From contig JANQPV010000052.1 in assembly GCA_028285305.1 (NCBI GenBank), positions 1-64,000 on the forward strand: 64,000 nucleotides of DNA. The letters are read 5' to 3'. Under the pieces are notes generated by a model that saw only the letters and a list, made by a program, of their open reading frames with translations, was not told the DNA's origin and did not search any database. Source of the stretch: Alphaproteobacteria bacterium (GTDB lineage Bacteria; Pseudomonadota; Alphaproteobacteria; SMXP01). Below, one piece after another: positions 1 to 64,000 of the stretch (within the stretch, counting starts at the first letter, position 1; every line of letters begins with the position of its first letter). The translations under genes were made by a program, and so were the position numbers.

Positions 1-1
1 C

Positions 2-100
2 TTCCTGTCATTGTTCCTCCTGACGGATGACCACGCCGCAAGTCCCTGGGCCAAGAACACCCGTCAGCTTATAGACAAAAGCGGAAGGGAAATCCCCTAG
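2..100 (+). CDS. Possible 3' end of an upstream gene
   Basis: An open frame enters from the left edge and stops with TAG at 98-100, giving about 32 residues ending KSGREIP. The composition is compatible with coding, but the piece is too short to place in a family. It could equally be chance. No terminator is visible after it. Confidence 0.25.
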   Translation, partial: FLSLFLLTDDHAASPWAKNTRQLIDKSGREIP

Positions 101-489
101 TCGGCTCCACTTGCTGTTCGAGGCGGGCCTCCGGCCTGATTTTTGCACCCCGCTTTCATCCAGAGTTCCTAGGGACAGGCGCTTTCATTTTGCATGCCCG
201 ATATGGGCGGATGGTTTTGGCGTCCTTCGGCATGGTTTTAGAGGGGAAGGACATTCCAGCCGGCCGAAAAACCACGCTTATCGACAGCGTCAGAGTTTCT
301 CACAGGGGTTAATGAAAATGAGTTGCAATTTCAAAAAGCTGCTTTATGACAAGGAGTGGCGTCGGCATGGGATGACCAATGTGTACCAGTCGCAACCGTG
401 AAGCTTGTGTGTCAATTTGTGGATTGGCCTTCTGATTAATGATAGAGTCGGTCCTTTATATCAGCTCCTGCAGCACGCTTTAGTAAAGG
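101..489. other. Intergenic stretch, no gene recognised
   Basis: About 390 bases ahead of the AraC-type regulator. A 96-codon plus-strand frame exists (111-401), but it has no convincing ribosome binding site and resembles no family I know. The promoter of the downstream regulator should lie in the AT-richer last 80 bases. I see no repeat or RNA gene here. Confidence 0.4.
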
Positions 490-1557
490 GTGAATGGCGT
501 GGAAGAAGCGGCAATCGTCGGCGCGCATGCGCATCGCGATTTTGACAGCTTACTCTCTGTGCTGGCGTCGAAGTCGGCAGAGCGCCTGCCCGATGGCTGG
601 CGCGAGCCAATCCTAGACGCCGCCGGATATCGTTGCATCTATGACAAGAGATTCGCGACCGGGGAATGGGAGTTTCGCCAACTCCAAGATGGGCTGTGGT
701 TGATTACCGTCGATATGGTCGCGCGGCGGTCTCTGTTCCGCCGCCATAGTTTCGGGCGCAAGCTGGTGTTGACGGCGGTGCTCAACGGCGGCGTCGAAAT
801 CAGTGGCTCACAAGGTCTGGACGGTGAGCTCAGCAATGGGTGTTGCACGGTCTACGGCATGGATCACGGGGAGGGCTTTGAAACGGTTTACGAGCGCGGC
901 CAAAGCCTTCGTTGGGTAAGTATCATTATCGACCGCGATTTGTTGTTTGAGGCCATCGGTCTCGGCCCCCGGGATGTTCCGGACGCGATCAACCAGTTCG
1001 TTTCGGGCTCGGCACGTCTTCCGTATCGCAATATCATGTTGTCGCCAAATGCCTATTATGTCGCGACCCAGTTGTTGGAATGCGGGATGCAGGCCGGATA
1101 TCGGCGCGCGTATCTTTCGGCAAAGACGCTGGAATTCGTTTATCTCATGCTGCAGGAATTCGGCGCCGCGCATTCGGGCGATGCGGACCGCATGACGTTA
1201 TCGCCAAAAGAGCGCGCGAAAGTTAAGCGCGCCATGCGTTATCTGAAGGCCTCGTTGGATGAACCGCCGAATATCGCCGAGCTTGCCTATGCTGTTGATA
1301 TGACGCGGCAGAAGCTGCAGTTCGGCTTTCGCCATCTTTATGGAGATACCGTCGGCAGCGTTCGCGATAAGCTGCGGGCCGAACACGCGCTGGAGCTTGT
1401 GAAAAATTCCAATAAATCGATGATCGAAATCGCGCTGGAAATTGGATATGGCCATCCGCCGAGCTTTACGCGGGCGTTCAAGGCCGCTTTCGGTGTTTCG
1501 CCGATCCAGATGCGCCGCATGGCACAGTTTGCGCCGAAGGGGACGGATCGTTCCTAG
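490..1557 (+). CDS. AraC-family transcriptional regulator
   Basis: DNA-binding regulator of about 355 residues. The N-terminal ~240 residues are a sensor domain without an obvious named fold. The C-terminal ~100 residues carry the two AraC helix-turn-helices: NIAELAYAVDMTRQKL near residue 257 and SMIEIALEIGYGHPPSF near 312, the second holding the family's conserved GY..PS.F motif. The overall layout recalls PchR-type siderophore regulators, which fits the siderophore-type TonB receptor at 8.1 kb; that link is inference. The start is GTG. GTG at 490 is close to its AAAGGG, so GTG at 499 is equally possible with better spacing. It is followed convergently by the DUF1611 gene. Confidence 0.85.
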   Translation: MNGVEEAAIVGAHAHRDFDSLLSVLASKSAERLPDGWREPILDAAGYRCIYDKRFATGEWEFRQLQDGLWLITVDMVARRSLFRRHSFGRKLVLTAVLNGGVEISGSQGLDGELSNGCCTVYGMDHGEGFETVYERGQSLRWVSIIIDRDLLFEAIGLGPRDVPDAINQFVSGSARLPYRNIMLSPNAYYVATQLLECGMQAGYRRAYLSAKTLEFVYLMLQEFGAAHSGDADRMTLSPKERAKVKRAMRYLKASLDEPPNIAELAYAVDMTRQKLQFGFRHLYGDTVGSVRDKLRAEHALELVKNSNKSMIEIALEIGYGHPPSFTRAFKAAFGVSPIQMRRMAQFAPKGTDRS

Positions 1558-1584
1558 CCCGTGCCGGCCCGGCATCGGCAGAAC

Positions 1585-2649
1585 TCAGGCGAGGACGAAA
1601 ATCAGATGGTCGGCAATCTTGCCGGCGCCATGACGAATTGGGTCACAGCAGGGCAGTCCTGTCTCCTGCTCCATGGCGACCACCGCTTCTTCGGCGCTTT
1701 GGGCCGACATCTTTGACGTGTTCAGGCTGATTCCGGCGATGATGGCGTTGGGGTTTGTCAGCCGCGCAGCGTCGAGGTTGGTCTTCATGAACTCTTTAAG
1801 GGGCGGGATAGGGTAAGGCAGGCTCAGAAGCTGTCTGCGTATCGGCTCGTGGCAAACAATGAGCGCGTCAGGCTGGCTGCCGTGAATGAGCCCGAGGGTG
1901 ACGCCTCCAAATGAGGGATGGTGCAGCGAGCCCTGCCCCTCGATAACGTCCCAGTGGTCCGGGGCGTTGGCCGGCGAAAGCCATTCGGCGGCGCCCGAGA
2001 TAAAGTCCGAGGTGACCGCGTCTATTGCGACGCCGCGCCGCGCAATAAGGATGCCGGTCTGGCCGGTAGCACGGAAATCGGCGTCCACGCCCCGTTCCCG
2101 CAACGCTTTTTCCAGCGCGAGGGCGGTGTATTTCTTGCCGACTACGCAATCCGTCCCCACCGTGAGTATCCGTTTGCCCGCCCGCTTGACACCATCGCCC
2201 ACATCGAACGTCATTTTCGGCAGCCGAACGTCGTAGAGGGTTTTGTCGAGCCGGGCCGCGGTGTCCCTCAGGGCGGGGAAGACGGACAACGAAACATGCG
2301 CGCCGGAGGCGATGTTCAAACCGGCTTCCAGCGCTTCCACAAGGGCTGGAAGCCATGCTTCGGGGAGTGTGCCTCCCGGATTGACCACGGCAATGACCAG
2401 AGTTTTCGCGCCCGCTCTTGCAGCCTCTCCGGGGGTCATTTCCGGGATGTCCATCTCGACGGCACATCCCGGAAGCGTGAGCTTGCCAACGCAGAGTTCA
2501 CGACGCCACTGCAGCAGGCCCGCCGCCGTTTTTGCCATCGGCTGCAGCGGTACGTCGCCCAGAAACAAAAGGTAAGGCGGAGGAGGATGCCCGTCTTTGG
2601 CAGCCCGCGCGTTGCGTTCCATTCGCATCCCTTGATGTATCCCCGTCAT
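1585..2649 (-). CDS. DUF1611 / DgcN-family protein
   Basis: Cytoplasmic protein of about 354 residues. The N-terminal Rossmann-like half begins near PYLLFLGDVPL. The C-terminal DUF1611 half has a P-loop-like motif, VGTDCVVGKKYTA, and conserved stretches IEGQGSLHHPSF and HGSQPDALIVCHEP. Characterised members (DgcN) N-acetylate D-glutamate in a D-amino-acid catabolic route, paired with the enolase-superfamily protein DgcA. No DgcA-like gene is in this window, so the substrate here is unproven. It faces away from the amidohydrolase gene, sharing a 250-base promoter region. ATGs at 2628 and 2622 are alternative starts; homologues begin close to the PYLLFLGD segment. Confidence 0.8.
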   Translation of the reverse strand: MTGIHQGMRMERNARAAKDGHPPPPYLLFLGDVPLQPMAKTAAGLLQWRRELCVGKLTLPGCAVEMDIPEMTPGEAARAGAKTLVIAVVNPGGTLPEAWLPALVEALEAGLNIASGAHVSLSVFPALRDTAARLDKTLYDVRLPKMTFDVGDGVKRAGKRILTVGTDCVVGKKYTALALEKALRERGVDADFRATGQTGILIARRGVAIDAVTSDFISGAAEWLSPANAPDHWDVIEGQGSLHHPSFGGVTLGLIHGSQPDALIVCHEPIRRQLLSLPYPIPPLKEFMKTNLDAARLTNPNAIIAGISLNTSKMSAQSAEEAVVAMEQETGLPCCDPIRHGAGKIADHLIFVLA

Positions 2650-2899
2650 AGTCCCATTGTTGTCCGAGCATCTCTCAACTCCATGGCAAGCCTCTTTGCC
2701 TTTAAGAAGCGGGGTTAGCGATTTGATCCAGACCGCGGCCGCTAGGCGTTACCGTCCGCTAAGCGCAGGCCCCCAGGCGCTAAGACAGAGCCGCGGCCCA
2801 AGTCTCGTATTCAATGGAACTGATTGGACCAGAGTAGATGATGGAAACTGCGCGTATCCAGACGAAGCAGCGATACGCCATCGGGTTAGGGAGGTAGCG

Positions 2900-4378
2900 A
2901 TGCGATCGAGAGTATGGAAAATTGGCGTACTTTGCCTGGCGCTGCTGTTATCCGGATGCGGGTCCAAGGCGGTACCGCCAAGGGCGGTGGCGCTCGCCGT
3001 TTCTAAGGTCACTCTTATCGATCCGGCCACGCGGACGGTGCGTCCGGACAGCACGATCTTCATCGATGACGGCAGGATCGTCGCGATCACGGGACCGCAG
3101 GATGCCCCCGACTATGTCGCCGCCGAGGAGATCGACGGTGAGGGCCGGTTTTTGATCCCCGGATTGATCGACATGCATGTGCATATGGCCGAGCATCCGG
3201 TGCTCGCACATTTCAGCGGCCCGCTGTTCATCGCCAATGGCGTGACGGGCGTCCGCGACATGTCGTCCGATTGCTGGGAGCCGCGGGGTGATGAGTCCGT
3301 TTGTATCGACCATATGCGGGCCCTGAGCGCACGGATCGAAGCGGGGGAGACGGTCGGCCCCCATCTTCTCGCGCTCTCGAGCGACTTCGTCAGAGGGGTC
3401 GCATATCGCAAGGAACTTCCGGAAGGGGCGCCGGATTTCTACCACCCCGAGACCGCGGCAGAGGCGCGCGAGCTTGTGCGGTTTCTGAAAAAGCGCGGGG
3501 TGGATTTCATCAAATCCTATTCCAGCATTCCGCCAGCGGCCTATTTCGCGATGATGGACGAGGCAAAAAAACTCGGCTTGCCCGTGGCCGGCCATGTTCC
3601 GCGGGCCATGGATGTTCTGGAGGCCGCCGCGGCGGGCCATCGTTCCATCGAGCACGCACGTGTCCTGCTTTACGACTGCAGTGACTATGGAACGAGCTAC
3701 CGTGCCGCAATAGCCGCCGGCGAGGCGCCCGATGACGAAACGCGGCTGCGGGAAACACTTGATGGGTACAATCCGGCGCGGTGCAAGGCGGTGCTCGACG
3801 GTCTCGCAAGAAGCGGCGTTTACTATGTGCCGACCCACGAGACGCGGGAAATGGATGCCCGCGCCGGCGAGTCCGCCTATCGCAACGACCCGCGGCTCAG
3901 ATATATCCCGGAACCGCTTATGGATCAGGAGTGGCGCGGCGACCTTGACGAGACCGCGTCCGTCTCCTCGGCCGTATCGGCGCTTTATGTTCATTTCTAC
4001 CGGCATGGGCTGGTGATTACCCGGATGGCGCACGAAGCCGGGGTCCCGGTCATGGTCGGCACCGATGCGAACGATACGATGGTCTTTCCGGGCTTCAGCT
4101 ATCACGATGAGCTCGGCCATCTTGCGAAGGCCGGCCTGGAGCCGATGGAGATTCTGCGCGCGGCTACTATCGTGCCGGCCCGATATCTTGGACGTGAGGA
4201 CGAATTCGGGGGAATCGCCGTCGGCATGTCCGCCGACCTTGTATTGCTGGAGGCCGATCCGCTGCTGGATATCGCCAATGCCGCCGAAATTGCGGTGGTG
4301 ATTTTCTCCGGCCGGGTCTTTGACAAGCAGGCGATCGAGGCGTTGAAGGAAAACGTCGCTGCCGAGTTCCAGAGATGA
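2900..4378 (+). CDS. Lipoprotein amidohydrolase (imidazolonepropionase/prolidase-like)
   Basis: Secreted metal-dependent hydrolase of 492 residues. The start at 2900 is chosen because GGGAGGTAG precedes it and it yields a lipoprotein signal ending LLLSGC, which predicts an outer- or inner-membrane lipoprotein. Amidohydrolase ligands are visible: HVH at residues 93-95, a Lys in FIKSYSS (the likely carbamylated bridge), His in AGHVPR and in SIEHARV, and Asp in VGTDAND. Relatives hydrolyse dipeptides or cyclic amides. The stop overlaps the ATG of the S9 peptidase (ATGA), so the two are cotranscribed and probably act on the same peptide-like substrate. Confidence 0.85.
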   Translation: MRSRVWKIGVLCLALLLSGCGSKAVPPRAVALAVSKVTLIDPATRTVRPDSTIFIDDGRIVAITGPQDAPDYVAAEEIDGEGRFLIPGLIDMHVHMAEHPVLAHFSGPLFIANGVTGVRDMSSDCWEPRGDESVCIDHMRALSARIEAGETVGPHLLALSSDFVRGVAYRKELPEGAPDFYHPETAAEARELVRFLKKRGVDFIKSYSSIPPAAYFAMMDEAKKLGLPVAGHVPRAMDVLEAAAAGHRSIEHARVLLYDCSDYGTSYRAAIAAGEAPDDETRLRETLDGYNPARCKAVLDGLARSGVYYVPTHETREMDARAGESAYRNDPRLRYIPEPLMDQEWRGDLDETASVSSAVSALYVHFYRHGLVITRMAHEAGVPVMVGTDANDTMVFPGFSYHDELGHLAKAGLEPMEILRAATIVPARYLGREDEFGGIAVGMSADLVLLEADPLLDIANAAEIAVVIFSGRVFDKQAIEALKENVAAEFQR

Positions 4379-6534
4379 ACGGGCCGGTTTTGATGCTGCT
4401 GTGCCTATGTATGGGCATCTCCGGTGCCTCCGCACAGACGGCCGCGCCAGGGCCATTTGCTTTTGAGGAACTCCTGGCCATACCGGCTGTTAGAGGCGTT
4501 GCGACGGCTGAGGATGGCACGGTCGCCTGGATTGAACAGACAAGGGGAATCTGGAACATATTCCTGGCCGAGGCGCCGCAATACGAGGCCCGTCAGGTAA
4601 CAGGCTACGACACCGATGACGGAGCGGAGATAAAGCTGGTCGGATTCGTCCCCGGCCGAAGCCATCTTCTCTTCGTTCGTGGCAAAGCGGGATTTAATCC
4701 GGCGCATCTCCCCGATCCGCCCGTGCCGATGGTTTTTGTTCTCTCGCTGAGGGATGGAGACGTTAAACGCCTTGACCTTGGCGAAAGCGCGTTTGGTGAC
4801 GATCTTGTTATTTCACCGGATGGCAACAGGCTTTTCGTGCCGAAAGGCGGCGCCGTCTGGTCCTATGCCTTGTCGGGAGAAGCAGCACCGCTTCGTCTCT
4901 TCGCCACGCGAGGGGCGCTCGGTGATTTGCTGCTCTCGCCGGACGGGACCAAGCTTGCGTTTACGAGCGACCGCTCGGGATATGATCGGGGCAAATATGC
5001 CTTCGTAGGTGTGTTCGATTTGAATACACGCCGCCTCGTCTATATGACGCCCGGCGTGGGAATCGATCAGAGTCCCGTCTGGTCTCCGGGAAGCGACAAG
5101 ATCGCGTTCATTCGTTTTGGCTACGAGCCGAGGACCTGGCGGTTTTCCAATCACCGTGAAGGCGCCCCGTTTTCGGTTGTCGTTGCCGACGCGCTGAGCG
5201 GTCTGGGACACCCGGTCTGGACTTCCGATGTGGGGTATGGCGCCCGCTTCAACGGGTTTCGTGCCAGTGGCTATTCGGGCCTCGGTGGTGAGGGAAACCT
5301 TCTCTGGATGGCGGACGACACGCTGGTTTTTCCGTATGAAAAAACCGGCTGGAAGCTGCTTTACGGCGTTTCCACGTCCGGCGGAGACGCGCGGCTTTTA
5401 ACACCTGGAGATTTTGAGATTGACGGTGCGGTTCAGTCGCCCGACCGACAGAGCATTATCTATTGGGCCAATTCGGAATCCGAACCCCATCGCCTCGGCC
5501 TTTATCGCATGGCCCTGCGCAACGGCTTGAAGCCCCGGCGCGTGGCGGCCGGCGAACCGGGTATGCGTTCCAAGGCGCAGTTCGTGAAAAACGGTGCCAT
5601 GCTCTACGTCCATGCGAGCGCGCCGGTCCCCGAACGATTGATGATTCGGACCGAAAAGAACGACGAGATACAGCTGAGCACCGGGCCGCGCCCCGGCGAT
5701 CCCATAACAAGGAAGGCCGGCGATGCCGAGGTCGTAATCTATGACTCGTTCGACGGAATGAAGATACCCGCCGTCCTATGGCGCCCACGGAAGATCGGAA
5801 AGGGGTGCCCGGTGGTCGTTCATGCCCACGGCGGTCCGCGGGACAAGGTCTATCCCGTCTGGAACGCCTTTTTCGGCTATCCTCAGATATTGCAATACTA
5901 CCGAAGCCGGGGATGTGTTGTCCTGAGCGTCAATTACCGAAGCGGTATCGGCTATGGCCTGGACTTCCGTGAACCGGAAAGATATGGCGGCCGCGGAGCC
6001 GATGATGCGCGCGATTTTATTGCCGCCGCGGAGTATCTGAAGGCACACATTCCTGAAATCGATCCCGGCCGGATTGTGGCCTTTGGCCATTCCTACGGGG
6101 GGCATATCGTCACCAATGCCTTGGCGCGCTCCGATGTCTTTGCACTCGGCGTTGTTTCCGCCGGCGTCGGAGACTGGGTCGTCGAAATGGAGAAGGACTT
6201 CAACGAACCCCTTCAGTTCAATATCCCGCAACGGCTGGAGCTGGAGCGGCTCGCCTACGAATCTTCCGCCATATCAAAGATAGAGCAGTGGGGCCGGGAG
6301 CCGGTACTGTTCCTGCATGGCGACAATGACGGCTCGGCCGCCATGCAACAGACGCTTGAACTCTACCTCGCCTTGCAGAAACGCGGAAAGACCGTCGATG
6401 CCTTTATCATGCCGGGCGAAGCGCACAGCATTCGTCTCTATCGCAACCAAATCGGCTACCTGAAGAAAATCGATGCGTTCATCGAGAAGACTCTGCGGGC
6501 TTCCGCCCGTGCCAGGAAGAATCAAGCGAACTAA
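4375..6534 (+). CDS. S9 family serine peptidase, exported
   Basis: Prolyl-oligopeptidase-type peptidase of 719 residues. A short signal peptide (hydrophobic to GASAQT) is followed by a beta-propeller region with repeated LSPDGTKLAFTSD-like blades up to about residue 450, then an alpha/beta-hydrolase domain. The triad reads Ser573 in GHSYGG, Asp652 in GDNDGS and His684 in GEAHS. Such enzymes trim short peptides in the periplasm. It overlaps the upstream amidohydrolase by four bases and meets the DUF819 gene tail to tail with a four-base overlap. Full family length, no defects seen. Confidence 0.9.
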   Translation: MNGPVLMLLCLCMGISGASAQTAAPGPFAFEELLAIPAVRGVATAEDGTVAWIEQTRGIWNIFLAEAPQYEARQVTGYDTDDGAEIKLVGFVPGRSHLLFVRGKAGFNPAHLPDPPVPMVFVLSLRDGDVKRLDLGESAFGDDLVISPDGNRLFVPKGGAVWSYALSGEAAPLRLFATRGALGDLLLSPDGTKLAFTSDRSGYDRGKYAFVGVFDLNTRRLVYMTPGVGIDQSPVWSPGSDKIAFIRFGYEPRTWRFSNHREGAPFSVVVADALSGLGHPVWTSDVGYGARFNGFRASGYSGLGGEGNLLWMADDTLVFPYEKTGWKLLYGVSTSGGDARLLTPGDFEIDGAVQSPDRQSIIYWANSESEPHRLGLYRMALRNGLKPRRVAAGEPGMRSKAQFVKNGAMLYVHASAPVPERLMIRTEKNDEIQLSTGPRPGDPITRKAGDAEVVIYDSFDGMKIPAVLWRPRKIGKGCPVVVHAHGGPRDKVYPVWNAFFGYPQILQYYRSRGCVVLSVNYRSGIGYGLDFREPERYGGRGADDARDFIAAAEYLKAHIPEIDPGRIVAFGHSYGGHIVTNALARSDVFALGVVSAGVGDWVVEMEKDFNEPLQFNIPQRLELERLAYESSAISKIEQWGREPVLFLHGDNDGSAAMQQTLELYLALQKRGKTVDAFIMPGEAHSIRLYRNQIGYLKKIDAFIEKTLRASARARKNQAN

Positions 6535-7724
6535 GCCATTGCCGCCAACAGGGCCGCGACGGCGAGCGGGATATAGATGCCGAGCAGATAGCCGGCGACT
6601 CCCATCAGCGCGCCGACGGGAGCAAGGCTGGCGCGGTAGGCGGCGGACGCGACCGGCGCGCTCGCGGCACCTCCAATGTTGGCGAAGCTCCCCGCGATCA
6701 GGAAGAAAGACGGGAACCTGAATAGCCGCGCCGTTACCGCCATGACACCGATATGGATGAGCAGGATCAGCAGCCCGATCATCATGAACTGCGGCGCCTC
6801 AAAAACGGCGCGCAGGTCCGCCTGCGCGCCGATCGCCGGCAGAAGCAGATAGAGACCACAATATCCGATGTCACCGGCGCCGGCATCCGAAAGCCGGCGC
6901 ATCCGTGTGAAAGACAAGGCAATGCCGAGCGTAACAACGAAAAGAACCGTCCAGCTCGAGGCGCTGATGATGACCGGATCGCCCAGCGGCGGCAGGGATT
7001 CGGCGACTGCTCGGGCCAGGATCGCGGTCGCCAAACCGCCACCGACAATGATCATGATGTCGTCAATCCTGGCCGGCTTACGGGTCGCCTGGGTGCGGCT
7101 CAATTCGGCGTCTACCGTGTCGAGGATAGCCGGATCGGCGCGCAGATATCGATCGAACGCCGATTGGAAGCCGCTGAGCGCGATTGCGGCACCCAGCCAG
7201 CCATAGGCAACGACGGTATCCGTTACGATGATCGGCCCCAAAAGCGAGGCGTCCGCTTCCAGGCTCTGTTGCATCGCCAGCATGTTGGCTGACCCGCCAA
7301 TCCAGGAAGCCGTCAACATGGCAAGGCTTTGCCAGGCGTCGCTCGGCAGAAACGTGCGTGTGAAGAGGAATACGACGGTGACGGCCAGGGCAACACTGCC
7401 GGTGCCCGCGAGCAGCATGATAACTGCCGGCCGCCCGATCTTCGCCATCGCCTTAAGGTCGACCGTAAGCGTCAGCAACAACAGCGAGAACGGAAGGATA
7501 TAGGTCGCCAGCCAACGGTACAGCTCGCTTTCGGACGGCAGCAGGCCGAGACTCGATAGAAACATCGGCAGGCAATAAAGCCAGACCACAGGCGGTGCCA
7601 GTCTGAACAGGCCACTGAACCTGGGCGTTGTGCTCATCGCATAGATCGCCGCGGCAATCGCCGCAAGGATCGCAAAAACCAGTGTCGGATTCGATGCCAA
7701 AGCTGCGTCCCCGGTAAGCGCCAA
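6531..7724 (-). CDS. DUF819 family integral membrane protein
   Basis: About 397 residues with roughly ten hydrophobic segments. It shows DUF819 signatures such as LPMFLSSLGLLPSES, TASWIGGSANMLAM and ANIGGAASAPV. The family is thought to transport organic anions or amino-acid-like solutes, but its substrate is unknown. The start is a TTG at 7724 just after an in-frame stop at 7734-7736, with no good Shine-Dalgarno. The next ATG would delete the first membrane segment. It is divergent from the TonB receptor, with a long inverted repeat between them, and may be the inner-membrane importer for what the receptor brings in. Confidence 0.8.
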   Translation of the reverse strand: MALTGDAALASNPTLVFAILAAIAAAIYAMSTTPRFSGLFRLAPPVVWLYCLPMFLSSLGLLPSESELYRWLATYILPFSLLLLTLTVDLKAMAKIGRPAVIMLLAGTGSVALAVTVVFLFTRTFLPSDAWQSLAMLTASWIGGSANMLAMQQSLEADASLLGPIIVTDTVVAYGWLGAAIALSGFQSAFDRYLRADPAILDTVDAELSRTQATRKPARIDDIMIIVGGGLATAILARAVAESLPPLGDPVIISASSWTVLFVVTLGIALSFTRMRRLSDAGAGDIGYCGLYLLLPAIGAQADLRAVFEAPQFMMIGLLILLIHIGVMAVTARLFRFPSFFLIAGSFANIGGAASAPVASAAYRASLAPVGALMGVAGYLLGIYIPLAVAALLAAMA

Positions 7725-7754
7725 TCGACAACATTAACAACGCGCTGCGCGGAG

Positions 7755-7897
7755 CGCTTAGCACACTGATCTCGCGGCCTAGCTTTTGAGCTGGAGCCGG
7801 GTCGAAGAGCTAATCACTTTGCCGCAGGCCCGCGGTTTCCCTGGCCTGCGCGCGCTCCGATCCCAAAAGCTAGGCCGCGAGATCAGTGTGCTAAGCG
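7755..7897. repeat. MITE-like element with 33-bp perfect inverted repeats
   Basis: The arms 7755-7787 and 7865-7897 are exact reverse complements over 33 bases, beginning CGCTTAGCACACTGATCTCG on the plus strand at 7755. The spacer is 77 bases and holds a smaller CGCAGGCC/GGCCTGCG repeat. It lies in the shared promoter region of two divergent genes, so a terminator role is unlikely. Size and terminal repeats suit a miniature mobile element, but I see no clear target-site duplication. Confidence 0.75.
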
Positions 7898-8098
7898 GCC
7901 GGTGCGGCACACGAATAATGTTCTAGGTCAGGGATGATGAGGGGTCCAGTTGAATTACGGTTGATCGCCGCAATCCAGCAGAAATTGGCACAATGGATCA
8001 TTGTTGCCACCAACGCTGCAAGAGGACCGTCCCGCCATGGCTAGCGACTGATCAGAGTTTTGAAAATACTAATCATGCGTGCAGGAAGGGAAGGAAAT

Positions 8099-10180
8099 AT
8101 GTGTATTAAAAGTCCACGGGACATGCGGTCTCCTCATTCAGTATGCCGCAAATTCATCGTTACGCTGGTTTCGACTACAGCGCTTGCTGCGGGGGTGGAT
8201 ACGGCATGGGCGCAGGATGGCAGCGAGGATAGCCTCGAGACGATAGAGTCGATTACCGTCTTCGGCCGGGGCCGGGAAGACAGCTTGCGCGAAGTGCCGC
8301 AGACCGCCCAGGTCTTCGATACGGGCTTCCTTGACGACGTGGCTGCGGTGGATATCACCGATATCGTGCGGTTCTTGCCATCGGCCTCAACGCAATACTC
8401 TCAAATCGGATGGCTGGCGGATGCGTATTTCGTTCGCGGGTTCGGCATCACCCAGGTCATCAACGGCGCCCGGCTGAACACCGCCAATTTCCCGTTGGAC
8501 TCGCAGTTCATGGAGCGTATCGAGGTTTTGATGGGGCCGGCGTCGGTCCTCTACGGCTCCATGCAGCCCGGCGCTGTCATCAATGTCGTTACAAAAACGC
8601 CGCGGGAAGAATTCCATCTGGAGGCCGCGGCCGAGCTCGGCAGTTTCGACCATCAGCGCTTTACGCTTGATGTCGGAGGTCCGATTACAGACAGCGTAAG
8701 CGTCCGGCTGAACGCGGTCTACCAGGACAGGGAGAGTTTTCTTGATTTTTGGGAGGAGGAAAAGCTGACCATCGCGCCGGCGATCGAGTGGGCGCTGTCC
8801 TCCGATACAACCCTCAACATTCTCGGCATTTATGCCAAGACCGATCAGCCCGCCGGCGGATATCTGGGCGGACCCGCAGCCGGCCTTCTCACCGAAAACC
8901 CAAACGGCGACTACCCGAGATCCTTTTATGTGCAAAGTCCCGATGAGGAAGGCGTCGGGCGGACCCGCGAGACCGCGAATATCGAGGTTACCCTGAGGCA
9001 TCGGTTCACTGATTCTTTGAGCGCCAGGGCGGTTTTTTCCTATACGCATGTCGAGCGCGATGACCAGTCGATCATCGGCCTCCTTCAGGACGATTTTCGT
9101 ACGTTGAACAGGCTGCAGATCGGCAATGTCAGCGATGGCGACGACTATTCCGGCTACGTCGATCTGGCCGGTGAATTCGTCACCGGACCGATCACGCACC
9201 AAGTCTCGGTTGGCGGAGAATACTTCACAACCAAATTCAACAATCTGCAGACGCGTTTCATTGTAAACCCGATCGATTTGTACGCGCCGGTATATGGGGC
9301 GGTCCTGGAGTTGGATAACAGGATCCGTTTCCTTCCTTCCGAGATCGACGACAAGACCGTCGGGGTTTTCATACAGGACCGCATGTCGGTCGGCGACCGC
9401 GTGCACCTCATCGCCGGGCTTCGCTACGCGAAGATCACATCGGAAAACACCGGCAACAAGGTCAGCCAGTCCGACGTGCCCACGATGTTCGGCATCGTTG
9501 CCGATGTCACCGACGCCATATCCGTTTTCGGCAACCGTTCGGAATCCTTCATTCCCCGTTCGGGAACGACTGCCGACAATACGGTGTTCGCGCCGGAGAG
9601 CAGCGTGCAATACGAGGGCGGCGTCAAGTTCGGTATGGGGGGCTTGTCTGGTACGGTTTCCCTCTTCCGGGTGAAAAAGCCGGATGTTCTCACCCCGGAT
9701 TTGGATAACCCCGGCTTTCAGGTTCCCCTGGGCAGCGTCACCACGAAAGGGTTCGAGGCGTCCGTGAGTGGCGAGCCTCTTCCCGGTCTGACCGTCTATG
9801 CGGCCTATGCCTACATGACGAGCAACGTGGTCAGCAACGACCCTTCCCTGGACGGTACCGACCTCCGCTACGCGCCGGAAAACACGTTCTCGTTCACCGG
9901 GCGGTATGACATCGGCTCCGGACCGTTTGAGGGGGTTGGCCTGACCGCTGCCCTGCAGTTTACCGACGACCGCTTTCTCGGCGCCGGCAATGCGCTGGAA
10001 GTGCCGAGCTTCGTGCGGATCGACCTGGGCATCAACTATTCGGTGACCGATCACGTCGAGCTCGGCATCCTCGCCAACAACGTGACCAATGCCGATATTT
10101 TCTCCGGCTTCGGGTCGACGAACAACGTAGACATCAACCCGCCGCGGACCTTTCTTGCGCGGGTGAGGCTTGGACTATAG
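8099..10180 (+). CDS. TonB-dependent siderophore-type outer-membrane receptor
   Basis: Outer-membrane transporter of about 693 residues. The start at 8099 has GGAAGGGAAGGAA upstream and gives a signal peptide cleaved after AWA. The plug domain follows, with RGFGITQVINGARL and a GPASVLYGSMQPGAVIN segment typical of ferric-siderophore receptors, then a 22-strand-type barrel ending in a long conserved NNVTNADIF region. The last residue is Leu rather than the usual Phe. It would import a ferric chelate or other large ligand using TonB energy. The AraC regulator at 490 and the hydrolases around it make an inducible uptake system plausible. A strong terminator follows at 10204. Confidence 0.9.
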   Translation: MCIKSPRDMRSPHSVCRKFIVTLVSTTALAAGVDTAWAQDGSEDSLETIESITVFGRGREDSLREVPQTAQVFDTGFLDDVAAVDITDIVRFLPSASTQYSQIGWLADAYFVRGFGITQVINGARLNTANFPLDSQFMERIEVLMGPASVLYGSMQPGAVINVVTKTPREEFHLEAAAELGSFDHQRFTLDVGGPITDSVSVRLNAVYQDRESFLDFWEEEKLTIAPAIEWALSSDTTLNILGIYAKTDQPAGGYLGGPAAGLLTENPNGDYPRSFYVQSPDEEGVGRTRETANIEVTLRHRFTDSLSARAVFSYTHVERDDQSIIGLLQDDFRTLNRLQIGNVSDGDDYSGYVDLAGEFVTGPITHQVSVGGEYFTTKFNNLQTRFIVNPIDLYAPVYGAVLELDNRIRFLPSEIDDKTVGVFIQDRMSVGDRVHLIAGLRYAKITSENTGNKVSQSDVPTMFGIVADVTDAISVFGNRSESFIPRSGTTADNTVFAPESSVQYEGGVKFGMGGLSGTVSLFRVKKPDVLTPDLDNPGFQVPLGSVTTKGFEASVSGEPLPGLTVYAAYAYMTSNVVSNDPSLDGTDLRYAPENTFSFTGRYDIGSGPFEGVGLTAALQFTDDRFLGAGNALEVPSFVRIDLGINYSVTDHVELGILANNVTNADIFSGFGSTNNVDINPPRTFLARVRLGL

Positions 10181-10203
10181 GCCATTTCCGGTCTTTAGTG
10201 GAT

Positions 10204-10242
10204 GGCGGACCATGCGAATCAGGCATGGTCCGCCTGTTTTTT
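10204..10242 (+). terminator. Rho-independent terminator after the TonB receptor
   Basis: An 11-base-pair perfect stem (GGCGGACCATG 10204-10214 with its complement 10224-10234) and a nine-base loop are followed by TGTTTTTT. It separates the receptor from the serine hydrolase gene. Confidence 0.9.
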
Positions 10243-10274
10243 CCTAAAGCCCGGCCCCTGGGAAAATGTGCAGA

Positions 10275-11987
10275 ATGTCCATCGTGAAAATCGCGTTTCT
10301 GGGCACTTTCCTCCTGCTGGCTCCGCCTTGCTGGGGCCAGGTCGCCGCCGGGTCCGGTGTTGCCGAGGCCATCGGGCACGCCGATGTCTTTGTCGGCGGG
10401 CTTGACGAGGCCGGCGCACCGGGGTGCGCCCTTGGCGTTCTGGATTTGGAGGCCCGGTCATGGGCCTATCAGGGCGCCTACGGACTTGCCGACATTGAAC
10501 ACGGCGTTGCGAATACGCCCGATTTGGTCTTTGGCGTGGCGTCGGTCACGAAGCAGTTTACCGCGGCCGCCGTCGCGCTTGCCGCGCATCAGGGGTATTT
10601 TTCCCTGGGCGACGATATCCGGGCATACATCCCCGAGATTCCCAACTACGGCGCGCCGATCACGATCGGCGATCTCATACACCATACCAATGGTTTGCGC
10701 GATATCGGCCGGCTGATTCTGCTTACGGGCAAGATGCGGCGCTATCTCGGCCAAGACAGCCGCGTCGGATTGCTGGCCCGGCAGCGGGCGGCAAACTTCC
10801 CGGCGGGAACGGACTATCGCTACGGCAATTCCGACTATCTGCTGCTGGCCGAGCTCATAGAGCGCACGAGCGGGCAGGCCTTCGCGGATTATGTGGAGGA
10901 GAACATCTTTCGTCCGCTCGGGATGAAGCACAGCTATTTCGGCACCGCCACGCGCGGCACGGATGGGCGGGCGCTTCCATACTCCCACACCCACGGGAAA
11001 TGGCGCGGTGAAGCGTGGCTGCCCGAAGCTCCCGGCGATTGGGGCCCGGCGGGCCTCATGACAAACCTGGATGATTTTGCAAAATGGACGGCCAATCTGT
11101 TTGCCGACGAGAGCCGGCTTGCCGGGGGCGCGGAGCTGACGCGGATGCTGCGTGCCAACGGCCGGTTGCGCGATGGATCGCCCGTGCCCTACGGCTTCGG
11201 GCTGAGGCTGCTTCGTTACCGGGGTCTGGAAACAATCGGCCATAGCGGCTCGGGCTATGGCTATAAGGCGCATACGGTGATCTTTCCCGGCCGCTCGCTC
11301 GGCGTTTTCGGGTTTTGCAACAACGGGATTTACGCCCAGCCGGTGGTGATGGGCCTTGCCGACATTTTCCTGGATCGCGCGAGTGACCGGCAGGCTGATC
11401 CGAAGGAGCCGGCAACCGCGCTATCGCCCGCGCAACTGAAGGATTTCGCCGGTGTGTACCGAGAGAACGAGCTGCGGCTGCCGATGATTGTCGAGGTCCG
11501 GGGCAACGGTCTTCTTGTTACCGGCGATGCCTCGCCCAGCGTCTTCGAGCCCGTCGCCATGAGCCGTTTCCGAAACAATCAGAACCTGGTCATCGAGTTC
11601 GAGGGGCGGTCGGAGGCCGGCGCCCGCTTTTTCATACAAAAAGAAGGCCGCAAATACGGAGCCGGGCGGTTCGAGCGCGTTGAAAGGCTCAGCCTTGCGA
11701 AATGGCAGATCGCGGAATATGCGGGCGACTATTACAGCCCCGAGATCGACGCCACCTATCGGTTCGGCGTTGCAGGCGGCAAGCTGACGGCGCGCATCCT
11801 TGAAAAGGAGCCGCGCTCCATATCGCCATTCACATTCGAGCCGCTGATCGAGGACGAGTTCGTGGCCATCCCCGACCGTTTGGCAATCCGTTTCACGAGA
11901 GAGGGGGGTGGCGCGCCCACCGGTCTTGTGCTGACCTACCAGTTCGGTTGGATAACCGACGTTGAATTCTACCGCGTGCAGCCGTGA
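10275..11987 (+). CDS. Secreted serine hydrolase, class C beta-lactamase fold
   Basis: About 570 residues. The signal peptide runs to about CWGQ. A penicillin-binding-protein-like domain has the SxxK motif SVTK (Ser90-Lys93), a Tyr-x-Asn motif in YRYGNSDY and the third motif GHSGSG. A C-terminal domain of some 170 residues (from about ELRLPMIVEV) is of the lipocalin-like type often attached to D-aminopeptidase or esterase members. Substrates in this family range from D-amino-acid peptides to esters, so only hydrolysis is certain. ATG 10275 is preferred over 10266 because GGGAA then has proper spacing. It overlaps the next gene tail to tail by 19 bases. Confidence 0.85.
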   Translation: MSIVKIAFLGTFLLLAPPCWGQVAAGSGVAEAIGHADVFVGGLDEAGAPGCALGVLDLEARSWAYQGAYGLADIEHGVANTPDLVFGVASVTKQFTAAAVALAAHQGYFSLGDDIRAYIPEIPNYGAPITIGDLIHHTNGLRDIGRLILLTGKMRRYLGQDSRVGLLARQRAANFPAGTDYRYGNSDYLLLAELIERTSGQAFADYVEENIFRPLGMKHSYFGTATRGTDGRALPYSHTHGKWRGEAWLPEAPGDWGPAGLMTNLDDFAKWTANLFADESRLAGGAELTRMLRANGRLRDGSPVPYGFGLRLLRYRGLETIGHSGSGYGYKAHTVIFPGRSLGVFGFCNNGIYAQPVVMGLADIFLDRASDRQADPKEPATALSPAQLKDFAGVYRENELRLPMIVEVRGNGLLVTGDASPSVFEPVAMSRFRNNQNLVIEFEGRSEAGARFFIQKEGRKYGAGRFERVERLSLAKWQIAEYAGDYYSPEIDATYRFGVAGGKLTARILEKEPRSISPFTFEPLIEDEFVAIPDRLAIRFTREGGGAPTGLVLTYQFGWITDVEFYRVQP

Positions 11988-13300
11988 CGCGCCGTCGCGG
12001 AATTCGCCGCCGCGTTTAAATGCAGGGGCGTGATGTCCCTCAAAAAGACCAGGGCATCGAAAGCAGCGCGCGTATCGATCTGGTGATAGCCCCTCCTGAC
12101 GTTGATGTTGCGGATGGCTCTCAACCGGGAAAACCACTGCGGGACCGTGCCTGAGTCCGGGATCTTTTTCAGGTCGAGCAGGAAGCGGGCCCGTCCGGAC
12201 TTCGCGGCCAGTCCGTTCAAGCTGCCGGACTTTGACGGGGGGACGGCGTAGGTTTCGTTCCTGGGCCGAAAAAGGCCCAGCAGGTCGCGCGCCGCGCCGC
12301 GGTCGTAGAGCGAGCCGATGACCACCATGTCGTCGCCGAAGTAGTCGTTCAGAAATTCGCCCATGGTGCTGTGCAGATCGTCGTCGTTTTTAGGGCGCTT
12401 CCGCCATTTCGCCACATGGCTGTTATGGGCGAAGACGAACAGGCGCCCCTCCGGCCCCTCCCGTTCGAGCGCCCAGCGCAGATTCTGGGCCGCGGCGATA
12501 TCCCGGCCCTCGCCTTTCATGCGAAAGTGGGTTGTCAGCTGGCGCGCTGCGACCGCCTGCCGATAGGCCCGCTCGTAGTCGCGCGCCGAGGTGCGGGATA
12601 TCCAGACCACCTGCCAGCGCTCGAAAAGGCTTACCAGGTCCTGCACGGCGGCCAGGAGAGAGGCTCTTTGGTCCGCCGTAAGCGCGCCATAGCCGTCGCG
12701 ACTGAACTTTTGCAGGAGGGGCGCGAATTGCCGCATGCTGGCTTTGCTGCGCGCCGGATCCAGCCGGGCGACATAGCTGAGCGCGTTTTCGATAAGAGGG
12801 CGGCCCTCGGGGCGCATGCATCCGCTCATTTCCAGGCCGTAAAACCGGATCTTGCGCATGGTCGTCGGGCGTGCGTTGTAGGCCCGCATCCAATCCACAA
12901 TCTGCAGATTTTCGTCGAAAACACTATCGGACCATGAAAATACGCCCTGGGCCGCACGGATGCGCGAGACGTCTTTGCCGAGGGCGTAGTCATCGGTGGC
13001 GAAGGATGGCGCCAAGCCGGTTTCCGCGGCCATGGCGGTCACGCCGTGTTCCTCCACCAGGTAGGCGAACAAACGGTTTCGGAAGGCCCATAACTCATGG
13101 GTGTCATGCGTTCCTTCGCCAAAGCCGATGATGCGCGCCTCGCCAATGATGTGCTTGAGCGGGCCGAGGTCGGAGAAATCGTCCGTCAGCTCCACCGATC
13201 TCAGGGGGACCGCCTCTCGCGCAACCCATTCGACGACCTCGTCGGCACGTGCCATGGAGGCGGAAAGCAGAAGGACCAGGAAAAGCGCGGAGCGTCGCAT
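11969..13300 (-). CDS. Erythromycin esterase family protein, exported
   Basis: About 443 residues. The start at 13300 has GAGGT about ten bases upstream and yields a clean signal peptide ending MARADE; longer in-frame starts exist. The family core is visible: GFGEGTHDTHELW, TAMAAETG, IVDWMRAYN and FAHNSHVAKW. In these proteins a His/Glu-lined pocket hydrolyses macrolide lactones or, more often, unknown substrates. It is downstream of the amidase in a two-gene minus-strand unit. Resistance to a macrolide should not be assumed from the family name. Confidence 0.85.
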   Translation of the reverse strand: MRRSALFLVLLLSASMARADEVVEWVAREAVPLRSVELTDDFSDLGPLKHIIGEARIIGFGEGTHDTHELWAFRNRLFAYLVEEHGVTAMAAETGLAPSFATDDYALGKDVSRIRAAQGVFSWSDSVFDENLQIVDWMRAYNARPTTMRKIRFYGLEMSGCMRPEGRPLIENALSYVARLDPARSKASMRQFAPLLQKFSRDGYGALTADQRASLLAAVQDLVSLFERWQVVWISRTSARDYERAYRQAVAARQLTTHFRMKGEGRDIAAAQNLRWALEREGPEGRLFVFAHNSHVAKWRKRPKNDDDLHSTMGEFLNDYFGDDMVVIGSLYDRGAARDLLGLFRPRNETYAVPPSKSGSLNGLAAKSGRARFLLDLKKIPDSGTVPQWFSRLRAIRNINVRRGYHQIDTRAAFDALVFLRDITPLHLNAAANSATARHGCTR

Positions 13301-13331
13301 TGTCGGCATTACCTCAGAATAGGGCGTGACA

Positions 13332-14804
13332 CTACTGGTCGCCATTGACATGATGCTCCTCTCTTTTCTCTCCGCTCAGGGCCCCGGCGGATATGGGCGG
13401 CCAGCGGTCGGTCCAGGAGGTGGCGGCCTCGAGTTCGCCGGCAAGTCCGAGGAGCCGGTCTTCGTGTCCGCGCGCGGCTGCGAACATGCTGCCGATGGGC
13501 ACGCCATCGGCACCGGAAAACACCGGCAGCGAGATTGCGGGAAGACCGGTCAGATTGTGCAGCGGTGTGTAGGAGACGTAATCATACATCAGCGTCATGA
13601 TATGCTCGAAGGCGCGGGTCGGCGCGAGCGCGCCGATCTCCAGCGCAGGCCGGCGCAGAACCGGGGACAGGATGAGGTCGTAGTCGGTAAAGAACGCATC
13701 GAGTGCGGCCGTGGCGCGCGCGGTTTCGAGGATCAGGCCTTCCATGTCGAGAACGCCGAGACGGTCGCTCCATGCGGCGAGGTCACGCGTCCAGGGCTCC
13801 AGCAGGTCAGTGGTTTCTGCGGCCGAACAAAGCGCTACCACGTCGCGGGCGAGATATCCCCATAGGGTCTGAAAGCTCTTCAGCACGGCCGGGCCGTCAA
13901 CGGGCAGGGAACGTTCTTCGACATCATCGCCGAGGGACGCGCATAGCTCCGCCGTTCGGACGATCACGTCGCGAACCTGCGGTTCCGGCGCATCGCCCCA
14001 CAAATTGTTCATGCAGAGCGCCACGCGGCGGCGACCGCCGGAAGCCGGCCGTTCCGCCGGCACGTCGCCCCCGGGCGATGCGGCCTGAAACGCCCAGGCG
14101 ACATCGCGCGCGGAGCGCGACAACAGCACATCGCAGGCGATCAGATCTTCGATAAGATGCGGTGTGCGCGCGCGCAGATTGGCGCCCCTGCCGGGCTTCA
14201 ACCCGATGACGCCGCAACAGGAGGCAGGGATGCGGATCGAGCCGCCGCCATCGGCCGCATGAGCGAGCGGAACCATGCCCGAGGCCACGGCCGCCGCCGC
14301 GCCGCCGCTGGAGCCGCCCGGCGAGCGGTGGCGCGCCCAGGGATTGCGTGTCGGCCCGTAGAGCACGGGCTCGGTGGTCGGCAACAGTCCGAACTCCGGC
14401 GCATTGGTCTTGCCGAGGGCAACCAGCCCCTGGGCGTCGAGCCGGTCGGTATACGGGAACGAGCGGGTACCCGGCGGCGCCGATACCTTCGATCGGGAAC
14501 CCGCGCGGCAGGGCATACCGGGATAGTCAAGGCCATCCTTAAGCAGCCACGGAACCCCCGCCATGTCGCCGCTGGCGCGCCAGGCCTGCCTGCGTGCTTT
14601 GTCGAAGTCGGTAAATGTGATGGCGTTGAGTTGCGGATCGATTTGCTCGATCCTGAGAATGGCGGCTTCGACGAGCCCGCCGGGAGCCAGCTCTCCGTTC
14701 TTTTGCAACACTGCCTGGGCATGAGCGTCCAGCATGCCGATTTCGAAAGCTTCGCCCGTCGTCAGCTCATCGCCGGAATCGGTGTTTTTTCGCCGCGCGG
14801 TCAT
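13332..14804 (-). CDS. Amidase signature family enzyme
   Basis: About 490 residues with the Ser-cisSer-Lys triad. Lys89 is in VPWLLKDG, the cis-Ser is Ser165 in SPGGSSGG and the nucleophile is Ser189 in DGGGSIR; the 24-residue Ser-Ser spacing is that expected. It would hydrolyse a carboxamide in the cytoplasm. No signal peptide is seen. ATG 14804 is chosen over a TTG at 14834. The stop lies 31 bases before the erythromycin-esterase-like gene, so they are probably cotranscribed. It fits the amide/peptide-degrading theme of the cluster. Confidence 0.88.
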
Positions 14805-15127
14805 CCGTAATCGTGCCCCGATGGTCAAGGCCAAGCTAGCTTGGGTGGAAACATAGTGCTGTGCGAATCGATGCCGGTGCTTAGCGGAAAGGACGCCCGT
14901 GCACCCGAGCTGGCGCAGACGCTAAGCCCCCCACTTGGCGAAGAAACTCGCCGATCAGCAATCCAGGTTACGCCCATCCGAAAGACGGGAGTACGCGGAA
15001 TAAGATCATGGCAGATTTTTCGGAAAGAGTGGAGATTTGGTGATCTGCGCTATAACGAGGTGGGTGTTGCATTGTGCGCGGATGTGAATTCCGCCACGTG
15101 TTCTACGCCGCCCTCTCAATGATGTGA
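14805..15127. other. Intergenic stretch with small palindromes
   Basis: No gene is seen. A perfect 14-base palindrome, CCAAGCTAGCTTGG, lies at 14831-14844 just upstream of the amidase start and could be an operator. A second inverted repeat, GCTTAGCG (14879-14886) with CGCTAAGC (14920-14927), shares its GCTTAGCG end with the terminal repeat of the 7755-7897 element. Confidence 0.4.
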
Positions 15128-15310
15128 TGTCCGTCAGCAGTCGTCGAAGCCAGCGACGGGCTCACCATTCCGGCCAAAAGTATCGGTGGCTCTTGGACCG
15201 TTAAGCTGCCCGCCCTTCGGTTCGAGGGTATCCCCGAGAACGAATACTCGATAATGACATTGGCTAGGCTGATGCGGCTCGGACGTGCCGGCGGTCCAGC
15301 TGATCCATAA
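15128..15310 (+). pseudogene. HipA kinase fragment
   Basis: This stretch translates to about 60 residues containing TVKLPALRFEGIPENEYSI and TLARL. It corresponds to the region of HipA-type serine/threonine kinase toxins normally reading IVKLP...PGVPENE.A.M.LA. Both ends are missing: an in-frame TGA precedes it and TAA at 15308 ends it. It is debris of a type II toxin-antitoxin locus at the edge of the island. Confidence 0.6.
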
Positions 15311-15395
15311 CAAAGCGATCGCAAATCTGCCGCCGGGCATCGGCGCGCCTAAAGTGCAGGCGTTCTTCCATAACCGAACACTCCTTCCATGGCAT
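15264..15395 (-). pseudogene. IS481-type transposase N-terminal fragment
   Basis: Reading leftward from ATG 15395, the first 15 residues MPWKECSVMEERLHF match the usual opening of IS481-family transposases. The frame then diverges and stops at 15264. The upstream non-coding segment to about 15460 probably derives from the same insertion sequence. It overlaps the HipA fragment, marking a junction between two wrecks. Confidence 0.55.
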
Positions 15396-15573
15396 CAACA
15401 CCTCCCGCCCAAAGGCAAAAGTGTTACCCATGTGTCCGGTACAAAACGTCACCTATCTCTCAGGTCGGTCATTCTGCATCATCGGATGAATTTGTGCCGA
15501 AATGCCACGCTGAAAGTGGCGCAAAACTCTCATGATTTAAAATTAATAATTTAATATTAATTACTTAGTAATA

Positions 15574-15633
15574 TAGCTCGTCAGGCTCATAACCTGAAGG
15601 TCGTAGGTTCAAATCCTACCCCCGCAACCAAAT
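15574..15633 (+). other. Left attachment-site copy: 3' part of initiator tRNA-Met
   Basis: From TAGCTCG at 15574 the sequence follows an alphaproteobacterial initiator tRNA-Met through the CAT anticodon loop (GGCTCATAACC) and T-arm (GGTTCAAATCC) to the 3' CCA at 15630. The first 20 or so tRNA bases are replaced by AT-rich DNA, so this is a scar and not a working tRNA. Bases 15581-15633 recur at 34256-34308 with two mismatches. Confidence 0.85.
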
Positions 15634-15647
15634 ACTAAAATCAAAAC

Positions 15648-15680
15648 AAGGGCTTAGCCATAACAGGCTAAGCCCTTTTT
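15648..15680 (+). terminator. Terminator downstream of the tRNA scar
   Basis: Stem AAGGGCTTAGCC (15648-15659), loop ATAACA, complementary arm from 15666 and a T run to 15680. It may also stop minus-strand transcription coming from the dikinase operon. Confidence 0.8.
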
Positions 15681-15694
15681 CATATTCGAGTCTT

Positions 15695-15716
15695 TGGGGG
15701 ACCGCTGGGGGACCAA
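15695..15716. repeat. GGGGGACC arm-type repeats near the left attachment site
   Basis: Two copies of GGGGGACC lie within 22 bases, at 15696 and 15707. The same motif with the same following CCAAT/CCATT pattern occurs at 34111-34129 by the right attachment site. Their symmetric placement suggests arm-binding sites for the island integrase. Confidence 0.5.
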
Positions 15717-15829
15717 TAGAGAGAGATGAATTGGGTGGGTTTGGTGAAGAAGCGGGGAAATTGGGCAAGGAAGGCATCGCAAATTAGCCACGCGGCAACC
15801 GATCACGCAAATCCTCTTAAAGACTCCGA

Positions 15830-16507
15830 CTAGGAATTAGAGTCGCCGATTGAACGTTCGATACGCATTATTGCCTCGTCCAGCACCTGAACGGTCTCAA
15901 TAGCTCCATTTAGTTGGTCAACGATATGTTGCGGCACATTGTCTTTGTTGTATGCGATCCGACGACAGATCGGGAATACGCCTTCTTCCAACGCCGTGCG
16001 GACTTGAACTTCACACGCAAGCCGACGCTCCTCAGAATTGCGGGCGTCGCTCGGCTCCACGATGAAATGACGTCCAACATACAACAAGTGTTCCGGCGGA
16101 TAGTTGAATGATTCGAGTTCATGCTGGAAAAGGATGCGCTCGGCTGGGTGCCAGATCGTGGCAGCGATATGATCGATGCGCCAATACCCAAGCGCTTCGA
16201 GTTCGTGCATACGCCCACATACGGTCCTTAGGGTCGATTTCGAGCGTAGGATTATACGAACGCCCGCAATGTCAGTGAACTCATGAGTAAAGTTGCATGC
16301 AGAGATCGGGCGGTTGTTTGGATCGTGCTTGCGTGCAATCTTTCGAATTAGAGAACCTGGATCTTTTACCCTTCCATTCAGGCCTGATGGCGCTGCGGCA
16401 AGGATAACGGAATCGTTCCTGAGCACAGCAAGTACCTGATCGTGCCAAATCTGAAAGTCTGGCCGCACATTTTCGTAACGTTCCCTAACCTTGTTCTCCT
16501 CAATCAT
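15830..16507 (-). CDS. RelA/SpoT-domain nucleotidyltransferase (small alarmone synthetase-like)
   Basis: About 225 residues and a single domain. Synthetase motifs are GRVKDPGSLIRKI (substrate-binding basic strand), DIAGVRIILRS near residue 84 (the metal-site Asp region) and EVQVRTALEEG (the conserved E.Q.RT strand). No hydrolase (HD) domain is present. Such proteins transfer pyrophosphate from ATP to GTP/GDP, or in toxin versions modify adenosine or tRNA; which applies here is unknown. ATG 16507 gives reasonable spacing from AAGGAG, while ATG 16519 lies too close. It is last in a five-gene operon, overlapping the stop of the receiver-aldolase gene. Confidence 0.75.
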   Translation of the reverse strand: MIEENKVRERYENVRPDFQIWHDQVLAVLRNDSVILAAAPSGLNGRVKDPGSLIRKIARKHDPNNRPISACNFTHEFTDIAGVRIILRSKSTLRTVCGRMHELEALGYWRIDHIAATIWHPAERILFQHELESFNYPPEHLLYVGRHFIVEPSDARNSEERRLACEVQVRTALEEGVFPICRRIAYNKDNVPQHIVDQLNGAIETVQVLDEAIMRIERSIGDSNS

Positions 16508-18890
16508 GGCATGTCCCATCTCCTTCGGCTTGTGCCCATTTTGTGAATTGGATTAGTGCGTCGACGCATGAAGGCAATGTCGATGCAACCGCGACGGCGC
16601 CATGCCCGCGCAATACGGCAATCCTTGCGTCTTTGCCACCGAACGGCCGCAGAGCTGCAAGAATTTGCGGCCCAGTGTGCCAAACGCCGTCTTCAAGATA
16701 GGATTCCGTTCGAAATTCATTTGCTTTCTCGGCATAGGTGGAGGCTTTCTCATGCGTGTGAATGATATAACGGACCTTCTCATCATGCGCATAAATGAAG
16801 GCGTGCCACGGCGAACAACTGCTTGGCGTGTTTGTGGGGGGGCCGACGGTCCACGCGAAGTCGCTAACCGGATCATAGCTTGAGACGATCAAGAACTTGG
16901 CACCGGCGGGGCTGAGTTTGTTGGATCGCGATGTTGTTACTACGAATGCGCGATCATCGAGGCGATGTGATGCTGAGCCCGCTCTTCTGTCACCAAGTGC
17001 TCCGTGATCCTGAAGCACCTCGTAGTGCTGCGTCATCTGTCGTGCAAATCGGCGCGTGTCCTGGTAATAGGAGTATTCTCCCGTCAGCAGTCCTCGAGAA
17101 ATCCAGTTAAATTTGATTCTGTAGTCTCGACAGATAATCGTATCGACAACCTTAGCTTCGGGAATTGAATCTCCAAGACCTTGCGTATGGATTACGTGCA
17201 CACCGGCATTGGCGAGCCTTTCAAAATCACTTAACATGAACTCAGCACACGCTTCCTCACTTGGTGCAACGATGATTTTGATTTCTCTTGCGCGCGCGCG
17301 GGCTAGGAAGCCGTCGGCACCCTCAGAAGTTTTTTCCATCCACCAACAAAGCGCTTCATAATTGGCAGGCGCGTTGAGCAGCAATGACTGTTCTTCAAGC
17401 GAATCTACCTCGACCGTCATCCCAGGAAGTATCGCGACCCTCTCAAACTGTCGTTCCAATCGCGCGGCCAATTCGTTTACGTCAATTGGATCTCCTTCAG
17501 AGCAAGAAAACTTGATTGTTTTGTCGCTTGGCCAGATGTTGATGGTCGAGTAATTGGACATCGGCTGCTTGGCGACACCAGCATCATCAAGTGTTGTTGT
17601 TATCTCGATGTCGCCATTGAAGTAATAACCCTCCTTTTTGGAGGGATGACTGGAAACTAGAAAATTCGATCTAACTTCCTCGGCCCATTGCTTGGGTTTA
17701 TGGATGCCATTGGCCAGTGCATAATCTTTGGCCGCACTCAAGACATGCTTACGAATTTCGCGCACATCCGAACGTACCCAAGTTTCGATTTCGGGACCAA
17801 ACCACGCTATCGCATCTTCTACGTCTTGTTCGACTTCCTCCGAGACAGTTGGCAGCGTCATGGCCTTACCAAGCCCGGCCGTCATAAGAGCCCAATTGCT
17901 TCCTCTAAGCCAAGCGGGCGGTTCTGTAGCCAATGCGAGATAAGCGAGAAGAGTGAGGCGACGCCTCCAGTAACGATCCCCTTTGGCAATTTTGCCGCGC
18001 GTCGGACTAAAGTCGAATTGCCCCAATCGCACTACGTCTTCCTGTCCGACAAGCGATTCGTCGCGCCTGCGCAAGCTGACGCGTATGCCGACTTTAGGGT
18101 TCAGCAGTACCTCGTCTCGAAGAAGCGGCCAGTCCTCATACCAATCCTGGAACCGGTAGTCCTGTTGGCGGGAGACCTGACGCCAAGCCAGCCTCGGTTG
18201 TTCGCGAAGATCAATTTCCAGCGCGAGCAGGTACTTTTTTTGCATTATCGTCAGAAACTCTGGGTGGCGCCGCATCGCTTCAAGACGTCTCATGCGAACG
18301 CGGTCTCTGATGAATACCGCTTCTACCTCAGCGTTTTGCAGATCACACTCGAAAAGAATGTGTGCCAGAAGCCGCTCGAAACGATGGCGTAGCTGAACAT
18401 CGCCGCTCAGATCATGATAGTTTGGGTTCTTGTTGATTTTGGGGACCAGAATCGTGTTGTAGTCCTCCAGTCGCCTTACGACATTCATGTAACCAGGTGC
18501 ACTGTCGAAGTAGCTTGACACAATTACAGGTACATCGCGGGGCGTGAATCCATGCCCAATTTCTCCGCGACGCAAGGCGCGAACAAGGCCAATCCCACCT
18601 TCATCGACGACGTATCGTTGCCAGTGCGTATGCGACAATGGCTCTGACGATTCTCCGCCGTCAGTAGTTTCGAAGTGGAGAATGCCGCCGGCGAGCCGGT
18701 AACCGGGTGGAAGAAGAAGGAGGTCAACTATCAGAAGATCGTAGCGCACTCCAATCAAGGACTCGTGTGCCTCGCGGTTCGTTGTCACGCGCGCATATTT
18801 CACAGAAGCTCTGAAGTTCAGGGCGCTTAGGTAGGCCTCAAGCGCCGCGGCCACGTCCTCCTCGTCCTCAACGATGAGCACGTTCTTCAT
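16500..18890 (-). CDS. Receiver domain fused to class II aldolase/adducin-like domain
   Basis: About 796 residues. Residues 1-180 form a response-regulator receiver: acidic VEDEED at 7-12, phosphoacceptor region LLIVDLLLL near 55, a ~40-residue insertion and the Lys in LVPKINKN. A middle region (about 180-600) matches nothing I know. The C-terminal ~190 residues look like class II aldolase/adducin: LSPAG, YIIHTHEKA (metal His-x-His) and RGHGAVAVAS (third His). The usual catalytic Glu after the SS of that fold appears replaced (PSSCSPWHAF). No histidine kinase is nearby. It starts two bases after the permease stop and overlaps the RelA/SpoT gene. Confidence 0.7.
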   Translation of the reverse strand: MKNVLIVEDEEDVAAALEAYLSALNFRASVKYARVTTNREAHESLIGVRYDLLIVDLLLLPPGYRLAGGILHFETTDGGESSEPLSHTHWQRYVVDEGGIGLVRALRRGEIGHGFTPRDVPVIVSSYFDSAPGYMNVVRRLEDYNTILVPKINKNPNYHDLSGDVQLRHRFERLLAHILFECDLQNAEVEAVFIRDRVRMRRLEAMRRHPEFLTIMQKKYLLALEIDLREQPRLAWRQVSRQQDYRFQDWYEDWPLLRDEVLLNPKVGIRVSLRRRDESLVGQEDVVRLGQFDFSPTRGKIAKGDRYWRRRLTLLAYLALATEPPAWLRGSNWALMTAGLGKAMTLPTVSEEVEQDVEDAIAWFGPEIETWVRSDVREIRKHVLSAAKDYALANGIHKPKQWAEEVRSNFLVSSHPSKKEGYYFNGDIEITTTLDDAGVAKQPMSNYSTINIWPSDKTIKFSCSEGDPIDVNELAARLERQFERVAILPGMTVEVDSLEEQSLLLNAPANYEALCWWMEKTSEGADGFLARARAREIKIIVAPSEEACAEFMLSDFERLANAGVHVIHTQGLGDSIPEAKVVDTIICRDYRIKFNWISRGLLTGEYSYYQDTRRFARQMTQHYEVLQDHGALGDRRAGSASHRLDDRAFVVTTSRSNKLSPAGAKFLIVSSYDPVSDFAWTVGPPTNTPSSCSPWHAFIYAHDEKVRYIIHTHEKASTYAEKANEFRTESYLEDGVWHTGPQILAALRPFGGKDARIAVLRGHGAVAVASTLPSCVDALIQFTKWAQAEGDGTCHD

Positions 18891-18892
18891 GA

Positions 18893-20083
18893 CTAAGCTC
18901 CCGTGATTGGCGTCCGCAATGCTGGCGCTTTTGACAGGGCGACCCCCACAATTAAGCTCGCCGGAAGAGAGGCAATCACGCCCCAGCCGCCAGGATTGAC
19001 GAATGCAATAGCAGCACCCGCCGAGATCGACACGGCGGCAGCGATGGCCGAAAAACGAACACGCATGATCCGAGCCGCGATAATTGCGCCGCCAATCGGC
19101 GGGACCACATTGCCAAGCAGTCCGAGCCAGGCTGAGAGTTGCGGAACTTCATAAGGTCGCAGAAGCGAAGCATTGGCGGCGACGACAGCCGCAATGACAA
19201 CGACCGTCCGTGCCGATATACCAGTCGCCCGATTGATATTCAGGGAAATCGAATACATGGCATTGTCATTGGTGCTCCAAATGCTGGCAATGAGAAACGC
19301 AGCGCCGACGAGTCCCAGACCTGCCATTTGCAGCACGGTGGCAACGTCGCCAGACCCATAATTTTCAAAGGCGAGCGCTCCAACAACCATGAGCGCCGTG
19401 TTGCCGAAAAGAAATGCGACAATAGCCAAAAATGCCGCGCGCGGAGCACTTTGCTCAAAGCGCATGACATCGGCGATTGTCGCTATTGAACCCATTATCC
19501 AGAGCGAGAATACTAGAGAGACAGCGGTTGCGAACGGCATTTGGGCGCCGTTAGGTTGGTTAATTCCGACCGAAGGTGTGCTCAGCACGAGGACGGCACC
19601 AGTCGCGATGATGGGCACCGCCAGCCAGCTGAGGGTAGCCAGCGCTCGAAACCCAAAGAAAGAGGTTATCGCCATTACGAGGGGGGTCAGCACAAGGATG
19701 ATCTCGGACGGAATACTTGGTACCCATGAAGCGATAATCCCTCCGAGCAAGGAAGCTTGGATTACGTACCAGCCGAGAATAACAAGCGCCGCAAACGTAA
19801 CGACGATGCGAGAAATTGAACCGCCAAATACATCTGTCATTTGACCGCCAAATGAACGGCCGGTGCGTGCAGAGTAATAGGCGGTGTGGCCAGCGATGAT
19901 CGATAGTGCAATGCCACCCAACAAAATGGCGCTGACCCACTGCGTCCGACTCATTGCGGCAGCAAGCGCGGCGCCGACTATGAGATTCGTGGTCACCGCG
20001 GTGAGTCCGAGCGTCACCGCAAAAATCGTGATGGGCCTTTTCTTGTCCGTCGTCCGAACCGCTTCGTGCGAAAATTCTGGCAT
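18893..20083 (-). CDS. NCS1-family permease (cytosine/purine permease-like)
   Basis: About 396 residues with eleven to twelve hydrophobic segments. The N-terminal region, with TNLIVGAALAAAMS and GHTAYYSARTGRSFGGQM, and the later STNDNAMYSISLNI stretch are typical of CodB-like NCS1 transporters, which bring in nucleobases, hydantoins or related heterocycles with a cation. It lies 15 bases after the phosphohistidine subunit gene and two bases before the receiver-aldolase gene. That places a small-molecule importer inside the operon. Substrate cannot be read from the sequence. Confidence 0.82.
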   Translation of the reverse strand: MPEFSHEAVRTTDKKRPITIFAVTLGLTAVTTNLIVGAALAAAMSRTQWVSAILLGGIALSIIAGHTAYYSARTGRSFGGQMTDVFGGSISRIVVTFAALVILGWYVIQASLLGGIIASWVPSIPSEIILVLTPLVMAITSFFGFRALATLSWLAVPIIATGAVLVLSTPSVGINQPNGAQMPFATAVSLVFSLWIMGSIATIADVMRFEQSAPRAAFLAIVAFLFGNTALMVVGALAFENYGSGDVATVLQMAGLGLVGAAFLIASIWSTNDNAMYSISLNINRATGISARTVVVIAAVVAANASLLRPYEVPQLSAWLGLLGNVVPPIGGAIIAARIMRVRFSAIAAAVSISAGAAIAFVNPGGWGVIASLPASLIVGVALSKAPALRTPITGA

Positions 20084-20098
20084 TGTTCGTCCAAATGA

Positions 20099-21607
20099 TT
20101 AGCAGTTGACTTTTTGGGGCATTACCAACCCGACCGCCCGACGTGCATCAACTGTGCACGCCTGTCCGTCCTTCAAGGCGCGCGTGGCATATTTGGTGCC
20201 AATTACGCAAGGCACCTGGAGTTCGCGACTGATAATTGCAGCGTGGCATAGCAATCCGCCCTCATCGGTGACGATAGCGGCCGCTTTTTCGATGCCGATC
20301 ATCAAGTCGGGGGTGGTCATCGGCGTCACCAGAACACCATTTCCGCCTGAGACTTTCGAGACGTCGACCGGTCCTCCCACGAGACATGCGTTGCCCCGAA
20401 CAAAGCCCTCAAAAGCCGTCGTGCCGCGTAGCGGAAAGGCAAGTTCCTCATCGAAATCGAACGCATTGTATTTGTCTTGTTCTCGTTCCTCGGCCACAGT
20501 TTCGATGTTTGGCCCTTCAACTGTCATGCAGAAGGCACTACGGCGGCGGAGGATTTCTTCTTGGGTCACGACAGGCGATCCTTGTCGCAGAGACACAAGC
20601 AATTCCGTTTCGGTAAGATGAACAAGATCTTCCCGGCTGATATCGAGCGTCGAGGCCGCGTGCTGAAACACGTGGCGAATACGCACTTCTGATTCAAAGT
20701 GGCAGTCGACACGTCGAAACCGCAGCGACTGGAGTCTGCCCGCGATGTTTAGCAAGCGCGAAATTGGTTCTGGAAGTGCAAGTTCCTGCCTCTTGGCCTG
20801 CGCTTTTTCTTTGCGTGCGGCGCGCCGAGTCACAAGAGTGGAAACAGAGGGGTAGCCTTTGCCCGCAACTAGATAATTGTGAATTCTGTTGAGTACCTGC
20901 TCGGTACTCGCGGGATCATGTAGATAGGCAAAGGTCTGCTGCCACCCAAAGCGCGACAGGTGATCGTCGATAAGCGAAAGTAATTTGCTAGCCAAGGGCC
21001 CTGAGCCGTTTCCTTGAGTCAATTCGGAAATCGCTCGCCTGCCGGATGCTGAATCAGCTAGTTCGACTATTTCAAGAAGGGAGTGCACCTCGTTAACGAG
21101 CGAGGTCTCTTTTTCCATAAACACGCCATCGCGCAAGACCTCCGCCACGGCTTTATCGTGTTGATCACATTTTAAATGCTTAGAAAGCTGACGGCGCAGT
21201 TCAGCTTCGAGCGCGCTCTCAACAAGGACCATCGACGCTAGGAACGGCATTGTCTCCTTTGCAACCTCGAAGTAGCGCTGAAGATGGCCTCCGTACTCGC
21301 CACTCCTTGCAGATTCAGCAATCGCAATCTCATCAGTGACGGAGTAGAGCGTTCTTATGGCTGCCTCACAGCGCCGCTCGTAGAAGGAGTAAAATTCCTC
21401 TGACGATGCCGTGTCGATGAGATGGCGAAGCTCGAGCGCATCTTTAAGCGATATCTGGTGCGTGTCGTTTGCATATCTGTACCGCTGAATTGCAACGTCC
21501 CAGCTTAGTGCGCGTTGAAAATATTCGCGTGCGCCACCGGCGCATACGAGCGATACCCAGAGTACACTCTCCTTTCTGGTAACAAGCGAAATCCACTCAT
21601 CGCTCAT
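20099..21607 (-). CDS. PEP-synthase-like phosphohistidine (swivelling) subunit
   Basis: About 502 residues. The C-terminal ~90 residues carry the phosphohistidine signature TDEGGLLCHAAIISRELQ with the catalytic His in CHAA, followed by VPCVIGT. The preceding ~380 residues are mostly helical and lack the PEP/pyruvate TIM barrel, resembling instead the substrate-binding middle of rifampin phosphotransferase or the large subunit of phenylphosphate synthase. With the next gene upstream it would form a split dikinase in which ATP phosphorylates this His, which then passes phosphate to an acceptor. The start at 21607 has GGAAGGAGAG upstream and overlaps the ATP-grasp gene stop (ATGA). Confidence 0.8.
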   Translation of the reverse strand: MSDEWISLVTRKESVLWVSLVCAGGAREYFQRALSWDVAIQRYRYANDTHQISLKDALELRHLIDTASSEEFYSFYERRCEAAIRTLYSVTDEIAIAESARSGEYGGHLQRYFEVAKETMPFLASMVLVESALEAELRRQLSKHLKCDQHDKAVAEVLRDGVFMEKETSLVNEVHSLLEIVELADSASGRRAISELTQGNGSGPLASKLLSLIDDHLSRFGWQQTFAYLHDPASTEQVLNRIHNYLVAGKGYPSVSTLVTRRAARKEKAQAKRQELALPEPISRLLNIAGRLQSLRFRRVDCHFESEVRIRHVFQHAASTLDISREDLVHLTETELLVSLRQGSPVVTQEEILRRRSAFCMTVEGPNIETVAEEREQDKYNAFDFDEELAFPLRGTTAFEGFVRGNACLVGGPVDVSKVSGGNGVLVTPMTTPDLMIGIEKAAAIVTDEGGLLCHAAIISRELQVPCVIGTKYATRALKDGQACTVDARRAVGLVMPQKVNC

Positions 21608-22545
21608 GCGGCTCTCCTTCCTGTGGCGGTTACGGCGCGCGCTTGCACTATCCAAAGGCCGTCCCTAGCAAAACAAAATTCAATATCCTGCGGGCTGCCG
21701 AACAGGTCCTCGATTTCTGCGTATGCGATTGCGATCTCGCGTATCTGGGTCTCAGACAGACACAGTGATCTGCGACTGGCCAGCGTTGTTTTTGAGCGCT
21801 GCCGCCGCCCTTTGGCCCGGACGTCTTCGCGGAATGATTTGGTTCCAAGAACCGAAGATCGGACAGAGAAATCTGCCTTGCCCAGAATAATGCGGTCGGG
21901 AGTGATTTCACCTGCGAGAATGGGTCCACCAAAGCCGAATGCCGCCTCGATCATCACGATATCGGTGTCGCCCGAGACAGGGTGGCAACCAAAAACCACG
22001 CCTGAAACAAGAGGCCTGATAAGGCATTGAATGATCACACCCATCCGAGGGCCAAGCTGGCTGACGCCTCGGCTATCGCGGTAAGCTACGGCCATATCTC
22101 CAAAAAAAGCGGCTGTAACCTCGCGATAGGCTTCGACTATGGCGGCTTCAGTATTTGGGACGGTGAAAGATTGGTATTGCCCTGCCGAACTCACCCTTCC
22201 GCTATCCTCGCTCGAAGCTGATGAGCGCACGATAGCTGTCGTTTGATCTGCCGTATCGGCTATCCAACGCCGAATGATCTCCCGCACTTGAGGGAGAGGC
22301 GCGTGCTGACGAATGGCTTGGCGAGCGGCTGCAGCGGATACGCGAAGCACCACCAAATCGGCGCCCGACTGCATTCGGGCGCACTCAGAGGCGATACTCT
22401 TCCAGCAATACTGAATTTTGGTTGGATCGGGCTCGCCCCACCACTCCATCGGTATGGCGACGAACTGAGGAACCCGAACCCCATGGCGCTGCAACCGAAT
22501 TAGGTTGTGTGCTTTGCCGCCGTAGTGGACCGCGGAACCGTGCAC
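21604..22545 (-). CDS. PEP-synthase/PPDK-like ATP-binding subunit
   Basis: About 313 residues matching the N-terminal nucleotide-binding domain of PEP synthase or pyruvate phosphate dikinase: GGKAHNLIRLQRHGVRVP, IVRSSASSEDSG, SAGQYQSF, RMGVIIQCLI, GVVFGCHPVSGD and a final DIEFCFARDGLWIVQAR. Alone it lacks the phosphohistidine domain, which is supplied by the next gene. The GTG start has AAAGGAGAG at ideal spacing. It is first in the operon; this split order mirrors phenylphosphate synthase, where the ATP-grasp part and the His part are separate proteins. Together the two are about the size of rifampin phosphotransferase. Confidence 0.85.
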   Translation of the reverse strand: MHGSAVHYGGKAHNLIRLQRHGVRVPQFVAIPMEWWGEPDPTKIQYCWKSIASECARMQSGADLVVLRVSAAAARQAIRQHAPLPQVREIIRRWIADTADQTTAIVRSSASSEDSGRVSSAGQYQSFTVPNTEAAIVEAYREVTAAFFGDMAVAYRDSRGVSQLGPRMGVIIQCLIRPLVSGVVFGCHPVSGDTDIVMIEAAFGFGGPILAGEITPDRIILGKADFSVRSSVLGTKSFREDVRAKGRRQRSKTTLASRRSLCLSETQIREIAIAYAEIEDLFGSPQDIEFCFARDGLWIVQARAVTATGRRAA

Positions 22546-22861
22546 TAGACTCTCCTTTCGCCCAAAGGTTCACGTACTTGCCACTAAAAAGCGATAAGAA
22601 AATGGGGTTCTACCACGTCCGCGTGCTCACTCCGTCGCCCAATTGTGTAAGGGATTGCGATGACAACGAATTCTGACGTGGCTTTCCGCCACATCGGGTT
22701 CTCATCAGCCGACGCAACGCGTGAGAGAAGGCAGTAACTATAAAGTTTGAAGGCGATTAATGCGCACTGCCGAAGCTCAGATTATCGCAGCTCTTGCGAT
22801 CTTGTCATACACTTGACTCTTAGAAAGGTGAGCCAGCTATCTTTTTTGCTGCCAAGCAGGC
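22546..22861. other. Promoter-side intergenic region of the dikinase operon
   Basis: About 315 bases with no gene. The promoter of the minus-strand operon should lie here. I could not settle on one pair of -35/-10 boxes, and no clear inverted-repeat operator stands out. Confidence 0.4.
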
Positions 22862-23104
22862 TTAGGAGTTCTTTCTAGAAGCCCTTACACCTGGGCCACC
22901 TCCGTTCTCATCGATGAATTCTACACCCGCCTCTTCGAGGGCCCTTCTCACCGCCTTCAAATTGGGTGCGTTTGATTGTGGAAAGCCATCAACACTTTCC
23001 ATCCGTTGGACTGTAGAAACTCCGACACCAGCCTTTGCGGCTAACTTCTTTGCAGTCCAGCGCAAATGATGACGCGCCATTCGAATCTGCGAGCCGGTAA
23101 TCAT
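22862..23104 (-). CDS. Small XRE-type helix-turn-helix protein
   Basis: 80 residues. The HTH spans about 4-45 (QIRMARHHLRWTAKKLAAKA, then GVSTVQRME). A short tail with RRALEEAGVEFIDENGGGPG is common in alphaproteobacterial single-domain XRE regulators. It lies upstream of the dikinase operon on the same strand, so it may regulate that operon or itself. Its start region faces the plus-strand XRE gene. Confidence 0.8.
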   Translation of the reverse strand: MITGSQIRMARHHLRWTAKKLAAKAGVGVSTVQRMESVDGFPQSNAPNLKAVRRALEEAGVEFIDENGGGPGVRASRKNS

Positions 23105-23371
23105 TTTGAACGTTTTGACATCATATGAATGTTTTGAATTGACACTGCATTAGTGATGGTAGAGTCTGTTTGCCCATTTTACCAAGCGGGCCATGCGGGT
23201 GTTGGAGCACCCGGCACGGCCCTGACCACACCAACCTTTGGAGGAGGTCGGCATGGCTGGCACAGCCTTTATCACACATATACAACTCAAACTATATTCC
23301 GTGAACCGGTCGGAGTTCCGGAATCCACTTGGATCTTCCGGCTTCTCTACAACATGCGCCGGAGATCGGCC

Positions 23372-23722
23372 ATGGTGACGGGCGGCGACGATGCACTGAG
23401 CCGCCGCGTGGGGCAGCGAGTTCGTGCATTGCGCAAGCGACGTCACCTAACTCAGGAAGAGCTTGCTGGCTTGGTTGGCCGGTCGGTAGAGGCAGTCTCG
23501 ACTGTGGAACGCGGCAAATCTGCCCCAGGCTTAATCACACTTGTCCGCCTCGCCCATGCACTCGACGTTTCGCCAGGGGAGCTATTCGACGATGCAGCTG
23601 AAGATATGATCTCCCCAATTCGCGCCGGCACCATGGCCGCCATCGCCGACCGGCTGCGCGCGATGGACGACCGTAACCTCCGCATCGCCGCCCATCTGAT
23701 TGAGGGACTCTCCGAATGCTGA
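23372..23722 (+). CDS. XRE-family regulator (first of a convergent pair)
   Basis: About 116 residues. The HTH covers RVGQRVRALRKRRHLTQEEL to VSTVERGKSAPG, followed by a helical C-terminal segment (IADRLRAMDDRNLRIAAHLI). ATG 23372 with GGAG at good spacing is preferred over upstream in-frame ATGs. It is clearly paralogous to the minus-strand gene 23733-24068: both share the VERGKS.PG block and the ending ADRLRA/LLDAAN helix. The two are convergent with only ten bases between their stops. Confidence 0.8.
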   Translation: MVTGGDDALSRRVGQRVRALRKRRHLTQEELAGLVGRSVEAVSTVERGKSAPGLITLVRLAHALDVSPGELFDDAAEDMISPIRAGTMAAIADRLRAMDDRNLRIAAHLIEGLSEC

Positions 23723-23732
23723 GGCGCAACTA

Positions 23733-24068
23733 TCACTGATTACGCTCAAGGGCCTCGATCTGATCCACTGCGGCCCTGAGCAGGGGATCGGAGAGCGCGT
23801 TGGCCGCATCAAGCAACCGGGCAAGCAGCCCCGCTCGATTGGCGCTAACGGGCCGACGTTCGGGCGGGTCGAAGAACTCTGCCACGGGAACGTTGAGAGC
23901 TTGAGATAGCCGTTCCAGGGTGACGTAGCCGGGCAGGGACTTGCCGCGCTCTACCGAAGAGATCGTTTCGACGGACCGGTCGATGAGTTCCGCAAGGTCG
24001 TCTTGCTTGAGCCTCCGACGCCTTCTTAGCGCTTTGATTCGCGCCCCCACCCGCGCACCGACAGTCAT
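23733..24068 (-). CDS. XRE-family regulator (second of a convergent pair)
   Basis: About 111 residues. The HTH is RVGARIKALRRRRRLKQDDL to ISSVERGKSLPG. Its C-terminal helical tail (AGLLARLLDAANALSDPLLR) is homologous to that of the 23372 gene. The start at 24068 (MTVGARVG) is chosen by alignment with its paralogue; an upstream ATG would add 34 unrelated residues. It diverges from the LuxR-type gene, with which it may share a control region. Confidence 0.8.
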   Translation of the reverse strand: MTVGARVGARIKALRRRRRLKQDDLAELIDRSVETISSVERGKSLPGYVTLERLSQALNVPVAEFFDPPERRPVSANRAGLLARLLDAANALSDPLLRAAVDQIEALERNQ

Positions 24069-24251
24069 GCAAGCCGTACTCGCGCGCAATGGTCGCAAAA
24101 CGAAGACGGTTAAATACGCTTTTTCCCACCGTCCGTAGTCGATTGCGTTTCCTGAAGAATATGGGCCCAAGCCTCATGGACATGATGTTTTGCCCGACCA
24201 AATTTCATGCCCATGGGGCGTACGCATGCAGATGCGGAGCCTCAAAAAATA

Positions 24252-24301
24252 CCGGATGTGCAGGTGAGGGAGACCCCCATTAGCCTCGCCTGCGCGTCCG
24301 G
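24252..24301 (+). promoter_or_regulatory. Fully pairing 18-bp RNA hairpin in the LuxR leader
   Basis: Arms 24252-24269 and 24284-24301 are 15/18 complementary as DNA. All three mismatches become G.U pairs when transcribed on the plus strand, so the RNA stem is unbroken with a 14-base loop. No T run follows, so it is not a simple terminator. It lies 23 bases before the GTG of the LuxR-type gene, and its 3' arm ends ten bases before that gene's GGGGAG. Confidence 0.5.
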
Positions 24302-24324
24302 TCTCGGTTAGGGGAGCTGCGGCT

Positions 24325-24945
24325 GTGACAGAAGACCAAACGCTGAACGATGGTGCCAAAGACGAAGCGAAAGACGGTGACGACTTAGACCAGGCTTGGG
24401 AGGATGAGGAAGCTCGTGAGCGCGAGGCTGCCGAGATGGCCGGCTTCGAAACGCGCATCTATCGCACCCTCTACGCTTGTCGCAGCGTTGATGAAATGGC
24501 GGCCGGCGTCGGCCGCATTCTAAGGGATCTGAGCTTCGATAGCTTCGCTTTCTTCTCGCTCGGAACGGACGGCAAGCGCTTCGATGTGCCTCACAGGCTC
24601 ATTGCTGCTCTGCCCGAAAAACTCATCACTGCTTATGATGCTAAGCGTTATCACGAATGGGATATCATCTTCGACTATGCCTTCCATAACCGCCGACCCG
24701 CCTACTATGCGACCCTGCGGGCTGAGCTTGCACGCTTTCCCTACGGCTCGCAAATGAAGGAGATCAACCGTGAGATCTTCGGTCTCTATCTCAGTCACGG
24801 CTACGCGGATTTCTACCTCGTCCCCTGTGGCGTCGGGGGGCGAAAAGCGCTTCTGAAAGTCGGAATTCGCGACGTCGAGGCTGCCGAACTCACCTGCGCA
24901 GTCCGCGCTACGGAACAGCAGCAGGTAAGCGTTGCCATCGAGTGA
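24325..24945 (+). CDS. LuxR-type autoinducer-binding domain protein lacking the HTH
   Basis: About 206 residues. After an acidic, disordered N-terminus (DEAKDGDDLDQAWEDEEARE) comes a region resembling the acyl-homoserine-lactone-binding domain: YDAKRYHEWDIIFDYAF, RRPAYYATL and GLYLSHGYADFYLVPCG. The usual C-terminal LuxR helix-turn-helix is absent; the frame ends right after the sensor fold. It could be a natural anti-activator, a signal sink or a truncated regulator. The GTG start has GGGGAG upstream. No synthase gene is nearby. Confidence 0.6.
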   Translation: MTEDQTLNDGAKDEAKDGDDLDQAWEDEEAREREAAEMAGFETRIYRTLYACRSVDEMAAGVGRILRDLSFDSFAFFSLGTDGKRFDVPHRLIAALPEKLITAYDAKRYHEWDIIFDYAFHNRRPAYYATLRAELARFPYGSQMKEINREIFGLYLSHGYADFYLVPCGVGGRKALLKVGIRDVEAAELTCAVRATEQQQVSVAIE

Positions 24946-25261
24946 AGTGAGCAAATTTGGCGGCCAAAAGGATGCAACGGCACCCAATTACCACGTCCAT
25001 TTTGCCAAATCCAGGCGCAAGATTTGAGATCAAACAGGAGTCGAACCAAGCAGTGATTTGGCAGAGTCGCTACTGAGCCGATGGCAAAAAAAGTCGCTCA
25101 AAGATGTGCGGGAAGATTGGCGGCTTGGGAGGGCGAATCCGGAAGGCAAGATAAAGGGCCGGTGCCAAACCACCTTAAGCCACTGTCTGCACATCGGTTT
25201 TTCGTCGGCGGTGCGGAGACCCCCTGCCGACAACTTTTTGGTTAAGCCATTGGTGTAACTA
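24946..25261. other. Intergenic region downstream of the LuxR-like gene
   Basis: No gene is supported. A 66-codon plus-strand frame (25058-25258) does not encode a LuxR HTH and has no recognisable similarity. Minus-strand transcription of the effector gene is probably stopped at the hairpin just to the right. Confidence 0.35.
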
Positions 25262-25290
25262 AAGAAAAAGCGGCGCCGCTTTCTTAAGAA
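25262..25290 (-). terminator. Terminator of the WYL/effector unit
   Basis: The perfect palindrome AAAGCGGCGCCGCTTT (25267-25282) is flanked on the minus-strand 3' side by TTTCTTT. It lies about 95 bases after the stop of the cNMP-binding effector gene. Confidence 0.5.
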
Positions 25291-25376
25291 ACCAATGAAA
25301 TCAATGGATTAGGACTAGCGATTTCCTCTCGAAAACCACCGGATCACTTGAAAGGGAATTCGAGTACAGAACCTAT

Positions 25377-26285
25377 CTATCGCCTGGGCGTTTGAAGGTA
25401 CTCCATGATTGCGCACACAATAATCGCAATCATCAACGGTAGTGAGCCAATGAACATCAGTCTCCAGTCAGCTTCCATCTGCCCCGATACAAAGCTGAGC
25501 TGTAGACTCTCAAAACCGTGCGTCGCTTCGAAAGAGACAAAGCTCTCCAAAACTGATTTTCCTATCAGACTCAAAAGAGCCACATAGAAAGCTCTTCTCC
25601 AAAAAAAAGCGGGGTTGTGAATCAGGATAAATAAAAACATAGCCAACGCCACACCACCTGATGCAACGTAACGAGCGGCATTCGTCCAATCTGTCTCTGA
25701 TAAGCCAATCCAAACAATCACTCCCGACAAAGAAGCGCCAACCACGGATACAAGGAGCCACCCAGGTAAAGCGTTTTCCTCGGCAACCTGAGTCGCGTCC
25801 AACCGCTCTCGTTGCCTTGATGCCATCGCCACATGGAGGCCGTGGAGAAAGTCGGGGAACTCGCCGCACAACCGCCTGAAGAAGTCACCTCCTACTTGCA
25901 ATGCCAACGCCGTTTGGCTCTTGACACTGACTGTCGCAGATCTTTTCCTTCCAGGCTCTATCGCAGACATCTCTCCGACCTGGTCGGGCGCGGAACGCAT
26001 CGTTATTTTGCGCTTTCCTAATAGAATGTACGCTTCGCCGGTGAGCAGAAAGTACACATCATCACCTTGAGCGTTTTGTTCGATAATCCTCTCCCCCTTT
26101 CGAAACGTCACGATCTGGCCGCTGGCCATAAGACGTTTCACGATTTCCTCATCACCTCGTATGGCTTGGTTTTGTAACAGTGTGTTGCGAATGCGGTCCT
26201 GACCGTCACTGCCGGTAAATCCTTGAAGGGGGTCCGGCAGCGAATGACGGCCAAGAATGGCCCCTAGTTTCTTCGCCCAAGACAT
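25377..26285 (-). CDS. Cyclic-nucleotide-binding membrane effector (PycTM-like)
   Basis: 302 residues. A cNMP-binding domain (about 45-160) shows TFRKGERIIEQNAQGDDVYF and the phosphate-binding-cassette-like VGEMSAIEPGRKRSATV. It is followed by four hydrophobic segments (about 175-195, 208-230, 235-255 and 275-297). This is the architecture of Pycsar transmembrane effectors, which damage the membrane on binding cCMP or cUMP during phage infection. A class III cyclase gene sits 1 kb away, divergently. The gene overlaps the WYL regulator stop by 22 bases, so both are expressed together. Confidence 0.75.
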   Translation of the reverse strand: MSWAKKLGAILGRHSLPDPLQGFTGSDGQDRIRNTLLQNQAIRGDEEIVKRLMASGQIVTFRKGERIIEQNAQGDDVYFLLTGEAYILLGKRKITMRSAPDQVGEMSAIEPGRKRSATVSVKSQTALALQVGGDFFRRLCGEFPDFLHGLHVAMASRQRERLDATQVAEENALPGWLLVSVVGASLSGVIVWIGLSETDWTNAARYVASGGVALAMFLFILIHNPAFFWRRAFYVALLSLIGKSVLESFVSFEATHGFESLQLSFVSGQMEADWRLMFIGSLPLMIAIIVCAIMEYLQTPRR

Positions 26286-27142
26286 TTTTCGACTTCTTTC
26301 ATATTGGCAATTCTCAGATGGAAGCTGCTCTCATTTCGCATCGTATTTCCTTCTTGCACATGAGGATTAAAGCCATAGTGCCGGAGGTAGTAAAACAGCA
26401 TTGCCTGCCTGACCGTGAGACGAAGGCGACCGTCCTCCATCTGATACTCGTATTCTAATCGTCTCCTCTGTCGCCGATTCAGGGAGGGGTCTACCTTGAG
26501 TATGAATTCAACGTTCGTTTCCCAGACGACATCGCGAGGTGGGTCCTCGTCCGGGGTGTCAATTGGTTCAAGCGCTTCAATTCGCGAAAGGACAAAATCC
26601 GAGTATCTCCTCTTCTCGAAATCGAATGCCCGCATATGCCATCGATGACCATCGCAGGCTATTGCGTGCGGCATAAGAGTCCGAGATTCTCCCTGATCGG
26701 ATTTCAGTGAGACGTATCGGGACCTAAGACAGCCGTTCCTGTGGATCGCGTCGAGAACAGTTCTCAAAACGTTGGGCAGTATTTCCCTTGAATGTGCGGA
26801 AACTGCATCAAACTTCGGAATGGTATCGACCCAGATTTCGTTTTTCTGCCGATACCCCTGGTGCAGCATTTCCAGGTGCATCAGGTATTCCGATGCATGC
26901 CCTTTTGTCAGCATTGGTTGGAAAGATGCACTCCGAACATAAGACTTTCGCCTCGGGTCATAGATCATGTTGTCAGGGCAGGCATCCATGTAAGTGTTGA
27001 GGTCTTTCGTTGCCTGCTGCATCGAAATCGCAAATTGATCCTGCAACTTCTTTCTGCCGACCGAGCCCTCCCAAGCGAGTTGGAACTCAATGTACTCCAG
27101 CCTCCTGCGGATGGTCGTCTTTATGGTTTGAAAATGCTCCAT
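26264..27142 (-). CDS. WYL-domain transcriptional regulator (CapW/BrxR-like)
   Basis: About 292 residues. An N-terminal winged helix (RRRLEYIEFQLAWEGSVGRK, with QDQFAISMQQATKDL) precedes a WYL domain around HAIACDGHRWHMRAFDFEKR and a C-terminal WCX-like extension. Proteins of this form (CapW, BrxR) repress phage-defence operons until triggered. The start at 27142 is chosen because GGGAGGCAAG precedes it; an ATG at 27178 would fall inside the divergent promoter. It is cotranscribed with the membrane effector and faces the cyclase gene. Confidence 0.75.
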   Translation of the reverse strand: MEHFQTIKTTIRRRLEYIEFQLAWEGSVGRKKLQDQFAISMQQATKDLNTYMDACPDNMIYDPRRKSYVRSASFQPMLTKGHASEYLMHLEMLHQGYRQKNEIWVDTIPKFDAVSAHSREILPNVLRTVLDAIHRNGCLRSRYVSLKSDQGESRTLMPHAIACDGHRWHMRAFDFEKRRYSDFVLSRIEALEPIDTPDEDPPRDVVWETNVEFILKVDPSLNRRQRRRLEYEYQMEDGRLRLTVRQAMLFYYLRHYGFNPHVQEGNTMRNESSFHLRIANMKEVEKCLGRRN

Positions 27143-27165
27143 CTTGCCTCCCAGATTGCAATTCT

Positions 27166-27207
27166 CACTTTCTATCATGTTGACATATTAGCGGAAAGTG
27201 CTATTTT
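27166..27207 (+). promoter_or_regulatory. Cyclase promoter with overlapping inverted-repeat operator
   Basis: TTGACA (27180-27185), a 16-base spacer and TATTTT (27202-27207) form a good sigma70 promoter toward the cyclase. CACTTTC (27166-27172) and GAAAGTG (27194-27200) are inverted around the -35 box, a natural place for the divergent WYL regulator to bind. Confidence 0.5.
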
Positions 27208-27281
27208 ATAGGAGTATTGCGAGTCGGCCTGCGAGTTAGGCCCAAACGCATCACACCCAAAATACTTTGAAGGAGTTCGCC

Positions 27282-28883
27282 ATGGCTTGGCGGCATGAGA
27301 AGGCGCGGCAGCGTATCAGGCAGCTAATCGAAGAAGCGCCTCAGGTCGAGGTTCGCCGATTCGCGGACGAATATATGCCCAACTACGAGGCCCGCCGGGA
27401 AAGGCTTGTCGCCTCAGGGGAGCAAGTTTCACCGCCTCTGTTTGACCTTGGCAAGGGTAGTGCCGTTATGGTCGACACTGTCCAGATTTACATCCGCATA
27501 ACCAACTATGACGAATATCGCATTGAAGAGGGCCGAGAGACGCATGCATCGCATGAGCGCGCGTTAAGGTTTCTCCACCTTTATTACAGCGCATGTGATC
27601 GCGTCATTGAACAAACTTCGGCACAGCGGGTCGACTTTCATGGAAGTCGGATGCACGCGGTCGTTCTCGATCAGTTGGGCACCGGTGTAGACCAGCAGAA
27701 TATTGCTGAGGCTTTCGCATTTATTCGTGATTTTCGTGCGGTTGCCGAACTGGCGAACCAGGAGCTGGCCAATAGCGAGTTTACCGCGCGATTCAGAGTT
27801 GGTGTTGACGTGGGGCCTTGCGTAGCGATCAACAATGGTACGGGTCTCGAACAGGAGCCTATGTTTCTAGGAAGCTCTGCCAACCATGCGGCAAAGCTTG
27901 CCGAGGGCGAGCAGCCAGGCATATACATTTCTGATCGTGTGAGGGCCCTACTTAACTTGCCCGTCCTTGGAATCTTCGAGGGCATGCAAGATCTCGATGA
28001 ATCAGTGTTCGATCGGGTAATTGGCAGCCTGGAAACCCTTGTCGCACCGACGCCAGGATCGCTTGACCCCTTGGGCATACCTGAGGCGCTAGTTGAAGCC
28101 TGGAGGGGCGAAATAAGGGCGAATAGGGTGCCTGATCCCACCATGCCGAGATTTGTCTTCCATCACAAAGAGCCGCCGTTGAGTGGAATCGACTACGCCG
28201 AACTATCGCCAAGCAATTCAATCCGAATGACCCTTGTATCGTTGTTTGCCGACCTCTCAGGGTACACGGCCTTCATCGATGCCGCGATAAGGGCGGGCGG
28301 AATAGCTGAAGCTGTGCGCGCGCTCTATGTGATCCGCGAGGAGTTCCAGAATGTCGTCGAAGAGGATTTTGGTGGTCGAAAAGTCCGGTTCATCGGCGAC
28401 TGCATTCATGCGCTCCTGGCCGAAGGCACAAGAACCGAGACCGATGACCGATCTAGTGTCACCCAAGGCTTCCTATGCGCTGGAGGGCTGAGATCATCCT
28501 TCGGGATTTGCCAGAACGAACTGGCAAACATTACGTCGCTCGGCCTAGCGATCGGGGCGGAGCTTGGACCCACTCCAGTCTCTCGAATTGGAATCCGTGG
28601 TCAAAGGTCAGTTCGTCTGGCTTCGAGCGTTGCATCCGCAACATCAGAAAAGATGCAGCGTGATTGCAAAGATAACGAGACAAAATTTGGCCCCAATGCC
28701 CGGCGGATCATGCCCACTGCTTTGAATGACCTCACCGACGCACGCGGCGCGGCGCTCGGTCTGACCTACGACGATGTCAGCACAAGCCTTTCAGAAAATC
28801 AGGCCTACAAGCCTCCCGCGTACGTCCGGGAGCGCGTCACTGGAGAAAATACAGTTCCGAGGGCCCATTTCAGCAGGAAATGA
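27282..28883 (+). CDS. Class III nucleotide cyclase, Pycsar cyclase candidate
   Basis: About 533 residues with two cyclase-like domains. The N-terminal one (about 65-225) keeps fold signatures (GVDVGPCVAIN, FLGSSANHAAKLA) but lacks the first metal Asp, so it is probably inactive. The C-terminal one (from about 315) has both metal Asp residues, FADLSGYT and FIGDCIHAL, and GLAIGAELGP. In Pycsar, such enzymes make cCMP or cUMP on infection. ATG 27282 with AAGGAG is preferred to the upstream TTG. Its stop overlaps the next gene (ATGA). The neighbouring effector and WYL regulator support the defence role. Confidence 0.78.
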   Translation: MAWRHEKARQRIRQLIEEAPQVEVRRFADEYMPNYEARRERLVASGEQVSPPLFDLGKGSAVMVDTVQIYIRITNYDEYRIEEGRETHASHERALRFLHLYYSACDRVIEQTSAQRVDFHGSRMHAVVLDQLGTGVDQQNIAEAFAFIRDFRAVAELANQELANSEFTARFRVGVDVGPCVAINNGTGLEQEPMFLGSSANHAAKLAEGEQPGIYISDRVRALLNLPVLGIFEGMQDLDESVFDRVIGSLETLVAPTPGSLDPLGIPEALVEAWRGEIRANRVPDPTMPRFVFHHKEPPLSGIDYAELSPSNSIRMTLVSLFADLSGYTAFIDAAIRAGGIAEAVRALYVIREEFQNVVEEDFGGRKVRFIGDCIHALLAEGTRTETDDRSSVTQGFLCAGGLRSSFGICQNELANITSLGLAIGAELGPTPVSRIGIRGQRSVRLASSVASATSEKMQRDCKDNETKFGPNARRIMPTALNDLTDARGAALGLTYDDVSTSLSENQAYKPPAYVRERVTGENTVPRAHFSRK

Positions 28884-29674
28884 GTTCTCTAAGTCAATTG
28901 TATGATGCGCTGCCATCCTGGACCATAGTCGAAAGCAAAAATGCAAGTGTAATTGAAGTCAGGGCGACCGCACTGATGCCGAGTGGGGCGCCTGGGCGAG
29001 ACTACAGTCTCAAAATCAAGTCTGTTCCGACCAACTGTATAACGGTTTCCGAAGATCCAAAGCTCGCAAAACTCCCGAGGTGTTGCGTTGAACGCCACAT
29101 CAACCCAGACTCAACATTCTGCTTGCATTTCGATTCATCGAAACCGATCCGAAATATGGAGGCGGCTCAAAAATGGTGGAACAGCCTCCGGGCCTATTTG
29201 AATCATCAGGACTACGCCGAGAAGTGGCGAAGATGGCCAATCTATGCCCAATTGAGTCATGGAGGTGCTGCACCAATCCAAATAAAAATGGAGGAGTTGG
29301 CAGACCCCTTGGGGTGGAGAGACGAGCTACTTGCATCGGTGTTCCGGAACGACGGCTGGCTTGCTGGGCCGCTTCCACGTCTAACCAGAGACAAACGTGG
29401 GTTAGTAAATCGACGCTCGCCTTGTCCTCGCGGATGTCTCGTCTTGCATCATCCTTTATGCTCGCAGGCGTGCGCCCTAAAACGTTGCTTTGATGGGTGC
29501 AGAAAGCAACACAGACGCATCGTGCGGGCGGCTTGCCCGTATCGGTCGATAGTAGAAACGCTGGTCGTGTTGGAATCTCAAAGAAGGGCAAAGGAAGAGC
29601 AGGTCATCGCCGAACTTGTGGAGGAAGGTGTGGATTGTTGCGGGACGATGGAGAATTGTCCGCTATCAAATTGA
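28880..29674 (+). CDS. Possible E2-like protein coupled to the cyclase
   Basis: 264 residues. The first ~150 residues include RHINPDSTFCLHF and a WW...L..YL..Q..A..WRRWP stretch. That pattern resembles E2-like proteins of bacterial ubiquitin-type conjugation in defence loci, with the Cys of STFCLHF as candidate active site; this is from memory and uncertain. A Cys-rich segment follows (RRSPCPRGCLVLHHPLC, then further Cys to about residue 225), possibly a zinc site, and a helical tail. Its ATG overlaps the cyclase stop, so it belongs to the same unit. No E1 or JAB gene is visible. Confidence 0.5.
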   Translation: MSSLSQLYDALPSWTIVESKNASVIEVRATALMPSGAPGRDYSLKIKSVPTNCITVSEDPKLAKLPRCCVERHINPDSTFCLHFDSSKPIRNMEAAQKWWNSLRAYLNHQDYAEKWRRWPIYAQLSHGGAAPIQIKMEELADPLGWRDELLASVFRNDGWLAGPLPRLTRDKRGLVNRRSPCPRGCLVLHHPLCSQACALKRCFDGCRKQHRRIVRAACPYRSIVETLVVLESQRRAKEEQVIAELVEEGVDCCGTMENCPLSN

Positions 29675-29962
29675 TGACGACGCATTCACTCGAAGAAAGT
29701 GTTTCCGGTGAATCCTTTTCCTTTGTGTTTGCCTTCTTGAACGAAATTCGCCCAGCCTCGTCTCGGCGAAACAGCGTTGCTCCGTCGCGCAGCTACTTAG
29801 GGACCAGCCCCTCGGCGCACTTCCCAAAAAATAGACGGTCTCCCGAGGCTCCGCGCTGTCGCTTGTGCGCCCGCCGTCGATTTCGTCCTCCGTTTGCACA
29901 CCCCGTATTCGCCAAAGGGCAGGGTTGCATGCGCAACCCATATCCCATGAAAGGAGAAAACC
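29675..29962. other. Spacer after the defence module
   Basis: About 290 bases with no supported gene. Overlapping frames on both strands have no family resemblance or start signals. Confidence 0.35.
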
Positions 29963-30202
29963 ATGTCAAACACCGCACAACCCAAATTGCTGAAAGGCAA
30001 CCGCCCCACCCACCGCGTCTATCTGGTGCAGGATGGCGTTCAGGGCCGCAAGGACAGCTGGACGGAGATCGGCGCGATCTGGCCACATAAGGACGGTCAG
30101 GGCGGCAACGTCCAATTCAAGGCCACGCCTCTCCAAATCTTGAGCGGCAAGGGCCGGATCGTCTACCGTGAAATTCGGGTGAAAGACGAGGAGGTGCATT
30201 AG
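29963..30202 (+). CDS. Small hypothetical protein
   Basis: 79 residues, with AAAGGAGAAAACC directly upstream. The sequence has the pattern GNRPTHRVYLVQDG...SWTEIGAIWPHKDG and probably forms a small beta-rich fold. Proteins of this look are common cargo of alphaproteobacterial plasmids and integrative elements, without known function. It is separated from the ParDE pair by a palindromic operator. Confidence 0.7.
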   Translation: MSNTAQPKLLKGNRPTHRVYLVQDGVQGRKDSWTEIGAIWPHKDGQGGNVQFKATPLQILSGKGRIVYREIRVKDEEVH

Positions 30203-30227
30203 GCCGTTAAGTCTTACACGGCCATTT

Positions 30228-30256
30228 CCCATATTGGCAAAAATTGCCAATATGGG
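30228..30256. promoter_or_regulatory. Palindromic operator upstream of parDE
   Basis: CCCATATTGGCA (30228-30239) and its exact complement (30245-30256) are separated by AAAAT. A near -10-like ATATACT follows at 30265. The antitoxin or its complex probably binds here for autoregulation. Confidence 0.6.
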
Positions 30257-30294
30257 ATTTTGCTGATATACTGAAAGAAAGACGAGAGGTTTGA

Positions 30295-30576
30295 ATGCCG
30301 ACAAGAAATATCAATCTGACTGACCATTATGACACCTTCCTCTCGGAGGAATTGGCCGCCGGGCGTTACAAGAATGCCAGCGAGGTTGTCCGCGCCGGTT
30401 TGCGCCTTCTGGAACAGCAGGCGGCGGAAGACTCGGCACGGCTTGACGCCTTGCGCCGGGATGCAGCCATCGGTGCCGAAGCTTATCAGGCTGGGGACTT
30501 CACAGTCATTGAGTCCGACGACGCGCTGGACCGCTTTTTTGACGACATAGCGGCGGATGCCGATGGGCGGCAGTAG
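30295..30576 (+). CDS. parD: ParD-family antitoxin
   Basis: 93 residues. The N-terminal ribbon-helix-helix (TRNINLTDHYDTFLSEELA, then GRYKNASEVVRAGLRLLE) matches the ParD/CC2985 family. The C-terminal tail (about 55-93, acidic) would wrap the toxin. It is followed after six bases by the ParE-type toxin. The DNA-binding domain should act on the palindrome at 30228. Confidence 0.9.
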   Translation: MPTRNINLTDHYDTFLSEELAAGRYKNASEVVRAGLRLLEQQAAEDSARLDALRRDAAIGAEAYQAGDFTVIESDDALDRFFDDIAADADGRQ

Positions 30577-30582
30577 GGACAC

Positions 30583-31008
30583 ATGGCCAAACGCAAACTG
30601 GTCATCACGGACCCGGCCCGGAATGATCTAACAGACATTCGCACCTACACGACTAATACGCATGGCCCCGACATTGCCGATGCGTATGACGTGCTGATGA
30701 AGCAGGCCTTCAAGGACCTCGTAGACGACCCATTCAGACATGGCAGCAAAGACAGGCCGGAGATAAACGAAGGCATCCGCACCTACCACGTATCATTGAG
30801 CCGCAGCCGGGCGGCCTCAAGAATCAAACGCCCGCGCCACTTTGTGCTCTACTTCCTGCCGAAGGAAGACGAACTGGTCATCAGCCGCGTCTTGCACGAT
30901 TCCAGAGACTTGGCGCGCCATCTGCCCAATGAACACCGCCGCGTCATGGAGCGCGCCCAAGCCCTAAAGAGGCGAAGGCCTTCTCGCGGGAAAAGCCGAG
31001 AACGTTAA
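30583..31008 (+). CDS. parE: ParE-family toxin with extended C-terminus
   Basis: 141 residues. The RelE/ParE fold is recognised by LVITDPARNDLTDIRTYT, the helical middle and VLYFLPKEDELVISRVLHDSRD. It is longer than the usual ~100 residues because of an internal loop (SRSRAASRIKRPRH) and a basic tail ending KRRRPSRGKSRER. ParE toxins poison gyrase, but that is not provable here. It is paired with the antitoxin just upstream and stabilises the island. Confidence 0.88.
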   Translation: MAKRKLVITDPARNDLTDIRTYTTNTHGPDIADAYDVLMKQAFKDLVDDPFRHGSKDRPEINEGIRTYHVSLSRSRAASRIKRPRHFVLYFLPKEDELVISRVLHDSRDLARHLPNEHRRVMERAQALKRRRPSRGKSRER

Positions 31009-31180
31009 GCTATAGGTAATGCGTCCGGCCTGCTGCCTATGAGGGCTGGGTCACGTTCCAGTGCGGCTAATTTTCTGTCATCAGTTGATAGACGCGACAA
31101 CTGATACCATTTTTACGACTGTCAAGTTGACGAGCATACCTCACACCAAAAGTGGCAATGGCCATTGGAAGATTGAATCA

Positions 31181-32503
31181 ATGATGTCAGCGGAAAAACA
31201 CAATAGCGAGGGCTGTCCCCTGCACGCTGTTCATCGCCGTCTTGATGACTTGCATCGACAATGGCACCAAGCCGCGATCGAGTATTTCGATCCCGAGGCC
31301 TTTAGAGTGGCCACCCAAGCGGCAATTCAAACCTCGCGCACTGTCACGTTCATTCTAAAAAGCAATAAGCGGGTAATTCCAACATTTGATGCCTGGTATA
31401 AAAAATGGGAAACAGCATTCGCAGACGATCCTTTGATGCGTTGGATGAAGAACGCTAGAAACCGCATCGAGAAGCAAGGCGACCTGGAAGTTCATAGTTT
31501 TGTTCGCGCCGAAATAGTCGCGTCGTATTTGAATGACGGCCCAGTTATCGAGGTGCCTGCGGAACTTTTTGATACCCCGCAACAACTAGTCGAGAACATT
31601 CCAGATTCTGCGCTTGGAGAGCACGTCCGGAAAGATGGAATTGTCCGTATTCAAAGAAGATGGGTCGAGAATTCTTTGCCGGAATACGAGCTTCTTGATG
31701 CGGTTGCACTTGCATATGGTCGCCTATCGGAGATGCTAGATGACGCGCACCGTCACATGGGACTTTCTGGCCTACAGTCCTTAGACATAGAGACCGGAGA
31801 GATTTTCGACCGTGAAACAATGGCTGGTCGCCTTCCTTGCATGATTGGCCATAGCGATAACCGCACCCTAAATGTATGGCTGGCAGACGGTCGCCCAATT
31901 GAGGTCTCCACGATTCGCCGCAGTATTGACACCGAGCGGGCTAAACAGGATTTGCGGAAATATGGAATAAGCCCTGCGGACGTCTTTGGTGACGGGGAAA
32001 ATGCCGAAGCGACTTTGGACAACCTGTTTGCGACGGCCACGAAGATGTTCTTGAGGGACCAGCATCACAAGACAATCATGTTTTTGCTCAAGGGCGGCAG
32101 ACCGGTCGATATGTTTGAAATCGTATTCTCCAAGCATGGACAAAAGTACCTGATAATGCGTGATATCGCTTCTCGCGTGACTCGCAAGGGCGCGGACGGC
32201 GCCATACTGGTTGGCGAAGCATGGACGGCACGCTTCGACCGCGAGAATCCCTATCAGCGTGCCGCCGACGCCCCAAATAGGGAAGAAGTCTTGATGGCTA
32301 CGCTGGTGACCAAGCAGGGAAGACCAATGGAGTGGATAGCTTCTATTCAGAGAGATCGTGAAAATGTAACTCTGAGCGAGCCCACACGGCGGGACGGCGG
32401 TTTGCAGTTCTTGTTTGCACCCATCTATGAGGCCTGGGGCCGACCAATCCCATCGGATTGGGCGGAAGAAGCGGCAAAAATGGCTGACCAGAAGAACAAT
32501 TGA
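31181..32503 (+). CDS. Unknown 440-residue protein
   Basis: I do not recognise it. ATG 31181 or 31184 seems more likely than an upstream ATG at 31061, whose 40 extra residues look non-coding. The N-terminal third is helical and polar (HAVHRRLDDLHRQWHQAAIE, AWYKKWETAFADD). Two similar segments later in the protein share the form GRLPCMIGHSDNRTLNVWLADGRP... and TMFLLKGGRPVDMFEIVFSKHG. No signal peptide or membrane segment is seen. It lies between ParDE and the integrase, the position of typical island cargo. Confidence 0.65.
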   Translation: MMSAEKHNSEGCPLHAVHRRLDDLHRQWHQAAIEYFDPEAFRVATQAAIQTSRTVTFILKSNKRVIPTFDAWYKKWETAFADDPLMRWMKNARNRIEKQGDLEVHSFVRAEIVASYLNDGPVIEVPAELFDTPQQLVENIPDSALGEHVRKDGIVRIQRRWVENSLPEYELLDAVALAYGRLSEMLDDAHRHMGLSGLQSLDIETGEIFDRETMAGRLPCMIGHSDNRTLNVWLADGRPIEVSTIRRSIDTERAKQDLRKYGISPADVFGDGENAEATLDNLFATATKMFLRDQHHKTIMFLLKGGRPVDMFEIVFSKHGQKYLIMRDIASRVTRKGADGAILVGEAWTARFDRENPYQRAADAPNREEVLMATLVTKQGRPMEWIASIQRDRENVTLSEPTRRDGGLQFLFAPIYEAWGRPIPSDWAEEAAKMADQKNN

Positions 32504-32724
32504 CGGCAGTGATGCGATCCTGTGCTCACCTCATGCTTTTGCCACCAGTCGCACGCGACATTATACCATTGGCAGGAACAAGAATTCAGGGAGTTGGGTA
32601 GTGTGCTACCACTCGATTTTCAGCGCGCGCCGTCGGTGCCATCTGTGGCCTCGGCTGTCCTGCTGCCTTGTCTGCAAGAATCTATGCTGCGTGGTTTGAG
32701 GACCGGCGCTGCCCCACATTTGAA
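32504..32724. other. Spacer without a recognised gene
   Basis: About 220 bases between the unknown gene and a possible minus-strand remnant. Nothing supportable is seen. Confidence 0.3.
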
Positions 32725-32919
32725 TCACGATTGATCTCTTTCGATTTCTTGGCGCTGATCCCTGAATTTCTGCTGCAAAACCTCGGCACGGTGCATGAGC
32801 ATCTGGCACGGGCTAAGTTGCGCGGAGATCGGCTGATCTTTTTCGGCGCGGTCGCGTTCGGGCATAGTGGCAGCTTTGCGTTCAATGTGCTGTTTGATGC
32901 GCCTGGGCTTGTTTCTCAA
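32725..32919 (-). pseudogene. Charged helical remnant downstream of the integrase
   Basis: The minus-strand frame contains a polar, coding-like stretch (ATMPERDRAEKDQ, then SPCQMLMHRAEVLQQKFRDQ). A second piece (EWLEKQAQAHQTAH) in another frame lies immediately before it, inside the integrase end, as if a frameshift split one older gene. It could be the tail of a mobilisation protein. Weak evidence only. Confidence 0.3.
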
Positions 32920-34073
32920 GCCACTCGGTTGAACAACGCATTCCCAATCGAATTGGAGACCAGCGTGCCGGCCTCCCGAACAGGATCGTCAGCAAGGTGT
33001 GCATATCGCGCCGTGGTTTGGACTTGAGTATGACCGAGCAGCTTTCCGATCATGGGAAGTCCTTGGCCGAGAGCCAGTGCGCTTGAGGCATAGGTGTGCC
33101 GGAGATCGTGGATGCGAACATCGCCGAGCTTGGCGCGGGCTCTGATACGACGCCACGGCTTTTGTAGATCGGTCAGATATTGCCCTTCCTTGCGACCGGT
33201 GATGACATAGGGATTGTCGTCAAAACGGGGCAGGGCCTTGAGAACGGAGACGGCATCGTCGTTCAGGTAAACCGTCTTCTCTCCGGTCTTTGAATCGGGA
33301 AGGCGGATCACCTTGTCCTCAAGGTCAACGTAATCCCATTGAAGGGTCTGGATTTCTCCGAGGCGACAACCAGTCAAGATGAGAAGACGATAGGCGGCGA
33401 CAGCGGCAGTCGCCTCCTGTTCTTCTTCCTGCAAGGCTTTGCCCAGCCGCTTCAGCTCCTCGGCTGATAGGAACCGCTCCCGCTTCTCTTCCTTATACTT
33501 CTTGATATGCCGACAGGGACTGGAGCCTTCCTGCCTTAGACCCCAGACCTCGGCTTGATTGAACATCTTCGAAAGAACCCCCAAGGTTCTGTTGGCCTGA
33601 TAAGGGATATGGCGCAAACCATGATGTAGCTCTGCTATATTCCCGCCATCCACTTCCCATACTTTCATGGCCCCAAGCTTTGGAGTGATGAACAGCTCTA
33701 CCGATCTCTTGTATTCTCTCTGAGTGGACGGCTTCAGATGCGTCGGCACGTACTCCTCCAAGAACCGCTGTCCCAACTCTTTTATTGATGGCTGCCGGCG
33801 TCTGACCTTACGGATCACTCTCGGGTCTTCTCCATCCGCGATCCGACCGATCAGCTTCTTGGCCTTATCCCGTGCCTGGTAGTTGCTGATGACTTCACAG
33901 TCTCCGATAGGAAACCGTCTTTGAACGCCATTGATCCGCGTTTTCACGAAATAGGACTTCAAGCCCGACTTTCTGACCCGAACACCGAAGCCCTTCAGCC
34001 GATCGTCGCGGTACTCACGATCAACGCCATTACTCTTCAAGGACTCCACGAAGCGTTTGGTAATTCTCGGCAC
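32916..34073 (-). CDS. Tyrosine-type integrase of the tRNA-Met island
   Basis: 385 residues. The arm-binding N-terminal domain (DRLKGFGVRVRKSGLKSYF) and core-binding domain precede a complete catalytic set: Arg237 (TGCRLGEI), Lys262, His322 and Arg325 (HDLRHTYAS), His348 (LGHTQ) and Tyr357 (TARYAHL). It lies 180 bases from the right attachment copy at 34256, with GGGGACC repeats between them. It should catalyse insertion into and excision from the initiator tRNA-Met gene. No adjacent excisionase is obvious on the island side. Confidence 0.93.
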   Translation of the reverse strand: MPRITKRFVESLKSNGVDREYRDDRLKGFGVRVRKSGLKSYFVKTRINGVQRRFPIGDCEVISNYQARDKAKKLIGRIADGEDPRVIRKVRRRQPSIKELGQRFLEEYVPTHLKPSTQREYKRSVELFITPKLGAMKVWEVDGGNIAELHHGLRHIPYQANRTLGVLSKMFNQAEVWGLRQEGSSPCRHIKKYKEEKRERFLSAEELKRLGKALQEEEQEATAAVAAYRLLILTGCRLGEIQTLQWDYVDLEDKVIRLPDSKTGEKTVYLNDDAVSVLKALPRFDDNPYVITGRKEGQYLTDLQKPWRRIRARAKLGDVRIHDLRHTYASSALALGQGLPMIGKLLGHTQVQTTARYAHLADDPVREAGTLVSNSIGNALFNRVA

Positions 34074-34110
34074 CTTCTATACCCTCCGCACAACACCCAA
34101 TCGAAAATCC

Positions 34111-34140
34111 GGGGACCAATGGGGGACCATTTGGGGGTGA
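34111..34140. repeat. GGGGGACC arm-type repeats near the right attachment site
   Basis: GGGGACCAAT, GGGGGACCAT and TTGGGGGT follow one another here, matching the pair at 15695-15716 near the left end. They lie in the integrase leader, where arm sites commonly are. Confidence 0.5.
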
Positions 34141-34255
34141 TCCGCCGTGCAGAGGAGTGTAGCAGACTGTGATCCAATCTCAAAGAAAATCCATCAAAAA
34201 CAGTACTTTAGTGCATAATTCAGTAAATCAGAGCACTTCCCGAGAAGTCGCGAAA

Positions 34256-34308
34256 TCAGGCTCATAACCTGAAGGTCGTAGTTTCAAATCCTACCGCCGC
34301 AACCAAAA
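34256..34308 (+). other. Right attachment-site copy: 3' half of initiator tRNA-Met
   Basis: It begins exactly at the 5' strand of the anticodon stem (TCAGGCTCATAACC) and runs to CCA. It differs from the left copy at two positions, one in the T-arm (GTTTCAAATCC) and one in the acceptor stem (CCGCC). The 5' half of the tRNA is absent, so it is a scar. Confidence 0.85.
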
Positions 34309-34333
34309 TTCTCTAATAAACGCAATAAATTAC

Positions 34334-34368
34334 AAAAAACGCCCACCGAACCAAGGCGGGCGTTTTTT
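34334..34368 (+). terminator. Terminator after the right tRNA scar
   Basis: Stem AAAAAACGCCC with its complement ending in TTTTTT, and a GC-rich loop region. It probably descends from a tRNA terminator and also isolates the restriction-like operon. Confidence 0.75.
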
Positions 34369-34580
34369 GCTTTCGGGTACCACCCGAAATCAAGCTCGGG
34401 CCAGCTTTCTTGCATCGCGGCATCCGGATTTTGGCTGCGCCGCCGTTGCGGCGAGAGGCCGTCGTCATTTCGGTCGTCTCTCTCAAACGATTGTTCCGAT
34501 CTGCACGGACTATTCGCGGTTGCGATCCGCCGCGCTTCCTGTATTTTCTCATTTTTGGACAATTTTCGCGAGGTTCGGTC
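34369..34580. other. Leader of the restriction-like operon
   Basis: About 210 bases. An in-frame upstream extension of the HTH gene exists here but does not look coding. The promoter should be in the AT-richer segment around 34535-34575. Confidence 0.35.
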
Positions 34581-34775
34581 GTGGACACCGACATCATGAC
34601 GATCCGGGAGGTGTCGGAGCTTCTCAAGATCAATGAGAAGACTGCTTACCGCCTTGCTGCTGCCGGCGACATACCCGGATTCAAAGTTGGCGGCTCATGG
34701 CGCTTTCGGCGCAGCGAGATCGACCGCTGGATCGAGCGGCAGTCGGCGAAGCCAAAGGGGGAGCGCGCCGGGTGA
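34581..34775 (+). CDS. Small helix-turn-helix (excisionase/MerR-like) protein
   Basis: 64 residues from GTG 34581, which has GAGG seven bases upstream; ATG 34596 is an alternative. The single winged HTH reads TIREVSELLKINEKTAYRLA, then GDIPGFKVGGSWRFRRSEID. This is the DNA-binding type that opens many restriction and helicase operons, where it may act as specificity helper or regulator. Its stop overlaps the GTG of the next small frame. Confidence 0.85.
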   Translation: MDTDIMTIREVSELLKINEKTAYRLAAAGDIPGFKVGGSWRFRRSEIDRWIERQSAKPKGERAG

Positions 34776-34867
34776 TTACCGACTATCACGCCAAGCTGTT
34801 CGCCCATGAGCTGAGCCGGCGCCATTTGCGCGGCCCAACGAAGTCGACTGGGTTTGTGATCAAATGA
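34772..34867 (+). pseudogene. Remnant start of a SNF2-type helicase gene
   Basis: A 31-residue frame from GTG 34772 begins VITDYHAKLFAHELSRRH. That matches the usual opening of SNF2-related helicases found in this place of such operons (ITDYHAK.FA.EL..R). The remaining ~900 residues are missing, yet the frame keeps overlaps with both neighbours: its GTG with the HTH stop, its TGA with the methyltransferase ATG. A clean deletion from start to tail of a helicase gene would explain this. Confidence 0.5.
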
Positions 34868-37632
34868 ACGCCGTTGAGATTGAAGAAGCCATATCCCAGC
34901 TCGCTGAGCAGCCCTTCGATGCTCAGGAGTTTCCGTTCGCCTTTTTGGAGGCGTTCGGCAACAAGGCGACGACCATCAAGCGGCTTCGCGCCGGCAGCAC
35001 CAACAAGTCCGATATCGGCGGTGTTCTTCAAACCGGCAATATTCACATCAAGGTCTGCGATGAAGGCACCGTATCGCAAACCATCCGAGCACTGCGCGAC
35101 AGCCCGGCAACGAACAATCCTCGCCACCGCGTGAAGTTCACTCTGGCAACCGACGGGGTCACTTTCGAAGCCGAGGACCTCGTTTCCGATGTGCCGCCGA
35201 TCGCCTGCGAATATGCCGAGTTCCCCGATCATTTCGGTTTCTTCTTGCCGCTCGCCGGCATCAGCACCGTCAAGCAAATCCGTGAGAGCGCGTTCGACAT
35301 TAAGGCGACAGGGCGGCTGAACCGGCTCTATGTCGAGCTTCTAAAAGACAACCCCGATTGGGGCACCGCTGATCGCCGCCACGACATGAACCACTTCATG
35401 GCACGGCTCATCTTCTGCTTCTTTGCCGAGGACACCGATATCTTCAACGGCGAGGGCCTGTTCACCGCGACCATCGAGCAGATGAGTGCGCGAGACTCGT
35501 CGAACACTCATGAAGTGATTAGCGAGCTATTCCGCGCGATGAACACGCGCATCGAGGATCGCGCGGGCGCCAACCTGCCGCGATGGGCGGATGTCTTTCC
35601 TTACGTGAATGGTGGGCTGTTCTCCGACGATACGGACGCGCCGCGCTTCTCCAGGATCGCGCGCTCCTACCTCCTGCATATCGGCAATCTCGACTGGACC
35701 AAGATCAACCCGGACATCTTCGGCTCCATGATTCAGGCCATCGCGGAGGACGAGGAGCGGGGCGCGCTCGGCATGCACTATACGTCTGTGCCCAATATCC
35801 TGAAGGTGCTGAACCCGCTGTTTCTCGATGACTTGCGCGCCAAGCTCGAAGAGGCGGGCGACAACTCCCGCAAGCTCCTAAACCTGCGCAACCGCATGGC
35901 CAGAATCAGGGTGTTCGATCCCGCATGTGGCTCCGGCAACTTTCTGGTCATCGCATACAAGGAAATGCGGGCGGTCGAAGCCGAGATCAACAAACGGCGC
36001 GGCGAGGCCGAGCGGCGAACGGACATCCCCCTCACCAATTTCCGCGGCATCGAACTGCGCGACTTTCCCGCCGAGATCGCGCGCCTGGCGCTGATTATCG
36101 CGGGGTATCAGTGCGACGTGACCTATCGCGGCCAGAAGGAAGCCCTGGCCGAATTCCTGCCGCTGGATGCCATGAACTGGATCACCTGCGACAACGCCTT
36201 GCGGATCGACTGGCTGAGCATCTGCCCGTCCACAGGGACGGGCGTGAAGCACCACGCCGATGACCTGCTGAGCACCCCGCTCGATCAGACTGAGATCGAC
36301 TTCGAGAACGAGGGAGGAGAGACATACATCTGTGGGAATCCGCCGTACTTAGGCAGCCAATGGCGTGACGAAGACCAGCAGGCCGACATGAGGCACATCT
36401 TCTCACCACTAACGAAAACGTATCGTGATCTCGACTATGTTGCCTGTTGGTTTATGAAAGCCGCTCAGTACTGTGAAATCGTGAATGCAAAAGCAGCTTT
36501 CGTGGCTACCAAGTCGATCTGCCAAGGTATCCAGGTCGCTATGCTTTGGCCGCTCGTGTTTTGCTGTGGGATGCAGATTTTCTTTGCTCACAGGCCGTTC
36601 CATTGGCGGAACCTTGCAAAAGCAAATGCAGGGGTAACGTGCATTATCGTGGGTATTTCAAAGGAGATTAGCGCGGAAAAACGCCTATTTGAGTTGGACG
36701 CTGAGATGCGGGTCAGAAACATTGGTCCCTATCTTCTTTCGATGCCAAATATCATTGTCCGTAAATCATCAGCGGCACAAAACGGGTTGCCAGAAATGGA
36801 CTACGGCAACAAGCCGTCCGATGGCGGTCATCTGATAATGTCAAAGGCGGAAGTCCAAGAACTTCTAGATGAAGTTCCAGAAGCGCGACGCTTCATTCGG
36901 AAGTATATCGGAGCACAAGAGTTTACTCGCTCGACGTACCGCTATTGCCTTTGGATAGATGATGAATTCGCCGGAGCGGCTGCAGATATCGAGCCAATCA
37001 AAAACCGGCTGGAAGCCGTTGCCACAGTTAGGTCGAAAAGCAAAGGCTTGCAGTCAAAGACCAACGCGGCAACGCCTCATCGCTTCGTCTACGCCCCACA
37101 CAGCGAAGGTTGCGCTCTAATTGTCCCGTCAATCACCTCCTCGAACAGGGAATTCCTTCCCTGCGGAATTGTACGTGACGATACGGTAGCTTCGAACAAG
37201 TGTGCTGTTGTCTACAATGCTGAAGTCTGGCTGTTGGCAATCGTGGCAAGCTCGCTACATATCCAATGGATTGCTAATGTTTGTGTTCGAATGAGGAATG
37301 ATTTCTCATACTCAAACACACTCGGTTGGAATACCTTCCCTGTCCCCAAACTCACCGAGAAAAACAAGGACGACCTGACCCGTTGCGCCGAGGACATCCT
37401 TCTGGCGCGCGAGGCGCATTTTCCGGCCACCATCGCCGATCTCTACGACCCGAAAAAAATGCCCGAAGACCTACGCGCCGCCCATGACCGCAACGACGAG
37501 GTGCTGGAGCGCATCTATATCGGCCGCCGCTTCAGGAACGATACCGAGCGGCTGGAGAAGCTGTTTGAGCTGTATACCAAGATGAGTTCTGGAGATGGCG
37601 CGGTTGCGAGAAGAAAGGCAGGGGCGCGATGA
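34864..37632 (+). CDS. MmeI-type class I DNA methyltransferase
   Basis: 922 residues. An N-terminal ~330 residues (helical, FLEAFGNKATTIKRL) precede the methyltransferase core. Motif I is DPACGSGNFLVIAYKEM near residue 352 and motif IV is CGNPPYLGS near 492, which indicates an adenine-N6 methylase. A target-recognition region and a helical tail (YDPKKMPEDLRAAHDRND) follow. No PD-ExK nuclease motif is evident at the N-terminus, so cleavage is probably left to the downstream nuclease. The stop overlaps the helicase start (ATGA). Confidence 0.88.
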   Translation: MNAVEIEEAISQLAEQPFDAQEFPFAFLEAFGNKATTIKRLRAGSTNKSDIGGVLQTGNIHIKVCDEGTVSQTIRALRDSPATNNPRHRVKFTLATDGVTFEAEDLVSDVPPIACEYAEFPDHFGFFLPLAGISTVKQIRESAFDIKATGRLNRLYVELLKDNPDWGTADRRHDMNHFMARLIFCFFAEDTDIFNGEGLFTATIEQMSARDSSNTHEVISELFRAMNTRIEDRAGANLPRWADVFPYVNGGLFSDDTDAPRFSRIARSYLLHIGNLDWTKINPDIFGSMIQAIAEDEERGALGMHYTSVPNILKVLNPLFLDDLRAKLEEAGDNSRKLLNLRNRMARIRVFDPACGSGNFLVIAYKEMRAVEAEINKRRGEAERRTDIPLTNFRGIELRDFPAEIARLALIIAGYQCDVTYRGQKEALAEFLPLDAMNWITCDNALRIDWLSICPSTGTGVKHHADDLLSTPLDQTEIDFENEGGETYICGNPPYLGSQWRDEDQQADMRHIFSPLTKTYRDLDYVACWFMKAAQYCEIVNAKAAFVATKSICQGIQVAMLWPLVFCCGMQIFFAHRPFHWRNLAKANAGVTCIIVGISKEISAEKRLFELDAEMRVRNIGPYLLSMPNIIVRKSSAAQNGLPEMDYGNKPSDGGHLIMSKAEVQELLDEVPEARRFIRKYIGAQEFTRSTYRYCLWIDDEFAGAAADIEPIKNRLEAVATVRSKSKGLQSKTNAATPHRFVYAPHSEGCALIVPSITSSNREFLPCGIVRDDTVASNKCAVVYNAEVWLLAIVASSLHIQWIANVCVRMRNDFSYSNTLGWNTFPVPKLTEKNKDDLTRCAEDILLAREAHFPATIADLYDPKKMPEDLRAAHDRNDEVLERIYIGRRFRNDTERLEKLFELYTKMSSGDGAVARRKAGAR

Positions 37633-39686
37633 CAAAGGAAACGCAACGATCCGTCCCGTCGATTTCTGTCTCCTATGCGCAAACCGGGAGCTCTACCAAA
37701 TCAAACGAGCTGGGCATGCGCCCGATGCAGGAGCGCGCTTACGAGAAGCGTGGCGAGCAGTACCTGCTGATCAAATCGCCGCCGGCTTCGGGCAAAAGTC
37801 GTGCGCTGATGTTTATTGCGCTCGACAAGCTGCAAAATCAGGGGATCAGGCAGGCGATCATCGTGGTGCCTGAGAAGGCTATCGGGGCGAGCTTCTACGA
37901 TGTGCCCTTGAGCCAGTTCGGCTTCTGGGCCGACTGGACGGTCGAGCCGAAATGGAATCTCTGCAATGCGCCGGGGTCGGACAACGGCGGCAAGGTCAAG
38001 TCGGTCGGTACGTTCCTCGAAAGCGATGACAAGGTGGTTGTGTGCACCCACGCGACCTTTCGTTTTGCCGTGGATGAATACGGTGTCGAAGCCTTCGATA
38101 ACCGGCTAGTTGCCGTGGATGAATTTCATCACGTTTCGGCCAATCCGGATAACAGGCTTGGACAGCACCTCGGCGAGTTCATAGCGCGCGACAGGGTTCA
38201 TATCGTTGCTATGACAGGCTCCTATTTCCGGGGCGATGCCGAGCCTGTGCTCATGCCGCATGACGAGGCGAAGTTCGATACCGTCACTTATACCTACTAC
38301 GAGCAGCTCAACGGCTACAAATATCTCAAGATGCTGGACATCGGTTACTTCTTCTACAGTGGCACTTACTCCGACGACATTCTGGAGGTTCTGGACCCGG
38401 ACCAGAAGACGATCATACACATCCCGAGCGTTCAGTCTCGCGAGAGCACGAAGGACAAGATCAAGGAAGTCGAGCACATCATTGAAGAGCTCGGCGCATG
38501 GCAAGGTGCGGACCCGGCTACAGGTTTCCAGCTTGTCGAAACGTCCGACGGACAGGTTCTGAGGATCGCCGACCTTGTCGATGACGATCCGTCGAAGCGC
38601 GACAAGGTGTCGGCCGCACTGAAGGACCCGGCTCAGAAAGGCAACCGCGATCATGTGGACATCATCATCGCGCTTGGCATGGCCAAGGAAGGATTCGACT
38701 GGATTTGGTGCGAGCACGCATTGACAGTCGGCTACCGGTCGAGCCTGACCGAAATCGTCCAGATCATTGGACGCGCGACGCGTGATGCCGAGGGCAAGAC
38801 CCGCGCACGCTTCACCAACCTGATCGCCGAGCCAGACGCTTCCGAAGATGCTGTGACCGAGGCGGTCAATGATACGCTGAAAGCGATTGCCGCAAGCCTT
38901 CTGATGGAGCAGGTGCTCGCGCCGCGTTTCAACTTCACGCCCAAGAACCCGAACAGTGGCCCCATCGAAGGCTACGACTACGGTGAAGGCGGATATGACG
39001 CCGGAAAGTGCAATGTCGGATTCAACGAGGAAAGCGGTCAATTCCAGATCGAGATCAAGGGGCTGGCCGAGCCGAAGAGCAAAGAGGCGACTCGTATCTG
39101 TCAGGAAGACCTGAATGAGGTCATCACGGCCTTCGTTCAGGACAAGACCGCGATTGAGCAGGGTCTGTTCAACGAGGAGCTGGTGCCCGAAGAGCTGACC
39201 CAGGTCCGCATGGGCAAGATCATCAAGGATAGATATCCCGAACTTGACGACGCGGACCGGGAAGCGGTGCGCCAACACGCGATTGCGGCGTTGAACCTGA
39301 CACAGAAGGCCAAGGAGATTGCCGTCGAGGGCGATAATCAGGAGAAGGCGAACACGGCGCTGATCGACGGCGTGCGGAAATATGCGATGGATGTCCGCGA
39401 ACTCGACATAGACCTGATCGACCGCATCAATCCATTCGGTGAAGCCTATGCGATCCTTGCCAAGACGATGAGCGAGGAAAGCCTGAAACAGGTAGCAGCG
39501 ATCATTGCGGGCAAGCGGGTGAACCTCACCCTCGAAGAGGCCCGTGAGCTGGCCAGGCGCGCGCTGAAATTCAAGCAGGAACGCGGGCGTGCGCCTTCCA
39601 TCACGTCCGCTGATGCATGGGAGAAGCGCATGGCCGAAGGGGTGGCATTCCTGGCCCGCGCGACGGCGGAGGCGAAGAATGGCTGA
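37629..39686 (+). CDS. DEAD/DEAH-type helicase of the restriction-like operon
   Basis: 685 residues. Walker A is SPPASGKSRALM near residue 53, the Walker B-like box is AVDEFHHVS near 162 and motif VI is QIIGRATRD near 380. The C-terminal ~250 residues are helical. It is a superfamily 2 enzyme that would translocate on DNA for the modification or nuclease partners. It overlaps the methyltransferase by four bases and the GIY-YIG gene by eight. Intact by length. Confidence 0.85.
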   Translation: MTKETQRSVPSISVSYAQTGSSTKSNELGMRPMQERAYEKRGEQYLLIKSPPASGKSRALMFIALDKLQNQGIRQAIIVVPEKAIGASFYDVPLSQFGFWADWTVEPKWNLCNAPGSDNGGKVKSVGTFLESDDKVVVCTHATFRFAVDEYGVEAFDNRLVAVDEFHHVSANPDNRLGQHLGEFIARDRVHIVAMTGSYFRGDAEPVLMPHDEAKFDTVTYTYYEQLNGYKYLKMLDIGYFFYSGTYSDDILEVLDPDQKTIIHIPSVQSRESTKDKIKEVEHIIEELGAWQGADPATGFQLVETSDGQVLRIADLVDDDPSKRDKVSAALKDPAQKGNRDHVDIIIALGMAKEGFDWIWCEHALTVGYRSSLTEIVQIIGRATRDAEGKTRARFTNLIAEPDASEDAVTEAVNDTLKAIAASLLMEQVLAPRFNFTPKNPNSGPIEGYDYGEGGYDAGKCNVGFNEESGQFQIEIKGLAEPKSKEATRICQEDLNEVITAFVQDKTAIEQGLFNEELVPEELTQVRMGKIIKDRYPELDDADREAVRQHAIAALNLTQKAKEIAVEGDNQEKANTALIDGVRKYAMDVRELDIDLIDRINPFGEAYAILAKTMSEESLKQVAAIIAGKRVNLTLEEARELARRALKFKQERGRAPSITSADAWEKRMAEGVAFLARATAEAKNG

Positions 39687-40860
39687 GCTGTCCGACGAAG
39701 AACTGCTGGAAGCGCTTGGCGTCGCGGTCGAGCCGGAGAAGAAGGCGAAGCGCACGCCAAGGGAAGAACGCATCATTGCCGGGTTCGAGGATGTGCAGCG
39801 CTTCGTGGAAGAGCATGGTCACGCCCCGCACCACGGCGAGGATCGCGATATCTTCGAGCGCATATATGCCGTGCGTCTCGACCGCTTGCGGGGTTTGACG
39901 GAATGCCGGAACTTGCTCCAACCCCTCGACCATCAGGGGCTTCTGGAAGCCGGCGAGGCACCTGCGCCGCCGGATGCCGAGGACATCGACGATGAGGCCC
40001 TTCTGGCGGAACTCGGCGTTGAAGCCGAAACCGCCGACATCACAGAACTGAAGCACGTTCGCTCGACCGCCGAGAAGCGAGCCGCCGAGGAAATCGCCAA
40101 TCGCACCGCTTGTGAAGACTTTGATCAGTTCAAGCCGCTCTTTGACCAAGTGAGACAGGAGCTCAAGTCCGGCGATCGTCAGACGCGCCGTTTCCAGACG
40201 ATGGCGGAGATCAAAAAATGCGAATTCTTCATTGTCGGTGGGCAGATCGCCTACGTCGCGGAGGTAGGCGAAGAGTTCGTCACGCAGTATGAGCGGCGCG
40301 ATAGTCGATTGCGCGTCATCTACGACAACGGCACCGAGAGCGATGTGTTGCTGCGTTCTCTACAGCGTGCGCTTCACCGCGACGAGGCCGGACGGCGTAT
40401 CACCGAGCCCGCCGCAGGACCGCTGTTCTCCGGCCAAACCGAAGATGACGATCTGGCGAGCGGAACGGTTTATGTCCTGCGGAGTAAATCCGATCATCCC
40501 GTCGTGGCTGAGAACCGTGATGTCCTGCACAAGATCGGCGTCACCGGTGGCAGCGTCGAAAAGCGGATAGCCAACGCTTCAAAGGACCCGACCTTCTTGC
40601 TGGCCGATGTCGAGATCGTCGCGACATACGAGCTGTACAACATCAACCGCTCACGGTTCGAAAACATCATTCACAGGGTCTTCGAACCCGCAAAGCTTGA
40701 TATCGAGATCAAGGACCGTTTCGGCAACCCCGTCATCCCGCGCGAATGGTTCCTCGTGCCGCTCTTTGTCGTCGATGAAGTCATCGACAAGATCAAGGAC
40801 GGCACGATTTCGAATTTTGTCTATAACCCGAACTCCGCTAGTCTGAAACAGGCAAAGTAA
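39679..40860 (+). CDS. GIY-YIG / T5orf172-type nuclease
   Basis: 393 residues. The N-terminus is an acidic helical region repeated twice (SDEELLEALGVAVEPE, DDEALLAELGVEAET). The C-terminal domain reads GTVYVLRSKSDHP, HKIGVTGGSVEKRI and SRFENIIHRVF, giving the tyrosine, glycine, arginine and glutamate expected of a T5orf172-like GIY-YIG nuclease. ATG 39679 overlaps the helicase stop. It is the presumed DNA-cutting partner in a modification-dependent defence operon. Confidence 0.82.
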   Translation: MAELSDEELLEALGVAVEPEKKAKRTPREERIIAGFEDVQRFVEEHGHAPHHGEDRDIFERIYAVRLDRLRGLTECRNLLQPLDHQGLLEAGEAPAPPDAEDIDDEALLAELGVEAETADITELKHVRSTAEKRAAEEIANRTACEDFDQFKPLFDQVRQELKSGDRQTRRFQTMAEIKKCEFFIVGGQIAYVAEVGEEFVTQYERRDSRLRVIYDNGTESDVLLRSLQRALHRDEAGRRITEPAAGPLFSGQTEDDDLASGTVYVLRSKSDHPVVAENRDVLHKIGVTGGSVEKRIANASKDPTFLLADVEIVATYELYNINRSRFENIIHRVFEPAKLDIEIKDRFGNPVIPREWFLVPLFVVDEVIDKIKDGTISNFVYNPNSASLKQAK

Positions 40861-41011
40861 ACAAAGAAAACGCAAAATGTTAATCTGATAAGAGCTGCAG
40901 TTTCATTTGATTTGGCACCATCGAATGTAACGAAAGGTGCAGTGCCTTACGGGGAAGAAGGCTGCGGCAATACAAAGCAACGCCAAGTTCGCGAATGCTT
41001 GGAAGCACAAA

Positions 41012-41548
41012 ATGGCTGAAACCCAGATTGAATGGACGGACGCTACCTGGAGTCCCGTTGCGGGCTGTTCGATTGTTACCGCAGGCTGCACCCATTGCTA
41101 TGCGATGGAGATAGCCAGGCGTCTTGAAGCGATGGGCGTCGAAAAATATGCGGGGCTGACGCGGAAGACCGGCAAGCGGACGGTTTGGAACGGCGTCCCT
41201 AATCGTACCACTTCTCAAAGCGGTCAGGATATGCGCGATGAGTATATTGATCGGCTTATTGAGGCTGCCAACTCACGTGAGGCGGCGAATCTACATGCAC
41301 AAGTGGGCACAGATGTCGCCGATGGCGGATATGAGTTGATCGCAGGTCGTGGCGCCGACGCGCCTCGAACTTTGAGAAGACCTACTCGACGGGGTCCGGG
41401 TCCGGGCCGTAGGGTAGCAGATTTTTCCTTCAAGGCCTCGTCGGTGAGGAGCAGGCGATGCGGTTCCCGGCATATGCACACTTGTTGGTGGCAACGCCAC
41501 ACCCGTCGGCAGATTAGATATCAGAGAGACTGCATTCCTGGCGCTTAA
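41012..41548 (+). pseudogene. Truncated phage Gp37/Gp68 (DUF5131) gene
   Basis: The first ~60 residues are a normal DUF5131 N-terminus: ETQIEWTDATWSPVAGCS, CTHCYAMEIARRLEAMG and TRKTGKRTVWNG. After about 41200 similarity vanishes and the frame continues into unrelated basic, low-quality sequence. The rest of the gene, including the remainder of the radical-SAM-like fold, is lost. It sits just downstream of the GIY-YIG gene and marks another junction. Confidence 0.65.
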
Positions 41549-41730
41549 ACGTAATTGAACCTTGCAGACGATGCGCCGCCACAAGCCAAATTGCTATCGC
41601 CGCTCCAACGCCAAAAACTGGGCTGCCGCCCGCGCCGAATGGCCCGACAGCACGTAACCAACAATTACCATTCGAAGACCACCAAACGCAAAACGCTTTA
41701 TTCGAAGGCACCACCCGCATCAAGTTAGAG
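41549..41730. other. Spacer after the DUF5131 fragment
   Basis: No gene is seen. Low-complexity mixed sequence, probably recombination debris. Confidence 0.3.
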
Positions 41731-42042
41731 CTAACAGCTCTCTTTTACAACTTGAGGATTGGTCATGAATGATACAAGCTCTAGTTCTCTAGCTGGTAAT
41801 GGAGAGTTTAGATGCCTCCGCGTGTAATTGCCCGATTTGGGATGCCGTTCCTGATCTTCTATTGGCCGGTTGACATTCTCCAAGATCGTTAGCTCGGCTG
41901 CCTCAATTATAACTGGGGCCCTTATACAGATGTAGGAGTCTTTTGGTCTTACTGCAAACCAGTCATTGGGGCTTCCTCCCATCCGCTCTGAAGTTAAGTG
42001 TGTATTTCGGGTAGGTATAACTTTTACATTAACAAATGACAT
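41731..42042 (-). CDS. Small hypothetical protein
   Basis: 103 residues from ATG 42042, preceded by AAAAGGA at fair spacing. It starts SFVNVKVIPTRNTHLTSERM and continues with a plausible beta-rich composition (DSYICIRAPVIIEAAELTIL). It is AT-richer than the genes to its left. I recognise no family. It diverges from the candidate small RNA. Confidence 0.5.
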   Translation of the reverse strand: MSFVNVKVIPTRNTHLTSERMGGSPNDWFAVRPKDSYICIRAPVIIEAAELTILENVNRPIEDQERHPKSGNYTRRHLNSPLPARELELVSFMTNPQVVKESC

Positions 42043-42098
42043 AGGGATTGTCCTTTTCAATAGGCGAACGTCATTGAAAAGGCTGACCGAATGTCGAT

Positions 42099-42235
42099 TT
42101 GTGAAGCGGAATCAATGTGATATACTAAAATCGACATCGGGCCGATCTTCGACGATCGCACTTTAAGACGATGTCAATCCCGACTTTGGGAGAGCCCGGC
42201 GCAACGGATGGAAGCCGTTGCCCGGGCTTTTTTAC
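42099..42235 (+). ncRNA. Candidate small RNA with promoter and terminator
   Basis: TTGTGA (42099), a 16-base spacer and TATACT (42121) predict a start near 42133. The transcript would fold GACATCG (42133) with CGATGTC (42169), contain an inner CGATC/GATCG stem, and end in a strong hairpin at 42193-42227 (AGCCCGG..GCAACGG paired with CCGTTGC.CCGGGCT) plus a T run. No ORF fits inside. Length is about 100 bases. Function unknown; a leader attenuator of the downstream cassette is the alternative. Confidence 0.5.
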
Positions 42236-42300
42236 TCCCGCCAGGATTTTCACCGCACCATACTTTGGTCTCAGCGTCCGTAACGTATCAGCAAGCCTAA

Positions 42301-42324
42301 CTATTGGCAAGCCTATTGGCAAGC
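42301..42324. repeat. Exact tandem 12-bp repeat, candidate operator
   Basis: CTATTGGCAAGC occurs twice in direct succession, 27 bases ahead of a TTGACA (42351-42356). It may be the binding site of the HTH regulator encoded at 42466. Confidence 0.4.
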
Positions 42325-42465
42325 TCTATCAATTTTATGGACAATTCTTATTGACACCTTTTCATGGAGGCTCTAGTCAAGAGTCCTAGAGGATGGTTCT
42401 GTCAGGACAGCGCAAGTGTCGTCTTCTAACTGAACTCAGAATCCAAAAAAGAGAATAAGTCACAG

Positions 42466-43359
42466 ATGAAGCTACTGGATGCCGTTATTGTCGAGTTGCT
42501 CGAAAAAATAAGAGAGCGCGTAGATTCCGACTTGAGTTGGAAAGAGCTCGCGCTAAAGACAGATATTGATGCTAGTACTCTTTCTCGAATTCGTGCCGGA
42601 GTCAGGTCCGCCACATTTGACAATGTCGGTCAAATTATCAAAGCAGCTAATAATAACCGCCTTGGCGACGTTCAGCCCAAGGACGTTTGGAATCTATTTT
42701 CCCAAGTTTTGGCAACCCAAGCAGAAAAAAGAAAAGCAACTGACAGCTTTGTGGCACAGGGAATCGATTATCTTGAAGCCGTTACAAACCTAATTCCGAC
42801 TTTGTCCGAGGGCGACACATATGCTCTGATTACTATGGAGCCACCCTGGGAGATGACTGTTCCGGACTTTGAAGGCAGCGTAGTCGACGCATTAGACAGC
42901 AACGCGAGATTTGTCTATGTCGTTCCAGCGGCCAACATCGGTTCGGACGATGAACGGCCCATAGGTTTCGAAGCGCATTCTGTTGATGTTGATGGCGTTG
43001 CTTTGGATCAACGCCTAGCCCATTGGCGAGAGTCTCTTTTTCAGAGAAACCCGTCACTTGGAAAGTCAGAAACGAACAGCAATCTAAAGATAATAGCTGT
43101 CGATCGTTCAGACTTTATGTTCCTTTTTGCTCCTTCAATAAAATACGTGCATCTAGTTCGCAACAAAGGCAATCATGGTTACGAAGACCAGTTCAAAAAT
43201 ACCGTATCTATTGAAAGCAATCTGGTGAATAGTTTTGCGGAGATCTCTGCGGTTCAGTCAGCGTCAGACAATTTATCAGATCGCACCTTTGCTGAACTAA
43301 ACACCAGGACAATACGCCTCATTCATCGGTGGTTAGCCGAACTTGAGGCACAAGAATAG
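42466..43359 (+). CDS. HTH-domain protein, likely regulator of the queuosine cassette
   Basis: 297 residues. The N-terminal ~75 residues form a lambda-repressor-like HTH (SWKELALKTDIDASTLSRIR, then GVRSATFDNVGQIIKAA). The remaining ~220 residues are a separate domain with alternating strands and helices (EGDTYALITMEPPWEM, ARFVYVVPAANIG, LKIIAVDRSDFMFLF) that I do not recognise; it might sense a ligand. It is AT-rich compared with flanking DNA and lies nine bases before the transporter gene. TTGACA at 42351 is a candidate -35. Confidence 0.7.
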   Translation: MKLLDAVIVELLEKIRERVDSDLSWKELALKTDIDASTLSRIRAGVRSATFDNVGQIIKAANNNRLGDVQPKDVWNLFSQVLATQAEKRKATDSFVAQGIDYLEAVTNLIPTLSEGDTYALITMEPPWEMTVPDFEGSVVDALDSNARFVYVVPAANIGSDDERPIGFEAHSVDVDGVALDQRLAHWRESLFQRNPSLGKSETNSNLKIIAVDRSDFMFLFAPSIKYVHLVRNKGNHGYEDQFKNTVSIESNLVNSFAEISAVQSASDNLSDRTFAELNTRTIRLIHRWLAELEAQE

Positions 43360-43368
43360 GGTGAGAGA

Positions 43369-44010
43369 GTGAAAAATATGGGTACGATAGGTCCACGGGT
43401 TTTTGTGCTAAGCTGCTTGTTTATTGCGTCGCTTAGTGTTTTGAACATAGTTTCTTCAAAGATCGTGGCTCTTGGCGGCCTCACATTTTCTGTTGGCTCC
43501 TACCTATACGCCGTAACCTTTCCAATTACAGATGCTATTTCAGAGGTGAAGGGTAAGGCTTTCGCGCGTCGTCTTGTACTCTATGGATTTGCTGTGAACA
43601 TATTTGTGATTGGTGTGGTGGCGTTTTCCGCCTGGCACCCACCAGCACCTTTTTGGGGCGAACAGAATAAAGCGTTTCAAGCAACTCTTTATGCAGCGCC
43701 ACGTATTATGGTCGCCTCAATGATAGCCTATTTAGTTGCCCAGTTTCATGACATTTGGGCATTCCATTTTTGGAAAGCTGTCACTAAAGGTAAGTTTCTC
43801 TGGCTGCGAAATAATTTGTCCACTTTCACGTCGCAAATTGTGGATACGTCAATTTTTACTGTTCTTGCCTTTGCGGGAACAATGCCGATTTCTGGGTTAG
43901 TTTCGGTCGCTATGGGTGGTGTCATAGTCAAGATTGTATTGGCGCTTATTGATACACCTGTAGTTTATGCAACCGTTGCCTGGCTTCGCTCCGAGCACAA
44001 GCAGATTTGA
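43369..44010 (+). CDS. yhhQ: VUT/YhhQ-family queuosine-precursor transporter
   Basis: 213 residues with six or so membrane segments. Family marks are SSKIVALGGLTFSVGSYLYA, FPITDAISEVKGKAFAR and the late NNLSTFTSQIVDTSIFTVLA with its conserved polar residues. YhhQ proteins import preQ0, preQ1 or queuine. The GTG at 43369 or ATG at 43378 are both possible starts. Its stop overlaps the next gene (TTGA), which encodes a queuosine salvage enzyme, so the functional assignment is well supported by context. Confidence 0.85.
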   Translation: MKNMGTIGPRVFVLSCLFIASLSVLNIVSSKIVALGGLTFSVGSYLYAVTFPITDAISEVKGKAFARRLVLYGFAVNIFVIGVVAFSAWHPPAPFWGEQNKAFQATLYAAPRIMVASMIAYLVAQFHDIWAFHFWKAVTKGKFLWLRNNLSTFTSQIVDTSIFTVLAFAGTMPISGLVSVAMGGVIVKIVLALIDTPVVYATVAWLRSEHKQI

Positions 44011-45002
44011 CCACCTTGCAGACCCAGAGCAATCCTTGCCAACTCGTGGTGAAAAGCTGCCTTGGAGCTCTCCCGCAGCTAAGACATATTAATCTTCTGT
44101 ATGATCAGCTGCCTGCGGCGATAGAGAGCATCGACCTATCATCATATGCTCTGTCCTCTTCGATTAACCCTGACCGCAGTGGTGTCCCTTCAGATTGCCG
44201 CTACCTTTTTGTGTTGCTTTGTTGCGCATTGGATTTTGGTTCCAAGTATCAACATAGCGAACTGCGGTCGCGTAGCGGCTCTTTAACGAAAACTATTCAG
44301 TATAAGCTGGCCCCCTTGTTTAAGGGTATGAGAGAGAAAGATATATGTGAGAAATTATATGAGATTAATGCATGCGACTTTGCAGGACTGTTTATCGAGA
44401 AAGAGGCTCTTTATAAAGATGACTCAAATGGCCTTCGGCTCATTGAGCTTATGGAGGATAGAAAAAAAGCACTCAATGAAGTAATTAACTTTCTTCACCA
44501 GTTCGAATACAAAACTCTCAACTTGATTGAGGCAACAAACTTCGACTGTCTTCGCTTGGCCTCATTACTAAGCAGTGTCTCCAATTTTAGTGATGTTGAC
44601 CAGTATCAGGGAAAAACCATTTTCTTTTTTAAGAAGGCCCAACTCACATCGGCAATGCTTGCTGCAGCTGGAGCTCCAATTGGCGGGCGAGAATACTTAT
44701 CGGGTCTTGCTGACAATGGCGTTCCGGCGACATTGTTGAATCTGAAGGTCATGATGGTTGATGATCGAACAGAAAGAGAGATCAATGAACGAAGGCTCTT
44801 GCCGGTTGGTGGAGGAGTAGGGACAGAGATTCGAATCGCCACGATCTGCGCTGTGGATGCTTTGACGAAACTGGCGAATAAGCGCAACTTAACACTTTGT
44901 TCTCTTGATATCGACAAGGCACTTTGGAACCTTGCCCCAAGACCGTCACGGCCGACTTCGGCGGTCATGAGACCAATTATCGATACACGCTGGTTTTTCT
45001 AA
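44007..45002 (+). CDS. Queuosine salvage protein (DUF2419/Qng1-like)
   Basis: 331 residues. It resembles DUF2419: CALDFGSKYQHSELRSRSGS, YQGKTIFFFKKAQLTSAML and YLSGLADNGVPATLL. The Asp of LADNGVP aligns with the catalytic Asp of queuine-nucleoside glycosidases. It ends with GVGTEIRIATICAVDAL. The family frees queuine from queuosine nucleotides or nucleosides. The TTG start overlaps the transporter's TGA. The final ~25 residues meet the minus-strand HTH gene tail to tail. Confidence 0.72.
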   Translation: MTTLQTQSNPCQLVVKSCLGALPQLRHINLLYDQLPAAIESIDLSSYALSSSINPDRSGVPSDCRYLFVLLCCALDFGSKYQHSELRSRSGSLTKTIQYKLAPLFKGMREKDICEKLYEINACDFAGLFIEKEALYKDDSNGLRLIELMEDRKKALNEVINFLHQFEYKTLNLIEATNFDCLRLASLLSSVSNFSDVDQYQGKTIFFFKKAQLTSAMLAAAGAPIGGREYLSGLADNGVPATLLNLKVMMVDDRTEREINERRLLPVGGGVGTEIRIATICAVDALTKLANKRNLTLCSLDIDKALWNLAPRPSRPTSAVMRPIIDTRWFF

Positions 45003-45436
45003 TCCAGGCGGCCTTCCCCTATTTTCGCTTCAGCCTTTGTTCTTATCAATTTTGCCGCGAGCCACATCCCTTGTTTGGCCGAGCAGGCGACGGTAACATA
45101 CATCTGTCGCAAGGTCGGCAACGATCTGTGAGGTGCTGGTCCTGTTGAAACATCTAGCGTTCGTTCTTTGGCGAATAGCTCTGCAAACCGGTCGCTTCTC
45201 AGGTCCAGAACCGAGATCGGATCGACGTCAAGTGTGCCTGCAAGACCGAAAAGGGCGTCGGAGGGCATCGATCCTTCGTTCAGCCATCGGCACACCGTCT
45301 TCAGCGAAGTCGCTTTCCCGTTCGCCTGACGTCCCGCATCCATTCGTTCTTGCCACGCGTCGACGAACTCGGGAACGGAGCCGAACCGAAACGTAATGAG
45401 CGAACGGACGAGGTCTCGGTTCAGCGGGATTCTCAC
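44999..45436 (-). CDS. Small HTH-like hypothetical protein
   Basis: 145 residues from a GTG with AGGAGGAGG upstream. The first ~85 residues look like an atypical repressor HTH (VPEFVDAWQERMDAGR, TSLKTVCRWLNEGSMPSDAL, DVDPISVLDL). The C-terminus (LPTLRQMYVTVACSAKQGMW) may be cut short by fusion to the salvage gene's end, since their stops overlap by four bases. Function unknown. Confidence 0.6.
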   Translation of the reverse strand: MRIPLNRDLVRSLITFRFGSVPEFVDAWQERMDAGRQANGKATSLKTVCRWLNEGSMPSDALFGLAGTLDVDPISVLDLRSDRFAELFAKERTLDVSTGPAPHRSLPTLRQMYVTVACSAKQGMWLAAKLIRTKAEAKIGEGRLD

Positions 45437-45716
45437 GGATTGCGGCCTCCTCCTCTCATTTCATGTGGCCGCGATGAGACAGACCGCTTGCCGGAATCGG
45501 ATAGCTTCGGTTTGTAGACGATGCGTTTGCATGTTTGAAGCGACCCGATGGGCCGCATTTATGGGTTGGGGCGCCTTACCTTAGGCCCCAAACATGCTTT
45601 CTTTGAGGGACTACTATTCCGCAAATAAAAAGAGGGGAGGATCGGATATCCGAGTGAAAATATATAATGAATCTAAGTATATATTCTGTAATTAGAGCGT
45701 AATTATTTTAAACACT

Positions 45717-46379
45717 ATGGCGAATTCTGTTCATATCAAGAAAGAAGTGTCAATATATTTTCGGGGGTGCAGGCGGGAGAAAGATATCGGCGTGCACACT
45801 CTCTACGATCAGCGCGGCCATCGAAAGTATCTGATCGGCAGCGAACGAGCGGCGTTTTTGAAGGCCGCGAAGGCGGCAGACCCTACGACCGAGACCTTTT
45901 GCCTTGTGCTCGCGTACACCGGCGCGCGCATCTCCGAGGTTCTGGCACTGACGCCTGATCGTATCGACCCGGGCTCCTGCGTCATCATGTTCGAAACGCT
46001 CAAACGCCGCAGAAAAGGGGCGTTCCGGGCGGTTCCGGTGCCGCGGAAAGTGCTGAAGCGCATAGCCACGGTTCATGGCCTCGCCGGCTTGGCATACATG
46101 ACGGAGGGCGCATCCATCGAACGGTTGTGGCCATGGTGCCGCACGACGGCTTGGCAGCGGGTTAAGGCGGTCATGAACGAAGCGGGTGTCACGGGCACGC
46201 AGGCGTCTCCCAAAGGGTTGCGCCACGCATTTGGCGTTCTCGGGCTGCAGTCGGGTGTACCGCTCAATTTGGTGAGCCGCTGGCTTGGTCATGCCAAGCT
46301 TGAGACGACCGCCATTTACGCCGAAGCAATAGGTGAAGAAGAAAAGGCCATCGCTCAAAGGTTTTGGAGAACCTTTTGA
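45717..46379 (+). CDS. Short tyrosine recombinase
   Basis: 220 residues and only a small N-terminal part ahead of the catalytic domain. Catalytic residues are visible: Arg in TGARISEVL, Lys in KRRRKGAF, PKGLRHAFG (His normally in the HxxR box is replaced by Lys-Gly-Leu-Arg-His order), LGHAKLETT and the Tyr in AIYAEAIG. It resembles XerD-like plasmid or element resolvases. The leader (45600-45716) is very AT-rich and may hold its site. It may have mobilised the queuosine cassette. Confidence 0.8.
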   Translation: MANSVHIKKEVSIYFRGCRREKDIGVHTLYDQRGHRKYLIGSERAAFLKAAKAADPTTETFCLVLAYTGARISEVLALTPDRIDPGSCVIMFETLKRRRKGAFRAVPVPRKVLKRIATVHGLAGLAYMTEGASIERLWPWCRTTAWQRVKAVMNEAGVTGTQASPKGLRHAFGVLGLQSGVPLNLVSRWLGHAKLETTAIYAEAIGEEEKAIAQRFWRTF

Positions 46380-46569
46380 GTAATGGAGGCCAGCCCCGTG
46401 AACAGAATTCGCCATTCTGTTTATGCTTACAGTGGGATGGATTTGATGGCACGCACCGCGCTCGTTCGCGTTGTCACTGCTAGCATGAGGAGGCCGCGCC
46501 AGCCGGGCGGACAAAGGCCCCCTTTCTGCGGCGGAAGCGTGTAAATAGACCATATGGGGAAGATCAGAT

Positions 46570-46995
46570 ATGCGGTCGAATTTTGTACGTAGTGTAGCAA
46601 GGCGAAGTGTTCAGGCCTGTCGTTCGGGAACATTGCCAATTGTGATAATATGCTTAGCTCTCATCGCAACAGGCTGCCAAGACAATGGCCAATTGACTAA
46701 CGACATGGCCATCCTAGCTATCAAGGAAGGGGTGACCTCCCCTGATGCGGTAACGGCAGTAATAGGTATCCGAGAAATCCCAGAACAAAATGCAGCGGAG
46801 GTCGAATTTCAGTTCACCGAGTTAAGATACGAGTATTTTGATACTATTTGGGGAAAGGGAGAGACCACCTATACGGGTCCGGCGACAGCAATATTCCACA
46901 AGTTCAATGATGGTCGGTGGGTGCTTGACAAGATTTCATTTAAAAACCCCAAGATCAATTCGTGGGCTCGACCACTTGGTATAATGCAGGAGTGA
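46570..46995 (+). CDS. Small lipoprotein of unknown function
   Basis: 141 residues. GGGGAAG precedes the ATG. A basic N-terminus is followed by a hydrophobic stretch and lipobox LIATGC, so the mature form starts at Cys about residue 36. The rest includes EVEFQFTELRYEYFDTI and GPATAIFHKFNDGRWVLDKI, which looks like a compact beta-rich domain of NTF2 or cystatin-like size. No family named. Confidence 0.65.
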   Translation: MRSNFVRSVARRSVQACRSGTLPIVIICLALIATGCQDNGQLTNDMAILAIKEGVTSPDAVTAVIGIREIPEQNAAEVEFQFTELRYEYFDTIWGKGETTYTGPATAIFHKFNDGRWVLDKISFKNPKINSWARPLGIMQE

Positions 46996-47064
46996 CGCAA
47001 TAGAACCGAGCAAAGCGCTTTCCGCAATAACGCTGCTTTGGAGCGGGCGTGACGTGCCGCAGAG

Positions 47065-47403
47065 CTAATCGATAAGCCTTAGTCTTTCGCCTCGGCCGTC
47101 GGTCCAAGGCGACCCCAAAATGTTGCCGTCGAGAACAACGTCTTTCTCACCAAAGAGAGACAGTCTGGAACCATCTCCGCCAGCTATTCGCTTGCTGACT
47201 ACCAGCATGTTATCCGTCCGTTCGCGTCGTCCAGTGACAAAAAGCACCCGAAAATTCCGGAAGCCAAAAAGCTCGGTGTGACGCTTTCTCCGCCATGCGT
47301 CGTAGTAGATGACGAGTTTCTTATATATCGAACTATCGCGGAGGTTCGCCTGCTTTACAGGCATGGTTCCCCGGTCGACTTCGAGGAAATAGGAAGCACG
47401 CAC
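47065..47403 (-). pseudogene. C-terminal fragment of a replication-relaxation family gene
   Basis: About 112 residues beginning ASYFLEVDRGTMP and including ELFGFRNFRVLFVTGRRER and a GRGERLRLID end. This matches the last third of replication-relaxation proteins (nuclease-like core with FRVL.VT). An intact homologue lies at 48623-49567. The fragment starts exactly at a 29-base palindrome, indicating truncation there. Confidence 0.6.
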
Positions 47404-47424
47404 AGGGGCAGCCCCTGTGCGTGC
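47396..47424. repeat. Perfect 29-base palindrome at a truncation point
   Basis: GCACGCACAGGGGC (47396-47409), a single A, then the exact complement (47411-47424). It lies between the methyltransferase stop and the truncated replication-relaxation fragment. It could act as a bidirectional hairpin terminator without a T run or be the footprint of a fold-back rearrangement. Confidence 0.7.
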
Positions 47425-47443
47425 CGATGAAGTTTCCGGGCCG

Positions 47444-48445
47444 CTATGCCGCTTGGGCTAGCGGTCCTGGCTCTGCCGCCGCAATGCGCTGTTCGGCAAG
47501 CTTGATGTATTCGGGATTCAGCTCAATGCCGATATACCGCCGGCCGCATTCCTTGGCGACGGCGGCAGTCGTCCCGCTCCCGAGGAACGGGTCGAGGACC
47601 GTGTAGCCGACGGGTGCGCCCGCGACGATGCAGGGTTTGACGAGGTCCGGCGGAAACGTCGCAAAGTGCGCGTCTTTGTATGGCTTGGGAGCGACTGTCC
47701 AGACAGATCGCTTGCTCCTCCCAAGCGGATGCAGAATTCGGCGAGGATTGGGCTTAACGAGCTTGTCTTCCGCTCGCGCAGGCCAAGTCGTGCGTTCACG
47801 CCGATTGCTATACCAATCCTGATAGCTCCCCTTGCCATCGTAGCCATACTTGCGGGCGCGAGCTATTCCCGCCTCTCGCCGATCTTTGCCGTACGGCTCA
47901 CGGATTGCGTCAATATCAAAATGATACTTCCGCGATTTGGTTAGCAAGAAAATGTAGTCGTGCGCTTTGGTGCATCTGTCTTTTACACTCTCCGGCATAG
48001 GGTTCGGTTTGTGCCAGATGATATCCTGGCGGAGATACCAGCCGTCGGCTTGGAGCGCGAACGCAACGCGCCATGGGATACCCACAAGGTCTTTGGGCTT
48101 GAGGACGGCATGGCCGTTGAGGCGTCCGCGCCCTCGATGAGCATTCATGCCCTTCGTCTCAATGTCACCGCCCTCCAGGCCTGTGCTCGCATAGCTGTCG
48201 CCGAGATTCAGCCAGAGCGTGCCATCGTCTCTCAGGATGCGCCGTACTTCGCGGAAGACCTCCACGAGCTTGCCTACAAAATCCTCCGGTGTTCTCTCTA
48301 GCCCAAGCTGGCCGTCGACACCGTAGTCCCGCAGGCCCCAATAGGGTGGAGAAGTGACGCATGTCGAAACAGATCGGTCGTCGAGCGTGCGAAGCACGTC
48401 GATTACGTCACCTTGGAGTATTGTTCCTTCTGAAAGGGTATTCAT
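47444..48445 (-). CDS. Site-specific DNA methyltransferase (beta-type)
   Basis: 333 residues. Catalytic motif TSPPYWGLRDYGV lies near residue 29 and the SAM-binding motif DPFLGSGTTAAVA near 288, the order of group beta enzymes that methylate adenine-N6 or cytosine-N4. ATG 48445 is chosen for AAGGAGAC at ideal spacing; that site is embedded in a perfect inverted repeat. No restriction partner is adjacent, so it is an orphan methylase of the mobilisable element, perhaps protecting it from host restriction. Confidence 0.88.
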   Translation of the reverse strand: MNTLSEGTILQGDVIDVLRTLDDRSVSTCVTSPPYWGLRDYGVDGQLGLERTPEDFVGKLVEVFREVRRILRDDGTLWLNLGDSYASTGLEGGDIETKGMNAHRGRGRLNGHAVLKPKDLVGIPWRVAFALQADGWYLRQDIIWHKPNPMPESVKDRCTKAHDYIFLLTKSRKYHFDIDAIREPYGKDRREAGIARARKYGYDGKGSYQDWYSNRRERTTWPARAEDKLVKPNPRRILHPLGRSKRSVWTVAPKPYKDAHFATFPPDLVKPCIVAGAPVGYTVLDPFLGSGTTAAVAKECGRRYIGIELNPEYIKLAEQRIAAAEPGPLAQAA

Positions 48446-48447
48446 GT

Positions 48448-48474
48448 GGTGTCTCCTTATTTCTAGGAGACACC
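48448..48474 (-). promoter_or_regulatory. Inverted repeat over the methyltransferase ribosome binding site
   Basis: GGTGTCTCCT (48448-48457) and its exact complement (48465-48474) with a seven-base loop enclose the Shine-Dalgarno. As RNA it would hide the site; as DNA it could be an autoregulatory operator. Confidence 0.55.
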
Positions 48475-48622
48475 CAATATTCACACTTTTATCTGCGTGT
48501 AACCGAGCAGGATTTGTGCGTATGTACTGTTACCATTCACCATGTTGCATAGTATTCATTCATCACTTTTTTGCATAACTGCATTTGAAACGAGAAAAGG
48601 CTTGCCGGGGATCTATACGAAG

Positions 48623-49567
48623 TCAGATTGTCATGTCCAAGTGGAAATCAGGCTGGCCCGCACGCTTCCATCCGTCTGTGAACAGGTGGCGGAGTACGTC
48701 ACTGGGTTTGAAGACCGATCCGAAGTTTTCGGCTGACGAGAAGCACATATAGGTATTTCGTCCGGTCACGTCCTCGACGACATCGAGAATATTCATCATG
48801 TGTCGTTTGGATGTCGTCACGACCAACAGTATCAAAGGACAGTTGAGCCCGTAGTGTTCCTTGTAGAGCTGGTCGCCGATGAAATTGCGGTACTGCAGGA
48901 TGTTGCGCAGCCAGCTCTTGCGCGTATGGGACTTCGGCCGGTTGGGTTCCGTGTTGCGGTCGGCTTCGACGACGAAAGCTCGAAAGCTGCCGCCATAGTC
49001 GATGGCGAAAAGTGCGTCGGGCGTCAGCGTGGCTCTCTTCGCCGCGCCGTTCCAGGTGTAGGGAACGGTGGACTGAAGACCGGCTCCGGCGCGCTCCAGG
49101 ATTTCGTAGCCGGGGATGTATCGGACGCCATGCTCTCGGCACATGAGCTCGATCGATGCGGTAATGGATGCCGCCATGTAGCGGTGTTTCCACGGCCCGC
49201 CGGGATTGATGGGGCCGTGCCAGTCGCCGCGCTCTTTGAGGACCGCGACGGAGGCCGGCGTCAGATCATAGATGAGCTTCTGATAGCGCGCATCGATGGT
49301 GTCGAACTGCTGCCATGGTCTGTCGAGATAGGCGCCTCCGTGATGCGTGCGGCTCTCATGGAAGAGATCGGCAAGTCGGACACGCGTCGCCTTTTCGCTT
49401 ACGCACAGGCGCTTGGTGAATTCGTGGAGATAGCTTGAGGAAAGCGGGCCGTGCCGATGAAGCGCGGCGAACCACTCGACGTCGCGCACTCGTGCGGCAA
49501 CCCGCTTGCCGGTCGGCGTGCGTCGGTTTCGGAGCCGCCGCTCTATGCTGTCGTGGGTTCTCCTCAC
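48623..49567 (-). CDS. Replication-relaxation family protein
   Basis: 314 residues. A winged-helix start (GPLSSSYLHEFTKRLCVSEK) precedes a restriction-nuclease-like core (TPDALFAIDYGGSFRAFVVE with ALDRNTEP) and the ILLVVTTSKRHMMNIL strand. Family members initiate rolling-circle-like replication or transfer of integrative elements. The GTG start has no strong Shine-Dalgarno. It lies about 100 bases after the ATPase gene on the same strand, in a mobilisable-element operon. Confidence 0.75.
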   Translation of the reverse strand: MRRTHDSIERRLRNRRTPTGKRVAARVRDVEWFAALHRHGPLSSSYLHEFTKRLCVSEKATRVRLADLFHESRTHHGGAYLDRPWQQFDTIDARYQKLIYDLTPASVAVLKERGDWHGPINPGGPWKHRYMAASITASIELMCREHGVRYIPGYEILERAGAGLQSTVPYTWNGAAKRATLTPDALFAIDYGGSFRAFVVEADRNTEPNRPKSHTRKSWLRNILQYRNFIGDQLYKEHYGLNCPLILLVVTTSKRHMMNILDVVEDVTGRNTYMCFSSAENFGSVFKPSDVLRHLFTDGWKRAGQPDFHLDMTI

Positions 49568-49667
49568 ACGTGGCAGTATTGGCCGCCTTCAGCGAAAGTA
49601 AACGTGCGCTATGGGTGCCGGGGCGTGCGAGTGCGTGGCGACGGTACGCTATGACCGCCCAAAAAAA

Positions 49668-51770
49668 TTACAACCTATCGCTTGGCGTCGTGTCGGGATT
49701 ATCGAGGTCCGGCGTCGTTGCCGTGAGCGTTGGCGGTTCCGGTTCTTCGCGCGGTGGCGCGTCTTCTGCCGGTTCTTTCTCCGTCCCACTTTTTGGCAGC
49801 TTTGCTGCGGGTACGGCGTAGTGTTCGCGGGTGTAGTCTATGAGATCGTTGTAGTCGTCGCGCTGCGACATTCCCTCCATCACGCCAAACGGGATTGTGA
49901 GCGTGGTGGCCGTCTCAGTAATCCCGCGAATGTATGCGGCGAATTGGCCTTTCTTCTGACCCAAAATGAAATCGGCCGACGTGCGAAGCCTGCCGGCGAG
50001 TGTGCGGGCGTCTTCGGGAGACACGCCGCCTGCAAAACGGATCGCGACGTTTGCGGAGATGCTGCTGTCGATCCGGCTCGGGAGTTGCCCGAGAAACTGA
50101 TGCGCGAGCACAAGCCCGATGTTTTGACGGCGGCACTGCGAGAGGATGGTATCGAGGCTCTGTTCGTTCGCCCCTTCAAGATAGTCCTGCACCTCATCGA
50201 TAAACACAAAGGTCGGCCGCTTATATGAGAGCGTGGCCCGCTCTTGTGCGGCTTGGGCAATCAGTGCGAGGAAAAACCGGCCCAAGAGCTTCGTGCCGTC
50301 GTCTTTGAGCAGATCCTTGCTCGTATCGATGAGGATGATCTTCCCGTCATTCATCGCCTTGAAGATATCCACCTTGTTGCGTGGATTGGAGAACATCCGC
50401 TCGAAGGTCTGGTTTTCGAGAATGCCGTAGAGACGCCTGACAACCTGGTCCTTGGTCTCGCCGTATTGCGCCTTGCTGTCTTTGACGAACTCCTCTTTGA
50501 AGAACATCCGTGCAGTTTCGGGAAGCTCATCAATGTATTTGGCGTATCGCTCCGTCGCGCCAGGGCGCAGCACATCGACCAGCGTGTGGATGGTCGCGTC
50601 CGGTATGTGGAGCATCAGGCGGGTGACGTAGCGAAAGAGCGTCGATTGCTTCTGCGTCATCTCGGCATCAAGCAACGAGCCGAGCACAAAGTCGTAGAGT
50701 TCGATGATGCCGTTGACCATGCGTTCCCGGTCAACCGGCGAATACCGGTTGATGCGATCCATGCCGACGTCGAACATATTGAGCGCGACCGGGTACTCGA
50801 TATCACTTGGGTCGATGAGCACGATGCGCTCTATCGGGATATCGAGGTGTGCGATGTTTTTGATGAGATCGCGCTGGCTGTCCATCACCACGATGGAGCA
50901 GTCGGTGTCGATGTCCCGGGATATCAGATATTGGAGCGTCTGGGTCTTGCCGTGCCCCGTGCCCGCGACGACGTGCATATGCTCAAAGCGGGTCCCCTGG
51001 GGCAGCGCCAAGGGAATCGGAATTTGAAACAACTCTAGAATGGGCGTGTCTTTGAGGTAATCCCAAAGGATGTTCTCGCCTTTGTAGTCGCGGGGGTAGG
51101 TGCCGCCCTGCTCATTGTAGTTGCGATTCAGCGTGTCGCGCAGGCGCTTGAAGAGGCCGGTCTTCTCCACCTCGTCGCCAAAAAACGCAAACATGATTGC
51201 TTCCATGCGCTCCGGCAGATCATTGACGAGCGTCGCCAAGGGCACGGTCGTGAGGTGATCGCCCTCGGGAATGTCGGGAGCGTTACTCCTGAAGTCGCTG
51301 AGAAATTGGCGCGTGGTTGCGATTGCCAAGTCCGCCGTCCGCGTACTGTGGACATTCGCCATATATGCATTGAGGCGATCACGATACCGTGCCGCCTCCA
51401 CCGAGTTGCAAATGGGCGGCGGGGGTTCGGGTTCCCCGAATTCCTCGTCGTGGTAAATGTCGAAGGTGAATTTCATGAACGCTTCCGCGTACGGAACGCC
51501 GCGCGGGGGCATCCCTTCGAGAATGCTGCTAGAGAATTCGCCCGCCGAAATCGGATTCAGCTCCTTTGCGACTTCATAGAGTTCGTGGGTGCGCTTCTTC
51601 GCCTGCTTCTCTTGATAGCGGGGCGAACGGTAGTAAGCGACGGTGCCGCCAAGCAGCACCGCGCCCACACCGATAAACGGCAGTGCGAGCGCCGCAGCGA
51701 TAATCAACATCCCTACGAGAAGGACGATTATCGCGAGCCAGATGATTCCCCAGGAATCTTGGTCAATCAT
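49668..51770 (-). CDS. TraD/TraG-like DNA-transfer coupling ATPase
   Basis: 700 residues. One or two N-terminal membrane segments (about 9-45) are followed by a large soluble ATPase. Walker A is GTGHGKTQT near residue 272, Walker B is FVFIDEVQ near 520, and QCRRQNIGLVLAHQFLGQL is typical of VirD4/TraG coupling proteins. The C-terminus is proline/glutamate-rich and disordered. It would feed DNA to a conjugation channel, but no channel genes are present, so the element is at best mobilisable. It overlaps the small upstream gene (TAATG). Confidence 0.85.
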   Translation of the reverse strand: MIDQDSWGIIWLAIIVLLVGMLIIAAALALPFIGVGAVLLGGTVAYYRSPRYQEKQAKKRTHELYEVAKELNPISAGEFSSSILEGMPPRGVPYAEAFMKFTFDIYHDEEFGEPEPPPPICNSVEAARYRDRLNAYMANVHSTRTADLAIATTRQFLSDFRSNAPDIPEGDHLTTVPLATLVNDLPERMEAIMFAFFGDEVEKTGLFKRLRDTLNRNYNEQGGTYPRDYKGENILWDYLKDTPILELFQIPIPLALPQGTRFEHMHVVAGTGHGKTQTLQYLISRDIDTDCSIVVMDSQRDLIKNIAHLDIPIERIVLIDPSDIEYPVALNMFDVGMDRINRYSPVDRERMVNGIIELYDFVLGSLLDAEMTQKQSTLFRYVTRLMLHIPDATIHTLVDVLRPGATERYAKYIDELPETARMFFKEEFVKDSKAQYGETKDQVVRRLYGILENQTFERMFSNPRNKVDIFKAMNDGKIILIDTSKDLLKDDGTKLLGRFFLALIAQAAQERATLSYKRPTFVFIDEVQDYLEGANEQSLDTILSQCRRQNIGLVLAHQFLGQLPSRIDSSISANVAIRFAGGVSPEDARTLAGRLRTSADFILGQKKGQFAAYIRGITETATTLTIPFGVMEGMSQRDDYNDLIDYTREHYAVPAAKLPKSGTEKEPAEDAPPREEPEPPTLTATTPDLDNPDTTPSDRL

Positions 51771-52138
51771 TAGAGCTCAAAGGATCTTGCTTCCCCGACC
51801 TCAGCATTTTCGTCGAGGAATTCCTTAAGGTCTCGAAGCGCTGCGACGAGGTGCTCTTCGTACTCTTTCGCATCGCTCGGTGCGTCGGAGTAGTAGACAT
51901 CTTCGCCATTCATCAGCGTCGAGATGCGAAGATAGAACTTATCCTCGTGGTCTGCCCACTTGTCGTAGTTCAAGTCAGCCGAGAGCGGACGGCTCAGGAC
52001 GATCCGGTCTTTCAGCTTGTGCTGTTTGATGATCTGCTGCTCTTCCTCGCTAAAGACGACGGATAGGCTCACGCCATAGAGCGGCTTCTTGAAGATCAGA
52101 CCCTTACTGGATTCCTGATGCGCGATGTCAACTTTCAT
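51770..52138 (-). CDS. Small hypothetical protein of the mobilisable element
   Basis: 122 residues from ATG 52138, chosen over an upstream start because AGGGGGAACACG precedes it. Sequence includes LYGVSLSVVFSEEEQQIIKQ and an acidic helical tail (EEHLVAALRDLKEFLDENAE). It is translationally coupled to the coupling ATPase, which suggests a transfer-accessory role. No named family. Confidence 0.65.
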   Translation of the reverse strand: MKVDIAHQESSKGLIFKKPLYGVSLSVVFSEEEQQIIKQHKLKDRIVLSRPLSADLNYDKWADHEDKFYLRISTLMNGEDVYYSDAPSDAKEYEEHLVAALRDLKEFLDENAEVGEARSFEL

Positions 52139-52398
52139 CGTGTTCCCCCTACTATGTTTTGTACGCAACACGACAGCACGAAACCGTCGCTCTACGCGAG
52201 GCGGAGGGTAAAAGAGCAGGCACACCCATACAAGAGTTTTTAGAATAAAATTCTACTAATACGAGAATTTATATTACCGGCACCGGCCCGCCAATCCGCG
52301 CGAATGTGCGTGACCGCAGGTCAGTCTAAAGACTGATGGAAGCGGTGAAGTCACCTCAGGAGATGTGAGTCTATGAAGCGCTATGTCGATGTATATGT

Positions 52399-52439
52399 GT
52401 GGATACGCCTATGGATACAGAAGCCATAGCGGTATCCAC
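52399..52439. repeat. Imperfect inverted repeat with GGATAC units
   Basis: GTGGATACGCCTATGG (52399-52414) pairs with 52424-52439 except for two bases. GGATAC recurs at 52401 and 52413, with its complement GTATCC at 52432-52437. It might be an origin or recombinase site of the element. Confidence 0.45.
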
Positions 52440-52446
52440 AACGAAA

Positions 52447-52478
52447 GGGACGGCCAGCGTATCTATGCCAGCCGTCCC
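52447..52478 (-). terminator. Hairpin downstream of the AlpA gene
   Basis: GGGACGGC (52447-52454) and GCCGTCCC (52471-52478) form the stem. On the minus strand CCC is followed by TTTCG. A moderate terminator candidate 26 bases after the AlpA stop. Confidence 0.45.
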
Positions 52479-52503
52479 CGCATCCCCTTTCGGGGAGTAG
52501 TGC

Positions 52504-52680
52504 TTATCGTTGGTCGAGTTTCTCTTGAAGCCAGCCCTCGACCTCTTCCAGCAGCCAGCCCACCCGACATTGGCCAAGCCTCACGCGACGCGGAAACTTG
52601 TCCGCTGCCTCAAGTCTGGCGATGTGCTGGCGAGAGTAAGGAACCATCTCCTTGAGAACCTTCCAGTCGATAATCTTCAT
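52504..52680 (-). CDS. AlpA-type small regulator (prophage/island HTH)
   Basis: 58 residues from ATG 52680: IIDWKVLKEMVPYSRQHIAR, LEAADKFPRRVRLGQCRVGW and a WLLEEVEGWLQEKL end. This is the AlpA/excisionase-like fold that drives integrase or excision in islands. The order AlpA next to an integrase 3' end is normal; here that integrase is a wreck (52756-53005). The gene itself is complete. Confidence 0.85.
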   Translation of the reverse strand: MKIIDWKVLKEMVPYSRQHIARLEAADKFPRRVRLGQCRVGWLLEEVEGWLQEKLDQR

Positions 52681-52755
52681 CACGATACTCCCGTGTGAGG
52701 GAGCATCGCGACGCCCGGTTGCAATTAAACCTAGGCGAGCAAAAAGATATCAGTT

Positions 52756-53005
52756 TTCTAGGAGCTTCGAAAGATAGCTGTTGTACGCGTCGATGGCCTC
52801 CCGCATTTCTGCTTGGTAGTCGTACCGGTTATACACGGCAGCGATGCCGCTGACTTACTCTGATACTAGGAGGGCGACGATGTGGCCAAACGGTTAGGAG
52901 GTAGCAAGGGTCTTGGTAAAGACCTCTTTTGGATTCCTCGGGCGCCAGTATGCGATTGCTGTTCTGAGCCTTCGTTGGTGCCTTGAGTGCGGCAGCGGCG
53001 ACGTT
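52756..53005 (-). pseudogene. Shredded integrase, paralogue of the 59054 integrase
   Basis: Bases 52756 to about 52855 align with 59067-59166, the C-terminal coding end of the intact integrase, at roughly five matches in six. Bases 52867 to 53005 then align with 59552 onward, so about 385 internal bases are deleted. The reading frame is broken. This is the former integrase of the element to its left, now replaced in position by the newer cluster on the right. Confidence 0.75.
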
Positions 53006-53020
53006 TCCAAGTGTCCTTGC

Positions 53021-53060
53021 CGCAGTCACTATTGCGGCGGTCGCCGCAATAGTGACTGCG
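53021..53060. repeat. Perfect 19+2+19 palindrome at the integrase break
   Basis: CGCAGTCACTATTGCGGCG (53021-53039), GT, then the exact complement (53042-53060). It begins where similarity of the dead integrase ends and lies 220 bases ahead of the radical SAM gene. No T run follows. Confidence 0.75.
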
Positions 53061-53281
53061 CCGTTAACAGCATATTTGTTTGGCAGTATCATGCTATCTG
53101 CAGTAGACGCCCTGACAGCCTTTTTTTGGCAACAGGCAGAACGCTTCTCGATTCTGCCATTTTGTCAGGGTTGTCGCCTGAACCTGTCGACCATACCTCC
53201 TTTTCGCGATAGCCAGGCCTAAGAAATGTGCTACCGTCTCGGGCTCAGTGACCGAACCGCCGGCCGAACGGAGGAGTAGTT

Positions 53282-54244
53282 ATGTCTGGAGCAATGGCGG
53301 GCACCGCCCTGCTCTCCGCACCGTATGTCGAATTTGAGCTAGATACGGTCGTCCTGACCGTCAACAACGACTGTAATCTTAAGTGCCCACACTGCTACCT
53401 GCAGTACACGCCAGCGGGGACAGAGACGATTATTCCTCAGGAAGTTATTGACGCGGTTCTGTCGTCATCCTGCCGGCACATTTGCATCGCAGGAAAAGAG
53501 CCGCTGGCCAATGCCCGATCCCGGGACATCGTGGAGGCCATCATCCTTGAGGCAAGCAAGCGGAACATATCGACTAGCCTGATCACAAACGGACTTCAGT
53601 TGCACAAACTCTCCTCAACAACTGTAAGCCAATTGTCCTGGGTCGATGTCAGTCTCGACGGCGGGCCTGCCACATACGGATCGTACCGCGGCGCAAGCTT
53701 CAATCAAGTGATGTCAAACATCCGTCGAGTCAGAACCTGTTCTGGCACTTCAGTTCGGATACTCAATACAATCTCTCATGAGAATCTAGAGCACATACCA
53801 GACATGGTTGATGTATTTCGCTTTGCAAACATCGACTTGATGCAGTTTTCGCCCTTTCAGGAAACGAAATCTCAGGGCGAGCAGTATACCACCATGGTCA
53901 GACCGGAAACGTTTTTCGAGGCATTTTCAGATCTGAAAGTGGAGCCTGCAGATAGGATTGTTCTAGCCATTGATGCTCAATACGTAGCGAAATGCAATGC
54001 GCTCCCTCACGATATTGAATTGTTAGTGCGAAATTCCTCCAAGTACAGGATAGATTACACAAAAGAAGATCCCCTAATTAGGGGATTTATTAGAATTACC
54101 TATGATGGTCTAGTTCTTTCTCCTATTGATTCTTTAAATACGAAATACTATAGTTGTATCGGATCTGATTTAGGAAAAACTAGAATTGAGGAGCATTATA
54201 ATAAACTCATTTCAGACAGAGATTATGATGCTTTAGTCGCATAA
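53282..54244 (+). CDS. Radical SAM protein of unknown substrate
   Basis: 320 residues. GGAGGAG precedes the ATG. The cluster motif CNLKCPHC (CxxxCxxC) is near residue 33, with IAGKEPLANAR (the GGEP-like motif, degenerate) near 77 and VDVSLDGG near 122. The C-terminal region ends with RITYDGLVLSPID...YYSCIGSDLG, like a SPASM end stripped of all but one Cys. This points to a peptide- or small-molecule-modifying enzyme. DNA becomes AT-rich toward the 3' end. It lies two bases before the ABC ATPase gene, so it heads an operon. Confidence 0.85.
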   Translation: MSGAMAGTALLSAPYVEFELDTVVLTVNNDCNLKCPHCYLQYTPAGTETIIPQEVIDAVLSSSCRHICIAGKEPLANARSRDIVEAIILEASKRNISTSLITNGLQLHKLSSTTVSQLSWVDVSLDGGPATYGSYRGASFNQVMSNIRRVRTCSGTSVRILNTISHENLEHIPDMVDVFRFANIDLMQFSPFQETKSQGEQYTTMVRPETFFEAFSDLKVEPADRIVLAIDAQYVAKCNALPHDIELLVRNSSKYRIDYTKEDPLIRGFIRITYDGLVLSPIDSLNTKYYSCIGSDLGKTRIEEHYNKLISDRDYDALVA

Positions 54245-54246
54245 AC

Positions 54247-54873
54247 ATGGAGACTAATAAATATATAGTTAATATTGAGGAGATGGATTTTGGGTATAAT
54301 GATCTAAAGGTTTTTTCTTCTTTTTCGTTTTACTCAGAAAGTCGCGTAACGATCCTTAAGGGGCCGTCCGGTTGCGGAAAGACCACGTTGGTCAAGCTGT
54401 TATCTGGGGTGCTCGTTCCCCGGCACGTCAAAACCCTAAACGTTCCCAAAGAATCGACCGTGATCCTACAAAGTGATTCTCTGGCGCCGTGGCTAACAGG
54501 GTGGCAGAACTTACTCTATTTTGCGTGCACGGATCCGGATGACGTCCGACAGCACTCGCTTTTTCCGCTTATCGAAGCGTTTGTCGACCAGCTCGCGTGT
54601 CAGATGTCGTTTGGCCAGAGAAGAACTCTAGAGTTGGTACGGGCGTTTCTAGGCAGGCGCCACTTTCTCCTGCTCGATGAGCCTCTGAATTATCTCGATC
54701 GACCCCGAAGGAACCGCATTATTGAATACCTATCAGAACAGCTGCCGAAAACTGTTCGCGTTGTTCTCACCACACATTTGGATGGCGAAGAAGCGATAGC
54801 CGATTCAGATTGTTTTGAGTTTTTTGGCGAGCCGCCTCACGAAGGGCTTAACTTAGCAAAGAGAAGCATATGA
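54247..54873 (+). CDS. ABC transporter ATPase, NitT/TauT type
   Basis: 208 residues, short for the family. Walker A is GPSGCGKTT near residue 39, the Q-loop is VILQSDSLAPWLTGWQNL, the signature is degenerate MSFGQRR, Walker B is FLLLDEPLNYLD and the switch His is in LTTHLDGEE. The APWL after the Q-loop is typical of SsuB/TauB-like importers. It overlaps the permease start (ATGA). It powers import with the permease and binding protein that follow. Confidence 0.88.
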   Translation: METNKYIVNIEEMDFGYNDLKVFSSFSFYSESRVTILKGPSGCGKTTLVKLLSGVLVPRHVKTLNVPKESTVILQSDSLAPWLTGWQNLLYFACTDPDDVRQHSLFPLIEAFVDQLACQMSFGQRRTLELVRAFLGRRHFLLLDEPLNYLDRPRRNRIIEYLSEQLPKTVRVVLTTHLDGEEAIADSDCFEFFGEPPHEGLNLAKRSI

Positions 54874-55607
54874 CGTGGCGCGTGGTAGCTAGAGTAGTAT
54901 CTGCATTGCTGTTGGTACTCATTTGGCTTGGCGTTAAGGAGCTTTTCTCAGTTCCGGATCGCTACTTGCCGTCGCTTTGGATGGTGGCTGAGGCGGTTGC
55001 TGACGTCGGTCCCGACCTCCTTTTGCACGCTGGAGCTACCAGTGTTCGGGTCGTTGCGGGGTTCCTAGGCGGCGTCCTTTTGGGAGTCGTTGCTTGCCTA
55101 GTCGCCTACCGATTCGGGGCGCTGAACTTTTTAATGCCCTCGATCAATGCGCTAAGAGCGGTGCCACCCGTCGCGCTTCTTCCGTTCTTCTTGCTGTGGT
55201 TCGGATTCACCGAGGTCGGACGTATAGTCCTTTTGCTGGTGGGACTTGGCGTAAATGTGTTCGTAGCGTCGGCCGAGGTTGTCGGGAACCCGAGTGAATC
55301 GGACAGAATCCTGTTTCGGTCGTTTCCTGTGCGGCCAGCAGGGCTTGCATGGTACTTTTGGTTGCCAAGAATCTTGGAGTCGTTACTGCCGACCTTGCGT
55401 TTTGGTCTCTCAATGCTGATAGGCCTAGTCGTAATTGCGGAAATGTTGGGGGCTCAATCAGGGTTAGGGTATCTAATACAAACTTCGAGATCCACGTTCT
55501 CGTTGGACGTTATTCTTCTATCTAGTGCTTTACTTGGATTTATTACTATTGTTTCGGACAGAGTTTTGCAGATCTTGTGGCGCCATGTTACATTTTGGAA
55601 GACATAA
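54870..55607 (+). CDS. ABC transporter permease, NitT/TauT type
   Basis: 245 residues with six membrane segments. The coupling-loop pattern ALRAVPPVALLPFFLLWFGF and the following GLGVNVFVASAEVV match SsuC/TauC-like permeases. It overlaps the ATPase gene and lies two bases before the binding protein gene. It would form the channel for a small organic solute. Confidence 0.9.
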   Translation: MTWRVVARVVSALLLVLIWLGVKELFSVPDRYLPSLWMVAEAVADVGPDLLLHAGATSVRVVAGFLGGVLLGVVACLVAYRFGALNFLMPSINALRAVPPVALLPFFLLWFGFTEVGRIVLLLVGLGVNVFVASAEVVGNPSESDRILFRSFPVRPAGLAWYFWLPRILESLLPTLRFGLSMLIGLVVIAEMLGAQSGLGYLIQTSRSTFSLDVILLSSALLGFITIVSDRVLQILWRHVTFWKT

Positions 55608-55609
55608 CC

Positions 55610-56665
55610 ATGAAATCCCAACGTAGAATAATTTATTTCATTCTCGGCATTGCCGCAATTCTTGTGGTTGGTTCGATTGTTGCCTCTGTGACAACAGAGA
55701 GTGACGGTCCAGATCAGCCGCTCCGCGTCGCGATCTCTCCGTATCAAGACATTGCGATGCTGGTAAATGTCGACCATCTCGGACTCGAACAGAAGTACGG
55801 AACAGAAATTGAACTCGTGACGCTGGGTTGGGAGGAGATACTCCCCGCAGTCGCGAGTGCAGGGCCTGGGGTTGACGTCGGATTTGGTGGTTACATCGAG
55901 TACCTTACTAAGTATGAGAACATAAATGCGGGTTCGTCAGACCCGGTACTATTTATCTATCCGCTATACGTGTTTAAGGGCGGTGCATTTGTCACGTTTG
56001 ACGATGAAGTGCCTGAACTCAATCGAACGAATATTCAGGATAGCCCCGTCGTTCAAGAATTCCTGTCGTATCGCTTTGGTGCACAACAGTATTCTGTCTA
56101 CGAAATGATGCTAGCCCATATCGCAGGGTTGGCGGGAGTTCCCTTTGATTCGCTAAACGTGGTTGACACCCCGCTTGATCAAGGGTTTCTGGCAGCCCGT
56201 GCTGGCAGCATCGACATTGCCGAAGCCGGCCTTACCCAACTTACAGAGACAATACGAATGGGGGGCCGCAGCGTGGTCACTATGGAGGACATTGGATTTG
56301 CCGACCTAACTGGCTTCATTGTTAAGAAGAGCGTCTATGAGGCGCGAAAAGGCGACGTCCACAATTTGGTCCGTATGTGGTTCGACAGCGTCGATTATGT
56401 ATTCGCTGATATAGATCAGAATTCCCAGGTCAGCCGTGATTATCTGACTCGAACGGCGTCAACGCGTTACTCACTAGACGAGTACAAGAGCGCTCTGTCG
56501 CAAGAGTACCTACCGCGTACGCTTTCGGAGGCTAATTCTGCGTTTCTCAATCAGAACGGGCCCTATTCGTACGAGAGGATTGGCCGGACCGTCGCAGATT
56601 ACTTGATGAGGAGAGGCATCGTCTCAGCGCCACCTGTGCTTCCAAAGATCGAGAAAATTGAGTGA
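55610..56665 (+). CDS. Membrane-anchored solute-binding protein of the ABC importer
   Basis: 351 residues. One N-terminal hydrophobic helix (about 7-27) without a lipobox suggests an uncleaved anchor. The periplasmic domain starts LRVAISPYQDIAMLV and has LGLEQKYGTEIELVTLGW and a GPGVDVGFGGY loop, the NMT1/TauA-like ligand-binding fold. The family binds taurine, nitrate, thiamin precursors and similar solutes. ATG 55610 is chosen over an earlier start inside the permease gene. Confidence 0.82.
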   Translation: MKSQRRIIYFILGIAAILVVGSIVASVTTESDGPDQPLRVAISPYQDIAMLVNVDHLGLEQKYGTEIELVTLGWEEILPAVASAGPGVDVGFGGYIEYLTKYENINAGSSDPVLFIYPLYVFKGGAFVTFDDEVPELNRTNIQDSPVVQEFLSYRFGAQQYSVYEMMLAHIAGLAGVPFDSLNVVDTPLDQGFLAARAGSIDIAEAGLTQLTETIRMGGRSVVTMEDIGFADLTGFIVKKSVYEARKGDVHNLVRMWFDSVDYVFADIDQNSQVSRDYLTRTASTRYSLDEYKSALSQEYLPRTLSEANSAFLNQNGPYSYERIGRTVADYLMRRGIVSAPPVLPKIEKIE

Positions 56666-56742
56666 GTCGGTGACCTATGGGTATCAGACCTCGCTGAATG
56701 CGTAACAATCTCAAACCAGTATTTATCTTGCGCGGAAAGTGA

Positions 56743-57768
56743 ATGACCTCCCCTAGCGATGCTCTCCAGGCCCTCGGTTCAGACATCGGGAAATGGGTGT
56801 TTCACTACCCGGTGTACATAAACACTTTTTGCCTAGCCTACCACTTGGCAGAGCTGCTTGATGGACGGGTAGAGAACATGAGACACTATCTTGTTCCACA
56901 TGATTGGAGTCAGGGGATCCCACATTTTCTACACACAGCGGATGTGGAGTTTTTTATTGCGACAGAGCCGATGATCGAAGAAGTCCGAGAGCAAACTAAT
57001 TGCGTGGAAGGTCGTGAATTCACCAAGTACAGAGTCGGTAGCATATTTGTAAACCGAGCAAGATTAAAACGAACACTCGATCATGAATTGTCGGATATCC
57101 AGGATATTGAAAGCTTAGAAGCTCTGGTTCGCCTACTATTAAGTATTAGAAACATAAAAGATCTTATAGTCATTACAGACGTCCCTCAATCGGCTCGATT
57201 ATTTGCAGAGGAGTTAGAAAAACTATTTGCAAAATTTTCAACGTCAGGAAGCTCGGTAAAGAATATTACTATCCGTATCAGAGGGTACTGGCAAAGGGAC
57301 ATGACCGACCTCTTTGAGCGAATTATCCCCAAGATTTACCTCTTTAGCGCGCCCATAGCAGCCATATTTGAAGATCGCAGGGCACGTTACATACCCATCG
57401 ACATTGATAAGTCTGTTCCCAACATACCCACGTTTGTTGCTGCACGATATGCGGCCGACATTGAAGACATTGAGGTCCAGAAGATGCTGGACTGTATTGA
57501 AACATACTACAAGAATCTCTTCGATGCAGCAGCCGATGCTGTCCGCTGCAACAGCGTCCCTAAATGGGCAAAAAACCTGAGCTGCTACTATGGCCGGCAT
57601 GCGGAATCCTCTAGGCAGATGAATCCATTTTCGCAATTTGGCGCTTTACTCTCGGACGATGGGCATCCAACCAATGTCAAAGCTAGAGATCTCGAATATC
57701 TGAAGATACTTGATCGGCACCATGGTCGCCTAGCTGATGTTGGAAACACTGCACAAGATCAGCTGTAG
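56743..57768 (+). CDS. Unknown 341-residue protein of the radical SAM cluster
   Basis: I do not recognise it. It lacks a signal peptide. Around residues 55-120 the phrasing HFLHTADVEFFIATEPMIEE recalls periplasmic-binding folds, so a cytoplasmic ligand-binding domain is possible. The remainder is mixed alpha/beta (IKDLIVITDVPQSARLFAEE; DFERIIPKIYLFSAPIAAIF-like stretch). AT-rich like its neighbours. It follows the importer by 77 bases on the same strand and may sense the imported compound. Confidence 0.65.
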   Translation: MTSPSDALQALGSDIGKWVFHYPVYINTFCLAYHLAELLDGRVENMRHYLVPHDWSQGIPHFLHTADVEFFIATEPMIEEVREQTNCVEGREFTKYRVGSIFVNRARLKRTLDHELSDIQDIESLEALVRLLLSIRNIKDLIVITDVPQSARLFAEELEKLFAKFSTSGSSVKNITIRIRGYWQRDMTDLFERIIPKIYLFSAPIAAIFEDRRARYIPIDIDKSVPNIPTFVAARYAADIEDIEVQKMLDCIETYYKNLFDAAADAVRCNSVPKWAKNLSCYYGRHAESSRQMNPFSQFGALLSDDGHPTNVKARDLEYLKILDRHHGRLADVGNTAQDQL

Positions 57769-57779
57769 CGTCGTATGCC

Positions 57780-58907
57780 ATGACAAGTTCTCCGACACCA
57801 AAAATGCACGAGCTGTGCCAATCTGCTTGTGGTCTAAAAAAGAGAATAAAGGAGATCTTTTTCAGTCATGCGAGAAAAGAAAATAGTAGGGAGGCTATAG
57901 AAAATACCGAGAGTTTTATTTCACATTTTACCACCTTAGATGGATTTATGAAAATCTGTAAATCCTCTCTCTGTAAAAGTAAGAAGAAAATGCCCGAAGG
58001 TCTAAGGCTATTTCTTTCGGATACCACGTACCTAAACGATCCCTTTGAAGGTGACGCCCTGTATGAGTATTTGGATTCGGTACCCGATAGGAGCGCCGAA
58101 CATCAAAGAGAGCGGAATTCTATACGCGAAGAGTTCTCGCCACTGGAGTTCCATCAAAAACAGGATTCCTACTCTCTGAATAGAAGTGAAGCAGACGAGA
58201 TCCTGGACTTTCTAGAACGCCTTGGCGTCAAAGGGACAGCGGCCAAAAGCAATGGGAATACCGCTATAAATGAACGAATTTTCGTCTGCTCTTTTACGTC
58301 TCGGGATGACTACCTAGACCTTTGGAGAGCCTACGGTAACGATGGGAATGGTGTGTGCCTCTCAATGAAGGCTGGCGAAAGCATCAAACGACTAGAGAAT
58401 TACGGCGAGCCGCCGCGCAATCCCGACTATCAACTCTATCGCGTTGCATACGACAACGCCGAGAAGGCTCGTACATGGCTACAACTCCTACCGCGTATCC
58501 GCGAAATCGTCAGACTGGTGAAAGATGATCAGGGCCTCGACTGGAGCAATGTTCAGGCAGAAATTTTGTCGGATTTGACGATGCTTAGTCATCTGTACAA
58601 ACATGAACAGTACAGTTCAGAGGGTGAGGTTCGCCTGATTAGAAAAGCCCATATTGCGGACTCGAATGTCCTATTCAAATCCAAAAACAAAAAAACGCCG
58701 GAACATCTTCACGTAGATGTAACAGGAAATAGAGTCTTCAGCTATTCTCCGCCATTCTTTTTTGGGAACAGCGTCAACAGTAGACTGATCATCGGCCCAA
58801 AGGTCCCCGACGGAAAGAGACTGAGAGTTACGCTCTCTGCATATCTTAAGACCCTCTGGCCAAAAAAAACACCACGGGTGGAACTGTCGACCGTTCCCTA
58901 CCAATGA
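57780..58907 (+). CDS. DUF2971 family protein
   Basis: 375 residues. DUF2971 features are FLSDTTYLNDPFEGD, FVCSFTSRDDYLDLWRAYGN, GVCLSMKAGE and the late EGEVRLIRKAH. The fold is unassigned in function and often occurs in mobile DNA, including defence regions. The first ~45 residues are basic. It lies 11 bases after the unknown gene and closes the cluster. The 5' coding part is strongly AT-rich, indicating transfer. Confidence 0.78.
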   Translation: MTSSPTPKMHELCQSACGLKKRIKEIFFSHARKENSREAIENTESFISHFTTLDGFMKICKSSLCKSKKKMPEGLRLFLSDTTYLNDPFEGDALYEYLDSVPDRSAEHQRERNSIREEFSPLEFHQKQDSYSLNRSEADEILDFLERLGVKGTAAKSNGNTAINERIFVCSFTSRDDYLDLWRAYGNDGNGVCLSMKAGESIKRLENYGEPPRNPDYQLYRVAYDNAEKARTWLQLLPRIREIVRLVKDDQGLDWSNVQAEILSDLTMLSHLYKHEQYSSEGEVRLIRKAHIADSNVLFKSKNKKTPEHLHVDVTGNRVFSYSPPFFFGNSVNSRLIIGPKVPDGKRLRVTLSAYLKTLWPKKTPRVELSTVPYQ

Positions 58908-59053
58908 GTTCGACCCCTCAGGCACTTGTAGGATGCTGTCGGAACGGCTCGACACCATAGCGCCCTCTAAGAGGGCTGGGCACGTCCCAAACCATCCACC
59001 ACATTGTCGTCCGTTATAGATAACCGTGCCGTGCAATGACGTCGGAGTTCCCT

Positions 59054-60196
59054 CTAAGGACCGCTCTCCAGGAGCTTCAAGAGGTAATTGTTATACGCGT
59101 CAGTGGCTTCCCGCATCTCTGCCTGGTAGTCGTACCGGTTATAGACGGCAGCGATGCCGCTGACTTGCCCCGACACGTGATTGAGATGCTTTTCGGTGAT
59201 GTGAATGGGGACGCCCAGCATGGCGAGCGTGGAGCTAAATGTGCGCCTGAGATCATGAAGCGTATAGGGATTCACGTTCTCTAGCGTTTCGTCGAACGCC
59301 TTCTTCGCTTTTCCCCAGCCGTTGAATACGCTGGTTTCTTTGCCTCGCACATGATCCCGGCTTGCAGGAAAGATGAACTCACTTTGCTTGCACTCGGGAG
59401 GGATGCTCTCAAGGACGCGCCGCGCAAGCATACCGATGGGAAAGCGATGTTCGACACCGTTCTTGGCGATATCGCTGGGAATGGTAATGGTGTCATGCTC
59501 GACATATTCCCATTTGAGCGAGGCGATTTCTCCGCGTCGCTGGCCTGTCAGAGCCAGCAGGGCGACGATGTGACCGTAAGGATAGGCGGTACTAAGGGCT
59601 TTGCCGAGAACCTCTTTGAGTTCATCGGGAGTCAACACGCGATTGCGGCTTTGTGATCTGGTCGTTGCTTTGAGGGCAGTGAGCGGCGACATGTTGATCA
59701 GCCCTTGGCCTGCGCACCAAGAGAAGAACACCTTGACCGCCACTAGCGCATGCGCACGCTCGGAGGGCGCGTCGATCTTTTCGAGCTCGTGGACCACGGC
59801 GGCTTTTGTGATTGTGCCGATCTTCTGCGCTCCGAAGGGAAAGTGCTTGATGAGGCGTTTGTAGTCGTTAACCGTGCGCGGCCGGTTCTTCTCTTCACAC
59901 GCCTTGAGCCATTTGTCCTTGGCCGTATTGAACGACACGGAGGGCGCTTGGTAGGTGCCGAGTGTCTTTTCGGAAAGGATGCGCCGTGCTTCCGTTCGGG
60001 CATCTTTGAGCTTAATGGCCGGGTAGCGTCCGATCTTGTGACGCTTCCCGCTGTTCACGAGGACGATGAACGTGCGAGCGCCCCCCGGCGAGAGGCGAAT
60101 ACCCAGCCCCTTACAGCTCCCGTCCCAGTGTGTGACGGTGCCACTTTCAGGAAGCGGGAAACGCTTGATCGCGATATCGGTCAGATTTTTTGGCAC
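59054..60196 (-). CDS. P4-type tyrosine integrase
   Basis: 380 residues. The N-terminal arm-binding domain of DUF4102 type (KRFPLPESGTVTHWDGSCKG, LGIRLSPGGARTFI) is followed by a full catalytic set: Arg220 (TGQRRGEI), Lys245, His314 and Arg317 (HDLRRTFS), His340 and Tyr352 (VYNRYDY). It lies 116 bases from a tRNA-Phe 3' fragment, its likely attachment site. Its paralogue lies dead at 52756-53005. Confidence 0.93.
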   Translation of the reverse strand: MPKNLTDIAIKRFPLPESGTVTHWDGSCKGLGIRLSPGGARTFIVLVNSGKRHKIGRYPAIKLKDARTEARRILSEKTLGTYQAPSVSFNTAKDKWLKACEEKNRPRTVNDYKRLIKHFPFGAQKIGTITKAAVVHELEKIDAPSERAHALVAVKVFFSWCAGQGLINMSPLTALKATTRSQSRNRVLTPDELKEVLGKALSTAYPYGHIVALLALTGQRRGEIASLKWEYVEHDTITIPSDIAKNGVEHRFPIGMLARRVLESIPPECKQSEFIFPASRDHVRGKETSVFNGWGKAKKAFDETLENVNPYTLHDLRRTFSSTLAMLGVPIHITEKHLNHVSGQVSGIAAVYNRYDYQAEMREATDAYNNYLLKLLESGP

Positions 60197-60312
60197 CGTT
60201 TTGGCACCTCCGAGGGTGGTGTTTGGAGGTTCAGCTACGAGACACCACTATACAAAAAATAGCGGATTCCTGGGAGTTTTTTCTTGGAAACGAGCGCTAT
60301 GTTACCCCATTT

Positions 60313-60371
60313 GACACGCGGATTTCTGACTGAAAATCCGCGTGTCGGTGGTTCGATTCCGCCCCTGGAAT
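60313..60371 (+). other. Attachment-site scar: 3' part of tRNA-Phe
   Basis: From about 60329 the sequence follows tRNA-Phe: anticodon loop ACTGAAAA, GTGTCGGTGGTTCGATTCC T-arm and CCCCTGG of the acceptor stem. The 5' half is missing. The anticodon stem is extended to a perfect 13-base inverted repeat (60313-60325 with 60334-60346). It is next to the 59054 integrase. I could not find the matching copy inside the window. Confidence 0.7.
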
Positions 60372-60420
60372 CAAACTACCGGCGGTCTCGGCGCGGCGGC
60401 AGGTTGGGGACTATACTCAA

Positions 60421-60508
60421 CTACTCGAACGCACCTGTTTCGAGCTCCTTGACATCGACACCGCGGGAAAAGAATTTCCCTTCACCGAAGAGAACGATTG
60501 TCGATGCA
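60421..60508 (-). pseudogene. Enoyl-CoA hydratase/isomerase fragment
   Basis: The minus-strand frame reads IVLFGEGKFFSRGVDVKEL and then ends at TAG (60421-60423). This is the crotonase oxyanion-hole region (G.G..F..G.D..EL). Nothing else of the gene remains in frame, and a palindrome interrupts it on its upstream side. Confidence 0.5.
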
Positions 60509-60525
60509 AAGTGCATCGACAATCG
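60495..60525. repeat. 14+3+14 perfect palindrome in crotonase debris
   Basis: CGATTGTCGATGCA (60495-60508), AAG, then the exact complement (60512-60525). The repeat duplicates part of the hydratase coding sequence in inverted form. Confidence 0.65.
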
Positions 60526-60646
60526 CCGCTTTAAGCACCATCCGCATTTCGTGCGGCAACGCATTCACCGGCGCGATCGAGGACGCAATGATCGCAATGT
60601 CGTCAACAACGCGGGTATTTGCATGTATGCCAAAGCCCTCTTTTCT

Positions 60647-61843
60647 TCACACAACCTCAAACAAACCCGCGGCGCCCATGCCGCCGCCGACGCACATGGT
60701 GATCACGACGTAGCGAACGCCCCGGCGCTTGCCTTCAATGAGAGCGTGACCGACCATGCGCGCGCCGGACATGCCATAAGGATGACCAATGGCGATGGCG
60801 CCGCCATTGACGTTGAGCTTCTCGTTCGGGATTTCGAGCTTGTCGCGGCTGTAAAGAACCTGACAGGCGAAGGCCTCGTTGAGCTCCCACAGTCCGATGT
60901 CGTCAACGGAAAGCCCATGGGTCTCTAGCAGTTTGGGTACGGCGTAAATGGGACCAATCCCCATTTCATCGGGCTCAAGCCCCGCCACAGCAATGCCGCG
61001 ATAGACGCCAAGGGGATTAAGTCCGCGCCTTTCAGCCTCTTTTGCCTCCATCAAAACGGCAGCGCTCGCCCCGTCGGAAAGCTGGCTCGCATTGCCGGCG
61101 GTGATGAATCTTCCTTCCTTAACTTGCTGGCCGTCTTTAAAAACTGCGGCCAATCCTTGCAGATCTCCAAGAGTCGTATCCGGGCGATTACCTTCATCTT
61201 CGGCAAGCGTCACCCGTTGATCAGAGATTTCGCCGGTTTCCTTGTTCTTTACCTTCATGACGGTCCGGACAGGAACGATTTCTTCGTCAAACTTGCCCGC
61301 CTGTTGGGCGGCGGCCGTACGCTGTTGGGATCGCAGGCCGTAAGCATCCTGGACCTCGCGCGAGACTTGATAACGCTCCGAAACGATCTCCGCCGTCTCC
61401 AACATGGTCATGTAAAGCGCCGGCTTGTTCTCGGTGAGATCAGGATCGGGAACAGCGAACATCTTCTCCGTCTGGTTCATGGAGATTGACTCAACGCCGC
61501 CCCCGATCGTGATCGTCATACCGTCGGCGATGATTTGTTTCGCGGCAATCGCGATCCCCATTAGTCCGGACGCACACTGACGGTCCACAGATTGCCCAGC
61601 AACGCTTTCTGGAAGGCCTGCTCGAATGAGGCTGGTGCGCGCCACATTGAAAAAGCCCGTCCCCTGCTGCAATGCCGACCCCAAGACCACGTCATCGACT
61701 TCATTGGAGCCAACATTGGCTCGCTTTACCGCTGCGGCGATTGCATGGCCCGCCAATGCCGGCGCGGGCGTCGCGTTAAACGCGCCTCTATAGGCCTTAC
61801 CGATAGGCGTCCTTGCGGTTGAAACAATGACAGCTTCTCTCAT
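60647..61843 (-). CDS. Acetyl-CoA acetyltransferase (thiolase)
   Basis: 398 residues from ATG 61843, with GAGGAAAG just upstream. The nucleophile Cys is in [10 protein letters not shown] near residue 90, the second motif is [18 protein letters not shown] with its His, and the third is [13 protein letters not shown]. It condenses or cleaves acyl-CoA in fatty-acid breakdown. It lies ten bases downstream of the SDR gene in one transcription unit. The far end touches island debris, but the gene is intact. Confidence 0.93.
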
Positions 61844-61853
61844 TATACTTTCC

Positions 61854-62783
61854 TCATTGCGCCTTACCGGCGAGATCAACCCCGAGGGCCTCTGCTGCCA
61901 ATTTGATGAACTTTTCGGTTTGCTGACCGGCGTTTTCGAGTGGGCTCGCACCCGTGCCCGACGAAATCTCACACCACCGTTCCGCAACGTCATCAACGCT
62001 TGCGTCTGTTCCCAGGAATACCCCTGGCGTCTCTGAAATGATGACTACTGAGAACGCTCCGCATCCGGCGCCCATAATGACCTTAGACGGAGCATCATCA
62101 CTGACCAGATAGAGAACGCCCGGTGCGATCGTTTTCGGATCCATGATGGGAGCGACATGGTCAGGAATCAAACCACTAAGCATTCGCGTCGCGGCCGTGG
62201 GCGCGAGAGTATTGATCCGAATGTCGTATTTCGCGCCTTCTCGATGAAGAACATTCATCAAGCCGACCAAAGCGGCCTTAGCGGCGGCGTAGTTCGACTG
62301 CCCGAAATTTCCAAACAGTCCGCTTGATGACGTAGTCATCAAAATACGACCGAATTTTTGATCTCGCATCGTCTCCCAGACTGCCTTTGTACAATTGACG
62401 GCCCCGAAGAGATGAACATTCACAACTTTATCGAAGTCAGAATGCGACATTTTCGAGAACGTCTTGTCACGGAGGATGCCGGCGTTATTGATCAAAATGT
62501 CCACGCGCCCCCACAGCTCTTTCGTCTTGGCAACCATGGACTCAACTTGAGCGTGATCGGTAACGTCGGCCCCATTGGCAATCGCCTCGCCGCCGGCTGA
62601 CCGAATCTCTTCAACGACGCCCATGGCCGCCTTGCCCGACGCCCCAGAGCCATCAACCGAGCCACCAAGATCGTTGACAACAACCTTCGCGCCCCGCGCT
62701 GCAAGGGCAAGACAGTATTCGCGGCCCAGACCGTTTCCGCCGCCCGTTACGATGGCGACGCGGTTCTCAAATATGATGTTCAT
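61854..62783 (-). CDS. Short-chain dehydrogenase (MFE-2-like 3-hydroxyacyl-CoA dehydrogenase)
   Basis: 309 residues. NAD-binding [11 protein letters not shown] sits near residue 12, [11 protein letters not shown] follows at the position diagnostic of peroxisomal multifunctional-enzyme-2-like SDRs, NNAG is in the middle, and the catalytic Ser, Tyr and Lys appear in [18 protein letters not shown]. The start at 62783 follows AGGTCAGG; an in-frame upstream extension looks non-coding. With the thiolase it forms the last steps of beta-oxidation of an acyl-CoA. Confidence 0.88.
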
Positions 62784-63081
62784 CAACCTGACCTCTATTG
62801 GCGCCGAGTTCGACACCGCTTCGCCCTTGTCGGTTTGCCCAAGTTCAGAAAAAAGCTCGGCGTCAATGACCGGTTGGACAGAGGACAAAGCAGGCGAAAC
62901 TTCCCTGCAAGAATAGTGACCTCGCCAAGCTCAATGCGCCATGGGATTCGCGCTTGCCGGATTTGGCATATGTGACGAAAGTGGCATCAACCGCCGTGGC
63001 CACTCGTAACCCAAGGCCACGGCTCGTGGGCTCTGAACGCAAAGCAATAGACCAAGCGCCTGCCCCCAATCGACCGCGACG

Positions 63082-64000
63082 TCACCGAACACTGCAATTG
63101 CAAATAATCGAGCTGACTGATGCGCGCAGATGGCTAATTGCCGGCCGCGCCATAGGCGATGGCCTTGACGAGTCCGAAAGAGCGGGAGGGCGGCGCGTTC
63201 GATGGCATTTGTTGGTCATTACGACGACAGCGACTTCATCCTGCGGACTGACAAAAAACGCCGTTCCGTAATATCCGCTCCATCCCCATTGTCCGCGTGC
63301 CGCGAGTTCACCGCGAAGCCCGGGCTCTTCAACAACGTAACCGCCAAGCCCAAAGGCGAGACCATCGGTATTGTAGTTATCCAAAACAAACGTCTCCTTT
63401 GAGACATTTCTTTGCAGCATCAGGCGGACAGACGCAGGAGACAATATACGCGCGCCGTCTAACTCGCCTTCATTCAGGATCATAAGGCAAAAACGCATAT
63501 AATCGGGCACCGTTGAGATTAGGCCGGCTCCTCCCGACATCCATCCAAAAGCTGTTTCATTCAATGCATGCCCGGACGCATCGAATAGTTTTGAGTTGTC
63601 GACGTCGGCCCGGATAAGCGCGCCGCTTTTGTCGACGTCGTAAACTGTAGCGACTCCGCCAAAGTCCGAATGATCAAGGAAAAATTCCGTATTTGACATA
63701 CCAAGGGGCTCAAAAATCCGCCCACGCATGAAGTCTTCAAGCGATTTTCCGGAAACGACTTCGATTACGCGCCCAGCTATATCGGTTGACCAGCTGTAAC
63801 GCCATTTTTCTCCGGGCTGATCGTAAAGCGGCAAGGTTGAAAGCTCACTCACTCTGACAGCAAGGTCACCGGCGCTGTCTGGCCCGTGTTCAAGATAACG
63901 CCTTCCAAGGTCACTTCCGGTATCAAATACGTAGCCAATGCCTGAGGTATGAGTCAGCAGATGGTGAATAGTAATCGGCCTCTCCAAGGGTTCTGTCTCA
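63082..64000 (-). CDS. Serine hydrolase (beta-lactamase family), 5'-partial with C-terminal frameshift
   Basis: Over 300 residues, running off the right edge, so the SxxK motif is outside the window. The fold is recognised by ITIHHLLTHTSGIGY, YSWSTDIAGRVIEVVSGKSL and FGLGGYVVE with GWSGYYGTAFF. The frame remains normal up to VVVMTNK. It then turns into basic low-quality residues, whereas shifting by one base near 63208 gives PPSRSFGLVKAIAYGAAG and a stop at 63134-63136. A missing A in an AAA run explains this. It may be a true mutation or a read error. Confidence 0.8.
   Translation of the reverse strand, partial: ETEPLERPITIHHLLTHTSGIGYVFDTGSDLGRRYLEHGPDSAGDLAVRVSELSTLPLYDQPGEKWRYSWSTDIAGRVIEVVSGKSLEDFMRGRIFEPLGMSNTEFFLDHSDFGGVATVYDVDKSGALIRADVDNSKLFDASGHALNETAFGWMSGGAGLISTVPDYMRFCLMILNEGELDGARILSPASVRLMLQRNVSKETFVLDNYNTDGLAFGLGGYVVEEPGLRGELAARGQWGWSGYYGTAFFVSPQDEVAVVVMTNKCHRTRRPPALSDSSRPSPMARPAISHLRASVSSIICNCSVR

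Follow-up and report, generated by a model that had tools for sequence, protein, structure and literature searches.

A radical SAM gene in one operon with a NitT/TauT-type importer on a tRNA-Phe island of an alphaproteobacterium: a possible import-and-transform module

Radical SAM (rSAM) enzymes far outnumber their known functions, and the partners with which they share an operon are the best clue to their substrates. A 64,000-nucleotide stretch of alphaproteobacterial DNA (hereafter the window) raises the question of what such an enzyme does when its gene is followed by those of a complete ABC importer with its solute-binding protein (SBP). A complete importer and SBP in one operon offer a direct route to a ligand: whatever the SBP binds would be the leading candidate for the enzyme's substrate. 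A preliminary description of the window had proposed that six genes form one operon which could import, modify and sense one compound or, given its mobile surroundings and a DUF2971 gene, serve in conflict. The ORF list of the window confirms six ORFs at 53282-58907, all on the + strand:

53282-54244, + strand: radical SAM enzyme, 320 aa (Pfam PF04055, 48.5 bits; alignments)
54247-54873, + strand: ABC importer ATPase, 208 aa (PF00005, ABC_tran, 58.2 bits; motifs in the translation)
54870-55607, + strand: NitT/TauT-type permease, 245 aa, with a 4-base overlap with the ATPase gene (PF00528, BPD_transp_1, 49.3 bits)
55610-56665, + strand: SBP, 351 aa, with an N-terminal hydrophobic anchor or signal (SsuA_fam, E 5.6e-5; homologous SBPs L006/L007)
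56743-57768, + strand: 341-aa protein of no family, its membership of the module uncertain (no family match)
57780-58907, + strand: DUF2971 protein, 375 aa (PF11185, 42.7 bits; PADLOC PDC-S31, E 2e-9)

All four Pfam domains that define the enzyme, the ATPase, the permease and the DUF2971 protein score above their cut-offs. The intergenic gaps along the run are 2, -4, 2, 77 and 11 bases. The rSAM, ATPase, permease and SBP genes (gaps 2, -4 and 2; SBP start codon ATG at 55610) are its tight core, and the genes for the 341-aa and DUF2971 proteins are a looser part that starts 77 bases after the SBP gene. The view of all six as one operon therefore has good support in the first four genes and less in the last two, because of the 77-base gap and because neither is present at the related locus L037 described below. 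In composition the six genes have a GC3 of 0.47-0.56, compared with 0.58-0.75 in most other measured genes of the window; the nearby integrase, at 0.69, lies well above them, and low GC3 is also found in queuosine-salvage genes at 42-45 kb.

The placement in mobile DNA was borne out by an integrase remnant, an intact integrase and a tRNA-Phe attachment site around these genes:

52504-52680, - strand: 58-aa AlpA-like regulator or excisionase, named by eye from its translation, beside the integrase remnant
52757-52929, - strand: decayed remnant of a related integrase, left of the cargo (identity to the intact integrase)
59054-60196, - strand: intact tyrosine integrase, right edge of the cargo (PF00589, 63.7 bits; Arm-DNA-bind_3)
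60328-60368, + strand: attachment site, the 3' part of tRNA-Phe (GAA) (match to tRNA-Phe)

The remnant matches the intact integrase in the same order over 110 nt at 85% (59067-59176) and 62 nt at 74% (59556-59617). With the remnant on the left and the intact gene on the right, two integrases, one decayed and one intact, thus flank the cargo, the arrangement to be expected of islands that accumulate in tandem at one tRNA. The attachment site is 100% identical over 41 bases to an intact tRNA-Phe on G000:C64 and matches a second partial copy there over 40 bases; no such copy was found between the integrase remnant and the cargo. Rfam matches near 52460-52713 and 53019 fell below the gathering thresholds and were set aside. 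The presence of several integrases in the window suggests stacked islands. A further gene for a tyrosine integrase (32916-34073; 385 aa) lies upstream of a type IIG restriction enzyme identified by PADLOC, and 25-nt inverted repeats (92% complementary, 45709-46423) flank a 220-aa phage-type integrase at 45717-46379. The latter adjoins a low-GC queuosine-salvage cassette (42466-45002) 8 kb from the rSAM operon, whose genes encode a 297-aa HTH protein, a transporter of Vut_1/YhhQ type (164 bits) and a protein matching Q_salvage (76.6 bits). We considered a link between this cassette and the rSAM operon and rejected it: the salvage protein is dissimilar to both the 341-aa and the DUF2971 proteins, and the cassette is a separate one.

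The enzyme itself belongs to the radical SAM superfamily, with a PF04055 score well over the cut-off of 29.5 bits and a CX3CX2C motif at C31/C35/C38 whose cysteines are invariant across 33 aligned rows. Residues 71-73 read GKE in place of the GGE motif, with G71 and E73 retained, and the same GKE occurs in the L037 enzyme; the rSAMs fetched for comparison mostly carry GGE, the other departures being GAE, one GRE and one GCE. Since GGE is no strict requirement for the superfamily, GKE does not exclude membership. The C-terminus had been described as a reduced SPASM domain, a view that the alignment of the window, L037 and L071 enzymes contradicts: C-terminal auxiliary-cluster (SPASM/twitch) cysteines are absent. 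Because only the three cysteines of CX3CX2C are conserved with these two closest relatives, we see no sign of an auxiliary cluster. An AlphaFold2 model (pLDDT 73) is confident in its core and poor at residues 249-265 and 283-320; its best Foldseek matches are BlsE, SuiB, MoaA and viperin, led by BlsE (7vob; TM 0.60, 17% identity), the cytosylglucuronate decarboxylase of an antibiotic pathway. As far as the model goes, these fold matches do not discriminate between substrates. Viperin shares with the enzyme the lack of an auxiliary cluster, a profile similarity and the fold match, but we rejected this identity: the enzyme scores 47.8 bits against the NF038283 cut-off of 180, has no nucleotide kinase beside it and adjoins an importer. 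The PADLOC models of prokaryotic viperins (pVip) match it weakly (52 bits), and the PapB, AhbC and NirJ models score alike.

The importer is complete and, judged by its sequence, belongs to the NitT/TauT superfamily. The ATPase motifs are intact (Walker A GPSGCGKTT, signature MSFGQ, Walker B LLLDEP, H-loop TTH). The permease matches the NCBIfam models TauC (65.1 bits, cut-off 342) and SsuC (65.0 bits, cut-off 347) at E 7e-18. Among the importer proteins the matches to NtrB (28.7 against 209) and SsuA (22.5 against 163.5) likewise remain below their cut-offs. SsuA_fam is the one NCBIfam match of the SBP, a weak one (22.5 bits), and the protein aligns with a separate SBP at z=16 (hhalign E 2e-6). 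An ortholog search for the SBP in plasmids, viral contigs and phylum, class and order samples returned only the generic SBPs L006/L007. With every equivalog score far below its curated cut-off, a taurine, sulfonate or nitrate importer was rejected, as was a SaoP/organometal reading of the permease (50 bits, cut-off 295). The operon thus shares a superfamily with TauABC, SsuABC and NrtABCD through its permease and SBP and, unlike those loci, has no oxygenase, desulfonase or nitrate reductase. The preliminary description had named one outcome that would speak against it, an importer belonging to a known pathway for a vitamin or a sulfonate; these scores did not give that outcome. No NMT1-family match turned up in the host genome, and therefore the island appears to bring its own uptake system.

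Conservation of the gene neighbourhood, proposed earlier as a check, was examined with a scan for the rSAM over 84,980 species genomes, which matched at least 586 stretches and at least 80 loci. The best rSAM among the matches listed (E 4e-17) is that of L037, from a Verrucomicrobia MAG; it aligns end to end (residues 1-318), shares CNL[KR]CxHCYLQ as well as GKE with the window enzyme, and is the only one among the matches listed to combine end-to-end alignment with GKE. Its gene is third in a run of six tight genes encoding a 410-aa protein, an ATPase, the rSAM, an SBP_bac_5 protein and two permeases; judged by eye, the gene after this run looks like an IS21-type transposase. The pairing of rSAM and importer therefore recurs, with a different importer: that of L037 is a Dpp/Nik-type ABC system unrelated to the one in the window, and neither the permeases (z -0.6, -0.4) nor the SBPs (z -0.3) of the two loci show detectable similarity. 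Since these components are dissimilar, rSAM and importer genes seem to have been brought together twice, not handed down as a single operon, and importers whose specificity classes differ make a poor fit with the same substrate for both. As background we took 51 fetched rSAM loci from the matches listed, each with at least 3 kb on either side; by tblastn with two known importers as queries, a search that very divergent importers may escape, an ABC importer gene lay within 1.5 kb of the rSAM gene in one of the 51 (L037) and in none of the 50 comparison loci. An importer beside the L037 enzyme and none at the comparison loci makes the link recurrent, at two loci. In the tree the window, L037 and L071 enzymes group together (96/81), and the window and L037 enzymes, both on long branches, form a pair (95/67); L071, the third member of the family, has no ABC neighbour. 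Samples of 289 genomes from the L037 phylum, 141 L037 relatives and 329 genomes from the window's own phylum yielded no members of the clade beyond the two founders, from which we take the clade to be rare and scattered. The 410-aa protein heading the L037 importer operon (L037:5892-7121) belongs to no known family, has no plasmid homologs, and shows no similarity to the 341-aa protein, the DUF2971 protein or the island's 297-aa HTH protein.

The two downstream genes fit this picture less well. Searches of Pfam, NCBIfam, PADLOC and PHROGs gave no family for the 341-aa protein, and it has no homologs in 298 other genomes of its phylum, in class and order samples, in plasmids, or in viral and genome contigs. 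It had been thought to hint at a cytoplasmic binding fold and so to sense the compound; this idea gained no support, as the protein shows no similarity to the SBP beyond that of shuffled sequences (z=-0.2), and a structure model built from the single sequence (pLDDT 37) is not interpretable. Membership of DUF2971 is clear for the last protein (PF11185 cut-off 22 bits), which matches PDC-S31, a candidate phage-defence model, and has a relative, by a weak match, in a streptococcal satellite phage. Because the related L037 locus lacks it, the DUF2971 gene is probably separate island cargo.

Taken together, the two loci suggest a real and so far undescribed partnership of rSAM enzyme and importer, and a search of the open-access literature found nothing on this combination. 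Our tentative explanation, to which we would give a little less than an even chance, is a horizontally acquired module for import and transformation. The extracytoplasmic SBP would capture a small molecule, which the NitT/TauT-type ATPase and permease would carry into the cell. There the rSAM enzyme, predicted to hold a single SAM-binding [4Fe-4S] cluster without an auxiliary one, would generate a 5'-deoxyadenosyl radical that may cleave or rearrange the imported substrate, and the product could become usable by the cell in salvage or catabolism. Importing and modifying are thus the parts of the earlier proposal that we retain: a distantly related rSAM lies independently in an operon with a complete, unrelated ABC importer, and we infer that the enzyme acts on the imported compound. 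The wider proposition is more doubtful: an auxiliary-cluster-free clade with GKE, repeatedly recruited beside unrelated ABC importers and spreadable by mobile islands, might represent an undescribed pathway of uptake and radical conversion.

Known systems offer partial precedents. In the C-P lyase system a small molecule enters through the PhnCDE ABC importer and is cleaved by the rSAM PhnJ, a pairing like that in the window. The importer and the rSAM, however, are of other families, and the operon has no other Phn-like genes: Pfam and NCBIfam gave no match to a Phn enzyme (PhnG-M, PhnJ) among its proteins, the only Phn match shown being to the generic ATPase model PhnT2, far below its cut-off. 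Queuine lyase, too, is a radical SAM enzyme. It has been described for queuosine salvage (PMC7694415). That pathway is a precedent for a salvaged compound being processed enzymatically after uptake, but none of the family models shown for the window operon matches it.

Three other explanations compete with an import-and-transform module. Mobile islands collect unrelated cargo, the queuosine-salvage operon being one example, and co-oriented genes gathered between two integrases could have come together by coincidence; the looser last two genes agree with this, but the first four overlap or lie 2 bases apart and the nearest rSAM relative among the matches listed sits in an independent importer operon, so we regard coincidence as unlikely. 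The importer might instead supply a precursor or metal while the enzyme produces a cofactor or modifies a macromolecule, be it the 341-aa protein or a different one. Related rSAMs beside different importer classes would suit such a role, and peptide or protein maturases are numerous among the relatives of the rSAM core. Against it, a by-eye reading of small frames in three intergenic stretches gave no clear RiPP precursor-like candidate, auxiliary-cluster cysteines are absent, unlike in most SPASM maturases, and the 341-aa protein is not found at L037; this too we hold to be improbable.

The conflict role raised in the preliminary description would have importer, rSAM and DUF2971 act in defence or in competition between elements, for instance through a modified metabolite with DUF2971 as effector. 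This role is tied to DUF2971 and its match to PDC-S31; the tandem integrase setting, a type IIG restriction enzyme elsewhere in the window, the DUF2971 relative in a satellite phage and the weak similarity of the rSAM to pVip models also speak for it. That similarity is generic, however, and the viperin cut-off is missed by far; DUF2971 is absent from L037; and to our knowledge no binding-protein-dependent importer is a component of any known defence system. We consider this explanation the least probable, and prefer to read the operon as a module for import and transformation.

Elsewhere in the window, a row of - strand genes at 16500-21655 encodes three proteins: one of 796 aa whose C-terminal domain is class II aldolase/adducin, one of 396 aa without a family and one of 518 aa that has a PEP-utilising mobile domain. 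Next to this row, at 15830-16519, lies a RelA/SpoT-domain protein. At 27267-29674 a nucleotide-cyclase-domain protein is directly followed by a prokaryotic E2 protein (E2-ntca and E2-Crich), with a cNMP-binding protein (25377-26285) and a WYL protein (26264-27178) nearby. With these neighbours the region resembles a conflict system of cyclic-nucleotide and ubiquitin-like type.
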